Shown: in pieces, positions 1 to 64,000 of the stretch | How positions within the stretch are numbered: position 1 is the stretch's first letter | Layout: every line of letters starts with the position of its first letter | Program-made: the position numbers and the translations under genes | Notes under the pieces: model-generated | What the model was told of the DNA's origin: nothing | What the model saw: only the letters and a program-made list of their open reading frames with translations | Database searches by the model: none | Origin: Lepidurus packardi | Taxonomy: Eukaryota > Arthropoda > Branchiopoda > Notostraca > Triopsidae | Assembly: GCA_023053545.1 (NCBI GenBank) | Contig: JAKZAN010000002.1 | Location: 3,332,375-3,396,374, forward strand | Direction of reading: 5' to 3' | Length of the DNA stretch: 64,000 nt

Positions 1-52
1 CAGTCATTTTGGTGCCATTAACACTCACCAATTGCTCTTTCATTGACCCCAG

Positions 53-3000
53 ACAAGGGCAGCAAGGATTTCGAGCGGTTTCTTAGCATCCTGGGCAATA
101 AAATACGACTCAAAGGTTGGGATAAGTACCGCGGAGGCTTAGACGTGAAAGGTAATCTTCTAAACTACCCTTATTATCACCCTTTCCTTCCAAGAGCAGA
201 GAAAAATTACACCTGAAACCCAAAACCGTTTCATTCCGTATTTTTCTTCTCTTATTTCATTTTTTAGGCGATATGACTGGCTGTTACGCGGTTCATACGA
301 TCTATGAAGGACATGAGATCATGTTTCATGTTTCCACACTTTTACCTTATTCCAAAGATAACAAGCAACAAGTAAGAAAAATAAAAAGTAGTTTGTGTTT
401 ATTATTTTCTAACGTGATTTTTTAGGTGGAAAGGAAACGTCATATCGGGAATGATATTGTCAATATTGTGTATCTGGAAGGTACCCCTGAGGATATGTCT
501 AACTTTTCGCCGACGTACATCAAATCCCAATTCACACGTAAGTTTGGATAAGATAATGAACCAAGTTTTTTAATTAACTTTTTGTTGTAATTTCTAGATA
601 TTTTCGCCTTGGTCACGTACTTGTCCCACGAGGATGGCTATCGATTCCATGTGTACTCGGAAGAATCAGTACCCCTTTTTGGACCTTCTTTACCCGCCTT
701 ACCTGTTTTCCATAAGGTCGCCGAATTTAGGGAATTTCTGCTAGTCAAACGTCAGTAAACTTTTTTTTTATTTCTAAACACGACTTTCCTAGGTTTCTAA
801 CGTTCTTGCGCTTTCTTTCGTGCCATTTATTCTAAGGAGACATAACAAAAGGTTCCATATTACTTAATTAGTTAGAATTTCTTTCGATTTATGACTTTTT
901 GTATATCCTTATATCTTCTCATTTGTTTTCTTGAAGTAATTTTCTAAAGAAATGCATAGTAACGTCTTATTTCTTCTTTGTAACGAATTGTTTAAGACAT
1001 TTCTTCGTATATTAGCTTTTTAGAAGAGAGTCTACAGTAAATCAAGTAATACCTTCCTATATCTTCCGTTTAGAGAAAGATTTCGTAATGTAAACTTAGA
1101 ATTATCTAGTAATTTATTACTGTTAGTAATTGTTGTAGTTCTGCATAAACCAGTCATCGGAAAACTATATTAATCTGATTGCTTGTCCTCTGTTAGTGAT
1201 TAATGGCGAAAAAGCGGCTTTCAACACGCCCATATTTGCGCACAAACGCGAGCGAACGTTAGATATGCTCATACGGGATATGTACGCGGATATTATTACT
1301 GAAAACCGCGGAGTAAGTTATGATAGAATTGTTATGTTTTCATTTCTGAATATTTGGAAATGTTCTGATATTTCTTCCCTTTTCTAGACGTTGCAAAGAA
1401 GGGCGTTTAGCGAAGTTTTGCCTGAAGGTGGGCGTGGCTCGCGAAGACGGGAAGAAGCGCGTCAAGTGGAGTTTGTGCGAATCGGCCAAGCTCTGAAATT
1501 AGATACGATAGTCAAAGGCGACGCCCCAACGAGTTTAGCCTCAACTGGACTCTTCAAGCGATCGGTAAAGCCTTACTGACTTTTTTCTTAATATTCTTGA
1601 GTTTTTTTATTGTTGTGTTTTACATTCACAGCCATGGGAACCTCAGTGTTTCTATCCAGATTTCACTCATGAAATCGTGTGTGGCGATTCCTGGTGCGAC
1701 AGTCGATTGGTTTTGGCGACCGAAAATGGAGTTTTTCTTGTCGAAGGTGAATTTTCAGAATTAATTCAATTTGTATTAGGATACATTATCCAATGAATTA
1801 TTGAGTCAATCTGATTCAGTTATTTAACAAATATTTTAATCAAATTGAGTTGATTTTTGTTCAGTTTAATGAGTTTAGCTTAGTTTCGTTAAATTGAGTT
1901 TGATTTAGTTAACCTAATGGCTTTCTTTGTTGTTTTTCTTAGATGGAGGAAGTTGTCGTATGATTTTTGACAAAACGGTGCAAATTAAGCAACTGAATGT
2001 GGTGGAAGCTCATGGCATTTTGCTATTCAGAACGGACAAAGGTACACAAATTCATTTCTTTGTAGTTGTATATTAGTTGCCTATGGAGAGTGGGAGTTAA
2101 CGACATTTAGTTCATTTTTGGTGATGTAATTGTAGGGCGGGATAGTCGCATGCATGTCTTTCGATTATCGTCTTTCGAGAGCGACGCGTGTGGATCTGAA
2201 CCGGCAGCCTTGACACGATGTCATTTGAAGGAGCAACGCTTGGAACGAACACGGGGCACGCAACTTTACTCCATCTCACGACCTGGTGGTTCCCACCTAC
2301 GTATGGTAAATGCTTTTGGACTCCTATTGAAGTATTGATAATGTCTTTTCTTAGAAGGTTTAGTGCTATTCTGAGTTTTTCTACTCTTTTTCTTATTCAC
2401 ATCGTTTTTCCTAATGCTGTTTCAGCCCTAGGTCACTATTTCTGGGCTTATGACTTCGGCAATATTGAATGGATAATGTAGAATATTATGCTATCGTAAA
2501 GAACGTTTAATGAAGCTGTTTATGCTTTTAATATCCTAATGAAGCTGAACTTTTAAAGTAGATCGATAATTTACTTTAAATCGAATAAGTCAAATGAATT
2601 AAACAAGTTGGATTCACGGATTTAGATGTTTGTTTCTTAATTCTTTATTGTGTTAGTTCAGTAAGTATAGAGTTCATAGAGGCAGTTTTGATGAAAACTT
2701 AAGGTTAAGTAAGATGGGATTGAATTTCAGGTTTATTAAGGTTCTTAACTGCGTTTTGAGCGAATGTGAAATTCATTGCCAGTTTCAATCATGTAATTTG
2801 CTTACTTTTAAGGATTAAATCTGGACTTTTTATTTAATGTTTAGTCCAGTGACTTAATGTCAGTGAAGCTCTCTTCATTATTTTATTTGATTGAATCAAT
2901 GAGTTAATATTCGTAAGAATTTTTGACACTAACTTTAATAAGGATCATCTTCATCAAGCTGGGTTTTAAGCGAATTGTAAGGGTTTTTCTTTTCACTCAT

Positions 3001-5031
3001 GGAATTGCCAACGTTTGAGGATGAAAACAGGCATTTATTCTAAATAATAACTGTTAATTTTTATGCCTGGATGATAGTATAATATTTGCTAGATCTTAAG
3101 TATTAAAGTTAATTAATATATACCAGATTCACCGATAATGATTTTTTTTCTAGGTTGTCGCTGTCGGCAGGAAACTGTTTTTGTTGCAATGGCGGCACTC
3201 GGCGGCTTGGACCGCATGGTGTCCTGCAAGTGACACGGACACTGTAGAGGGCTTTCAATACTTGAGGGTAAATTGGCTCCGTATCCTTAAGGGGGGTTTA
3301 GTCATATCATGCCACTAGTACATCATGTTTTTATTTATTTTTTCCCTTTCTTTTTCGCGTTGTTTAGGAATTCACAGTGAGTGAGCCGCCTGGGGTATTG
3401 ACGTTGATTGACTCGGCGGCGCCTTCTTCTGGTGGTGGACAATCTGACAATCAAATCTGTGTCGGCTACAGACACCAGTTTGATTTGATTAACGAGCGGT
3501 CGGGAGAAGTTTCCAGGTTGTTTACTGTCGAAGGGAAATGGGCCCATCTCGTCGCCGCTATCGACGTATATGAAGACGAAGAACCTGAACTACTTCTTTG
3601 TTTCAATAGTAAAATATTCATTTCAGATATTTTCCCTTTTCAATCTAATTTTATTTGTATATTCTGCATTTCAATTTTTTATTTCTTGTCTGCTTGATAG
3701 ATACGTGTCATTTCCAAAAACTGAACGAGCCTAATGCTATTAGCGAGCTGGATTTTAACTGGAATTCAGTACCGGAACGAATAGGTTAAATTAAAAAAAA
3801 AAAGAGTAGAAATAACAATAGAGTTTTAAATTGATACATTGCGGATTTAGTTTGCGCGTTTCCGTACATCTTAGCATTCACCTCAGACTCGATTGAAATA
3901 CGACTTGTGATCAATGGCAATCTCATACAGACCATGGTTATGCCCCGCCTTTCGTTCATAACTTCCAAAGTACGTTAAATAGGGAAAATACTTTCAGTTT
4001 TAAATTCCAGATTTTTTTTTTCTCCCAGAACGACGTGTTTTTTGCGACTACAGCACCCGAGTTTTTCCAAACTCGAGGAGATAGGATCCGACCCGACCGC
4101 CTCGAACGGGATTTAAGCCTTTCCCCGCCTTCTTCCCCTCATGGTATTATTTCTTTCGATATTTTCTATCAGCAAGTTTCTGCAATTTTTGTTTCTGCAA
4201 AACATTAAGCGAATTTTCTGGCAATTACCATTTTTCAATTGCTACTTAGATCATTTTTATTTTACCTATTTCTACGTTTTTATTATTGATTGTTTTTGCG
4301 TATACCTAAGATTATGTCTGCAGTTACTACTTCAACGCTTTATTTTATAATTTTCCCAGAACTGTACGTCTTAAAAATGTGTAGTAGAAATTTCCGGTTC
4401 AGTAATATTTGAGGCGGTTTTTTTCTCTCCAGCAGCTTATCCAGATTCACGGCCGTTTCGACTTTACCGGATCCCTTTAACCAGCCTGGGTCCAACCTCG
4501 CAAACTCGTTGCCCAACCCCAACATCTTCTACTACTTGCACGCCCCCACGAGGCACTTCGGTACAACGGGCGATAACTAATACCGCCATTTCCCGTCGCG
4601 AAAGGGACGATTCCGCGCACACTTCTCCTCCAATTTCCTTATCTGGACGCCATCGACCTGATAAGTTCATGTCCCGAGGTAATAGTCGGCAGGATTTGCG
4701 TATTCGGTTAGAGCAACAAAACGCAGGTGCTGCCGGTGGCAACGGAAGTCCCGTACTACCATCTAGGGTCAATAACTCTCGAAGCTGTACTGTGTCGCCC
4801 ACGCCGTGCGGCGCGGGTTCGGGTTCCGCAGCTTCCAGCTCTCCCAACAACCCTTCCTCCCCCCATTCCAGCTCGTCAGGCTCGCCAAAGTTTCGCCTGC
4901 CCGGCGCCCGCAGGTTGAGCCTTATGGCTGAAGAACTAGATGGCGCCCGCTCCTCGTTTCTGTCTCCTCCACCTTCTCCCAAATTGTTTTGCGTCAACAA
5001 TCCTCAGCACACATGGGAAAACTTCAAGTGA
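53..5031 (+). CDS. GARNL3: GARNL3-like RapGAP/CNH protein, 5' end outside window
   Basis: Small-GTPase activating protein with an N-terminal Rap/Ran-GAP domain and a citron-homology (CNH) domain. Fifteen exons keep phase: 53-151, 268-371, 426-537, 598-750, 1197-1312, 1388-1564, 1632-1746, 1943-2041, 2136-2305, 3154-3267, 3368-3608, 3701-3784, 3851-3969, 4029-4143, 4433-5031 (about 805 residues here). The GAP part shows DKYRGGLDVKGDMTG, HEIMFHVSTLLPYS and RKRHIGNDIVNIVY; the Asn of NDIV is the catalytic Asn thumb of RapGAPs. The CNH part starts near PWEPQCFYPDFTHEIV, contains VLATENGVFLVE and CHFQKLNEPNAISELDFNW, and ends in the exon beginning NDVFFATTAPEFF. The last exon encodes a Ser/Pro/Arg-rich tail with RPFRLYRIPL, which resembles the vertebrate GARNL3 C-terminus as I recall it. 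The missing start lies upstream of the window. The family is clear; the substrate GTPase (Rap is likely) is inferred. Confidence 0.88.
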
Positions 5032-8000
5032 AAAAACTTTTTGTTTCCTTTTTTGCCAATAGGGGACATGTTCTTTGAATCTTAAAGAAGAATAACAGAA
5101 ATTGTGGGCCCAGTTTATCAATGACGACAATCATTCTAATATTCATTGTTTAGTTAATTCATTATTAACAAACCTAGGTGATTTCTCTCCACATCGGTAC
5201 ATGTTCCATTCCCTAATCCTCCTTGAACCCTCCCCCCAAATTCTCAAATCAGTTTAGAAAATCGATCCTTATTAATCCAATTTTAATCTATCCAAGGTTT
5301 TGCAACAAAAAAATTATGTTTCAATTAAATGATATAAGATTCGTTCTGCATATTTTATAGTTTCTGATCTTGATTTTACTGCGGGTTCAAATTAATTGAT
5401 CATTTGTGAAACGTTTCTGAGATTTTTGAAAGCTTAAATTTGTAGAAGAATTACTTTAATTATCATATTGAATAACTAGAAATATTGTCGCAAACGGATA
5501 TTTTGCTGTTTTAGTCATTCGATAATCTCATTTAAATTTACCCAAATTCTATTTTATTTAAACAAATTAAAAATATTCGTAAATTAATTTTTTTGTAAAT
5601 ATTTCTTTCAATAATCCGCAAATCTTTATTTCAAGTATGAGACAGTTCTTAACTGAAACTCTCGTAGAGTTATATTTTCAACATTCCAAATATGTTAAAC
5701 TTAATTGCAAAACTAGATTTCGTGTTGCAATACCTTTCAAATTACAGGACAAAGATACTTCTGAACCTAATTGAACCCACCTATGTAAACGTTGTAGAAA
5801 AAGCAAGTAACAAACAAAAATGTATACCAATAAACTAAAGAAAGAAACAAAAACGAAAAGAAGACGATAATTTCTTGCCGTGAAACGAAAACTTCCATAT
5901 TTGACCCGGAAAAAGGGGAAAAAACTCCTCGAAAATATGGCATTATGTTAATCGCCAGTCTAAAGCCGAAGGAAACCACTGCATCTTCGATTTTTATACC
6001 CGTCGTATGTCATGTGGCCCTTTTTGCTCCTCCATATCTATCTACGCTTCTCAAAAGGGGCGTGTCTGATCAAAAAAGCCGACCCTTGTAATTCCGGACA
6101 GATACACCGCCGCCAACAAGGAACTTTATCGACTGCAGGTAAAAAGCGAGGTAATTATGGATCATTTTCCAATGACGTCACTGATCAAACCAGACTATTT
6201 TTTTAACCTTCTTCTTCAAACCGTGTGAAAAATGTGGGTTTCTATAATCGAGGTAACTGGCAGGAATTCTCAAAAAGAAGCTTTGCGAGGAATCAACAGG
6301 GAGTCTTGTCGCCTTCTTCCGAAGAGATCGGGATAAGAACGCAGAAGGAGACAGAGAGAGAATATCAAATGGAACCTTTATAGAACAGTTTGCCGGACAG
6401 GAGAAGGTGTTGAGGATGCTGAAGGGGGGTAGGAAGGTTCCTTTTTCCCTCTCATTTCGCTGGTCCTCTCTCTCTCGCTTCTCCTGATCCCCTCCTCTCG
6501 CTCTTCCGTGGCTTCTCCCGACTTTATACCACTTTATCCCACCTTTTGCAGTCGCCGACATGACTTGGGCAAGAGCAGTTTGCCTTTCAACATAGCCTTA
6601 ACTAGTTTCTTTTTCTAATCGAGAATTCAGCGTTAAACCAGTCAACCCTTTTTTGCAGGGTTTAAAGGGATTTCAACCTTTTCGGAGGGTTTAGGGTGTT
6701 GAAAAGTGACCATTAAGCTCGTGCTCCCGTTTTTTGTTTCCCCAAATAGTTTATTAAGTCTTGGTGGGTTCTGGACCGTTTAGAAGACGTCATTCGGGGG
6801 TTGGAAAGGGGTTATGTACTTTAAACCATGTTGACTTTGGATACTGTCAACTTGGAAAACCACCAGGTAAGCTTGGTTGGATTTTTGTCGAGTTTCAGGA
6901 GAATTGCAAGGGTTTGCATACGATAATTGGGTTGAATTCCCCAAGTGTGGTAATAGTGTAAACTTTTTAAAGTTTAGAAGGGTTAAAGAAGTTTTATGGA
7001 TGAATTAGTGTGTAGTGAAACCGCAAAATTTGGTTCAGACTCATTTAGATAAATGTGATGTAAAGAAAGGGTATATTTCTTACGCAAAGGTGTAAATAAG
7101 TTAGGGTTAAAGGCTTCAAGAGGGTTCGAAAAGTTGGGAAGGCGAGTTAACATTTCATGAATATTCTATGATATCAAGAATTGTTTAGATAAAGTGATGA
7201 CAGTTATGTCAGTAATGTGCTACATTATTTGTGGTTTATCAACAGGTGCAATGTGAACTTTTGAGCTTGGAGGGAATCAAGAAGGGTTGAATGGATGAAA
7301 CGTGGGTTAGTTAGGTTCAAAGGACCACTTTTCCTAAAAGACAGGCTCTAGTATGTGAATTACAAGTATCTGTTCTCATTCAGTGATAGGAATCATATTG
7401 TTAGAATAGAAAGGCGGTTAAAGGAAAAGGTGCACAGTTGAGGTTTTGAAGAGTTAAGTATAGTTTAAAAAGAGTTTTAAATGGATTCAAAGGATGAATC
7501 TTCAAGTTGCGAGTCTCTTATAGAATGGGAATCACAAGAATTATGAAATAAACAATATGAAACATGTGTTAATCCAAAAGATGGTTGAGGGAAAGGTGTC
7601 AAACTGTAGGGGGTGGGGTTTAGGGTGCTCTAGGTCGCTGAAAAGACGAGGTCATATGTCACGGGACATGCATGGTTGACTTCGCATACTTTTCAATCCC
7701 ATAGGAACAAAAGCCGAAAAGGGGCCTTGTACACTTTATACTTGTATAGGCCCTAAAACCACAAAGCTTAGTAACTTAACAAATGGTTCATACAATGTAT
7801 ACTGTATTCCAGCACCCCCTTTTTATGAACTTGAAACCCAGAAGTGTGACTTCTTTCTCTTCCAAGTCGAGTGGCAGTTTGTAGTTTGGTTTTTCACTGC
7901 ATTATCCACTTCACGCCTTCCCAAGAAGATTCGCTCCATTGGAATCCCACAATCCAAACCCCCCACTTTTGGAACCTTTTGCGGTCCTAACTTTTAACCC

Positions 8001-8796
8001 ACCCGTCCCCCTGCTACAACGCCGCCGTGATTCTCCAGTTGACCGGTAAACCCAGTGGCAACAGTGAATTTCCATTGTGGGGTTGTACCATAAAGTTCAA
8101 CTTTTTCCCTCCAGTTTATTTCAAAAAGGTTCACAATTACAACGTTGTTCCTTTTGTGGGTTCAAAATGGCGGATGAAGAGAGAGGGTTTTCTAAGCTCC
8201 TGCTGAGTTTCTTTGGAGGGTTAAAAATCCTTCTTTTTGTGATCCGTGTGATATAAAGTGCATAAGACGTCCCCGCCGCGAATTATTTGGTGTTTTATGA
8301 TTGAAATCCTAACCGCGAATGACTAACAAACCTTGAGCATTCCAGCTGTTCCCAAGTCTTTATGATCTCAACCTCCTTTGGGTTCATAATAGTGGTTTGA
8401 AGGAAGTCTAGAAGGACGTTTAAAGATATGATCCTAATTTTGTCTGTTTTTCCAAGTTTTTCCTTCCCCTCCTAAGGAAAGGAATTGCAGGTGTATTACT
8501 CGCAATCTACACAAAACTCAGGGAGGTCAAACCATTTGGGAAGTTTAAGAAAAGAAGGCGAGAAAGGGGTTTAGGAGGGTCTAAACCACATCCTTTGTGG
8601 ATCATTTTTTATAGGTTAATTTAAGGCGATTAAACGGCGTAAAGGAAGGGTTTTTTAATTAAGAGTTGTGTGTATGTGTGTGTGTCTTATGTGAGCGACC
8701 ACCCCAAGTGGGTTCTTTTCGACCGCATGCGGTATTATAGTTTATGAGCCAGCAATCTTAACGCACTCCACTGGTACTTCCCAGGTGTCCTCGTCC
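5032..8796. other. Intergenic region between GARNL3 and Arrowhead copy A
   Basis: I see no supportable gene here. The first part is the presumed GARNL3 3' UTR, followed by AT-rich sequence. Short open frames near 6012-6561 occur on both strands and show no splice-consistent extension or recognisable motif. A short GT-rich microsatellite lies near 8667-8688. The stretch directly before 8797 is more GC-rich and is the natural place for the promoter and 5' UTR of the next gene. Confidence 0.5.
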
Positions 8797-10478
8797 ATGA
8801 CTCTCTTGCCGCTCACGCCGGACTCGCCGGCTTTCTTGGGGGAGGAACAACGACGGACGCGGTGCAGTGGAACAGCGGCCACGGGCGCTACATTGCTTTG
8901 CAGCGGCTGTGGAGAGCTAATTACTGACCCTTTCTTGATGCAGGTAACAACAGAGAACTAGTTTCTGTTATGACTGGACATTGTTTGAAATAAGTATTGT
9001 AACTGTTTTTACATGAATTTCTACCGTGAAATCCTTCAAACTTAATTCTTCTAAACATTTTCAACCAGTTTTAACTTTCTTTCGATTTTTTTTATCTTAA
9101 AGAGAAAAACTTACAGGAAAGACAGCATAGTTACAACGTGTAGTTATAGTTAGACTTTTAATTACCTGTACAATAATTGTATAAAGAATCCTGTTAGTTA
9201 ATTAGCATATTTAGTTAGTACGTTCAGTTGCTGTGTTAAATGCAAATATTAGGAATATCTTATAAGTACATATATTGACTATATACATAACCGCAGTAAT
9301 TAAAACTGAATAAATATGTACTTATAAGTGGTACATTTTATCAGTCATTCTCTGTATTGTATGACAAAACTTTCTACAGATTAACACGTAAAAACCTAAT
9401 TAGTGTATTCTACTGATCGCTTCCTTACATTCAGGGAACTATATCGCATATTAAGTTAGTACATTTCAGTCAGTAGTTTTGTAACTATTGTAATGTAACT
9501 ATTACGGTCTTGGTATAATTAGAAGTAGACTAGTTCAGTCAATAGATTGTTACAACTATAGTTCGCTTAATAGTAAGCTAAATTCAGTAGTACAAGTCAA
9601 GTCAGTTATGGTTTCAGTTATAGTTCTACTAGTATTTGTAGACAATGAGTAGTAAATTTTTATGAAATACATGGTTTTTAGGTGAGTGGTAGTGGCCAGT
9701 GTTGGCATTCAAGTTGCTTGCGATGTTCCGTGTGCCGCACATTGTTAGACGACCAAACCTCGTGTTTCTTTAAAGACGGACAAGTGTACTGCAAACAAGA
9801 TTATAGCAAGTAAAGACATTGCTTACGAAACCCTCACGTAGGAAATTCACGTTTCCCTCTTTCTCTCTCTTTCTCCGTTCTATGAAGATTATTCAGCGCA
9901 AGGTGTGCAAGTTGTGAACGTGGCATCTCCTCGGCGGATTGGGTCCGACGGGCCAGGGACCACGTGTATCATCTAGCTTGTTTCGCTTGTGACGCTTGTC
10001 GACGACAACTAAGCACTGGCGAAGAATTCGCGCTCCATGAAGGCAAAGTGCTCTGCAAAGCTCATTACCTGGATGGAATCGACACTGGAGACGCTACTTC
10101 GTCTGACGGTAAGCAACAACGACTAGAATTGTTGAGATGTTGAGGGTGGAAGCGGTTGAAACTCACAAGTTAAGGTTTTCGTGTGTACCCTCTTTAGGCG
10201 ATACCGATTCTGATGGTTTACCTGGCCGAGGGAAGTGCAAACGAGTGCGGACGACTTTTACCGAAGAACAAATCCGTGTTCTGCAAGCTAACTTTTTACT
10301 CGATTCCAACCCTGATGGTCAAGATTTGGAGCGGATTGCGGCCTTAACTGGACTTTCTAAACGCGTAACGCAGGTGTGGTTCCAGAACATGCGAGCTCGC
10401 CATAAGAAACACGTCAACAGAAATCGGGTCCACAAACCGTCAGTCATGAAACCCAAGTTGAAAGGTAAAATGGTCTAA
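8797..10478 (+). CDS. Awh: Arrowhead/LHX6-8 LIM-homeodomain transcription factor, copy A
   Basis: Nuclear transcription factor with two LIM zinc-binding domains and a homeodomain. Exons 8797-8943, 9682-9809, 9888-10108 and 10198-10478 give 258 aa. LIM1 begins at [15 protein letters not shown] and continues with [21 protein letters not shown]2 is [19 protein letters not shown] then [20 protein letters not shown]. The homeodomain runs from about residue 174, [13 protein letters not shown], through the third helix [14 protein letters not shown], with Gln at homeodomain position 50. [13 protein letters not shown] and [12 protein letters not shown] are near-identical to Drosophila Arrowhead as I recall it. 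The chosen ATG is the first in frame before LIM1; an upstream exon cannot be excluded because an acceptor-like site sits just before it. The tail after the homeodomain is very short, and a GTAAAA donor right after PKLK suggests the listed stop may lie in an intron. It faces copy B tail to tail. Confidence 0.9.
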
Positions 10479-11839
10479 AAATCATGAGTGAAAGAACCTT
10501 ATGCTTATAAAAACAAATCGGTCTTTCTGTGAGGAGGAAAATAGTGCATAATTATGTTTGACAGATCGGTTACGCTTGAACCAACTGTACTATCTCCAAT
10601 CGTTTGTACATTGCGCATTCCATGTAATTTTAATGTATACAGTTTTAACAAGCTATGGGCTTTTGATACGAAAATTTGGATTGCGTTTTCATGATTTCAG
10701 AAGCCATTATTATCCAACTGGTCAGTCTCGATTTGAAATTTTGACAGCGCATTTTATAATTTTTAACCTAAAATAAGACAATAAAAATCATTATTGACTA
10801 CTCGTGGCTTCCAATGGGTTGCGGTTCGCGTTTTTTTTTCGTGATTGAAGGTTCTGCGCGCTATCTAGGTTACCCATATATATTGTGTCGTTCAGCGAAC
10901 GTTTTTTGAAGGGCGTCATAGAAGTCCGTTGTGTCAAAGTGTTTACCTCTTCAAACTGGAAGACCCTTTTTTCAGTCAACTAGTATAAAGTTAGTATAAT
11001 ATGATATTAGACAGTCGTTATATGATGTAAGAGTTATAGTCAAATAGTTGTAGTAATTTCTAACTATATTAGTAAAGGTAAAGAGTGCAAAATGGAAAGG
11101 GTGGAAGCTTTTGTTTCTTGAGAAAAAGTATGCTGTAGGACTGATTGCTGGCGCACTTGATCCAATAAAACCATGTTCTGGTCTGGAAAATTATTGGATT
11201 ACCGTTGCGCCTTATTTGCAGTACACAGCCAGCCAACGCCATATTTTACTCCCTCGTCTCGAATTAAACCCCCAAAACCTTTTATCCACGCTTTAAGGAT
11301 TCGCCAACGAGACAAGTCTATTATCCCCTAAAGGGGGGAGCTGTCGCATAAAAGGAGTAAAGTAAAAAGGGAGGTTTAAGCATCTAAAGAGCTAAAAATC
11401 CCTTTGAAAGGAGGAAGCTGTGATTTTTTTTTTCTTTTTCTTGATTTTTTGCTAGTCGTTGACGTCAAAGGTAATAGATAACTACATTTGCCCGCCTTGT
11501 TTTGACACGTTGTGGGGGTGGGACCTTCTCGTAATCCCTCCAAAGAAACTCTCCCCCCCCTCCAACGTGTAATTCAGTTAGTTGTTACTATATAGAAAGT
11601 CTTGTATAGTCATCCCCCACCCCTTTGCAAGTGTAAAAAGAGACTTTTTGACTGGCCTGTGCCTTCATTGTATTGTTGGATGTGTGCTTCCGCGTAGCGT
11701 TAATATAATTTCAGCTTTCCAGGGTGGAAAAGGAGGGGGGGCTCGCGACTAACAAGGAGAACACGTTGCTTTTACAGTGTAGTCGAGATCTCCCTTGCTA
11801 ACCTAAAGGGAAACTTTGTGTTTGGATGTGCCCAGCATA

Positions 11840-12000
11840 ACAGATTGGATAGAAGACTTGTTCACCATGACAATGCAGTGGGCGTGTGAGACCTCCGCAA
11901 ACCCTAAAATCATCCCGATTCCTTTGTATGCCAAGAACAAGCGGAGCTTCGCGCACAGTACTCCCAAATCTGGTTTTTCTGATACTGAAAAGTGTAAAGG
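11840..12000 (+). CDS. Possible unassigned exon between the Arrowhead genes
   Basis: After an acceptor-like CATAACAG there is an open frame starting DWIEDLFTMTMQW, containing PLYAKNKRSF and ending SGFSDTEKCK before an AAAG/GTAAAT donor. The composition is coding-like and the phase (one base into a codon at both ends) would accept the phase-1 donor that follows PKLK in Arrowhead copy A, so it could be a downstream exon of that gene. The opposite strand is also open over the same interval, and no continuation exon was found. No family is recognised and it may be chance. Confidence 0.2.
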
Positions 12001-15000
12001 TAAATACTTTATTATTGGAGAATTTAGATTTAACATTCAAACTTAATTTTGAATCTTAGGATGAAAATAACCTATGAAAGGGTGCTACTATTTAATTTTC
12101 CTAAAATAATAAGGCAAATAAAAACGCAAAATGAAAACAGAAAGAGTTGAAAATTGTTGTTAAACAGGTTTGAAAATTAACTGAAACAAAATTTGGCGTT
12201 GCATTTTTAAGATGTTGTGATGATATTCAACTAAAAAGAATTATTTTTGGATATTACATATAAAACAGATATTACAAGAAGTAGGATAAATCAGGTGTAA
12301 CAAAAAATATACATTAATAGATACTACTTATATGGGTACAAATCTAAACCCAAAAAGACAACGACGAAAAGATGTAAGAAACTAAAGGGAGACGATATTT
12401 CTGGAAATATAGTATGGAGATCTATTTGTAAGGGTTCTTTTGAGTAAGAAAGATCTTACTGTAGAACTTAGTTTTGCTTACGGAGTAATATTGTAGAGGT
12501 TATAACAGGCATTCTGTAGAAGTTGTGCTCTATATTCTTGGTTCGAAATTTAGAATTTCCTTTCTCTTGTTTGGCAGTGATCCGGTAATGGGCCTGTAAT
12601 TGCGTATGCACCCCAGCACACCCTAGATAACCCTCCTTCCTATACCCCCGGCCTGTGGTGGAAAATCAAGGCTGCTTTTCATGCTCATTGAGGTCTTGAT
12701 TCTATTATGGCGCAAAAGCTCAGCACATTCAAGGAAAAGACGAAAGTTGCCCCACAAACAAGTCTCCTATATTTTTACCTCCAATGACTTTCTTACCAAC
12801 TTTATAGGCAAACTCCTGTCGTAAGTTAAGCTTAAAAAGCAAAACCATAACACATGTTTCAAGTGAAGAACCAGAGATTTAGAATTTAGAACAAAATTCA
12901 ATAGAGATGAATGCAAAGTTATAAGGCAAACCAACCGTTAAAGTTTAAGTTAACTAAAGATTGCGATAGAAAAATATAGTATAAAATTTAATAAAAAATA
13001 AAGCGAAACTACAATAATAAATCAAGCTGAAAATTCGGTAGAAATTATAAAAGAACTTCGGCAACAATTTTTTCTTTTTCTAATTTCTCTCTGTTTTTTA
13101 AAGTATGAATAAATTAAGAGTTATAAGCAAAGTTGGAGAAAAGTCTTTGAGATCTGAAGTAAATTCACAGTAAATTCAGAGTAAATTGGGGTCTGTAGTA
13201 ATAAAAATTCTTAAATAATTTGTTAAAACAGCAATACGTAAAGTTTATTTAGAAATTGCCCCCAGTAAATTCAAGCCTTCTATATGCTTGCAGTCGTACA
13301 TCAGAAGAATAGCGACAAGCCCGAATCTTCTGCAATTTTTTAAAAAATAAGAAACTCGGGAGGATTTGAAAAGAAAAAGGGTGCCGAAACGGTTTGAACT
13401 CAAATGCTTAATTGGGAAGCGCGCAATTCAATTAGAGAAATCGGAGGAGGTCCCAGTAAGGGGTATCAACGGCACACACACTTGTCCGCCTCTCCTTATT
13501 CCCCTCGAAAGCTTCAGAACTTTACCACCTGTGCTTCCCTAAGCCCTAACTCTTTCTCTACCCTTCTTATACTTTTCTCTCTCCGCAGAAGCAAAATCTT
13601 ACAGCGTGGTATCTAACAATTATCATACCATGCCGACAAACCACAATGCACAATGACAATGACTACTATACCCGTCCCGTGCGGGTGGCCTGCAATAAAA
13701 ATGTGTTACCACCTAATGGTATAATAATCATTTCATTCCGACCCAAAAGGCTATCGTCAACAAGTTAGTTTTTTTTCAAAATTCTACAGCCTTTTTTTCG
13801 ATTAATTTTGCTTTTCGCTTTATTTCAGAGCAAGTTTTCTTGAAATTAGCGCTACTTGTCGACATCACTCAAGCTCTAACAATAGCCACCCTGATTCCCA
13901 CAGCTCGTGTTAAAGGCTGGTAAGCTGTATGCAAAAGTAGGAGATTAAAAAACCCCTATCACCACCGTTTACCATCTGCCCTATTCTCTTCTTTGGATTT
14001 TTAAGAGAAAAAAATCTATGTAGAAAAGAGTGCGAAGAAAGGGAATTTATCACACTGCGAGAAAAAGAGAAGGATTAGGGTTGTTATTATTGAAATCCAA
14101 ATAATTTAACACAGGTGTGTGCATGCGGAATCTTAGAAGACATGGACGGGATTGCGTGGCAAAGGGAGAGAGTGGAAATGGTGCCTCCCATCCATCACCA
14201 TTGCGCATTGGTTGGAAACACCTCCTTTTACCTCTTGCCTTTTCGCTTTTCCAAACATGACTTCCGAGGTTCTCAAGCTTTTCCCCACGTCGACTCTGAT
14301 ATTGATCGATGACATGGCTAAGGTGTTTTATGTTACTATTTTTGGGGTTTGGCAGAAGCCTGAGTTTCATTTTTAGAGGTATGAGCTTGTACTTCAAACT
14401 CCTTTCAACTCCAAAATAAGCCTATTTAAATTATTATACAACTTTTAAACTCTCCAGATTCACTAACAGTTACCGTTTTATGTTAGTATATTACTTCTTT
14501 TTCTATGTATATATTAGTTCAATTGGAAGAATGTTCTTCGCTTTGTTCAATCCTAATAATAATTTGGAAAAGTCTGAGACTTTGGAAGGTATAGAAGTTG
14601 ACAACACTTTGACGTCGAAGTCCAGAGTAAAACTATATCTGTATGCCTGAAGTTCTTACCGTAGCTCTTACTTTATTTCGCTTTCCACTTATATTGATTC
14701 TGATATAAATTTGGAGTTGTATTAAATTCCATTTGAAATGTATGACGTCATTTTTACTAAAAAGTAATTTAACTCATTTGAGTGTTTCCTTTGATGCTGA
14801 ACTGAACCGATTGTGACTTTGAACTTTGACTTTGAACGGAAGGTTGAACTAAATATGCTAAAGGCTTAAAACGGCTAGAGTGACTGGGTTAGAATCTTTT
14901 CAGTTTTATAAGAACTCAGGTGAGAAGACCACCTACTGGTGATGTGCAATTTATACATGTAGGAAAAGAGGAAGACTGTCCGGAAATGTAGTCATATCCA

Positions 15001-15041
15001 TCACAGAATTTTCCCTGCGCCTTGCCGGGAAGCTTCCGATA

Positions 15042-15050
15042 TATATATAA
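15042..15050 (+). promoter_or_regulatory. Isolated TATA-box-like element
   Basis: TATATATAA is followed by GC-richer sequence, as in a core promoter. No open frame with a splice signal follows within several hundred bases, so no gene can be attached to it. It could belong to a noncoding transcript or be chance in AT-rich DNA. Confidence 0.2.
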
Positions 15051-17650
15051 ACCACCCCTCACCCTCCACCCTCGGTGAAACTTACTGGCTTAACATATGC
15101 TCTATCAAGTTCTAAATGAGGTGGGATATCGTCCTGTTTGACTGCAACAATGAAACGATGATCGATGAGAAGCATGACTAGAACGTATTTCTGGTCTTGT
15201 CTTTCTTAAAACCTTAAATTTCCTTTTCATTGTTGCTTCAACTTTCAACCCCTACCCCAACCACCCTCCCTCCCACAACGCCGTTTCATTTTTTTTTTCA
15301 ATTCTGAAATCTTCTCATACAATATTTGAGAATGCTCGACAACGAAAAAAGGATCTCCTCCTATCCAAAAATAAAGAATTGATACTTAGCATTGTTGACC
15401 AACAATGAATTCCTCTTCTTTTTAACTTAGGTTCGCTCTTCAAACTTCCAGGGGCTCAAGTTTGGGTTTTGTGCATATGGATGATGCACTTCTTTTACGT
15501 TCACTGTTACGCAACAATGAGTTTCCTAACTATGTGAAACTCACTTTAGTCTGTTTGGCTACATATGCTATTTAACTTTTTGGAGGATTGGTAAAACTTT
15601 TTTGGAGGATAAAAATTGTGAGGAAAGGGAGGTTGGACTATGATTATCGGCACGCGTCGCGTTCCCCAAATTAGTCCTGATTTTCCCAGATTTTCCCTTT
15701 GGCCTTCCCTGCATTATCGAGGATGATTGACTCTGAACTACGGGGGTGGGTTCAACTTGAGGTCGCGTGGCATCCACCCTTCACCCCTGTCATTACCCTT
15801 GCAACCTTCCTTTCCTCTTGTTCACTGTTCACTACAGCTTGTCAACGGCTGACGATGTGCTCCAATAATAGGTTACGTCTTTTTACAATCTTGATCTCGT
15901 TCCATACTTCCGCATGGAGGCAAATTGACTACGCAAATTCGGTTCACCCTTGAAAAGAAGGGAGGAATGCTTTTGGTTGACGTAAAGAATGTATCTCATC
16001 ACTGTCGTAAATTACAAGAGTGAAATGCGTTTCGGTCGGGTTAGTAGTAAGAGGCGTTCCAGGACCCCCTTTAAACGTTCTGTATCAGCGTTTGAGATCT
16101 GAGGATCTCGTTTTGACTATCTTGGCTTAAAATGAATATTTTTTTCAACAACAATGAGAAACAAGAAGCCCCATAAAACAGTATAAATGAACGTCAATCA
16201 CGCCTCCATCACGAAGATTACCACCAACTTATATCTTCATACCCTCCTACCTGTTTGGAATCTCTTTTCTTCAATGTTTAAGGAAAAAATTCTTATCAGA
16301 GACTTGCATCTCGGTGGTTACAAATCTTCTAAAATGATTCTTCCACAATGATTTCGGACCAACCCCAGAGGTTTGTACTAAGAAAGTCAACGGAATTTTC
16401 TATTTATTTTTTGGAAGATATGGGAATGTTATTTTTGAACAGTTTTAATTTTTTTCTTCCGTTTTTCACCCCATGAAAAGCTTTTTTTTTTCTTTGGTAG
16501 TGGAAAAATAAGAAGGTTTGAGCATCTATAGCTTTTTGCCCCGTTTTGCCCGCAACAATGAAAGTTCTCGCTCTCGCTCTCTCTCTCTCTGGGAAGAGAG
16601 TAAAGTTCCACACGCCCTGAACGTGACCAAACGTTTTGCTTAGACTCTGAATTTGGGTTAGCACCGTAACAAAAGAGCTGAGCTAAGAACTAAAAAAGAA
16701 AAAAGGGAATATACCACACACAACTATAGGACTATGAGCATAAACCCTCGTCTCGCTTTGATATACTCCAGTTGCAGAGTCATCCAAGCCTATTATACTC
16801 TACCTGCCGTGGTAGTCATCTTGCTGTGGTCTTTTGGTCATGATCATCTTCTGGATTTTAAAGCTTCTTTTTTTGTTGGGGGGAGACACTATTTATTTAT
16901 TTTTAGTTCTGTTTCGTTCCGTTTTGTTGTAATTCCTCAAGAGATTTCTTAGTAACTGAACCTATGAACATTGGGAAAGGAAATCTTTTGAATCTTAGCC
17001 AGTTATGAGACTTTTAATGTTAGACCTTCACTGGCAATAATGAAATCCGAATGACTTTAAATAAACGTAAAGGTACAATTTGGATGAAAAAATTGTTGAG
17101 GATCTTTAATTAATAATGTAAAATTCCCAAACGGGTCATCAATGAATATGGTAAAATGGCAAAGAAAGGTGTAGTATAAGCCGTGTTGTTTCTAGCACAC
17201 TTTAAAGCAAATTACGTAAAAGAAATGTAACATTATTGTACCTTTGTAGATTTTTTATTATAGTAAGAAATGAAACAATGGGTTTTCACGTAAGTCGGTT
17301 GTATTTACACGGTCTTGTACAAGAAATAACATTCCTCCATCATGGAAGAAAACAATTCACAAAGTTCAGAGATTCATTTTAGTTCAAATCCAAAGAAAGT
17401 TTAGACAGAAAGACTAGTTCATTGGGTTCCTTCTTTTTCTTTTAATCGCCAAAGCTTCCAAAGGATTTCAAAGGGAGGACACATTGCAATTGGAATCCGG
17501 GAAATTTTTGCGAATACGGTGACGTCACAAGGTTCACTATCGATACATTCATAGTTCCGGGCCTCTAATCGATCTCAAACCGCTGTCATTAGAAGAAGAT
17601 CCGTCGTTTTCATCTAAAATAACTCTTTTTACTGTTGAGCATGTCTCGAG

Positions 17651-19065
17651 TCAGGTAATTCTGCGGTCGTATTTCAGGTTATTACCTTGGATTTTGTACG
17701 AGTAAAGGAATTGTAGACTGTAAGCGTGCTGAGGATCGGAATCGATTAAACGTTTAGTGGGTCCGTTGCCATGGCTATTCAAACCCTCTGACTCGACCAG
17801 TACGTTATGGTGGCCCTGGTTGTTGCCAGTACTTCGATTTCGCGTTCCAGAGTGTGAGTTTTTGCTCTGGGGATTAGCTGATAAAGTGTTGGGGTGATTG
17901 TTGTTGGAGTTGACGTGCTTTTTATGCCGAGCCCGCATGTTTTGGAACCACACTTGCGTGACGCGTTTGGACAAACCCGTTAAGGCGGCTATCCGTTCCA
18001 AATCTTGGCCGTCCGGATTGGAATCGAGTAAGAAGTTCGCTTGCAGAATCTGCAATTGCTCCTCTGAAAACGTTGTTCGCACACGTTTACATTTCCCTCG
18101 ACCACTACCTTCCGGATCCGTTTCTGTCGACAACCGTAATGATTATAACGCTTCAATCTTAAAATGAATATTTACAATTGATATTCACACATTTAGCAAC
18201 GAATTAAATTACGATATTTTCTTAAAAATTAATTTTGTTTGTTAACTGATTTGATTCGATTAAGACTTTGGAATTAATATTTAACGCTTTACGATCATAC
18301 AGTAAGTAAAGCTAGTGCTACTAACTAGTTTTCATTGTTGATCTTCATCGTAACTTTACATTTACGATTGTGTATGTAAATTAAGAATAGTCTTCGGTAT
18401 AAAAACTGAGCTGAAACCTTCTTTTTGCAGTGTATGGCGTCACATTGGAAGCGGTTTTCATTGTAGCAGCCGCCAAGCAAACTTGACTTTTTTCATTGTT
18501 GCCAGTTAAAGTAAAAACGATTTGATATTTACTGGTCTTATAGACAATGTGGGTCCCTTGAAAAGTTAAAGATGTGTGATCTCTGTTACTGTTGGCCGGA
18601 CTATTAATGATGTTTGATGATGTTGGTCCAAGGAATGCGGGCAAGGAATGTTATTCAAGTGGCTTTTGCGGTCGTGTCTCCCCCCCCCCCCCCCCCCCCC
18701 CCCCCCAACAAATATGCAAGCAAAGCAGGTACATAAACTATGTGTAATCTAAATGGCGTTAGGTTTACTTCTCTCTACGTTCTTTCTTTGAGAAGTTTGT
18801 TGCGGTTGGCATATAAGACCCGAGACGTGTGACAAAGCGGCGCTCATTCGTCATGTCGAGCGGCAACGCAAACGTGCAACATGGGCGACAATGAGCCCCA
18901 GCAATGATCCCCCGCTGCATTAGGCACCTTCTCCCATATTATTTGGCAAAAAGATGACCAAGAGTCCGTGAAGAAATAAGAGAAATAAAAGTGATAGAGC
19001 GAGAAAGAGAGAAATAGTCAGAAAGAAAGAGAGAAAAATCTTGGAGAGTCTATATAGTTTTGAAA

Positions 19066-19101
<36 letters not shown>

Positions 19102-21441
19102 AAGTAACCTTTGGAAAAGCTTTTGGTTAAGATTCCAAATCCCCATAAGAACCGTTTTGTGAAAAAGGTGTATATAATCCCCAACAAAGACTTGATTTAG
19201 GGACTTGGCTTTGGCGCTCTTGAAGGGGGTGACACATTACAAGAGCATAGAAAGAGCAGAAAGAGAAGAGAGTTAGAATGTGGGCCTTGTGTAGCAAGTC
19301 AATGCTTTATGAACTCGTGTACTCGTAGTCTCTCTCTCTCCTCTCGTGGTCGTATAGCAATGAACATGAACATGGCAGGCAGCAACATCCCATGTTCTAT
19401 AGTATTGCTTCATTAGCTATGGTCTATAGTCCCATTGCGGGTTTGACTGGTTTTTGGCGCGGTTTTAAGGGGGTTTCACACACATACAAGGGGGATTTAA
19501 GGGTTCACAAAACTCGGATGGTGTCAGACATAAGCCACTTGAGGTTAGGAGACTTGAAAAGTCTGTGAAGGAAGAAAAGAAATTCTACAAAAAGAAAGGG
19601 GAAAAAAAGAAGCGCAGTGGGGAGGAAATTATGGGCCCAAAACAGGTTGTTATTATGTCATTTTCGGTTTATTTATTTCGCTAACGCAGACTCCTTCAGT
19701 TGTAAAGACCACCGCATGATCCCACGTCTCGTTTTCGAGATTTTATTTGGCTCTTTTTTGCTAAAAAAAAAACGGCCGCATACTCTTGGGAATCAATTTG
19801 AAAGGAATTGAAGCAAATTTGTAGGAAATTTTAATGACAAATCCAATAACGTATGGACTTAAAACAAAATGGTCACTTTGAAATTGAACTTGAAATTCCA
19901 GTGTGATTTACAATTTTATGATCCTAGCCTTGAAACGTTAAAGACCGTAGAATAGTAAAAAAAATCCTTCCATTTGACTTGGAGTCTTAACTATCATTAT
20001 GTTTGTCCACAGCGATTCTTAATACGTATATGATTATAATTTACGAGTTTAGAATTTCGTACTTCTAAAATCATGTAATAATGAGACTTACCGTCGGAGG
20101 AAGTGGCATCGGCAGCGTCGATGCCATCCATGTAGTGAGCTTTGCAGAGGACTCGGCCTTCATGGAGCGCGAATTCTTCGCCGGTGCTCAGTTGTCGTCG
20201 ACAAGCATCACAGGCAAAGCAGGCTAAATGGTACACGTGTTCCCTAGCGCGGCGAACCCAGTCCGTTGCGGAAATACTGCGCCCACATCGCGCACAACGC
20301 GCTCCAAACGTCCTTTAAAATGCACGAAACCCCCCGAATGAAAGCTTAACGTCAGTAACAGTTTCAGGTATTTTTAAAAAGTCACACAATGGAGCCCAAA
20401 GGACACTATTTAGATTACTATTGTGTGTTGAAGAAGAGGAACAAGAAAAGAGACTTGACGTTTTAAGTCAACAAAACGTATTTAAGACCACACACATTGT
20501 CGCTTTTCGTGCCATTTTTGTCTTATTTGTATTTTCTAATTTTCTCTCATATTTATTAATACTCTTGATTAGGTATCAAGAGTTTGCAAAGTGTTCAAGT
20601 TTTTAACTTGGAAGTATGGTGAATATCGCAAAAAAAGAATTTGCGAAATGCCAACTACAGAGAAAGAAAATCTAAGAAATGAAGCTCCATATATTAAAGC
20701 TTAGAAAGAACTCGAGAAAAGCGTGTAAGAGGTCGTAATGAGCCTTTAAATTCTGTATAGTTACCTATTATAGTCCTGTTTGCAGTAAACATGTCCAGCG
20801 CGTAGAAAACAAGACGGTTGAGCGTCCAAAGGTGTCCGGCAAATTGAGCAACGCAAACAAGAACCATGCCAGCAACCCCCGCTGCCGCTTACCTTGCCCA
20901 CGCCCAACAAAGAAATCCTTCATTAACAATCCCGGTCACAAAATTTCCTACTTAACTCTCTTAAGATTTTTAAAAATATAATTAACGCAAATAAGATGAT
21001 AATATAACATACTGAAAAAACATATACAAAATTCAAACTTACGAAAACATAAGCATAACATACATAACAAGAACATATAAGAACCACACATACAGAAAAC
21101 ACATAGGAATAGAAACTGTAAGCATTTCCACAAAGTCAAATAAGAATCAAACTCTAATTACAAAAATTAACAGAAATAGGCGTCAAAGATTCAGTCGAAG
21201 TTAAGTGGTTAAGTACCTGGATTAGGAACCTATCTGTGATGGTTTCGCCACAAGAACTACACATCACCGAGGAAGAAGCGGAATTCGTACGTAAATCTTC
21301 CGGTAGGAGTAATTCGGTGGTACACGGACTATTAGCGCACGAATTGGTGGTTAACATAGGTTCTGTTTTAATGGCCACGGGCGAAATTATACTCCTTAAC
21401 GTGGTGTTGCACTGTGGGGATGCACTGGCGGAATTCGCCAT
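17651..21441 (-). CDS. Awh: Arrowhead/LHX6-8 LIM-homeodomain transcription factor, copy B
   Basis: Second LIM-homeodomain gene, close paralogue of the + strand copy. Exons 21217-21441, 20765-20892, 20092-20312 and 17651-18123 give 348 aa. LIM1 starts at [15 protein letters not shown] and continues [21 protein letters not shown]2 is [19 protein letters not shown] then [20 protein letters not shown]. The homeodomain is [18 protein letters not shown] to [16 protein letters not shown]. Coding exons 2 and 3 are 128 and 221 bp, exactly as in copy A. It has a longer Ser-rich N-terminus ([10 protein letters not shown]) and an Asn/Ser-rich tail ending near [20 protein letters not shown] in the tail is an alternative donor, so the true C-terminus may differ. 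The intron 1 acceptor (GGGCAAG) has almost no pyrimidine tract. Intron 3 carries long C and G homopolymers. Confidence 0.88.
18680..18706 (+). repeat. 27-base poly-C tract
   Basis: Uninterrupted run of 27 C in intron 3 of Arrowhead copy B. In the transcript, which reads the other strand, it becomes poly-G. It pairs in sequence with the poly-G run 360 bp away. Confidence 0.95.
19066..19096 (+). repeat. 31-base poly-G tract
   Basis: Uninterrupted run of 31 G in the same intron as the poly-C run at 18680. The two form a perfect inverted repeat of 27 bp or more and can form G-quadruplexes. The exact length may be uncertain because homopolymers are prone to sequencing error. Confidence 0.95.
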
Positions 21442-23402
21442 TGTAGTGAAACTGTAAACACTAATATAGCTGAATTTCTAGAGGCCACTTTGAAAATTTC
21501 TGATATTTCTGTTAATTTCCTTTTTTTCAGTTGAATGGGAGTTTGAATAACGTTGCAGGGTTAGGCTATAGTGGTTGACTGCCAAAAAGTTGCCAGCTAA
21601 GGAAGAAACATCCGGTGTGGGTCTTTTCCACACATGGGTATACCGCGGAGTATACAAATGGGCGGGGCTTAGGTTGCGCAGTAAGCTTCAAGCTGCGTTT
21701 ATAGAACTGAAAAGGGCGGACCGAAAAGGGCACAGATTGTCTCTCAATGGCTCCATGATCGTGCTCACGATCCTTTTCCATCTGTTTCTCACCGATGCGT
21801 GACCGAGACGCGTCGTTTTCATTGGTTCTCCCGGCTTCCTAAATCGCTCCTTTTTCCCCACGGAAACTTTTGCGCATGGCACTTGTTTCCTTCAAGTCAT
21901 CATCAAATTTATTATTCTTTATATGCTCTTTCTTTGCTACTTTATTTTTAAAAAGTTGGAAGAAACCAGACGACCGGAAGAAATAATTATACTTTTCAAG
22001 CTTTTTCTTTTTTTTCCCTCTCTGACTATCGGTATACTTATATGCCATATAAATAAAAAAAAACTCCTTGAAAAATATCCAAGTAAAGGTTATCTACCCT
22101 GTGCAAAAGCAACACACTTCAAGATGTTCAAAATTTTTTAAAGGTTCAATGTTTAAATCAAAATCTATCGAAATTTTGAAAGACTGTTACAATGTTAAAA
22201 TTCCTGTTGAACTAGGTTAAATAAGCGCGTAGAGTTTACTCAAGCATCTAAACTCGAGAAGCAGTCTTAAGCTTCCCTAGCTCGGAATTACAGTCACCGT
22301 TAATTTGAATTGGAAATTATCATTTTTACGTATACTCCCATCAGCTAAAAGATAAACACGGTTAAGCTTTTCAATTCACGTTCTGTTCAAACATGTATCC
22401 ACTTCAAATTCACCCAATTCAACAACGTAGCTAACCAGAGCATCAACGAAACTCATTTAATACATAAGTATTGGTTAACACAACGTTCATCCCATGTCAA
22501 TTTTAACATAAATTTGAATTCTTATGAAGTTCGAAATATTCAAATTTTCCCTGGATTTATTAAGTACAAACTAAACTGCTTGTTGGTTTCCCATTTCAAC
22601 AGTTAAAAAGAAAGGATAAAAAAACTCCAGCCAGATTTGTACGCAAAAAGCGAAATATCTCTATGTATATATTTACTCGAGTAGGAGAGAAAAGAGGTAG
22701 ACGAGGAAAGGAAATGTTTGAGTTGGCGACGTGAAGAGAGCCGTCAGGTCAATTAGCCCTATTGATGAGGCCACTGCAGGGGGTTGTGTATGTGTGGCAC
22801 CCAGGTACAGTGAAAAACCGGCAACCGGCGCCCACGGCTTGTCATGATGGGCATTACAACAACTGTTTCCCCCTCTTTCTTCTTCAAGCACGATTTGAAG
22901 CTTCCCAAGAGTTTGACTTTGATCATATTGCTAAAAGTGTCTGTTTTGTGTGTCTAAGTCTTTATACCGCGAGATCCGATCGGGGGACTCGGTCAGCTCA
23001 GCCGTGACGACGTTGTTTTCTTTGCCTATTGTATGTTTATCCGAACGAATTTTTTTCTTTCATTATTTTCTTATTTTTTTCTATGTGTGTCTTGCTGGTA
23101 ACCAACGTGGCGGTATAAGAATGATTAAGTTGATTTTCAATGTCGGATTTATTCATTTCTTGGACTTTTACTTTTTGCTTATCTGTTTTTTCTTCATAGA
23201 TCAGTTTATGGACAAGCGAGATTTTTGTAAAAAGCAACCACGATACAACAATGCCGGAGAAAAAAAAAAGGAATGGCGCAAAATGGGACGTTTTGTTGCT
23301 ATAGGAAAACTTATCATGCTTGTAAAGTACACTTAGCGAAAAAGTGAGACGGTTTTTGAAAAATTAGGAAGACGAGGCACTTGGTGACCAATAGAGACGA
23401 CC
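21442..23402. other. Spacer between Arrowhead copy B and TBC1D13
   Basis: No supportable gene. It holds the upstream region of Arrowhead copy B and the 3' flank of TBC1D13. Open frames such as 22950-23336 (+) are rich in Phe/Ile/Lys, as expected from AT-rich noncoding DNA, and have no splice-consistent partners. Confidence 0.5.
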
Positions 23403-25474
23403 TTACGTCGATTTTGAGGCCAATCGTAGTTGATTGGCACAATCTAGGATGATATGCACGTCCATAATAGGAAAGTTCTGTAACGTAAAGAACAATATTC
23501 ATAACGTATACTAAATTTAATACATTATTAAATCAGAATTCATTTTTTTGCCAACCTGTATAATTTTACGAAAAATGCTAATAATAATAATTGATTTAAT
23601 TCCATAAACTTAGAACGTAGGTAAAAAGGAAGTACTTGGAAGTACGAACCTGGAGGAGCTTGAGATTATGAGGGAAATCCCCGTTAAGTAACCGATCCTT
23701 AATGAGTCTAAACAAAAATAACCAAAGATTCGTTTTTACTAGGTTTTCTTATTTACTAATTATTTTTAACGCAATTTACGTCATCATCGCGCAACAAACG
23801 TAGAGTAAGAAATCGAAACGGTGAGTATCGCCGAACAAAGAGTCCCAAATTCTCAAAATTTCTGGTAAATTAAACTCTTGGGATAAGAGCAATGTAATCC
23901 ACCTGAAGAGATTTTTTCAGTTAAGTATTCTTTTTTTAAAAAAGCAATGAAATCCGCACAAGATGATTTTTTTGTACCTAAATGAAAAAAATTGGGGTTC
24001 CAATTCCTGCTGACGTAATCGATTCCATACTTGGGGTTCGCACTCTTTAAGACGCCCCATTAGCTTATCCATCATGCCATTAATACCAGTTTCGCTCTCA
24101 TCGAGGGTTTTAATGAAGAAATCTCGGATTTCACTCATTAACTGAGTAAAACAAAAGAAGCAATCTGCCTCAGCATGCTCTAAATTAAATGTAAAAAATT
24201 ACGAAGTGCAAAAGATTGGGTTTTAGAAAGCGTGGTAAACCTCTCCAAGTCGGATCAGGATCTGAAGCAAAAACGTAGTAAATCGGTCCAATAATTTCAT
24301 TCATGCCTTGGACGTAACTTTGTCCAGGATTAAGTTTCGCATAAATAAACAGAATCCGCTCGATAACTTCCCAGTGTGCTTCATGACCAGGTGGCAAAGG
24401 GACGTAGTCTTCTGCAGCTTGTTTCCTTGTGCACGCTAATAACTACAGGAGAATTAAAAACGAAAAAGAATATATGTACAATTCGTATGCATTAACGTGA
24501 TGATATACGGAAAATGTACTTTGCTAATGCCTAAGCCTTTTCGCTGGACGTTTGAAGCGGATAAGGCAGTGTGCTGGACTCGCTGGTGTAAGCGTTTGCC
24601 TTCTCCATTGCCTTCACTGACTATTGCTTGGCAAGGGAAATCTGTAGCTTGCTGAAAGAAGGAAATATCAGGACATAAACGTCTAAAAAAGATAAAAAAA
24701 AATTAATTCTATTTTCTTTAGAGTTTGAATAGGTGGATTTCATTACCGTACGTCTTTATCGATTTGAGAAAGAACTTCATTGTCCTTGAAGAACGTTTGC
24801 CACTTACTTTCGGGATTAGGATTTAAAGGATGATCCGCTAAAGTTACGTCTATTCGGTTTGATTCTGGTAGCTGACTGCCCAAGGGCGTAACCACCATCT
24901 CTTCTGTAAACATAGAAACGCGTTAATAAACTCTTTTCAGAAGCTTCAAAAGACAAAAATGGTTCGTTGAACCTTAAAACTGATACTGAAATTTTACAAG
25001 TGGTTAACTTCTAACGAAAAGAGTTTTAATCAGGAATTAAGCGTCTTAAAAGGGAAACTTGGTGATAGTATTTAACCTATGAATTGATGGTAAAGTTGTC
25101 TTTTCTTCTCGAGTAGACCTTTCCATGTACTATGTTCAGTTGGTAAGTAATCGAGGAGCAGTTTCCAAGCCAACGACCGAAAACCAGGCTCATCTGGTAT
25201 ACCTGAATTAATAGTTTTGATTACAATATTAACTAAAAGACTGATTATATTTAAAACTTAGAAGAGGGTTTAACAGTTTTTAGTTTTCTTCATTTAACCT
25301 GATCTGTAGCAGAAGTTTTTGAGTTGTTGGAGATCGATAATATCCTCTCCCAGAATGGCTTGCAATTGCTTCACTCTTAAAAAATTTAACATATAATATA
25401 CATAAATACTTTTACTAATAAAAAGGGATAAATAGGAAATGAATTTATACATACTTATCTTTATATGAAGCCAT
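23403..25474 (-). CDS. TBC1D13: TBC1D13-type Rab GTPase-activating protein
   Basis: Rab GAP of the TBC family (vertebrate TBC1D13 acts on Rab35). Ten exons keep phase: 25455-25474, 25299-25375, 25077-25202, 24747-24903, 24520-24682, 24241-24442, 23978-24179, 23780-23902, 23650-23707, 23403-23477, giving exactly 400 aa, the length I recall for human TBC1D13. The first coding exon is only 20 bp (MASYKD plus two bases) and was chosen because its GTATGT donor joins in frame to KVKQLQAILGEDI. Landmarks are PDEPGFRSLAWKLLLDYLP, LADHPLNPNPESKWQTFFKD, the arginine-finger motif in QIDKDVRR (IxxDxxR), the glutamine finger YVQGMNEI, EHAEADCFFCFTQLM, LPEILRIWDSLF, and the end NFPIMDVHIILDCANQLR. All catalytic fingers are intact. 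Neighbouring SUCO lies upstream on the same strand, about 1 kb away. Confidence 0.95.
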
Positions 25475-26477
25475 TCATGTGATGAATACAATTGACTTAG
25501 TTGTTTTAATACAATTAATTCCGAATTTTTCACTCGCCTTTTACTACTTACTTTTTTACGATCATAAACACACAGAACCGCCTTCAATAACAAGGTAAAC
25601 AACCAAAGACACGCTCGAAAATTGGGGAAGCTATAGCGCCGCGATTCGATGTCAATAATTTGACGATTTCGATTTGTAAAGCTCCTTAACTTTGCGTAGC
25701 GCGATAGTATGGGAAGGCAAACAAAATCTTTCGTAAAAACTGTAAAAGATTTAATAAAACCTCTTTAATAGTAATGTAGCCAATCTAAATATGAAACGAA
25801 AGAAAAATGAAACACTTAGAAATTCCCTATGATTGATTTTAAAATGCGAATTATCTTCCAATATACACGTAAAAGCAACATCACAAATGTGCATGCTCTA
25901 ATCAAATTTTATTTACCTGAGACTTATAACTTTTAAATTAGACTTTTTAACTGGCATTATAACAATTAAACAATGGGATCTGACTTATCTTTTTACTCTC
26001 TCTATGAATTTCGTTCTAAAGTGATTCCAACTACGGTAATTTTAGATTCCGTTTCATGTTTTTCTTATTCATACGATAACGGTGAATCGCAAATTAGTCG
26101 TTAACCTTCTTGGAACAAATAAATAAATCAAAGCGTTAAGCAAAAACAAGTGTGAAAGTCATGTACTATATGCTATATTTCTCCAGCGTCAGTCTCGTCT
26201 CCATAAGGCGTATCACAGAAAAAGCACCTGGCAAAGCCTGGTGCCCCCCTAGTCAACTCAATTATTCACGCGTCCAAGTCATCGCCAACAAAGAGAAACG
26301 AACATTACACATAACAAATTTTCATGCAATCCTTACAATAATCAAGCAAAAAAGCTAGAATTTTACATTAAAAAAAAAGAGGAGCAGCTCTCCGAGAAAT
26401 TCAACATATGAAATTGTCCTGACTCCTCCACTGCTTCCAGACTAGGACCCAACGGGTTCCAAAATCGCGAATTTTTT
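25475..26477. other. Spacer between TBC1D13 and SUCO
   Basis: This 1-kb stretch holds the TBC1D13 5' flank and the SUCO 3' UTR, both read on the minus strand. The 26152-26358 plus-strand open frame has no supporting signal. Confidence 0.5.
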
Positions 26478-29400
26478 TTAGTGTCCAACGATAAGAGAAT
26501 TGCCTCCAACGACCATCCCCACTTCTATCTCAGGCAATTTCCGCGACAATTTTGCATGCCATGCCCAGTTATCCGATTTCAGCTTCCCTTTACTTCCCAT
26601 TGGCAAGATTCGATTTTTCGCGAAGCTACTGCTCGTCTCGCCGTTCGCAAACGACGGACTTCTCTTCATCCCAATGCCCGCGTTAGGTCCTGTTAGCTGC
26701 TGGAGCTCTTGGGATGTCATCAAATTAGGCAAGGAGCGTTTTCCTTCTCGTTTTTTACGTCTCTGTTGCTTTTGCCATGTTTCAGAAGGTGGTTCCCTAC
26801 TCGGGCTTGTCTCACGACTGCCTTTTGGATTGCTAAAGGCCGAATCACAGCTCGAAGCTAAACTAGGCGAAGGCGAACAGTCTATACATTCCATCAGACT
26901 CATTGGAGGCAACGTCACAGACAATAAGGAAGTACTATCTGTAAATATAAAGTTTAAAAATAGTTCAAAAGAGTAAAAAAATCGAAATAATGTATAGTAT
27001 ATAACAAAAACTAATCAAGAAGTAAAGTATAAAACCTGTAAATTTACCTGAAGTACTGTTGAGTAAATCTTCCACTCGCGAACGCTCTCCCAACAAGGGT
27101 CGGTCGTTTAGCTTGTCAGGGGAAGGCTGAGGAGTATGCCAGTGGATTGTAGGACTAACTGGACTCACCGCTTTCACTTTCCTGAAGCAAATCCATCCTA
27201 CAAGACAAACAGTAACCACTTCTACCACTGCTAGGAAGGCGTGCCCTTGGAACACCTAAAACAAACAATAATAAGTACAGAGTTAGCTTCTTATACTTAT
27301 ATAACTTATAAAAAGCTTCCTATAAGTTAGCAGTCTTACCATCCATCGTACGTTCTCCTTTTCTTCTTCTAAGGAGGTCAGATGCATAGATATTGCTTCT
27401 AATTGCTTCTGAAAGACCAAACTTGAGCCAAAATGACGCTCTTCCTGCTCACCCATCCGTTTTAGGGTCTCATTCAAGGTTAATAACGTCCTATTTAACG
27501 TCTTCTGCATATCGTCAACTTGGCGTTTGTATCTCCGGCTCAACTCCTCTAAATATTGACTGCTTAATGACATGTTACGCTCCAGGGCCTAAAAACGAAA
27601 CAAACAAAAGAACGCCGAAGATTAATTAATCTTCAAACCCAAAATTCATAAGAAACACCAAATGACCCCCTACATCAACCCCCCCCCACCCCCCCCAAGA
27701 AAAGAAAAAGCTTTACTTTTATCCTGTTGGCTAACCGCATAAAGACCGACTCTTTCTGTCCCGCTCCCCCAGACGTAACGGACGCCAAGTTAACGCCTTT
27801 GGTGTCCTCCAAAGGAGGGGCTTCTGTGGGCGTGGCTTCGGTAGGTGTGGCCACCAAATCCGCCACTTCCGACAACAATCGATCCAAACTCATCTCTGAA
27901 ACATTCAGCGTGGCTAGTTTCGCCAGTTCCGGGCTGGTAGTAGTCAGACTTGGCTCCAGAACCAAAGAAACGGTCGAAGTAGGCACCAATGTAGGGGGCG
28001 GAGCCTCTATATTGCCTTCTTGAGCCCAAATCGCTGAATTCGTGAGTAAGCTCGCATTTTCTTCCCAGTTTTCCGCTTTGACGGATTGATTTAGTGTCGT
28101 ATCTGAGTCGATTTCCTCCAAATGCTGCGAAACGGAAACAACCACTTCCGGCTGATAGCCAGCGTAGTTGCAGAAAGCGAGTAAGACGTGTTTGCCAAAC
28201 ACGACCTGCATAAACCGCGCCGTCATCACGGACTGGCTCACTGTGCATGGTTGGAAAGTATGAGAAAGTTGAACTAAGAGTTCCTCTTGGCACTCCAAGA
28301 CTTGTGTGACTTGGTACAGCAAATCCGAGGAGCAGTTGGGGCAGATGGGAACGTAATTGAGAGAAAGGCAGGCTGAAGACTCAAGGCTAAGGGAACCTAC
28401 TTCCGGTGGCAGTTGAGACTCGCTTTGATTGGACGAATGGTGACTTTGCACCAAAACTTCGGCTGCTTTTTTTACGATGCTTAACACAGCATCTTTGGCC
28501 GAGCCAAACAAATTTTTAGGCTCCACGTCAGCCTTCCCATTTTCTATGCCAGAAAGATTCCATTAATATTATCTTTCTAAGCAATTAAAGTAAGTCTTAT
28601 AATCAGTAAAATGATTCTTAGCCAAAAAGAAGTACATTTTAAAAGTCCAAAATCAAATTAACCTTCATAGAAGATCATTCTAAAAGTGAAGGGAATAATT
28701 TTACGATAAAAGAATCAATTTAAAATCAGGAAAGTAAGGAAAAGTAAGGAAATCTATCTGAAATGAGACAAAATGAGCCTACCAAGCATTTCTTCTTCAT
28801 CTGCGTCTTCGGTATCTCTAGGATGATCTTCTTCGTGGTTCAAAACTTCATATTCGCTTGTTCCATAGACCCTGAACAAGGAAATGGGACAATAATGTTC
28901 CGTTCCATAATGACTCAACAATTCCACCTAAGAAAACCATCAAAATTTCAGTAATAATGACCCAAAATTTCAAATTCAGTTAATCTTACCTTCACAAACT
29001 TTCCGAAATGATCCTGCTCAGGTGTGAAACCCTGTAAAGTACGTTGGTCAGACGCTACAAAGTTGCCCAGCACGGCCCAATCACGACTAGGATATCTATC
29101 CGATATCGAAACTCGGAATTCCTTCGGCGAGGAAGAAAACAACTCATAATTTGCCAATTCAATCTACCAAAATTCCCCAAATCAGTCAAATAATCGTAAT
29201 ATCCAAGTTAAAAATAGATTTTTTTTATTTATTTTTTTTTTTTTTTTTTACTTTTCGAGCTTGAATAGCTTCACACAACTCCAGTACGAAAAAGATCCGC
29301 GCAGTGCATGCCGACAAAAAATATTCGTCTGCGGAAGGGTCCAACACAGCGCTCACATGCTGAGCTTCCGCATTCGCTGCCAAGATTTTCGCTCCACAAT

Positions 29401-30505
29401 CCGGCGATGCATAATTCTTCTGGCGCAGTTTAGGCGCTGGCGTGACCTTAACTGCGCTAGCAGGCGTTAAACTCCCATTACTCACTATAAAAACGTACAA
29501 GTATTAAAAATTCAAAAACCCAAAGAATTATCGATTACAAAAATATTCCAAAAAATTCTCCTATCCAGAGAAAATAAAAAAATTCATAAAAAACTCCAAC
29601 AACAACTCAACAACTCCACTGAAATAGGAACATTATCAACAATCCACCCAGACTCGAAAATTCTTAAGACATAAAGATAATCTCAAAAGTAATGCAATTA
29701 AAAACTTTCTTGAATCTTTCTATGAACCTTTTTGTTCGAATTCCTTTTGAGAATTATTCAGATTGCTTTAATTTTTACCTCCTTTTTCGGCTTCTGCGAG
29801 TACTTTCTGGGTCCATTCCGAAAAGGAAGGAATATCATCATGTGGATTATCATCACTTTGATTAAATTGAACACTTTCTTCAGTTTGTTGAGGTGTTAAA
29901 GCTTCCAGATTGGGTAACGATTTTTTTAACTCCACTAAAAGTTGATCTTCGATTGTGCTGTTCGTCGGCAACTCTTCTTCCTCCCCTTCTTCAAGAAAAT
30001 CCACTTCTCGAATTTCCTGCGGCGGCAGAGGGTCCGTATTAGTTCCCACCTCGATTAAATTTCCTTCAACTGCTCCCCTTTCATCAACTTCAGCCAATTT
30101 TTGAGCACGACTCTTATCAGATAAACTTTCTTTTCCATTTTGCGTTGGGATATTCGCACCATGGTCGCTGAACACCTCACTTAATGTCACGCCTTCCACG
30201 CTCACCCTGTCGGAATAAAAAATAATTGCAATTTTAATCAGTATTGGCCTAATTAGCGTACAAATAACGTCCCACTTCATCCTCTAACCTACTTTTGAAG
30301 TTAGAACGCTTATCATAACAAAAACTAGTGACTTGTGTTAATTATCACATGGTAAATTGAAAATTTAATTAATTAATTCCCTTATAAGCAAATGCGTGCC
30401 ACGCGATACCAACACAAACCTTAGGTCATAGTTTAACGTTGGAAGGTGCCACAGATACAGAAGAGTCACTATAAACACAAAATCAACTCGCCAAAAACTT
30501 CCCAT
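26478..30505 (-). CDS. SUCO: SUCO/SLP1-type SUN-domain-like membrane glycoprotein
   Basis: ER/nuclear-envelope protein of the SLP1-OPT-SUCO family. Nine exons keep phase: 30420-30505, 29779-30206, 29252-29484, 28990-29163, 28783-28927, 27717-28543, 27340-27588, 27048-27255, 26478-26938, giving 936 aa. [20 protein letters not shown] is a good signal peptide. An acidic stretch (EEGEEEELP) follows, then the SUN-like domain at about residues 200-355: [50 protein letters not shown] and [21 protein letters not shown] long Ser/Thr-rich middle leads to a coiled coil ([20 protein letters not shown]) and one membrane helix near residues 718-737 ([18 protein letters not shown]). The C-terminal tail is Ser-rich and basic. 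Domain order matches the family. The first exon is chosen for its signal peptide; an alternative first exon is listed separately. Confidence 0.93.
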
Positions 30506-32544
30506 CACTTTGAAAATCTTCAGTTCAAAAATTGGCAAAAATTTACTTAGTTCTAAATTAAGTCCAAAATATGTCTGACCCATTGTAATCCCGAAAACTG
30601 ACTGAACCACACATATTCCTTGGATTTCACTCAGTATGGCGAAAACTCAGTGAAGGAAGAAACAAAACCACAACTCAGACCCAAGAACCTGAAACTTTAA
30701 TCAAACATTCACTTTTCAAAACCCCAAACGCAGAAATAATTCAACAAGACTCCAAAATCTATTCACATAAAAGTCATCGAAGCGCCTTGAATTATTAGAT
30801 ACGGGGAAACTGTCGCTTTTGCCACGTAAGTATGCTAATAAACCTGTACTATCGCATTATGCGCCTCTTCTACCTCTATTCCCATTTCTGACGTGGAAAG
30901 CGTAGGACCTAACCAACCAGTCTAGCGTATAGCTTTCCAAATACTACAGGCAGGACTTCACAACCTTGTTGAAAGACTTCTTACATGTTTTAGCTCATGA
31001 TTTTAAAACTTCTAATGAGCATTTGATATGCTTAAATAAAGAGCAGAGCTGACTGCGCATTACACATATGGATACCTGACCTTGGAAGTTGGCTCATGTG
31101 CGTCAAAAGAGCCGCAAGCCAAGGTCGTCTGAAACCTTTTTCCCCTTTTTTTAGGGTTTTGGAAAAGACTTTATATTCCTTAGAGGGCATCTGCCCCGAG
31201 TACCCAGTACCCTTCCTACCTGGAAGTAACAATACAGGAAGCTTCCCAAGAATGCGTGAATTATGTCTCAGACTAGACGGGGAGAATGGCTGTTAGAAAG
31301 CAAGATAAGATTAAAAGGTTAACGTTTTTCGTCGAGTTGACGAAATGGAGTGAATTTCTGTTCTCATAAACGCTTTAAAATCTGGGACGCCGACGTTAGA
31401 TAAGCTAATCTTGAAGATCAAGTTCATAGGTAAACGTTGCGTTTTAGGAACTTAATTTGAATAGACCAAAGAATGAAAGCGGAGGACATCATAACCGATT
31501 TTTCTGAGTTCTTACTCTGGGTCAGAAGTGATGGAATTCGCGGTTTGTGGAGAAACTTCAGGTTCGAGAGCTTCTTGACTAGGTGGAAAGACAGGAGCTG
31601 CCTCAGGGAGAAGATTTGAAGATGGGTTTGATTCTACATCTTGGTTTTGGGGGGTTATCGAAGGTTCCAGAGCTATGGCTGACTGGATTGTTTCAACGAT
31701 CAAATCGTGGTCGATGGCTATGGATTCTTCTTGAGCTTCGCTTGGAGCAGATACACCTCGGGGAATTGCAAACGCATTGGGTTTGTTCTCAGAAACTACT
31801 CCCATGGGGAGTTCCGGGGATTGTTGCACATTGGCATGGTCCAATCCGACGTCTTGGGTTACTTGTGACATAAAGGCGAATACACAGGCCCACCTAAGTA
31901 ACAGTTATATATCAAGATATGGTTTGAGTTTCTACAGAGTATTGAATTGTAATATCGGAAAGGTGTTAAACACTTACTGTGGAATTTTAATAAAGAATAA
32001 TGTTGAAACTGTACCTTGTCAATATTAAAACCAGGAAGTAGGCCGTTGCTCTCGACCCATGGCGCAAGTACAACGTCCCCATATCATACTCACTGAACAA
32101 GTGTTGGTTTTTTATTTAAACTCTATTTATGACACACAAAAAAACTCTCAGATTTGACGATTAGGAGCCCTACACACTGCGCATTCCTAACCGTCTTTCC
32201 GTCGTCGCAGGCTGCTTACAACTGCCATTCGAGATTCGTTGTAGCCTGGGTGTGGTTCACTTCCGAACCCGGAACGAAAGCAACCTTAGCGAATAGCTTT
32301 GCTATATACCTTAAGGAGCCAACAACCAGGTTAAAGGCGTGGCTTGATTGCTAAGGCGAACAGCGAAAACCCCCGATTTAATTAGGGAACCGGGAACTGT
32401 TCACGAACGAAACCACGAATCTAAACCTAAACGCATTATAAAAGAACAGAAACGTGTGGGTCTCAGAAAAGCTGAAATTGGCGGTAATTTAAACGTTTTC
32501 AACATCTTAATATATTTAAAATACTTTTCTACACCATAGAAAAC
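30506..32544. other. Divergent upstream region of SUCO and GTF2H1
   Basis: This 2-kb stretch separates the divergent SUCO and GTF2H1 start codons. Apart from the acidic frame at 31516-31871 it shows no gene. The plus-strand frames at 32154-32539 are short and lack splice support; that part is more likely GTF2H1 promoter and 5' UTR. Confidence 0.45.
31516..31871 (-). CDS. Acidic reading frame, possible alternative SUCO first exon
   Basis: The frame opens at MSQVTQDVGLDHANVQQSPE and stays open to a strong CCAGA/GTAAGA donor after NSITSDP. It is rich in Glu, Pro, Ser and Gln and has no recognised domain. The donor phase (two bases into a codon) matches the acceptor of SUCO exon 2 at 30206, giving ...[14 protein letters not shown]. 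An acceptor-like CTTAG lies just upstream, and reading from it adds WACVFAF, hydrophobic enough to end a signal peptide. If it is not spliced, it is a stand-alone 119-aa frame ending at 31512. Either way its status is unproven. Confidence 0.4.
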
Positions 32545-34556
32545 ATGGCTACAACCGAAGACGTGCTACTCATGGTTCCACACGTTCGTTATAAGAAAAA
32601 CGATGGCACTTTCTATCTCATGAACGAAAGATTGGGCTGGATGATGCAGTCTCGCAGTACTTTCGCAGTTTCGCACCAATACAGTGACGTCAAATGTTAG
32701 GAACATGTTCTTAGATACCTTCTTTCAAAGTGTGATCTAACTTCTCTCGTTTTGTAGTACAAAAGATCTCACCTGAAGGAAAACCCAAAGTCCAACTCCA
32801 AGTGTGTCTCCACGACGGATCCGCCTCTACATTCCATTTCAGTAACCCCTTAGGAGCAGCCGCGCAATGTAAAGACCGCGATTCAATCAAAGAAACTTTG
32901 CAACAGCTGCTGCCGAAGTTCAAGAAAGCGGTCAATAAAGAACTTGAAGAGAAAAACCGGCTCCTTTCTGAAAATCCTCAACTCCTCCAACTCTACAAGG
33001 AATTAGTCATCTCCCAAGTCATTTCTGCGGACGAATTCTGGTCTGAACACGCCACCCCGTACATCAAAAGCCAAATTGATGCCAGTAAACAAAATGTAGG
33101 CGTGTCTTCCGCCTTTTTAGCTGATATTAAACCCCAAACCGATGGCTGTAACGGCTTACGTTATAACCTCACTTCAGATCTAATCCAATCCATCTTCAAC
33201 ACATACCCCTCAGTCAAACAAAAACATTTAGAAGCTGTTCCCAACAAAATGACCGAATCGGAATTCTGGACCAAGTTCTTTCATTCACATTACTTCCATC
33301 GAGATCGTCTATCCACCGATAAGAAAGACGTTTTCACCGATTGTGCCAAACTGGATGAACAAGGTGAAAAAACAAGAAAACAAATAAATAATATACAAAA
33401 AGGGAATTTCTTAAAATTCCTACTTCTTATTTTAAATGCATTAATTAATTGTCGTTTTTAAAAAAATAGTTTTAAAGAGAGATTTGGAAGCAAGCAGTGG
33501 AGACCCACTTATGGACATAAACGCGTTACATGACACTAACAATGAAGACCAAAATGCGGCTAAAGGTCCAAGCAATCTTTCAATCCAGAATATGATTCGA
33601 AGGTAGAAAAGGAAAGAAAAGAGAAAAAAATATAACAAATGTTTTTTTAAAAAGGTTTAACCAGCATTCGATTATGATCTTAAAGGCATCGAGTCAAAAG
33701 CCAGAAAATGCGAAAGAAGTGGAAGAGCAGCCTCTTAGCAAAAAAGTAATATTTAATACGACAATAAGGTTTTTAAAAAATCATTAATTTAAGATGAAAG
33801 TAATCGGATTTTGTATAGGCTAAGCTACAAGAGAAGGTTACATATGACGATTTGGGCAGCGAATTGGAAGATCGGGGTGCGAAACTCAGTTTGGATCGTG
33901 TAGAACGCTATTTGCATGGTCCTACGAAAGCAAATGAGGAAATGAATGGCAAATTGAATAGCGAAAGCCAAATTCATGGTGAAGCGATCCAACAGTCTGT
34001 CCAAAGGTGGGCCAGTAGTAGTCCTACGGTCCCTATCTCTTCTAGCACAGCCATTAAAGTACTTGGTGACCTATCCTTAGGCGGGAGTATGATGACTGGC
34101 GTTGTACAAGAATCAACACGTAATTTATTTGCCTTAAAATTCGTTTAAAATTAAGTTTAGTATCCAATAATCGGCTATTTATATTCTAAACATTTTAAAC
34201 CTTATAGATTTCCAAAGCGATACTTTAACGGAGTTAAGAGGGATTTACCAGTCGTTTTGCGAGTTACTGCGACATTTTTGGTCCACATTCCCTCCCACGA
34301 CTCCTCAATTGACAGAAAAAGCTACAAAAATGTACGAAGCATTGCAGCGATTCAATCAAGTCAAATTAGCGCCTTTTGAAGTAAAATTAAATGAACTTAA
34401 AAACTGGATAATTTAATATTAATATTATTATTTTTTTGTCTTTAGCAAAAAATCACAAGGGAAAGTCCTGAAGGACAGAAAGTCATGCAACATATTCGAC
34501 TACAGTTGGATGCTGCATTTCGCAAATATTCACAGTGGAACGAGAAACGTCGCTAG
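32545..34556 (+). CDS. GTF2H1: TFIIH core subunit 1 (p62)
   Basis: Structural subunit of the TFIIH core complex, needed for RNA polymerase II initiation and nucleotide excision repair. Seven exons keep phase: 32545-32695, 32758-33363, 33470-33602, 33655-33745, 33819-34119, 34208-34380, 34446-34556, giving 521 aa (human about 548). The N-terminal PH domain covers about residues 1-105 with [34 protein letters not shown] and [37 protein letters not shown] follows. BSD domains show [15 protein letters not shown] and [31 protein letters not shown] and the end [20 protein letters not shown] also fit the family. The first ATG starts directly at [14 protein letters not shown]. No anomalies. Confidence 0.95.
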
Positions 34557-34884
34557 CCTTAATTTAAGTTATACTTCGTCAATGATCTTTGTAATTTTTT
34601 GTTAAATACAGTGATTTGCCTTTGTTTAGAAGCATACGTAAGTTAAGAGGGAAAAATAAAAAAAAATTATGTATTGCTTCAACACAAAAAAATATTATTT
34701 TTAAAGGAGAGTAAAGTCCGAAAAAATAAAAAAAAGTGTGTTATAGAACAGATCAAATGAAGTGTTCTGGCTGAAGAACCCCTATGTCAATTAAAAAGAT
34801 TAACCTTTTTGCATATTAACCGAGTAATTAATTATTTAGCGGTTTAAGCCCCTTTACTCCAAATTTCAAATTTTCCTATCCTAG

Positions 34885-35229
34885 CATGGGAGGACAGTTG
34901 GCCGGAGAGCTACCGTCTTTGCCTATGATCGCACTAAAAATCGGACCTTTTATTCGTATGGACGGCATTTATTAGTAGACCCGCGCAAGAGAGCCTTTGG
35001 GCAAGTTTTGGGTCGGCTTCGCAGTCGAGAGCCCATCCCCTGGCAACGGGACCTCACGGGGCGGAAACTTGGGGCCGTCCGCCGCCCGATAGCGTACGTT
35101 TTGGACTCGTAATCCTCTAATTATGCAGAAAACTTGCAACTTTATTTTAGTTTTCGGGGTTACTGCAACAATTGCAAGGAGCAGGGCCACTTGGAAAAGA
35201 ATTGCAGGCGACAAGAAAAGGATAACTGA
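34885..35229 (+). CDS. Small CCHC zinc-knuckle protein, start not found
   Basis: Two exons, 34885-35108 and 35151-35229, join in phase through a GTAATC..TTTTAG intron of 42 bp. The first follows an acceptor (TTCCTATCCTAG) and reads HGRTVGRRATVFAYDRTKNR, then YSYGRHLLVDPRKRAFGQVL, is Arg-rich, and is more GC-rich than its surroundings. The second encodes RGYCNNCKEQGHLEKNC, a canonical C-x2-C-x4-H-x4-C zinc knuckle expected to bind RNA or single-stranded DNA, then RRQEKDN and stop. An AATAAA lies 38 bp after the stop. There is no Met in this frame, so a first exon must lie upstream, perhaps within or before GTF2H1. It could also be a remnant of a retroelement gag gene, although the short spliced structure argues against that. 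No specific family recognised. Confidence 0.5.
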
Positions 35230-36548
35230 AGTGATATATACTTTGGTGAATGTATACTTGTTGGACAATAAAAAAAAAACAATTGAACTTACCAAGCGTT
35301 TACTTCATGATATTCATTGACCTTTCTTGTTATTGTTATATTTCTATTTGGTCGTCGATGTGGTTTTGGTCAAACATATAGCAGTTAAGTCTCCAAGTGC
35401 TTTAGTAATCTTAACCGAAATGCTTGGAAACATTCCTTGCATATGTAAGAAATTGTTCTTACCGATGTTATGGTTCGGAGCAATAATCATCTATGGAGGG
35501 CGGGAAGACTTATGTGGGGTATCAAATAAACTAAACCGAAAAACACGTTCTTACACATACAAGGCTTTCAGGATCCTGGCCTTTTTTCGAACTTACCAAA
35601 ACATGTTACACCCTCTAAACTTGCAATTTTTCCCTTTTTCATAAAACTTCATGCTTTCTTAGGCATGCTATCCAAGTCGGAGTCCGAATCTGTAGTTAGT
35701 ATCGACGTAATTTAGACCACACCTCTAGCAGCAAAATACCAAATGCAATAGTATTATTCTACAATGCAGTTCAGCTTTTGCCACTAAAAATGGGTCCCCT
35801 GGGAACCCGATGCCTTATTGAAAAAACGCGTCGTTAGGCCGCAGAAACGAGTTTGTTAGTTCATTTGGATATTTTACTTCTTCACGTCATCTCTTCGCAC
35901 ATCAAATATAAACAGGAACGGATTCCGTCGTCTACGCAAAGTAGCGGCAAGTGCCTAGAGAGGTTTTTAACAATACCACTCATCAGAATTTTCTTTTCTA
36001 AATAAAAACAATGATTTTTGCCAATGAAATAAAGAAAACGCATTAAAAAAATATTCGTAAGTAACGGGGGAAAAAACGAATTGGACAAGGGATTCCTAAA
36101 TCAGCTTTTTGAAGTGCGAAGTTCTATAGTCAAGTTCGATATTTAGAGATGAGGTAATACGACAGGTATAACCTCAGCTTCTAGCTTAGTTTAGCAAGCA
36201 GTATATGCAGACGGATAGGAAGGTATCGATTATAACTTGATTTAAGTAATCAACCTTGGAAGTTATGGGAAGTAAATAATTGTTTAGCAAAAATACGAGA
36301 AGACTATATCTTTCCGAGTTAACCAAAAACACATTTTGTATTCACTGAAACCTAAATAGTTTCCGTAGAATCCAATACAACATCTTTAACTGAAACTCTT
36401 TAAACATTCACACGTGTCCATTACTTTTAATACCAAGCGCGCGAAAGCATAACTTCCTGACACTCCAACGCACGTGCACAAACAGGAAAAATGCCCTTAG
36501 GTACGTTATGTCGAAATGAACAACAAATCAAGGCTCAGGAATGTCACT
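35230..36548. other. Spacer without recognisable gene
   Basis: AT-rich DNA between the convergent CCHC frame and TMEM179-like gene. The 35327-35644 plus-strand frame is rich in Leu/Phe/Ile and has neither a motif nor splice partners. Confidence 0.45.
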
Positions 36549-37268
36549 TCAAGTACGAAAGGGCAGTAAACTCAGTTCCAGTTTCCTTATGAACCAGAAA
36601 CAGTTTAAACTCGCCAGAGTCCACAAGATGAACTGAATCCACGCCGTTCCCTGCGCGATGCCTAGGGCCATACTCGAGTCGATAATAGAACTCATATTGT
36701 CATGTCCGACAGTTAAGCCATAATCTAAGGCAGAAAAGAAGAAACTGCAGTCAATGCGTCCATAAAAATCTTTCAGCTGTTCCGTCTGGATCCCCATCCA
36801 AGGCTCATTAGCATTTTTGACCACATATTGGCGAACTTCCCCGCAAGTGACGTCATGACCATGTGTTAGCATACACGCTACCACTAAGCTCAGCAGCGCC
36901 ATGAGCAAGTTTAGGTAAAACATGGGTACTATAAAGGTGATCCAAAACGTATTCTTGCCTTCTTCCGGTCGCATACAGCTTTTACACAACACGTGTTTCA
37001 AGTGGTAAGCCAAGAAGGTTGTAGCGACAATGAGCAGAAATACTGGCGTGAAAATAACGAAGCTGCAGTTAGAGTAACTGCTGCCCTTCAAGTCATATAG
37101 ATTTTGAGGGTTCTCGACCAGAGAGCTATACAGAATACAGCCACCAATATTGTCCTTCCAATGGTCTGTTACAACTGCTGTACTAACGGCAACAAAGATT
37201 GCAGTGCAGACAGACAGGCCGTAAAAAACGCCAGAAATTCTATGTGGATTCGATCCGACTTCCTCCAT
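36549..37268 (-). CDS. Four-helix membrane protein resembling TMEM179
   Basis: Intronless 239-aa frame, unusual in this intron-rich window. Four hydrophobic helices are visible at about residues 12-34 (VFYGLSVCTAIFVAVSTAVV), 70-93 (FVIFTPVFLLIVATTFLAYH), 109-132 (FIVPMFYLNLLMALLSLVVA) and 204-228 (GTAWIQFILWTLASLNCFWF). The loop after helix 1 has GGCILYSS and SNCSF, and the loop after helix 3 has TCGEVRQYV and LKDFYGRID. This pattern (Cys in the first loop, C-E-E/C-G-E followed by an F-Y motif before the last helix) resembles the TMEM179 family as I recall it. Overall identity looks low, so the assignment is tentative. The first ATG of the frame, MEEVGSNPHR, is used. Being intronless, it could derive from a retrocopy, but the frame is intact. 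Confidence 0.72.
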   Translation of the reverse strand: MEEVGSNPHRISGVFYGLSVCTAIFVAVSTAVVTDHWKDNIGGCILYSSLVENPQNLYDLKGSSYSNCSFVIFTPVFLLIVATTFLAYHLKHVLCKSCMRPEEGKNTFWITFIVPMFYLNLLMALLSLVVACMLTHGHDVTCGEVRQYVVKNANEPWMGIQTEQLKDFYGRIDCSFFFSALDYGLTVGHDNMSSIIDSSMALGIAQGTAWIQFILWTLASLNCFWFIRKLELSLLPFRT

Positions 37269-39461
37269 CCTTAAGTAGTAAATAAACGCGTTAGCAAAGT
37301 AGCAAATTATGCACAGGTGATTCGAATCAAAGGCTCTATAAACAAATTGAAGAAGCTAAGTAATGTTTTGAATTTTTGCCAAAATGGTAGTTACTGAAGT
37401 TTACACATTTTTTTGTGCCAAAATTGCAGTTATTTTAACCAAAATAAGTATAGGAAGTAGACAGTTTTTCGGTCGTAAGGTTTGTTTCGAAGGTGAACAT
37501 GGAAGATTAGTTCTTGAATGTGCCGTAATGCATGCTAAGGATGGTTTGAAAAGTTAATCTTAATCTGGAAGGAAAGTTTGGATTTGGCCCGTTTTTATTT
37601 TAGCCTTTTCTGTACAGGACAAATACCGATTAAACAGCTTGTAAAACTACCATTTAGGTGTATGTGTTTGACGAAGTAAATTCTAAAGACAAACACTTCA
37701 TTTGTAATGTTCCATGCTAGAATAGGTTTAACAGATAAGACCACCTAATATTATCTTCAAAAGATATTGATTTATGGATTTTTAGCTTGATGTTAAGATA
37801 AAGCACAAGCTTATTTCGATTGCAACGACAAAAATTGCGCAAATCCATTTTTGTTGCAAAACTGGAAACTTATAAACACTAAGATATCGGATAATTATGA
37901 ACTTTATCTTAATTTGCCGACCAACAACTTACGACAAATTACGAAGTCTCGGCTGTTATCCTAAACTTAACTTGAACTTGCCATATCATACCTATAATAA
38001 CGTACAGAAACGTCATGAAAGTTCTCAAGTTTCCTTTCCAGTATCCACGTATAAGGTTACAATACAAAACACGAACTCGCGTTACGTCAAATATGAAAAA
38101 CTCTTAACATAACTTTCCCTTTGACGTCCCTTACACAAATCCTGCATCCATAATTTTGAAAATCCTCTAAATAATTAATATTCCACCCTTTTTATCTCTT
38201 GACTCTTTCAATTTTTTAAAATAAGCGAACTCTAATTGCAATATACAGTTAGCTACACTTTGTTGTGTATTACAATTAAGAGTTGTTTGGAGTTATTAAA
38301 GGATTTTTTTCATAGTCAAGTTATTGTATATATACAAAAACTTAACAATACAAAATTTCGTAATTATACAAAGCTTAACTACATATCTCACTTCTAATTT
38401 AACTATCACAATGCATTCAAAGTGCTTAAATCACAGTCACTTAGACCAAATACTTCTAACTCGACTGCAACAACAAGTCTTCACAAGAGCGTAACTATCA
38501 GACTGAAAAGAACAAAACTAAACGCTCCCTGTAATTAATGTCACAATGAAAATTACATTTTTGGCAAGATGCCCTAAACTATAGAATATTTAAATAATTT
38601 CTGTTAAAAATTATTGAACTATATTAATTCAAACCAAAACTAGTAACTGGACTGCGGCAAAGAAGATTTTCGCTAAAACTTCAGTATCACTTCAAAATTA
38701 AGGATTCTTCAAATGTTGATATAAAAAAAAAGCCGGCAGCAACCAGAACTTGAAAAACACTCGAAAACCACAGTACTAGTTTCAAAGGTAAGCCTATAGC
38801 CTGCCCCAAAAACCTTCGTATTCCGCCTTTTCGTTTCCTTTCTTTCAACGTTTCATTCCTCGTCAAGTTCTTTAACTAAAACCATCCAAATCAAAACACT
38901 ACAACTCGACCTCAGCAATGCACATTTACACCAAAATGAAGTCATGTGGAACTATCAAGTTTAAAACCAAAAAAGGGAAACGCGTTTACTTGTTCGTAGT
39001 TTGCAACGCCGACTCCAAATGATCGAACTCGCTGAAGTACCAAGTAATCAGATTTGGTGCATCCGCCTCCCAGGTAACTTTATCTTTTCGGTATGGCAGA
39101 AAACTTATGTCTAAGGTAAAAGCTTCTCCGCAGCCTAAAAAGAGGCCACCTAACTTCTATTCCGTTAGAGCTGCAGATCCCAAGTTGTGCAGTGGCATAC
39201 TAATTAGATTATCAAAGTAAATACGCTAAGACTCCCAAACGTGAAGAAAATCTTCTACGAGCCAGAAATCACGTTTTCATTGCTTTCCTTCACTTCTTCA
39301 ATTCTACATTTATCCGTTCCTCCATTTCTCCCGAACCTGCATTCCACGATAAGGGTTTACAAGATCGATTTGATAATTTTCCTTCCACCCAAAAACATAA
39401 GTGAAAATAAAAATACATGCGAAAATTCCAGGAAAGGAATTAGAAAATTAATTAAAATAAC
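37269..39461. other. Spacer between TMEM179-like gene and ABCF1
   Basis: Low-complexity AT-rich sequence, about 2.2 kb, with no open frame that I would defend. It holds the promoter side of the TMEM179-like gene and the 3' flank of ABCF1. Confidence 0.5.
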
Positions 39462-42400
39462 CTAAAGATTCTCATTAGCAGCTTTGGCAGCTATACTCGG
39501 GTTATTAACAACTTCTCCCAAAGACTGAAGCAATTCTTTCCGGTAATCATCGAAATCGCCGTCCACTTCATTTATCGTCTGGTCTTCGATAACATATAGA
39601 CTGCAGTTGGTCTCCCTAATGAGTCTTTCGTCATGGGAAACGATAATAACTCCTGAAATAACAAAAGACAGGAAAGCATTATTATCAATTGTGAAGACTA
39701 TCTTATCTTTCTCGAAAATTTTTAAAAAGTTTGTTGGAATGGAAATTTAAAATAGGAACGGAATCATGCTTACCGCCCTTGTATTCGTTAATGGCCTCAG
39801 CTAACGCGTCAATGGACTCGATATCTAAGTTATTGGTAGGTTCATCCAAGATAAGCACATCTGGCCCCCCTAAACATAACTCCGCTAAGGCTACGCGAGC
39901 CTTTTGGCCACCCGAGAGGTCTTTATTTTTGATGGTATGAGCATGAGAGGCTAAACCGAAGGATCCTAACGCTTTCCTGGCTTTCTCGTAAGGCAAATCG
40001 AACAGACGCATCAAGTACTCTGAAGGGGATTCGTCGGATGTTAAGTGTTCTCCTGAATGTTGATCAAAGCGTCCAATTTTCTATAAAAATAGGAACATAT
40101 TACACACGAGTGGCTTAAAAAAAATCTATCAGATCATTAAACCGAAAACCGAAAGAGAATCAGGTATCAAATCATCGCTGAAAGATAATTATGCGTTCAT
40201 AAGTGTCTACAAAAATATGAAAATTGCAATCAACCCTCTTCGGTAAATAGCAAAAAAGATTAAAACTGAACTAAAACTACTGAAGCAAACGGAAAACAAC
40301 ATAGAACTAGCGTTTAGTAACATTCCTAAGAGCAAAATAAGCCTTTAAAATTTTGCATCAACATAATGAAACAAAAATAAGTATAGGAATGGAAGGAAAC
40401 TAAATGGAAATCAAATTTAATTAAAGTATCTTACCAAACGATGGTTTCTTCTCACTTCGCCTTCTTGTGGCGTAATTTCGCTGATAAGTAACTTCAAAAA
40501 TGTGGATTTCCCCACTCCATTAGGACCCACGATAGCAATTCTGGAGTTCATATCAATGCCAAAATCGCACTTCTTAAACAGTGGCCTTTTAGGATCGTAA
40601 CCAAATTGGATATCTAGTGAAACCATTCCAAAAAAAAAAACATTAATTTTTACTTTAATTCAAGAAGTTTGTCCAATTAAGCATACTATGCATGCCCAAC
40701 ACTGGAGGTTGAAGGGGCGGGGGCTCAGGGAAGGAGAACTTGACAATATAATCTCTCGGTTTCTGGATTAGATCCACTGGAGCTGTCTCTTCTTCATTTT
40801 TCTGCAATTTCGTTCGATTTTTCTCCTGTTTCCGCGTTAAAGCTTCCTTTTGCTTCTTCTCTGCCGCTTTCTTAGACTGTCCTTGGGATTTCAAGTCTTT
40901 TAGCCTCTTCTCTTGCTTCTCGTACTCCTTAATCATTTCTTTCTTCTTCTGCACGTGCATTTTCTTGAACATGGAATAGTTTCCCTTGTAATAATACAGC
41001 TTTTGCTGGTCTAGATGGATAATATCCGTGCAAACGTTATCCAAGAAAGATTGGTCGTGAGAAACAATCAACAACGTCTTCTTCCAGCCTTGCAAATAAC
41101 TAAAAGGACACACACAACCAACGAAATTAATTAACAAATAAAACACCTTCATTAACTTAATAAATTGTTTCAATTAGAACATCCCTAGTAATTCATTAAA
41201 TCCGAATGAATGAAAAATTCCCGTTGATTAAAAACCCCCAAATAAATTTAAAATTTTCCATGTCGTTCAAAAGATCCCACACAATTTAAAGTATCCTATT
41301 TAATTCAAACTAACCCATTTAGTAAAACAATCCTTAATAAATTCAAAAAATCTCCATTAATTTATAAAGTACAAAGTAATTCAATAATCCTAATTAATTA
41401 TAAGGAAATTACTTGTCGAGCCAAATAACCGCGTTAAGGTCCAAATGATTCGTGGGTTCATCGAGCATTAGCAAGGTAGGTTCCAAATACAGCGCTCTGC
41501 CCAACGAAACACGCATGCGCCAACCTCCAGAGAAGTTCTTCGTGGGTCTATCTTGCATTTCCTTTGTGAATCCTAAACCAGCCAAGATTCTTCTCGCTTT
41601 AGGCTCAGCAGCGTCGGCTTTAATGGCTTTCAACTCTTCATAGACTTCTTTCAGATGTTCCGACACCTTCAAATTGCCTTTTTCTTGTTCCGCCTCCAGT
41701 TTCTTGACTTCTTCCAGCAAAGACGTGCGTTTAACGTCCGCTTTGAGGATTGCTTGGACCGCTGGTGTGTCATCTGAGACTACTTCTTGCTCACAAAGCA
41801 ACACGTCAATGGCTGGAGGAATCTGAAGTGCTCTAGACGCAATATGACGTAGTAAAGTCGTCTTTCCATACCTAGAAATGAAGCAAAACCGATTCATTTG
41901 TTATCTGTAAAATGAAACTCGTCTCTAAATCAAATTTTTAGGGAAACTAAATAAAAACTAAAAGTTTCACTAGATATCCAATTTTGTTTGAATATTCATC
42001 GACTATTTACGGAGCTTGCTCTTACCCATTGGGTCCTACTAGACCGTACCGCCGGCCTTGGGCGATGAGTAGACTGGCGTTGACGAACAATTCCTTTCCT
42101 TTGGCGGAAATACTAAAGTTGTCGACTTTGATATCAACGGCGTTCTCCAAAGCGGCGAGCTTTTTGTCCGAAGACTGAGCTTGGGAGATGGTGAAGTTGG
42201 CATCGAGCTCAGAATGGCCAGCGCCGCCTTTCTTGGTGATTAACTCCATCTGCTTGTCATATTCTTGCTGCTTTTTAAGCTTTTTCTTATCTTTATGAGT
42301 CAATTTAGGTTTGGGAATGGCTTCAGCCTCCGCTTGCGCGGACTCGGGTTCATTTTCCTGGTCTGAAAGCTGCAAGTTTGCTTCAAGATCAGCTTCCAAG

Positions 42401-43233
42401 TCTTTTGTGATATTCTCTTTCGTTTTCTGGGACGGTTTAGGTGGTTGTGAGGAGATTTCTTCGTCATCTTCGTCGTATTTTACAGGCTTATGAAAAGGGT
42501 TCAGCTTGCTTCGCGTCCGAGCTGCAATGCCATCCTGGGGAACAGGTTCTGGGACATTGGGCTTCATGAGTTCTTCCATTTTCTGGACCAAATCTTCATC
42601 GTTTCCGTCAGAGATGTCGTTGACGTGCTTTTTGGACTTCTTCTGGGCTTGTTTCTTGGCTGCTTGTGGTACAATCGGCTTGGGACTGCCTTCGCTGGCG
42701 TCTGAGAGTTCTAAATCTTCTTTTTCGCTATCTTCTTGTAGATGGAAACCTTTCGCAGCCTTCGAGACACTTCTCTTAGCTACTTCAGGAATTTCTTCAC
42801 TCTCGGAATCAGTTTCAGCGACTTGAGGCGTTTCTTCTTCGTCAGATTCTTCGACTTTCTTGGATTTCTTCTTGGATTTCTTAGAAGCAGGTTTAGGAAT
42901 ACCGTCTGATTCATTAACTGGGACTAAAACAGCAGGTTTGGCGTCGTCATCGCTATCCCAATCGTCTTTCTTGCCTTTTTTCTTTTTGTTGTCCTTTTTA
43001 GCAGCAGCTGGTTTGCTGGGTTTGGGAACGTCCGGCTCAGAATCCTCTCCAGAATCGGCTAAGTTGGTTTTAGTAACTTTTGACTTGGTTTTAGCTACTT
43101 CTTCGTCGCTGTCATCACCTTTTTTGCCCTTTCCAGCTTTCTTTGCAGCTTTTTTGGCTAAAACTGGCGCTGGTTCCTCATCCGGCCAGTCATCGTTTTT
43201 ATTTTTGCCTTTTGCGCCTTTCTTGGGTGGCAT
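39462..43233 (-). CDS. ABCF1: ABCF1 (ABC50) soluble twin-ATPase translation factor
   Basis: ABC-F ATPase that associates with eIF2 and ribosomes; it has two nucleotide-binding domains and no membrane part. Six exons keep phase: 42026-43233, 41413-41871, 40687-41099, 40435-40613, 39774-40080, 39462-39652, giving 918 aa. [20 protein letters not shown] starts a Lys/Asp/Glu-rich N-terminal arm of about 340 residues ([12 protein letters not shown]), typical of ABCF1. ATPase 1 has Walker A GPNGYGKTT, signature [10 protein letters not shown] and Walker [13 protein letters not shown], then the linker ALTRKQEKN. ATPase 2 has [31 protein letters not shown] and IVSHDERL. The first exon encodes the whole arm. 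An in-frame Met nine codons upstream (MNCLSEFK) exists, but MPPKK fits the family start. Divergent from MVB12. Confidence 0.96.
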
Positions 43234-43823
43234 TTTGAACTCAGACAAACAGTTCAAGTTGAATAAATATTAAAACACTGAGCCCAAGCAATTTAAACGT
43301 CTATTTTCTCACGACTTCTACTAGTTTTGTGAAAAACAACACGTGTGCACAGGGCTTTACGGAATTATCGAACCAAGTATCGATACCCTAGAATCTAAGT
43401 TTGAGAGGTTAAAAATCGATTACCAAGTCAAGGAATATGGCACATAAGGAGAGCAGTAAAGTCCGTTGCGCTCCAAGCGGACTTTGGACAACAACGGAAA
43501 ATGTTTCTTTTGCTCGCTTTATAAGCCAAAAGATTCTTATGCTGGCCGCTACGATACACCGTGGCTTCGGCGACAAGACTTTTGTTTCGTTACCCTTTGT
43601 CTTCGTCATGATCAACAAGAAAGTTAGAAAGTGAAAAAATGACTCGAACTGAAAAAAGACGAAAATAAAAGGTGAGGCAATGTACCGGACCTGATTGCGA
43701 ATCGGACGTTGATTAATAATACCTACCAGCTTTAGTGTACGATAGATCCCAAAAAAACGCCAGGTTTTGGCTGTGTATAATTAAGTGGAAAATTCATATG
43801 GCATAAACCATATCTACAGGAAA
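43234..43823. promoter_or_regulatory. Bidirectional promoter region ABCF1/MVB12
   Basis: The two start codons point away from each other across 590 bp, so both promoters must lie here or overlap. No defined TATA box is visible at the expected positions. Two short open frames inside (43409-43634) overlap on opposite strands and are not supported. Confidence 0.5.
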
Positions 43824-45607
43824 ATGATGCGAGATTTATACACAGCTTTACCAGATGATCGCCCCATTACTGCCATCTGTGCAGTCGAGGACGTGAGCAA
43901 ATGCCCAGCAGGTTACACACCCGTCAGTATTAAGCTACTAGCTTACTAAAATTACTATCTTAATAAAGTTATCAGAATTTTACAATGGAATGATTAGAAA
44001 ACTGAACGTTCTTAATTTCAACCTTTGCAGATAGCAAAGACCCACGATCAAGATTTAGATGCTGATTTATGGAAAGATGGCTTTTTTGGTCGTAGAGTGG
44101 CACGCTACTTATGTCTCTCTAAGACCGAAGGCAAAGGCTCCTACATAATAGATGCACTCGCCATCATTAACGAAAAAGAGCCTCCCCCTAATGGCTTCTC
44201 CTTAGTTTCCCATACGCATACAGGAGGTAATCGGAGATAAACGAGAAAATCTTAAGTGTTTCAATTTAACATTAACAATCGTTGTTGTAGACCAAAAAGC
44301 ATGGCGCAAACGACAGCTCTGCTATCGTTTATCCGAGAAAAATTCTACTTTGCTCGCCGTCTCTGATATCATCATTTTGAGTCGGGCTAAAAAAGCACCA
44401 GACGGTTTCACATTAGCAGGGTAAAAATAGGTTTAAGAGGGGAATATTGACAACCACAATCTACTTTCCAATCTCAAACTTTTCATTAACTCCTTTGTAG
44501 GGAAATGAATGGACTTTTAATATGTTACAAATCAAGTCCGGTCCCTAGCAACAACAATACAGTTCAAGGCCAGTTGCAATATAGTCTGAGTCCCATACTG
44601 TCACACGCATCAAACTCCATGGAGAGCAACAATGAAGGCAACGTTATGAGGACCACCCCAGTTCGTCCCGCCCCTTTACCTCCTGCTCTGGCTCAACCCA
44701 CTGCCAACAAGTTCAGTAGCCATAACGCAACAATTGGAACCTTGTCAGGCCCTACGGGTAACGATATTTTATTCTTTGTCTTGACAAGTTTTCTTTATTT
44801 GAAAAGTTTTATAAGTTTCCGGAGGTTAGTCTTTGCGAGAAACCAGGAAACTATGATTCCTCTTAGGAAAAATTAAGAAAATTCGTGTTTCTTAAAAATT
44901 GCATTTGCGTTAAAAGTTCAATTTTTTCCCAGTTGCTCAATTCGTTTTTAAAGTCTTTGTTACTGAAAATGTCAATATTCGCTAGCATCTGTTATTTTGC
45001 AACTTCCAACTGACTTACATTTACGTAGTTTCATTGTTAAAATTGTGCTTATTGTAGACATCACTTCTATAGAGACTTCGTTACCGAAAGATTAACTTTT
45101 ACGTAAAATTCATGCCATACCATGACGTGACGATGCGAAATTTGGTTAACTTATAGTGTTGCTAATTTCCATTTTTAGAATTTTCATTGTTAAAGATTTA
45201 TCAGTTTTTGAAGTTTTCGTTATTGAAAGTTTATGTTTGCGTAAATTTCAATTTACTTTCCGTCGAGTTTTTCTTTACGTTAAGCAATTAACTGTTTTTA
45301 AAAAACAGCGTTTTTGACATTTAAATGATTCCCTAACATTTACGAGTGTGCTAGTAGGAGCTTTAATTTTCTTTCCAATGTGTCATAATTCTCATTGTAG
45401 CTCTGGACGGCGTCCCTTTCGTGCCCTCGCCGAGTATTACGACAGACGAAAAACGTTCTCTTCTTCCAAATGTTCGCATTAAAACTTTCCAAGACTTGGA
45501 ATCTGAAGTAAAAATTAAAAAAGCTTTGCAAATTTATTTTTCTTTCTTATGTTTTCTAGTTCTATTATCCCTTCGATGTGGAACGCGAAGCTTTGCAAAG
45601 ATTCTAA
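43824..45607 (+). CDS. MVB12: Multivesicular body subunit 12 (ESCRT-I)
   Basis: ESCRT-I accessory subunit for endosomal sorting of ubiquitinated membrane proteins. Six exons keep phase: 43824-43922, 44031-44226, 44291-44420, 44501-44757, 45401-45507, 45560-45607, giving 278 aa. The MABP domain covers about residues 14-152: CPAGYTPIAKTHDQDLDADL, WKDGFFGRRVARYLCLSK, KRQLCYRLSEK, ILSRAKKAPDGFTLAGEMNG and LLICYKS. A Pro/Ser linker (TPVRPAPLPPALAQP) follows. The C-terminal UMA domain shows LDGVPFVPSP and FYYPFDVEREALQRF. LDADLWKDGFF is a hallmark of animal MVB12A/B. Two adjacent Met codons start the frame. A retained-intron reading after exon 4 would truncate the UMA domain, but the spliced form fits the family. 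Confidence 0.94.
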
Positions 45608-46299
45608 GTGATGATTTCCGTTGTCTTCCTTTTTTTCGTTATGTGTCTTAGAGAGTTCCCCTATTATAGCTCAATTTTTGGGATGTATCGTAAAACTCCT
45701 ATATTGATTTAGTTCATTCGGCGCTAGTTAATCAGGAGTAAAAGAGCATATTAGCCTCTTGTGTTTAACAAAAAATAACTCGTAAAAAAGTTTGAGGAAA
45801 ACTTAACATTCTTTATAAATACAAGCCCTTCCAGGCGTCTGCCAAGTCTTGTAATTATTTTCCTACTTCCTTAGCACGAGATCATCGGGCCGATATGAAC
45901 GAAGGGCTTTGTTATTGAAAAAAAGCTTTTTTTCAATCTTCATTCTTTTTTTTTTTTCGTCAGAGGAGGGGACTCAAAGCTGCTGCTTATTTTCGAGCAA
46001 TAGATACACAAGCTGAGGAAAGATATACAGGTATGTATACGGAGTAGAGCGATCTGGACAAGAACAGGACCCCCAAAAGTAGTTACTTCTCTAAATAAAT
46101 CTTACTTCTGGCCTCAAGATATATGCAAGATCCCAATGTGCCAGTGAAGCACCAGGCACGGACCACTGAAGGTTATCTTCCAAGTCTGTCCAGATCATTT
46201 TACTCCTGATTATCTCTCGGGAAGATCCTTTTTCATTCAAAAAGGAAGTTTTGAAAAGTTCTTAGGGAGCATTTTTAGAGTGGGAAAAAAAAGTTGCCC
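45608..46299. promoter_or_regulatory. Spacer and presumed promoter of variant A
   Basis: This 690-bp stretch lies between the MVB12 stop and the first codon of variant A. It must hold the MVB12 3' UTR and the variant A promoter. An in-frame TAG 24 bp before the Met fixes the latest possible start of variant A. No specific promoter element is recognisable. Confidence 0.4.
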
Positions 46300-46854
46300 A
46301 TGAACGTCATTATGTCGGGCGACAGGGAGAACGATAGACGTGATCTGGACTTGATTGAAAACGTGAAAGAGTGTGGAACTCCGCCAACTTCCGGATTAAG
46401 ATCAGGATCAGGAAGCAGAAACAAAGCTTATACAACTCCTCACTCTTCGACTCGCCGATCAAGAAAGTAAGAACGAAACCTTTTTACAGTCAAATTTTGA
46501 CAGTTTTATTACGGAAAGTTTTTCATTTGGAAAGTCGCGTATTCGACTTTTTTCGATTTTCATTCGATTTATCGATTTCTTTATTCGATTTTCAATTGTA
46601 TTTTTCACTGTCAAGTATACCCATAAAAGAGTAAAATTATGTTGATTGTAACTTCGTTAAGACCAACTGCTCTTCAAACTTTGTTCTTCTATTACGTTTC
46701 TTTAGAATTTCGCAAGCGATGGCAAGGGATGATACAGAGCGCAAACGTAAACGAGTAGCGGTAGCAATTGGTGTGGTAGCAGCCGCCATTTTCGTAGTAG
46801 CCTTCCTTATGGTTGCTATCGGCTTACGAATGAATAACTACATTGACGACATGC
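46300..46854 (+). CDS. Variant A first exons, single-pass membrane protein locus
   Basis: Two exons, 46300-46466 and 46706-46854, joined in phase. Exon 1 starts MNVIMSGDRENDRRDLDLIE and ends with a Ser/Thr/Arg segment (TTPHSSTRRSR). Exon 2 encodes KISQAMARDDTERKRKR, then a hydrophobic segment of about 26 residues (VAVAIGVVAAAIFVVAFLMV...), then NNYIDDM and one base before a GTAAAA donor. Basic residues before the helix and the lack of a signal peptide predict type II topology with the N-terminus in the cytosol. With the shared exon at 61297 the product would be 141 aa. An in-frame TAG upstream defines the Met. Family not recognised. This is the only variant whose N-terminus is split by an intron. 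Confidence 0.7.
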
Positions 46855-49800
46855 GTAAAATAAAAATTCTTATTTCCTTTGACATTGTTTGCCCTTTTCT
46901 GGGAAGGAAATCTCGTTACTCGACACCCGAGTGCCTTGTTTGCGAGTTAAGCTTTGCCAAAGCTTGGGCCCCGTGTAGGCCGTAAAAACCATCGCTACAC
47001 GTGCACTCTTAGATACTTATACGCTTAGATTTCCTCGCTGGCTCCTTGAGGTTTCCTGGGAAGAGAAGAAAAGAGGAAGGAAAGTTGGATAAATAAACAC
47101 GTCTCTTTTTTAGAGGGTATTTGTAAGATGCTTCTTGCAAACACGAACTTCGGAGTATGAGAAATATTTAAGGGAACTTATCAGCAACTTGCCGAATAAA
47201 ACGTTGGCTTGTTTTGGCTGGAGCATTATATAGACGTGCAGAATCAGCACAAGGTTCATAACTACAATAAACAACCCTTTCATTTCCCTTTATATTACAC
47301 TAAACTCCGAAAATCTGACATGTTTACTGAGGGAAAAAAATATCTATTTTCACTTTTTTGGAGTGGAAGAAAAGAGTACAATTTTATCCAAATGTCTGGA
47401 CATTGTTATACTTAAAAATACTTTGTCCGAAGACTACTTTCCTTCGAAAACATTCCTTGGAATAAACCAAAACAAGAGACTGTTAGATTCGTAAGTTATT
47501 CTTAAATTTTGACTAGAATCTTCACAAATCATCGAACACTCGAATACTCGTCCATTGAAACCTTATGGTATACGATCCTCAAACTACTTAAACTTTACGA
47601 TCTACATACCTCCTCACTTAGGCAAAACGTTCGATTTTTTGCGTTGCTTCTTTCCAAAAGCTTTCCAAATGTTTTTAGATTTTTTTTTATATGTTCAAAA
47701 CCCGCTACTGGGTAAGAAAAAGCTCTATTCCTTCCAGTGATCGAATATTTTGTCTCTAATCCGACCCTAAGCAAAGCTTATAATCCCACAATATCCTAGT
47801 TTTCAGTCTACGGCGCATAAGACTCTTCAACTACCTAATCAGAACTTGAAATATCTTCCCAAAACTTCAAAATTCGCTTCCAAACCAAAGAGCTTGATTG
47901 CCCGTCATCTGAAGCTTTTCGTACAAGCTGAGCCTCACAAAACTTACCATACCCATAGAAAGCTCAATTTTTTACCTAAACTTTATTAGCTTTTTCGAAT
48001 TTGCTTAAACAAACTTAATTTAAAACAGATTTGAAGTACACAAAAACCTTCAAAAACCTCCGAAAGTAATTCGATACTCTTTCCAGAAACTTCCCAAACT
48101 TTCGGTACCAAACACCAACCGCCTTTCTGCTGTTATTGCAAACCCTGGCAAGAAACTTTATAGCTTCGGACAGCCCCGCGACAAGAAACACGTTGCACTC
48201 CGAACTCCTATCTTATCAAAAGCCATACAAGATCGAGAAAGAAACAAAAGTCTCCGTCAATCCTCCCAAATAACCCCAAAAACATTCGATTCAGACAGGG
48301 CGACCAAGCTAGCAGCCTCTATGTAAACAAGAAAAAAAAATCACTGTTGCGAGTCTTAAGGCCCATTTGAAAAGGTCTTCAACAGTGAAAAAGATACATC
48401 CCCTTTACATCCGGAACAAAAGCGAACCAGAATGGAAGGCGTAAACAATGGAAAACAAGTCTTTTAATTTCTATGATGATCTTCGCTATAGCGTCCTGCA
48501 GTGTTAGGCACTTGAACCACCAGAAAAAGACACAAACCAGGCGAACACGCTGTCTTCCTGTTGTCAGCCCCCAATTGTCTTGTCACAACCATGTGCTGTC
48601 AGCTCCCCAAATCGTTCTTTTCTCCCTTTCCGTCCTTACCCAAATCCCATTCCGCGTGTTACGTTCGTTCCGGTAAACAAGTTACCAGGCAATGACGTCA
48701 CGGAGCCCCTTGTTTGCCGGCATTCTAATGGATTTTGCAACCCTCTCTGTCTCTCTCATTCTATTAAAACCTCGCAGAGAACAATGGCGGCGATTAATTT
48801 TGAACCTTATACAGCAATTTTCCAGGTTTACGTACCCCGTTTAACCATCAAGACTTGCTGTGACAATATTCCTGCAGCGATATATCTTCTTTACCCTTCA
48901 AGATATTCAAATATTTAGATTCAATCCATTTGATGGCCCTTTAAAGTTTTGGATATTATTACTTGCAAAAAGGTCGGTAAAGGAGATGGGTTAGGGGCTG
49001 GTTTATGCCTTGAGGGCTGGTGAGATAGGACACCCCAAGACTCAAGGCCAGGAGCGTCCAAGAGGGTCACATTGGAAGGGGAAGAGTATGGAATCGGATC
49101 AAGATCGATAAGGACCGGGTGACTTCATTGCCCATACAAAGAAGAGTTTTAGCACATGAAAAGAATTGCCTACTTCTATTTCTTATACTTAAGCAGCTAT
49201 TTCTGAAGAAGTGCACCTTCTGTCAAGCGTGGGTGGTTTACAACGCAAAACACGAGTTCCTGAGAGAATTTTTAATAGAAATGAATAGGAATGGGAATTT
49301 TCTTCCGATTGTGAAGAAAGACATACAGGAAATGCTGGAGAATTTCTGTGCTCAAACTAGAAACGTTGGCTTTTTCTCTCGTTCGCTCTCTTTAACTTAT
49401 GTTTAACATAGAAGACGAAGAGCAAAGGCTCAGTGAGTTTGACTAGGGAGGAGATGGCATGCCGCCAGGAACATGATCTCTAATGGGTCAAGTCAAGCCG
49501 TGACCTCCTTCGTCTCCATACCGAAAATCCCAAGGAACTGGAAAACCTCTGCCTCTTTCCTAACCGCAAATTACGTTCTCTATAAGTTCCAATGTACCGT
49601 CGTAAACATATTGTTCCTTTCCGGCTTAAGAGTCGCTCGAAAAGTCGCGTGGTTTTCCCGCGCAAAGTACAGAGCGTTATACATAGAGGTCCCATAGCTT
49701 TTCAACTGGAAATAAAACTGCTTCAAAGCCAACTATGAGATTACTTCTGCTCGAATCGAAAAATGCTAGATTTCAGAGTTTGCTTTACCAGAGTTGTGAA

Positions 49801-50554
49801 AATTTTTGTTTACAACTGAATTGACGTTTCTGCCTATTTGCTGCCCATTTCTGCCCAATGAGAACTTCTCAGATAGCAAATGGTGGAACCTCTAGCTTTC
49901 GCAACTGAGCTGTTTTTCTGCCTACTTATGCAATAATTTTTGCCTGAAAGAACAATGAACACAGTAAATTAATCATTTTCAAACACTGCATCAAACGGTA
50001 ACAAACAACTGTAACTTAAACAGCGAATTCTAATACCGAAAGATATTTGACTACCGCAGAAATTGCATTATAAAATGTTAGAAAATATATCATTTCCGAA
50101 GTTAGGATTCACATTTCACTATCCTAATACGTGCTCGTAACGTTGAGTTGTTAGAAACAGTGCCGTGATAACCAAATTCGATGAGATGTTGTCCAGGGCA
50201 GCAATTTCCGAATTTCTGCCTAGGCAACCCGATCTCCGGACTTACGCAAACAACCCTCAGAAAAAACTATACCAACACCCTCTCTCCCCTTTTAAGGAAT
50301 TGGGGTAATGCCTTTCTTGTCGACACCGCCTACAAATCCTCCGTAGCATTTACTAAATTTCTTTAAGCATCCATGTCGTGCAACTTCCTCCCCACACAAA
50401 CTGGTTGTTTTCAAAAGGAGAAGGACTCTTTCTCGCTTTTCCCTTTTGCTCATTTTTAGCCGTTTGGCTGCCTATATAGCCTCCAGCGTCGCTTGAGGAC
50501 AGCTAACGTCTACGTGCAAAAGGGGAGCCCGCAGCCACGCTGAAAGAGGCAGAA
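46855..50554. other. Intron of variant A and upstream region of variant B
   Basis: About 3.7 kb, containing no confident exon. Several coding-like blocks bounded by splice-like signals occur at 47417-47490, 47738-47799, 47807-47989 and 48087-48326 (see findings). The 49119-49406 plus-strand frame has no motif or splice support. The last few hundred bases presumably hold the variant B promoter. Confidence 0.4.
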
Positions 50555-51773
50555 ATGCGCCGAAGATCTTTACCCCCGGAGGCTCCTAGGAGAGGAGGGA
50601 GTGCACGTTTCACTGCCCGTACGTTCCTCCGTCATTTGCCATCGCCAGCTAGGCAGCAGAAGTACTGTGCTCTTTCCAAGCCTGTAACACTCCCGAAGAC
50701 CACTTTTTCCCCAGTATTTGTTTGGCGCGTCAGAAATATGCGTGCTGATGATGATATTATCGTGGAAGATTCTCAAAATTACGGGGATTCCGCCCCTTTA
50801 CCAACAATTACGGTGAAAAGTGACTCCCCAATAGTGTCGCGGAAACTTGACAGTGCAGGTGAAGTTGCCGGTACTCAGGACTCGGAACCATTGCAACTTA
50901 TATCCAATCCCCCAGAAATACTTGTCGCTTATATCGCTGGTGACCCAGAGGCAGTCGCTGCCATCGAATTACTCAAACAAGCTCAGCAAGTATGGATGGG
51001 ACGGGACCCTAATCGCCTGCTCAACATTCCAGTGTCACTTCAGACCCTAAGTCCCCATTTACCAGGAATTGCTTCGCTGCAAAACTTGCCTACCAGGTTT
51101 GAACCTCGCCGGTATAGTCACGATGATCTTTCACATCCGTTGAGGACTTCAAATCAAGTACCGGCAGCAGCCAAGTATCGGCGCCGGGCTTCGGCGCAAG
51201 TAGAGCGCCTACCGCATCAGCAAGTAAGGGGCCTGTACCAAAAAAACGCGACCTACCGGCCGAAAACCAAAGCTAGGGCAGACACGTCGGAGCTGGTACC
51301 TGCCGATACTTTCCCCAACCCTTTTTCCAAGACTTTACCGACGCCGCGGCGGTTGTCTAATCCAGAAAAGGTAGTATCGGCGACGAATAGTCGTCGCCCC
51401 TCCTACCATCACTTGCAACACCCTAATATGACGGCAGATGGAGCCAGTAGTATAACCAACAGTAATAGAGATCTTAGAAGACCCTCACGCTTGTTCCCTA
51501 ATGGTACTTTTGGGGAATTGGACGCTCAAGGGTTATCGCAAGCATTGGCTCAGCACAATCGTCGATCGTCTCGAGCATCCTCCATATTTCTGGTAGACGC
51601 ATCTGACAAAGATCCTGCGGAACTCGTACCCGAGCCTGAGGAAGGAACACCGGAAGACATCCGGCGTCGACGCACCGTTTCTGTCATCGCGACAGTGGGC
51701 GCCTTCCTCCTCGTCCTGTCCATCCTGCTCGTAACGATCACCTTGCGACTTGCTACGCATATCGATGATCTCG
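50555..51773 (+). CDS. Variant B first exon, long cytoplasmic tail form
   Basis: One open exon of 406 codons plus one base, starting MRRRSLPPEAPRRGGSARFT. The N-terminal part is polar and low-complexity (Arg, Ser, Pro, Asn) with no known domain; ILVAYIAGDPEAVAAIELLK is the only segment that looks folded and may form a helix. A basic stretch PEDIRRRRT leads into a membrane helix (VGAFLLVLSILLVTI), then LATHIDDL and a G/GTAAGA donor. With the shared exon the product would be 442 aa. A second in-frame Met (MRADDD) could give a shorter form. The orientation rule (positive residues before the helix) again predicts a cytosolic N-terminus. No terminal exon follows locally: in genomic sequence the frame would run only GKKPVE and stop inside the intron. 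Confidence 0.72.
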
Positions 51774-54526
51774 GTAAGAAACCGGTTGAATAAAACATGA
51801 CCTCGTTCCCTGCCACCTTAATTTATATCTTTATTCGGCGTAGACCTTCCTAGACGCTCCAATCATTTCGCTTCTACCTTTTGTCGGTTTAAGGAATAAG
51901 ATGTATAGTTTTCCATTTCTCTGTACGAGCTTCCGTTCACGAAGTAATCGCTCTTACAGCTCATTGGCCGGTTAGGTGACGTCAAAACTTTTTCGACCAA
52001 TATGAACCTTGCTAGCTTAAAAAACGTTATAAACAAACCGCATATTATGCTTGGTTAAGAGTCCAAATTACTACAGGCTAAAATAGCCTTCCGAAGCTGT
52101 TTACAAGTATTACGTACGCTTAAAATAGCGTTATGGGATACGATGGCGTCACTAAAGATTATTTGGTGAATATCTTCGTAAACTTTTGGCCCAAATATAG
52201 TCGAGTTATAGCTCGCCCGATTTGCTTTTCGCCATAGAATCTGAAGCAGTCCAAATATTTGCTCTCATAACTCAAAACGAATGACTCCCCCCCCCCCCCC
52301 CATGGCTGGCCCAAACAAACAGAAAAGCTTGTCCATTTATCAACAGTCCAATCCATCACCACCCCTGTCCGCTTCTACTGAAGAAATAAGCTCGTTTTGT
52401 CTCGCTCGCAACGCCGTCATCTGCACGGATCCTAACCGGACACGCCGAAAAGTGATGAGGCATCATTAGCACTCCGCCCCCGTTTGGGCTATGATTTTCC
52501 CTCCCCGCCACGTAAGTAAACGTCATCGGAAATTCTGAACGAACCCAAACTTTGCCTTACAACTTTTGCGTCTTTTGCGCTCTTAGCTAAATGTTAGTTC
52601 TCTCGTCTCTTCTTCTCTCTCAGCACTCGCCAATCCAAACATCCTGCGGTCTATGGACACAATCAATGATTCACTACCGTGCGGCTCTCTCGTAGGTCGT
52701 ATCTTGGAGCTATGCCTTTTCCCACCTTTACTTTTACTATGACTCTTACTCCTCGTTTTATTGCAACTCGTTGAGTCTTTAGAGGCTTTAAACACATAAA
52801 TAATGCAACCACGCCAGATGGCATTGTCGTGTCTCAATATTCTCCTTCACCAAAATATTATTTTCCGGTGGAATCTCGAGAAATTAGAAAGGAACATTGA
52901 CAAGAGTCGGTAACAAAGAATTATCCTCTCCTCCGGCTTAGCATCGCTTTCTGCAAAAATTAAACCATTTTTACAGAAAGTAATCATTTTTTGACAAAAA
53001 TATGTTTAACGTTTCTGCTGAAGTTGTGGGTGTTCCAAAAGTATTTAAAGAGAATGAAAATCGAAATACTTACTGTTGACGTAAAACGAACATTTCTGCT
53101 GAAACGCAAACAAAGCGGCTTTTGAAACAAAAAAATCGAAAAAAAATTAGGTTCCCAGAAGAATACAATCCCTTTCACACATGCAGACCAGTGCGCAGAA
53201 GTATTCTCCCGGGATGTACAAAATTGAGAAGTTTAGACTTATTTACGCCGAACATCTAAACTAAGAATAAAAAGGGACTTCGAATTACTTCTCATGGACA
53301 GAAATGTTAAGAAATTAAGTGAACTGAAACGGAGAAATGATGGGAAATGTTAAGAAACTTCTCCGGTGAATAAACTTAACACAAATGTTGCAAGCATACA
53401 CATTACAATAATGAATCGGACACACGTGCAAAAACTTTTATCTGCGAAAAGTAAAAGATACTTCGTACTTTTCACCCGTAAGAATTTACAGATGTGCTTA
53501 AAGAACTTGAAGGGGATAGATACATTCTGCAAAAGTGGAAATCTAAAAAATATTGTAAGACCGAAAACATGTGCAACTCCTAGAAAAGTTGCTTCCTAGA
53601 AAGTCACACATTTATTGGAAGATGTGATTGAAAATTCCTGCTGTGCAGAAATATTTTTAAAATCAAAAAAAGCTTTAGCATAGGACAAATGGTAGAAGAA
53701 ACAATAACAGATCTCTTAAAGCCAAAATATTGTTTAAAAAATTACTGCAAAAATACGCCCGTAAGCTAAACATTACTGTCTAAGCCTAAACAAAAGTTAA
53801 ACTATCTCTTCCTACACGTACGTATTCACAAATGTATACCGCCAAAGATATTTTTAAATAAAATTTTTAAAAACTGCGCAAATTAAGCTCATAAATCCTA
53901 TACTTCGGCCAAAATATAAAACAAAGAAGCGTTCTTAAAAACCCACGCTCTATAAATTTTCTACGACGCGACCCTAAAAGAAACTTTTTGTTTCTCCGTA
54001 GCAAAAAAAAAAAACCCTGCAAAATGGGCTTGTTGCCCATCATCCTATTGTCTCGCTTCCCCTTTTTCCATAGATTACCATATCTTATCAGATAGGGCAA
54101 ACGTCCAAGACCCTCAACATCTTGTCAAACTCCGTTAGAAAAAGATCCTTTTGCTTGGGAAAAAATGGAGAAATATTTTTAAACGAAGGCCGAAGTCATA
54201 TTGCCTACCTTAGAACCCCCTTCCACCTCGCCATCTCACCCCTCAAAGATATATACACAAAACGTATCCACACACACATACACATACACACCGGCGCGCC
54301 TGCCGTCGCAGTGATGCAGTAAACCTGCCTGTCCAATGTCGATACTATTCTCGAGTCTGCCCTTCGCCGAGTCAGGCGACGGTCCTGTTTTCAGTGATTC
54401 TCTTAACTTCCTTTCCGTGCTTCCCACAGACGATTCTCTCTGAAAACGTCTTTAAGAATCTTTGAAATTTCAAAATCTTCAGAAATCTCTTCAATTCCAT
54501 GGGAGTTGCTGATTTGCCCCAACAAA
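51774..54526. other. Intron of variant B and upstream region of variant C
   Basis: No supported gene. Contains a 14-base C run near 52287-52300 and a CA microsatellite near 54270-54292. The 52303 frame (MAGPNKQKSL...) has neither helix nor donor and was rejected as a further variant. Confidence 0.45.
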
Positions 54527-55283
54527 ATGAATCCGTTGCTGCAGAATCAGCTAGCTCAGGCAAGTCAAGGAACAGATGTGAAACCTAAGCTACAACGACA
54601 TCCCTCAGGCGCGGAATTAATTCGCCAGTTAAGTTTAACCAAAATGGTGGTTCAGCAAGCTCAAGTGAATTCTTCTTCTTCAACTGGAGGAGGATCAGCC
54701 CCTTCCACCCCTACTCCTCCTCAACCCCGTCGCTCCGCCCCTCCGCCTTCGCGATCGATTCGCCCCTCTTCCGAACGCCATTCAGCTTCACCCTGTTCTA
54801 ACAATTCTTCAACTTCCGGCCAACCGCGTTTAAACCTCCACCTTTCCCTCCATGCTAAGAGCAAACCAAAGAAGAAAGAAGCCAACCACAAGAAGGGTGG
54901 ATTAGCCTCCGGTAACTTGCTCGTCACTGGCGCTACTTGCCATCAGCTGGTTCCTTTGGTGACGTCAATGGTGTTGCCGCGGGGTGTATTGGATCCACAC
55001 CGGGGACAGCAACTCGTTCCTTCGGGGGATGAAGAAGAGGGTGGAGGGCTTGTAGGAGGGGAAGATGAACTACCTAGCCTTCATAGCGAGGAATTCGCCC
55101 TCAGACGGCCGCATAAGCGCTATGTACCGCCGGCCAAGAAAAAGAAAAAGAGGAAGAAGAAAAAAGGGGCATTGTCCAAGCCAGCGCGTTGCGTCATCGC
55201 ATTGACGGGCATTGCGCTCTTGCTCATGTGTTTCGTACTAGTAGGCGTTACTCTACGCTTAGCACCCTTAATTGACGAAATGG
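54527..55283 (+). CDS. Variant C first exon, lysine-rich tail form
   Basis: One open exon of 252 codons plus one base. MNPLLQNQLAQASQGTDVKP begins a polar region with AELIRQLSLTKMVVQQAQ (likely amphipathic helix), a Pro-rich segment (PTPPQPRRSAPPPSR) that could bind SH3 or WW domains, Lys-rich KKKEANHKKGG, an acidic loop (GDEEEGGG), and a very basic run KKKKKRKKKK directly before the membrane helix (CVIALTGIALLLMCFVLVGV). TLRLAPLIDEM and a G/GTAAGT donor follow. With the shared exon the product would be 288 aa. An overlapping upstream frame starts at 54499 (CCATGGGAG) and could limit translation. Same architecture as variants A, B and D. Confidence 0.72.
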
Positions 55284-58200
55284 GTAAGTTCCGTGAGGGT
55301 TTACTTGAAAGTTGAGGACAGCACATGGACTTACTGAGCTCTTTCTATGATTCCTTCAGATAGTTGCAGGTTTGATAAATATTTATGTGTTTTTCTTAAT
55401 CCTTTCGAGTTTCTTACATAATTCAGCTGATTTCTGAAATAGATCCACTTACTAATCACGGAGTTATGTGGGCTTAACAGATTTCATCTCGCAATCTCCT
55501 AATTTTAAGAAGAATTACTGACATTTCTGTGAATTTCTGAAGATCAAGAAGAATCGAAGCGCATTTGTTTAGACCTAGATAGAAATTTCTTATTGTTAGC
55601 AATTCTCAAACTCGGGTACTGGTGGGGATTAGTGGAGATTATGTCTTCGATTTACGTTGATTACTGTAAGGAACACAAAAGACCTCCCAAAAAGAGACGT
55701 TTTTTAAGCCCCTTTCCTTCTTGGAAAAAAACTTATGAAGTCCATAAGTGTACACAAAAGAGAGCCAAAACAAACAGATACATTTGGATCGCTTGCTTCC
55801 TAGCATACGTTGCATATCATTACAGACTAACCCATTTTGCCGTGCCGAACTTCTTTTCTCTAAATAAAAGAGACGAGAACAGCATCTTTCAAGTAATTTC
55901 TTAAGGGACATGGAACACTTTACAAAGGGAAAGCACGTAAAGGAGTTCCTCGTTCATTAAGAGGAACATAACTCAAGTTTCTAAAAAGACTCGACGGACA
56001 CAAAAGCGCTCGTTATAAGCTCTCGTAAGTCTCGTGATCTCAAACCATCCAATTTTAAAAAATCCGTAAAATATCCAGAAAATCTTGAAATCTTCTAACA
56101 GCTTTTTCTGACAGCGATATAGGTGTTTTGGATCCCGAGTGAATACTATTCTTTAGAAATCTTTCGCAAAAATTTGCAAAATGACCACCCAAAAAATGCC
56201 CAAGGGAAATTCGGAAATTCTGTACAACACACATTCTCCATCAAGCGATTCAAAAGAGAAAGCCTGACCATCACAAATATCATCTAAATTAGGCATTCAA
56301 AAATACTTTTGATCCTCTTCTTAACAACTTTACGCAAATTAGCTAACTTAAGTCCCGAAACTACCCTACTTAAGAAAAAAAGTCTAATTTCAATGCAACG
56401 AACCCTCGACAACATATAATACCAAGAGACGTACTATTCTCCACGCTAGCTGTGTGTAGACGGCGTATCGATCCGTTTCTCTTCCCTGTTTGCTTTTTGC
56501 TTCCAATGCTAAAAGGTGGTAAAGATTCATATCCAAATCCTCCAAAGTTTTCAGTTCTATCCATTTTAACAGTAATAGATCGTGTTTCTCGGATAGTGTG
56601 TATTGTTTGAATTACTACTGGATATTTCTTGCCCGAACTGAGAACTCTGTGGCACAAAACTGACGCTAGAGCAAAACACATTTTCTGTAAATGATTTATG
56701 TCACGTTCTTTCACGCAGCTTGCCACTGCAAGGCACCAGATTGCCAAGGGGTAGAAGCTTATTCCGTACCTATAGTCGTGCTAGTCCTTCCCTAACAAAA
56801 AAGGTCGTTATAAAACTATTCCAGACCTCTTGCTATTCATTAGCCGTCAGGTTATACTCACTAAATTTCTTTCTCCGTTCCATTGCGCAGTGAAGCGACC
56901 TAGCAACGTCATTGTGCCTCATTCTCCCCAACTCCCTTGTAGTTGTATGCATGCAAAGTGTAACAATGTCATTTTACCGTCCTTGCTCGATAATGCCGGG
57001 AAAACCCAGACAGGAGGCAAAAACTCGGGAAATGAAAATGAGGAAAAGTTCAACACGTGGCAGCTTTAAAGTAAAAAAATTAAAAAAATTAAAAAAAAAA
57101 TAAACCATTCACGTGCCTGACTTACTTCATCCCAGAGTAAACAAGACCACAACTGTGAAAAACAAGTTTGGTAATATTGGCTCGCTCATGATTGGTTCTT
57201 GAACCCGCGCTTTTTAAATAAAGTTCATCTGATCGCTTAACTTATTTTTTTAAACCGATTTTCGCGAATTCGTTCAGGGAGTCTTTGTACAAAAGTGCAA
57301 AACAAAAAACAGAACAAATCCACGTTTTCCAGTCTTATGACGCAGGAAGGGTACTTACGTAGAGTTAGTTGGCCCCAAAGGGCAAAAGTACTAAGCCAAT
57401 CTTCTTGTCTAAAAATAAAACTACTAATCGAGTTCTTTTGTTTAGAAATATCGAAAATGGAATTTGGTTCCATAACTTGAAACCTTCTAACAGGAAACCC
57501 ATTCAAAAGGTCAGGGAACACGCCTTATTTGTAAAAAATCGATATTTACAAGTATCGATTACATATTTTTGAACAGAACTGAAATAGAGACAAAAAAAAA
57601 AGAGAATTGTTTCAAAATATAACGAGATTTTGCCCACGTTGAAAGCAAGAAAAGCACCGAATAAAGTTATATTAACTTCCCATATGAACTCAAGTATCGA
57701 TTTTGCGACACTGATCCCCAAATCGGATACAGTAGTATTATAACGGATAATTGATTTTGGATCTTTGTTTACAATACTAGTCATTTAATCGATTAAAAGG
57801 AACTGTTAGTAAAAATACAATAAGTTCACTTACTTGACTATAAAAATATAATTAATCACAATTTTAAAAACCTGATTGATTATAAAGCTCATTAATCGTT
57901 TTTTTCTTAAACCGATTACACCTGGAATAACATACCGTTATTAAAATCAATAAGTACAGAAAAGGTTAAGTAATATAAAACCTATACTATACTATAAGAT
58001 TTACATTTACATTTACATTGTACGTTACAAATAGAGTAACCGATTACCAATTGTAACGTACTATATTCGATTTTTACCGGTAGTTCATTTCTGAAAAAAG
58101 TAACGGATTAGAAAAAATTAAAAGAAAACAGAATGAGTTGTTCCAGGACCAGGGAATCGTTCGTATTACTCCAGATCACTAGAACTCCCAAGGTATCGAT

Positions 58201-59183
58201 AAATAAAGGTCAAAGATAAAAATCCACATTTAAACGGTATATAAACCCCCCGTTACTTTTCAAACCAGATATTGAAAATTGAGATGAACTTTACAATCAG
58301 AAAATTAGATTATATTTCTTCACGGAAATTTCCCAAACACATTGCTATTTTACTTCAAGGTCAACGTCACGGGAATAAAATAAACAAGTCCCGCAGAATT
58401 ATATGCCTAGAGAGGAACCACGACCCAAACTTAGTCCAGTCTTAATATAACTTCATCTTCCCACTGCCTGCTCTCACCCCTCCCCCCATTCACCCGTTCT
58501 ACCCGCTTTGTGCCTTTGCAGCTAAGCTTAAAGTAGGCGTGGCTCGGGTCTTCCCACCCAAAGTTAGGGTATTAAAAACCTTAACAATCGGGACATGCAG
58601 CAGGCTGCATATGGCGTTGGCAACATAAAATAAAACTGCAATATAGGAAAGAGAGCAAGCGAGGCAGCCAAAAGGGCAGCGTTCCAATAGCAAAAAGTGA
58701 AATCTTCCTTACTGTCTGGCAGTGTGTTCTTCTGCCTTAAATTTCTGTCTGTAGTAGCAGTCCGGCGCTGTATCGCCTCCCAGTAGGGTCATTTCTGGGT
58801 TTAAACTCTTTAAACAGACCACGCCCCTCTTAAAAATCTGCCTAAATGAGCAACTGGATGTGGATGGATAGTTTTTGCGCATACGTGAGCGATTTCGTGA
58901 GTGCATACAGTATTACTGCTCAAGAAACGTGCATCTTGGTATCAGTCGACGATGATCTGTGTAATTTTGCGACCGCGAACCAAATTTTGAACCCCTTTTT
59001 ACGTATTTATGCATTACTGCGCTGTGCGCAAATACTTGCGCAATTTCTGCCGCGCATAAATCAGTTCTACTGTGCTGATCTGCATTACCATGGACGGTTT
59101 ATGATGGCTACGTATGTGACACTTTGCGCTCTCGCGCACCAGATCACTGCGCAAGCAGATTTTGAGTAAAAAGACACATTTTT
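55284..59183. other. Intron of variant C and promoter side of variant D
   Basis: No supported exon. The 55593-55904 and 57237-57784 frames are AT-driven and lack splice partners. Close to variant D the sequence changes character: four TGCGCA palindromes occur between 58876 and 59153. Confidence 0.45.
58876..59153. promoter_or_regulatory. TGCGCA cluster upstream of variant D
   Basis: The palindrome TGCGCA occurs at 58876, 59024, 59037 and 59148, with further GCGC-containing near copies (GCCGCGCAT, CTCGCGCACC). Roughly one copy per 4 kb is expected by chance. It resembles half of an NRF-1/Ewg site. It lies just upstream of the variant D start, so it is a candidate promoter. A 107-codon frame covers the same stretch and is considered incidental. 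Confidence 0.4.
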
Positions 59184-59877
59184 ATGAACCAACACCTTTT
59201 TGTCGTAATGGCGTCAGAATTGCGCTTACACTCGCCACTGGGAAAATATAATGTGACGTATCAAGATGCGGGCGAACGCGTTGTAGCGCGTAATCCTGTG
59301 CGGAGACATGTAAGTGACGCAGCGTACGGCACAGGCGCTGGATCACGTAAAACTGTGAAGCGATCGCGTATAACGCGGCATGATTCTGATACTGCCACCA
59401 AAGACAACAATAACAAGAGTTGCATGCCTTCAACCAATAGTCGAACATTATTACTGCAAGGGAACAATTCCGATTCCTCACTGGTGACATCAGGATCGCG
59501 TAGAGGCCGACTTGTGCAGCGCGCAGAGAGCGATTTGCGCAAAAAGCGAGTAGCTTTTGCAGACACGGCTACGGTGATGCCTTCCCGAAAATTACGCAAG
59601 TTAAATCGAGAAGATTTAGACATCGAACATGTAGTTTTGATGTACAAAAACGATTCTCCTTTGCAAGACTTACGCACAACCGATGTGGAACGCGTTTCTA
59701 CCAAAGATTCACGAATAAGCGAACCGAAACCACTCGAGAGAACAGAAATGACCCCAAAAGAACGGCGACGACGCAAAGTCGTCATGGCGGTTGTTTGCAC
59801 CACTTTTGTCATCCTAGCTGCCAGTGTTCTTTTTGTCCTCATTACTCTATACAACGCATCAGCCATTGACGAAGCTG
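59184..59877 (+). CDS. Variant D first exon, with PP1-docking-like motif
   Basis: One open exon of 231 codons plus one base. Two in-frame starts exist: MNQHLFVV and, eight codons on, MASELRLHSP; the second has the better context (G at -3 and +4). The tail is Arg/Ser/Thr-rich (RITRHDSDTATKDNNN) and contains RKKRVAFAD, which fits the RVxF docking motif of protein phosphatase 1. MTPKERRRRK precedes the membrane helix (VVCTTFVILAASVLFVLITL), then YNASAIDEA and a G/GTAAAC donor. With the shared exon the product would be 267 aa. It lies closest to the shared exon (1.4 kb). PP1 binding is inference from a short motif. Confidence 0.72.
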
Positions 59878-61296
59878 GTAAACAACTCCCCTGTTTCACT
59901 AAAATCAGCCATATCAAAATGTAGTTGTTTTTTTTTGCTTTTTTAAGAATGGGAAATGAACGCTTCCAAAGGTCCTAGCACCCTTAACATGGTAAAGAAT
60001 CAGAGATTTTCTTAAAAACTTGAAACGAATCATGGTCTACCAACCTTTACAATTAGAAGTTATATATCTAATGAAAAAGCAGTTTACCGATTCCTGGTCG
60101 ACAAGTGCATATAATTGGTAGGGAATCAAAGAATCCACAAAGAACCATCCGGAAATCATGACTCCGATTCGAACGAGTAACTGTAAGTTCTGACAAAAAA
60201 GGTTTAAAGATTCTTATGCAATTACTGCAAAAACTTGCAGGGACTCAAAGATTCTCCAACAAATGGCAAGTGATTTTTGATTTGGCCATTAGAATCCGTA
60301 CTTGTATATTTCACAAATATTGGCTTTAACATATTGATGTCTCATAACGAAAAAAAAACAGTATAGAATCAAAGATTCATCAGGAATATAACACAAACGT
60401 TTCGATGTCGAAATAAGATACTCGAATCATGGAAATGTCCTAGAATCATTAGCAAAACTGATTTGTTTGAATGTAATGTGAGTAACAATGAATTTTTCCG
60501 TAAAGCATGCAACCCTCTTACCCACGCCAAAGCGAATTAACTCGTAATAACGTCTAAATCATTCATTGGAGTTTTCTTTTCAAAACTCTTAAAATTGACA
60601 AAAACGCGACCTACCATTCTATCAACAAATAGTATCAATAAGTCAAGATGAGAATACCCTCTACTCAATGACTAGTAGTCACTGAATTCTTCGATCCGAA
60701 TGATTTATCTACACCCCTAGCCAATGCAAACCTATTGAAACTCCAAACTCCATTATTTTTCTAATAACGTAAACTAAGTAATTTAAATTAAAATTAGACA
60801 ACAAGACCAAAAATCTCAACATCAATCGATTCCGAATTCCAAGGCTCCAGGCCAAACATCTCCACCAATTTTTAAAACACCGATAAAAACTCGTCAAATT
60901 TGTCCCCTAGACACCCTTAGAAGTCCAAGCCAGAGAGGTCGTCAGGTTATCAAAAACTCCTACAAATGTGACATCTAAATATATCCATGTCTCTTCCCCG
61001 ATTCCGTATTTCAAGGTACGATTACTGTTGCCAAGGGCATCAAGCCAACAAGGCCAAAGAAGTCAAATGGTATAATTTACGAAGGATAAAAATGATCAAA
61101 TGATCTCCCTAACTAGCATTTCTAACCCCCTTCTTAAGCACCCTCGTTACGGTATCCTACGTTGATATTCTCGTTTGACGTCAACTGGGTGAATGAGTCA
61201 AGCTTCCAGGAATAGTTTCTTGAGATAACTAAACTTCTCGAAGATAAAAAAAATTACACCCTAAAAACTAATTTGCTACTTTTCTTTACTTTTTAG
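59878..61296. other. Intron between variant D and the shared exon
   Basis: AT-rich, without coding-like blocks. AATCAAAGATTC-like strings recur between about 59998 and 60370. It ends in a pyrimidine-rich acceptor (CTTTACTTTTTAG). Confidence 0.5.
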
Positions 61297-61406
61297 TGCG
61301 GAAAGAGAACGAGGGCTTGTTAAAGAACCTCAGCAGCGCGAGTTCGAACAGCAGTAGCAATATAACTACCGAAACAGAAGTTTGGAATGTGACAACGCCC
61401 CCTTGA
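61297..61406 (+). CDS. Shared 3' coding exon: small glycosylated ectodomain
   Basis: The acceptor TTTTTAG is followed by TG, completing a codon with the single base left by each upstream variant exon (C in A, giving Leu; G in B, C and D, giving Val). It then reads RKENEGLLKNLSSASSNSSS, NITTETEVWNVTTPP and stop, 35 residues. Four N-x-S/T sequons are visible (NLS, NSS, NIT, NVT), very dense for such a short piece and consistent with an extracellular or luminal side. There is no Cys, so no disulfides. No family recognised. The frame has no local Met, so it needs an upstream exon, and the four variant exons are the only phase-1 candidates with membrane helices found on this strand. Confidence 0.75.
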
Positions 61407-61451
61407 GAAGAAAATACGAAAAAGCCCTTATTTTCGATATCAAAATGAAAA

Positions 61452-61457
61452 AATAAA
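61452..61457 (+). terminator. Poly(A) signal of the shared exon
   Basis: AATAAA begins 46 bp after the shared stop codon, a normal distance for a short 3' UTR. It supports 61297-61406 being a true terminal exon. Confidence 0.6.
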
Positions 61458-62570
61458 ATAATACTCCAATTCTCAAACCAAACTGTGGGCAAATTATTTG
61501 TCGAAAAAGTGATGGTGTAGGAAAGTTTATAAGGGCGAGATTTGTAAAAAGATTGTATATATAATTTGAACCTATACCCCACCCTTTTACCCCTAAATTA
61601 ATCTCCCAATACACGCATACCAGAATTCTCCCAAAATTATTCAATAATGTGTTCTGGGAAGACGTGGAATTGTACCCTTGTAGCTTTCATGTCAATACAT
61701 GCAAAACGTCGGTTGTTTGAACAATGACATTAAGCTGTGGTCTGAATCACATGTCTTCGGCGCGACGTGTATGATAAGTCTTTACCAAACAAATTTCCCG
61801 TTGGCCGATTGGAACAATAATGACATACGGTATTTTTTGTAAAAAGAATTAAATCTTTTACGAAACAATGAGTCTTATGAAACTAAACCAATAGTGGTTT
61901 AACTTGAATATTAACTGTTATTATGACAGTTTTTTTTATTAACTAGGTTTTTTGCATATATCTGTTAGCAGGAATTTATTTTAACAACTAAAAATATTCC
62001 GCTCCATTCGATTTTCTGTTCAACGGTTTTCACTGTATCACTATACAGTAAATTGAATAGAGAATACTAGTCTTGCTCCTGACTAAGGAAGGTTGTTTGA
62101 AAATCCCAAATTTGGGGGCGTCGGGTGAATAAAATTTAGGTTTCTTTTCATTCTTACGCTAATTTTCTAAATAAATGAAATAAAAAACGATCGACTGTTA
62201 AATTAATTTTACGCTTCGTATATACGAAGTCCTAACCGATCATTTTAGAATAACAAATTAGAACACAAACCAAACGTCACGCACTCACTACAACAGCTAC
62301 GGCGAAGGCTACGTGTATACAGTAAGTGTAGAAGCTTATGTTAACTATAGTTAAAGTTACTCTTCGAAGTCGGTTCCTTTGCATATGACTGAAGAGGGGT
62401 TGATCGCTGCACAATGGGAAAGGGTTTTTGGATTTCCATCTGAACTATAAACTCTCATCTAAATGGGGATTTGAGGGACTCAAATGCCATCTAAAAGCAC
62501 CCTTCGGTAGCTAAGCTCAAATAAGAAATCAATTTGAACGTGGAAGGACCCTTTGCTGTATTGACTGTTC
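61458..62570. other. Spacer between the variant locus and RPL35
   Basis: The two genes converge here. No gene seen; the minus-strand frames at 61286-61644 overlap the shared exon and are rich in Phe/Ile, as expected of AT-rich noncoding DNA. Confidence 0.5.
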
Positions 62571-63377
62571 TCAAGCCTTGATGGCAAATTTGCGTTGAGG
62601 GTAAGTTTGCAGTTTAGACCATTCCTTCTTCGTCTTCAGGCTCTTCTCATAAGGAGTAAGGGCTCGTCGCATGGCGCGGGTCTTCTTGGGGCGGAGGTCA
62701 AGGGGCTTGTACTTCTTGTTCTACAAGTAAGACAAAAACTTAGTCAATTCTTTCCATTTCCTTCACCGGAAATCTACAAAAACGAACCTTGTACAGTTTG
62801 CGCAAGTTCTCCTTTTGCTTCTGGTTCATAACAATAAGGACGCGGGCGATCGACTTGCGCACCACGCGGCTAAAATAAAAGGTTATTCATTACGAAAGGT
62901 CAGTTTCTTCAACTTTTAAATAAGGCTTACATCTTGGACAGCTTTGAGGCAGCTCCACCAGTCACTTTGGCAACACGCAACTGAGACAGCTCCTTTTTCA
63001 GTTCCTCCAGTTGCTTTTCCAACTCTTCCTTCTTCTTCGTACGCAACTCACTGCACTTGACTTTCGCCTGGAACGATCACAGAAATAATATTAAGTTAGA
63101 CTTCCACTATAAAAATATAGAACCATGACATCTAAAACTTCACAAAGAACATCCGAAATTTAGTGTCACTGAAAATACCATAGAACTGAACTTGTGACAA
63201 ATTTTATGAATAAGACGTGAGTCAGATGTAAACATATCGTATAATCCCTTCCATTCGCCAAAATACAGGGCTGCATTTAAGTTTCATCCAGGTCAAATTC
63301 ACTGCAGAAACTTTTTGTAACTTATAAATTCCTTTATTAGGGCGGATGATTTCAATATATTACGATAAACATACCAT
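62571..63377 (-). CDS. RpL35: 60S ribosomal protein L35 (uL29)
   Basis: Large-subunit ribosomal protein near the polypeptide exit tunnel. Exons 63375-63377 (ATG only), 62931-63067, 62788-62869 and 62571-62720, all in phase, give 123 aa, the usual length. [20 protein letters not shown] is followed by [59 protein letters not shown] and [20 protein letters not shown], ending PQRKFAIKA. The first coding exon is just the start codon before a GTATGT donor, a common arrangement in animal ribosomal protein genes. Intact and unambiguous. Confidence 0.97.
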
Positions 63378-64000
63378 TTTAGAAAATTCCGGCTCCCCGT
63401 CTGATTCACTACACCAGCAAAAGAATTGGACGTTGCCAGTCCTTTTCAAACACTACCTAAATAATTAAAGTTTAGCTCAATTAAATCTTAGTAAAGGCAG
63501 ATAAAATTATTGAAAAATATAAAGTGATTTATAGAATCAAACTAAGTTACATAGAAATACCGTAGTTTGGTATATCATTGTGGCAACATTGAATTCTTGA
63601 AGTGTGAACGAGTAATCGCAGGATGTGTGTAAAATGCGAAACGCGAAATGCAAAGATGTGAAATGGTAGATATCAATTTCGCTTCTTACTCGATGTTGTG
63701 AGAGCGGATAAATTTCGAAACGAAGAACACGGAACGGCTAATATGAACTTCATGACCTTTAGAATTGTAAGCGTAACTGTTTTTTTCCTCAAATTATTCA
63801 TTCCTTGAAGGTTCAATTTAGGAAGCGCAAGAAATCAAATGATGTCCATTGCTAACGTTGGTAAATCGTGAGACAAATGAGAGAAAACTGTAGAAAACAG
63901 CCCCCTTCCACCTCTCAGGTGCACCAAGACGGAGTCCGAATAGTTCGGGAGGGTTGTCCTTAATCATTAGCATTTGTCATTATCATCTCACACTAATTCA
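63378..64000. other. Upstream flank of RPL35
   Basis: Holds the RPL35 5' UTR and promoter on the minus strand. Pyrimidine-rich transcription start motifs are typical of ribosomal protein genes, but none is distinct enough here to place the start. No other gene seen. Confidence 0.45.

Follow-up and report, generated by a model that had tools for sequence, protein, structure and literature searches.

The window analysed here, a 64-kb stretch of Lepidurus packardi DNA, carries on its forward strand four units, named A to D, each of which encodes a basic stretch, a membrane helix and an I-D-[D/E] motif and ends at a phase-1 splice donor. Downstream of them lies a short terminal exon. The features are as follows (a slash marks a splice junction).

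46300-46466, + strand: tentative first coding exon of unit A; open frame from ATG 46300, donor AAA/GTAAGA; weak codon score (reached by 12% of the null)
46706-46854, + strand: unit A exon encoding a basic stretch, the membrane helix and IDDM, and ending at a phase-1 donor; acceptor tttctttag
50715, + strand: pyrimidine-rich acceptor, accactttttccccAG/TA, shortly before the start of unit B, where a non-coding 5' exon may end
50738-51773, + strand: unit B, 345-residue cassette (predicted cytoplasmic tail plus helix) with phase-1 donor; 28 relatives, including three named Daphnia; start chosen by codon score
50906-51007, + strand: conserved block NPPEILVAYIAGDPEAVAAIELLKQAQQVWMGRD of unit B, a predicted helical module; mean majority 0.85 in 23 rows
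54527-55283, + strand: unit C, 252-residue cassette with phase-1 donor; one relative, wasp P0056
59208-59877, + strand: unit D, 223-residue cassette with phase-1 donor; 27 relatives, alignment A1
59544-59558, + strand: K-R-V-A-F of unit D, candidate RVxF-type docking motif for protein phosphatase 1 (PP1); in 27/27 relatives, by a search pattern composed after inspecting them
61297-61406, + strand: constant exon, V/L-RKENEGLLKNLSSASSNSSSNITTETEVWNVTTPP and stop; single match in the genome by DNA and by protein; VRKENE as in relatives
61452-61457, + strand: AATAAA poly(A) signal, by direct reading

A strict scan for these elements (at least three K/R, a 19-residue helix with KD of at least 1.8, ID[DE] and a phase-1 GT) returned four matches on the forward strand of the window, namely units A to D, none on its reverse strand, and none on the forward strand, the only one scanned, of 40 simulated 64-kb sequences drawn from a second-order Markov model (2.56 Mb); a laxer scan found the same four units on the forward strand and nothing on the reverse. 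The distinct N-terminus, basic stretch, single helix and phase-1 GT donor that the first-pass annotation had ascribed to four units were found in each of them, at donors 46854 (c/GTAAAA, A), 51773 (g/GTAAGA, B), 55283 (g/GTAAGT, C) and 59877 (g/GTAAAC, D), those of A and D having A, not G, at +5. When joined in silico to the acceptor at 61297 (ttttctttactttttag/TGCGG), all four read in frame to one common stop, as had been proposed, with spliced lengths of 141, 381, 288 and 259 residues from the preferred start codons. The last exon also bore out its description: it encodes 35 complete residues that include four sequons (NLS, NSS, NIT and NVT), and has a stop ending at 61406 and a nearby AATAAA. 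The choice of 61297 as acceptor stands on its frame and on a continuation like that of relatives, but is weakened by other in-phase candidates: 38 pyrimidine-rich AG sites lie within 46854-61300, 27 of which open at least 15 residues in the required phase, and 61297 is singled out among them because its continuation matches relatives. An exact phase-1 AG/NN-RKENE occurs at 61297 only, among 3653 forward-strand and 3868 reverse-strand AG sites in the window. All four donors are of phase 1, and the tandem units are alike in their helix segment and compatible in their donors, as in a variable-first-exon cluster. For B, C and D, a layout in which the cassettes are spliced to one constant last exon is considered very likely.

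Unit A, at first described as a single coding unit, is instead read as two coding exons (46300-46466 and 46706-46854) or as starting at the alternative ATG 46719. It was searched within its own genome, where only the best candidates were scored, and its exon 46706-46854 matched itself and unit B only (E=0.009). From this likeness to B, we consider it fairly likely that unit A belongs to the gene, in which case it would join 61297. The start of unit B is probably at 50738, because 50555-50737 has a non-coding codon score, and since the good acceptor at 50715 lies close upstream of this start codon, a non-coding exon may precede it in B; the units are for this reason more safely called 'first coding exons'. 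Codon scores, trained on 992 codons and compared with a non-coding null, were modest overall, the share of the null reaching the score being 12% for A exon 1, 4% for A exon 2, 4% for B, 1% for C, 6% for D and 11% for the constant exon. An open frame at 44490, considered as an extra first exon, was rejected because it belongs to the gene for Multivesicular body subunit 12 (PF10240), which lies upstream.

Relatives and the shared outer tail

Relatives were collected with the helix-plus-tip region as query, which favours matches with a conserved helix. The D-type P0001 and the B-type P0029 (Daphnia sinensis) are identical at 65 of 67 tail residues, but at only 85 of 291 in their cassettes. VRKENE follows the cassette directly in P0001 (D) and in P0028 and P0029 (B), as in the window, and the tails of these three reach 66-68 residues; the record of P0028 is titled isoform X1. 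Unit C found one relative, the wasp P0056 (E=5.1e-5), which is identical to it at 25 of 42 positions across the exon junction and continues its C-type cassette with V-R-K-K-N-E-E, matching the start of the constant tail. On the contrary side stands P0054, a B form annotated in Daphnia magna, which ends ...IDDLGADLPLALL..., without the VRKENE exon. The proposal of one outer exon common to different inner tails is carried by B and D through their shared tail and by C through its matching start, while P0054 continues otherwise and A rests on its likeness to B.

The residue after I-D-x-x is Gly in 26/27 D and 26/28 B relatives and V in the other three; Gly is what an unspliced G/GT must read, and the relatives with Gly were therefore taken as open frames running into the intron. 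P0054, which is an annotated protein, is among the 26 B relatives reading Gly. P0041 (B) and P0021 (D) are probably linked, because both report the same length, 14,892, for the longest contig. The B and D families matched each other as profiles (E=1.2e-8). Alignment A1 holds 19 of the 27 D relatives, A2 22 of the 28 B relatives and A3 16 of the 28, P0054 also being left out of the last, with rows dropped by eye for redundancy.

Past VRKENE the tail is poorly conserved, with 17 of 34 aligned residues identical between the window and P0029. Its four sequons in 35 residues are mildly above the expectation from its own composition (2.6% of shuffles reach this count), and no sequon enrichment was found in the tails of four relatives (9 to 67% of shuffles). 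Scans of viral and prokaryote contigs gave 100 and 27 pattern matches, respectively, none confirmed as a relative. Whereas the first reading could not place the family, its relatives in Daphnia and a wasp now allow it to be placed, on sequence grounds, in Pancrustacea; the sources searched assign it no function.

Helices, cytoplasmic tails and predicted topology

The four units are divergent copies of each other, and a genome search at E up to 10, with only the best candidates scored, recovered the cluster itself in parts and a single match elsewhere (E=0.81). Their helix segments gave a sum-of-pairs score of 298 versus a maximum of 139 in 20,000 shuffles, the weakest pairs being A/D (score reached by 190 of 20,000 shuffles) and C/D (69 of 20,000). 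Conservation peaked in the helix, where mean majority was 0.97 (D) and 0.95 (B) versus 0.49 and 0.53 in the tails; the contrast is partly built in, because the query was helix-plus-tip and because incomplete rows, through their gaps, depress the tail values. Small or hydroxyl residues occupy helix columns 13, 20 and 27 in all four units, a heptad triple of a kind absent from 20,000 shuffles, tested after the pattern was seen. Each protein has one predicted helix, and the net charge of the 15-residue N flank is +3, 0, +8 and +4 in A to D. A type II topology is suggested because basic residues lie on the N-terminal side of this helix; the earlier picture of type II proteins with swappable cytoplasmic tails agrees with this flank and with the differences between tails.

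In the D tail, K113, V115 and F117 are invariant in 20 aligned rows, and the motif, present in 27/27 relatives, is set typically as R-K-K-R-V-A-F-[SA]-[DE], with basic residues before and acidic residues after, which is the usual RVxF setting according to the available text of PMC3795061. Through this motif, the D tail would probably recruit PP1. In the B tail, which also contains R-R-x-S sites, AlphaFold predicted helices for the conserved block at residues 60-66 and 70-88 (mean pLDDT 94-95 over residues 61-80, 84 over 81-90), within a model of mean pLDDT 54 and pTM 0.25 whose tail is mostly predicted without structure; Foldseek of this model against the PDB gave 0 matches at E up to 10. In the model of P0029 (mean pLDDT 46), the helix extends beyond the exon junction at a pLDDT of about 50-59, too low for any inference there.

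Pfam gave nothing above the curated cut-off for the four spliced forms; among aligned members its matches were weak and scattered, the best (0.0016) coming from one member. With A1 and A2 as queries, the PDB sequence search returned 0 matches at E up to 1, and no DNA-binding domain of a known kind emerged in the tails from searches with the same alignments. No cadherin repeat matched any of the four units in Pfam, the sole protocadherin match being that of unit A to PF08374, weak (E=0.25, 11.8 bits versus a cut-off of 26.3) and located over the helix at residues 57-98. The units showed no enzyme domain, and a large S9B-type globular ectodomain is absent, the outer part measuring about 35 residues and Pfam giving no match of that type. 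The sources searched give no function for the family, nor does any curated Pfam, PDB or fold match support one, and no description of the locus was recognised in the accessible parts of the literature searched (including PMC3973911, PMC3795061, PMC1885805, PMC7366577 and PMC7811963).

Proposed mechanism and alternatives

The explanation that we favour, with modest confidence, is a gene of about 15 kb for type II membrane adaptors with exchangeable cytoplasmic tails and a constant tip. Such a gene would produce a family of single-pass proteins. Start codon, cytoplasmic tail and helix would all come from one of the four cassettes, and the shared last exon, joined by splicing, would add no more than a short outer tip with sequons. 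The constant working part would be the helix and the first outer residues (I-D-[D/E]-x-[V/L]-R-K-E-N-E), most likely binding an intramembrane partner, and the exchangeable part would be the cytoplasmic tail: D would engage PP1, probably via RVxF, B would present a small helical module and R-R-x-S sites, and C and A would present basic tails. Cassette choice, probably by promoter, would set which signalling machinery joins the same membrane complex. As a mechanism, this adaptor role is put forward tentatively.

If the tails served merely to sort one protein among different membranes, recruiting no signalling enzymes, this would agree with their fast evolution and with a B tail mostly predicted without structure; the conserved blocks of B and the invariant K-x-V-x-F of D resemble binding sites, and we regard pure sorting as unlikely. 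It is likewise unlikely that the units are membrane-tethered cytosolic or nuclear factors whose N-terminal tails are released when signal-peptide-peptidase-like proteases cut the helix. An outer tip of about 35 residues would make a natural substrate, and the basic clusters beside the helix, above all in C, could act as nuclear signals, but the outer tails of P0001, P0028 and P0029 reach 66-68 residues, release needs neither near-invariance of the whole helix nor a shared outer juxtamembrane motif, and the tails yielded no known DNA-binding domain in the A1 and A2 searches.

The sharing of 61297 might itself be a reading artefact, if the four units were tandemly duplicated genes with separate last exons. 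The other continuation of P0054 in D. magna, the +5 A of the A and D donors and the 27 of 38 pyrimidine-rich acceptors open in phase for at least 15 residues would allow such a reading. Against it, the window holds a single exact RKENE exon and the genome a single match to the exon, and a common tail occurs in P0001 (D) and in P0028 and P0029 (B), which makes separate last exons improbable. Serial splicing from the A donor to the in-frame phase-1 acceptor at 50715, which is pyrimidine-rich and in frame with B, would yield a two-helix A-B protein; it would, however, place the B tail outside the cell, and 50555-50737, containing part of that exon, scores as non-coding. We consider it very improbable, although the B relatives do not settle the matter since their starts are variable.

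Returning to the favoured adaptor gene, we offer as a speculative extension an ancient pancrustacean 'plug-board', in which near-invariant helices of the four cassettes would present one packing face to a single membrane partner, the recruited intracellular enzyme would be swapped, with a phosphatase for D and other modules for B, C and A, and the outside would be constant. If true, the gene would be a protocadherin-type cluster turned inside out, with the switch acting on cytoplasmic signalling and not on surface identity. Through a conserved gene with a fixed outside and swapped tails and helices, genetics would offer simple access to the question of how one membrane complex is wired to different signalling enzymes in different cells, and this in Daphnia, which can be reared and edited in the laboratory.

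Comparison with known systems

Tandem variable first exons, which here would be joined to a single common exon, are a likeness shared with GCNT2, which is a type II protein, and with UGT1, both of them vertebrate enzymes; the variable exons of GCNT2 are very similar, whereas the cassettes here are strongly diverged and would lead to one tiny constant exon. The available text on GCNT2 (IGNT) describes tandem variable first exons with their own promoters and common exons, each variable exon carrying a membrane segment close to the N terminus (PMC1885805), and that on UGT1 assigns each variable first exon its own promoter (PMC3325998). DPP6 and DPP10, auxiliary subunits of Kv4, are presented in the accessible part of PMC3973911 as single-pass type II proteins whose cytoplasmic N termini differ through alternative first exons, with a helix that binds the channel core, an outer part common to isoforms and, in DPP6K, a variable tail of 17 residues. 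The locus resembles them in its predicted type II topology and in the proposed pairing of variable cytoplasmic N termini with one outer part; in contrast to their constant helix and globular ectodomain, each cassette here has its own helix, the outer tip is about 35 residues and the tails, short in DPP6K, reach about 300 residues (B).

In the clustered protocadherins (alpha and gamma), large variable exons that include the helix are joined to small constant exons, as reported in the available portion of PMC7811963. The locus shares the large helix-bearing variable exons and the small, here proposed, constant exon, whereas the variable part of protocadherins lies mainly outside and the constant part inside, the reverse of the arrangement proposed here. 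The comparison originally drawn, of protocadherin logic turned round, is fair for the layout, but variable cytoplasmic first exons (DPP6/DPP10) and first exons with membrane segments (GCNT2) were already known. In the compared clusters of similar layout, variation affects the outside, the catalytic part or no more than a short tail; the layout as such has precedents, and what looks new is the family, together with large tails that each carry their own helix.

Layout of the locus

About 15 kb of the plus strand holds four coding units, A to D, each comprising a putative cytoplasmic tail, a predicted membrane helix and a phase-1 donor, together with one short last exon, the constant exon. Each donor leaves one codon base to which the acceptor adds TG, giving Leu in A or Val in B, C and D, followed by RKENEGLLKNLSSASSNSSSNITTETEVWNVTTPP and a stop. 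The cluster is flanked by a Multivesicular body subunit 12 gene (plus strand, PF10240) and an RpL35 gene (minus strand), in a genome of 108.6 Mb and 344 contigs.

Features of the cluster and its upstream neighbour (window positions)
43824 to about 45650 (3' end by eye), plus strand: Multivesicular body subunit 12 gene, upstream neighbour (PF10240, E=1.3e-62)
46300-46466, plus strand: unit A, exon 1
46706-46854, plus strand: unit A, exon 2
50738-51773, plus strand: unit B
54527-55283, plus strand: unit C
59208-59877, plus strand: unit D
61297-61406, plus strand: constant exon

The exon at 44490 looks only superficially like an extra first exon of the cluster, and belongs to the Multivesicular body subunit 12 gene. 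Between C and D lies a 123-codon open frame (55533-55901, plus strand) outside the cluster pattern. Elsewhere in the window, two homeodomain exons on opposite strands are separated by about 7 kb (10113-10475, plus, Pfam Homeodomain E=2.7e-19; 17654-18142, minus, E=8.1e-19), their mutual likeness being judged by eye; a TFIIH p62-like exon with BSD and PH_TFIIH domains (32736-33458, plus) and an ABC-type ATPase exon (ABC_tran; 41412-41900, minus) were also found.

Recognition of the four units

Units A to D, and nothing else on the plus strand of the window, satisfied a strict scan that required a basic stretch, a helix of 19 residues, ID[DE] and a phase-1 GT. The scan gave no match on the minus strand of the window, nor any in 40 second-order Markov sequences of 64 kb, for which a single strand was read. 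A laxer scan recovered the same four units and nothing further. The four units noted in the first-pass annotation are confirmed. Codon scores were only modest, being equalled or exceeded by 1 to 12% of non-coding stretches.

Over the last 37 cassette residues, aligned ungapped, any two units are identical at 9 to 15 positions. The sum-of-pairs score was 298, and the highest value in 20,000 shuffles (helix and flanks shuffled separately) was 139; the A/D and C/D pairs are weak when taken alone. The junction peptide of each unit was also searched against the whole genome (E up to 10, with a tool that scores the best candidates only). That of B recovered the constant exon and all four units, plus a single match outside the cluster (E=0.81), that of D recovered D, the constant exon and B, that of C recovered C, B and the constant exon, and that of A recovered A and B; matches between units were weak (E 0.009 to 0.12).

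Relatives and the probable shared outer tail

Protein searches with D, B and C returned 27, 28 and 1 relatives, respectively, the named ones being branchiopod crustaceans and a wasp; their database titles read 'uncharacterized' or 'hypothetical', with no function or family name in the sources examined. The residue directly after I-D-x-x is Gly in 26 of the 27 D-type and 26 of the 28 B-type relatives, the residue that an unspliced G|GT has to give, and past it the sequences differ except among close kin. The other three read Val there, continuing as RKENELQTFTSVSSNGDMI: P0001 (D-type), P0028 (B-type, Daphnia carinata LOC130692067 isoform X1) and P0029 (B-type, Daphnia sinensis). P0001 and P0029 are identical at 65 of 67 outer-tail residues vs 85 of 291 in their cassettes; Daphnia-type animals thus have one and the same tail behind two distinct cassettes. 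Over 42 residues spanning the junction, the wasp relative P0056 (Aphidius gifuensis) matches unit C at 25, with VRKKNEELINSL as its continuation, so that the C-type join is common to an insect and to the window's genome; wasp and Daphnia both belong to Pancrustacea.

Between 46854 and 61300 there are 38 pyrimidine-rich AG sites, 27 of which open at least 15 residues in the right phase, and the choice of 61297 is therefore not forced by the sequence alone. Among all AG sites of the window (3653 on the plus strand, 3868 on the minus), 61297 is the only one with an exact RKENE, and the relatives confirm RKENE after the junction. The rival gene structures are four separate tandem genes and, for A, serial splicing into B through an acceptor at 50715. 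An identical longest-contig value (14,892) suggests that the D-type P0021 and the B-type P0041 are physically linked. Counting against sharing is P0054 (annotated B-type Daphnia magna OUZ56_001209), which reads GADLPLALL after IDDL instead of the shared exon; its gene model may be wrong, or an alternative last exon may really exist. The common acceptor proposed in the first-pass annotation is supported by the relatives' tails for B, C and D, and is likely for A.

Helix, tails and known systems

Mean majority was 0.97 in the helix vs 0.49 in the cytoplasmic tail for the D family, and 0.95 vs 0.53 for the B family, a contrast partly built in, as the helix region served as the search query and gaps lower the tail figures. 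Judging from this conservation, the helix probably serves as a surface for binding, because a plain anchor could drift among hydrophobic residues. In every unit, helix columns 13, 20 and 27 (spacing 7) are occupied by residues that are small or bear a hydroxyl group; 0 of 20,000 shuffles yielded such a triple, in a post hoc test. Beyond VRKENE the outer tip shows little conservation, the window and P0029 agreeing at 17 of 34 aligned residues. Its sequons are more frequent than composition predicts in the window alone, where 2.6% of shuffles reach the observed number, compared with 9 to 67% for four relatives.

Three residues of the D tail, K113, V115 and F117, do not vary across 20 aligned rows, and their flanks are mostly R-K on the N-terminal side and S/A-D/E on the C-terminal side; the motif occurs in 27 of 27 relatives by a pattern written after these were seen. 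By sequence, this is a putative protein phosphatase 1 docking motif of the RVxF type, and its surroundings are the usual ones (PMC3795061). The B tail, mostly below pLDDT 50 in the predicted model, has a conserved block of 34 residues that the model folds into helices at 60-66 and 70-88 (residues 61-80 with a mean pLDDT of 94-95), and three further conserved blocks with R-R-x-S.

These are probably type II proteins in which the helix and first outer residues would hold a membrane partner, the outer tip would be little beyond a sugar-bearing stub, and the cytoplasmic tail would be picked from a set of cassettes. Rival explanations are that the tails are mere sorting isoforms, or that they are released by intramembrane proteolysis of the SPP/SPPL type; SPP, SPPL2a and SPPL2b seem to prefer outer parts of up to about 60 residues (PMC7366577). 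On the reading with a partner-holding helix and exchangeable tails, there is a likeness to DPP6 and DPP10, type II proteins that bind Kv4 through the helix and whose cytoplasmic tail varies with the choice of first exon (PMC3973911). The cluster proteins resemble these without being members, and their gene layout is a novel form of the variable-first-exon kind.
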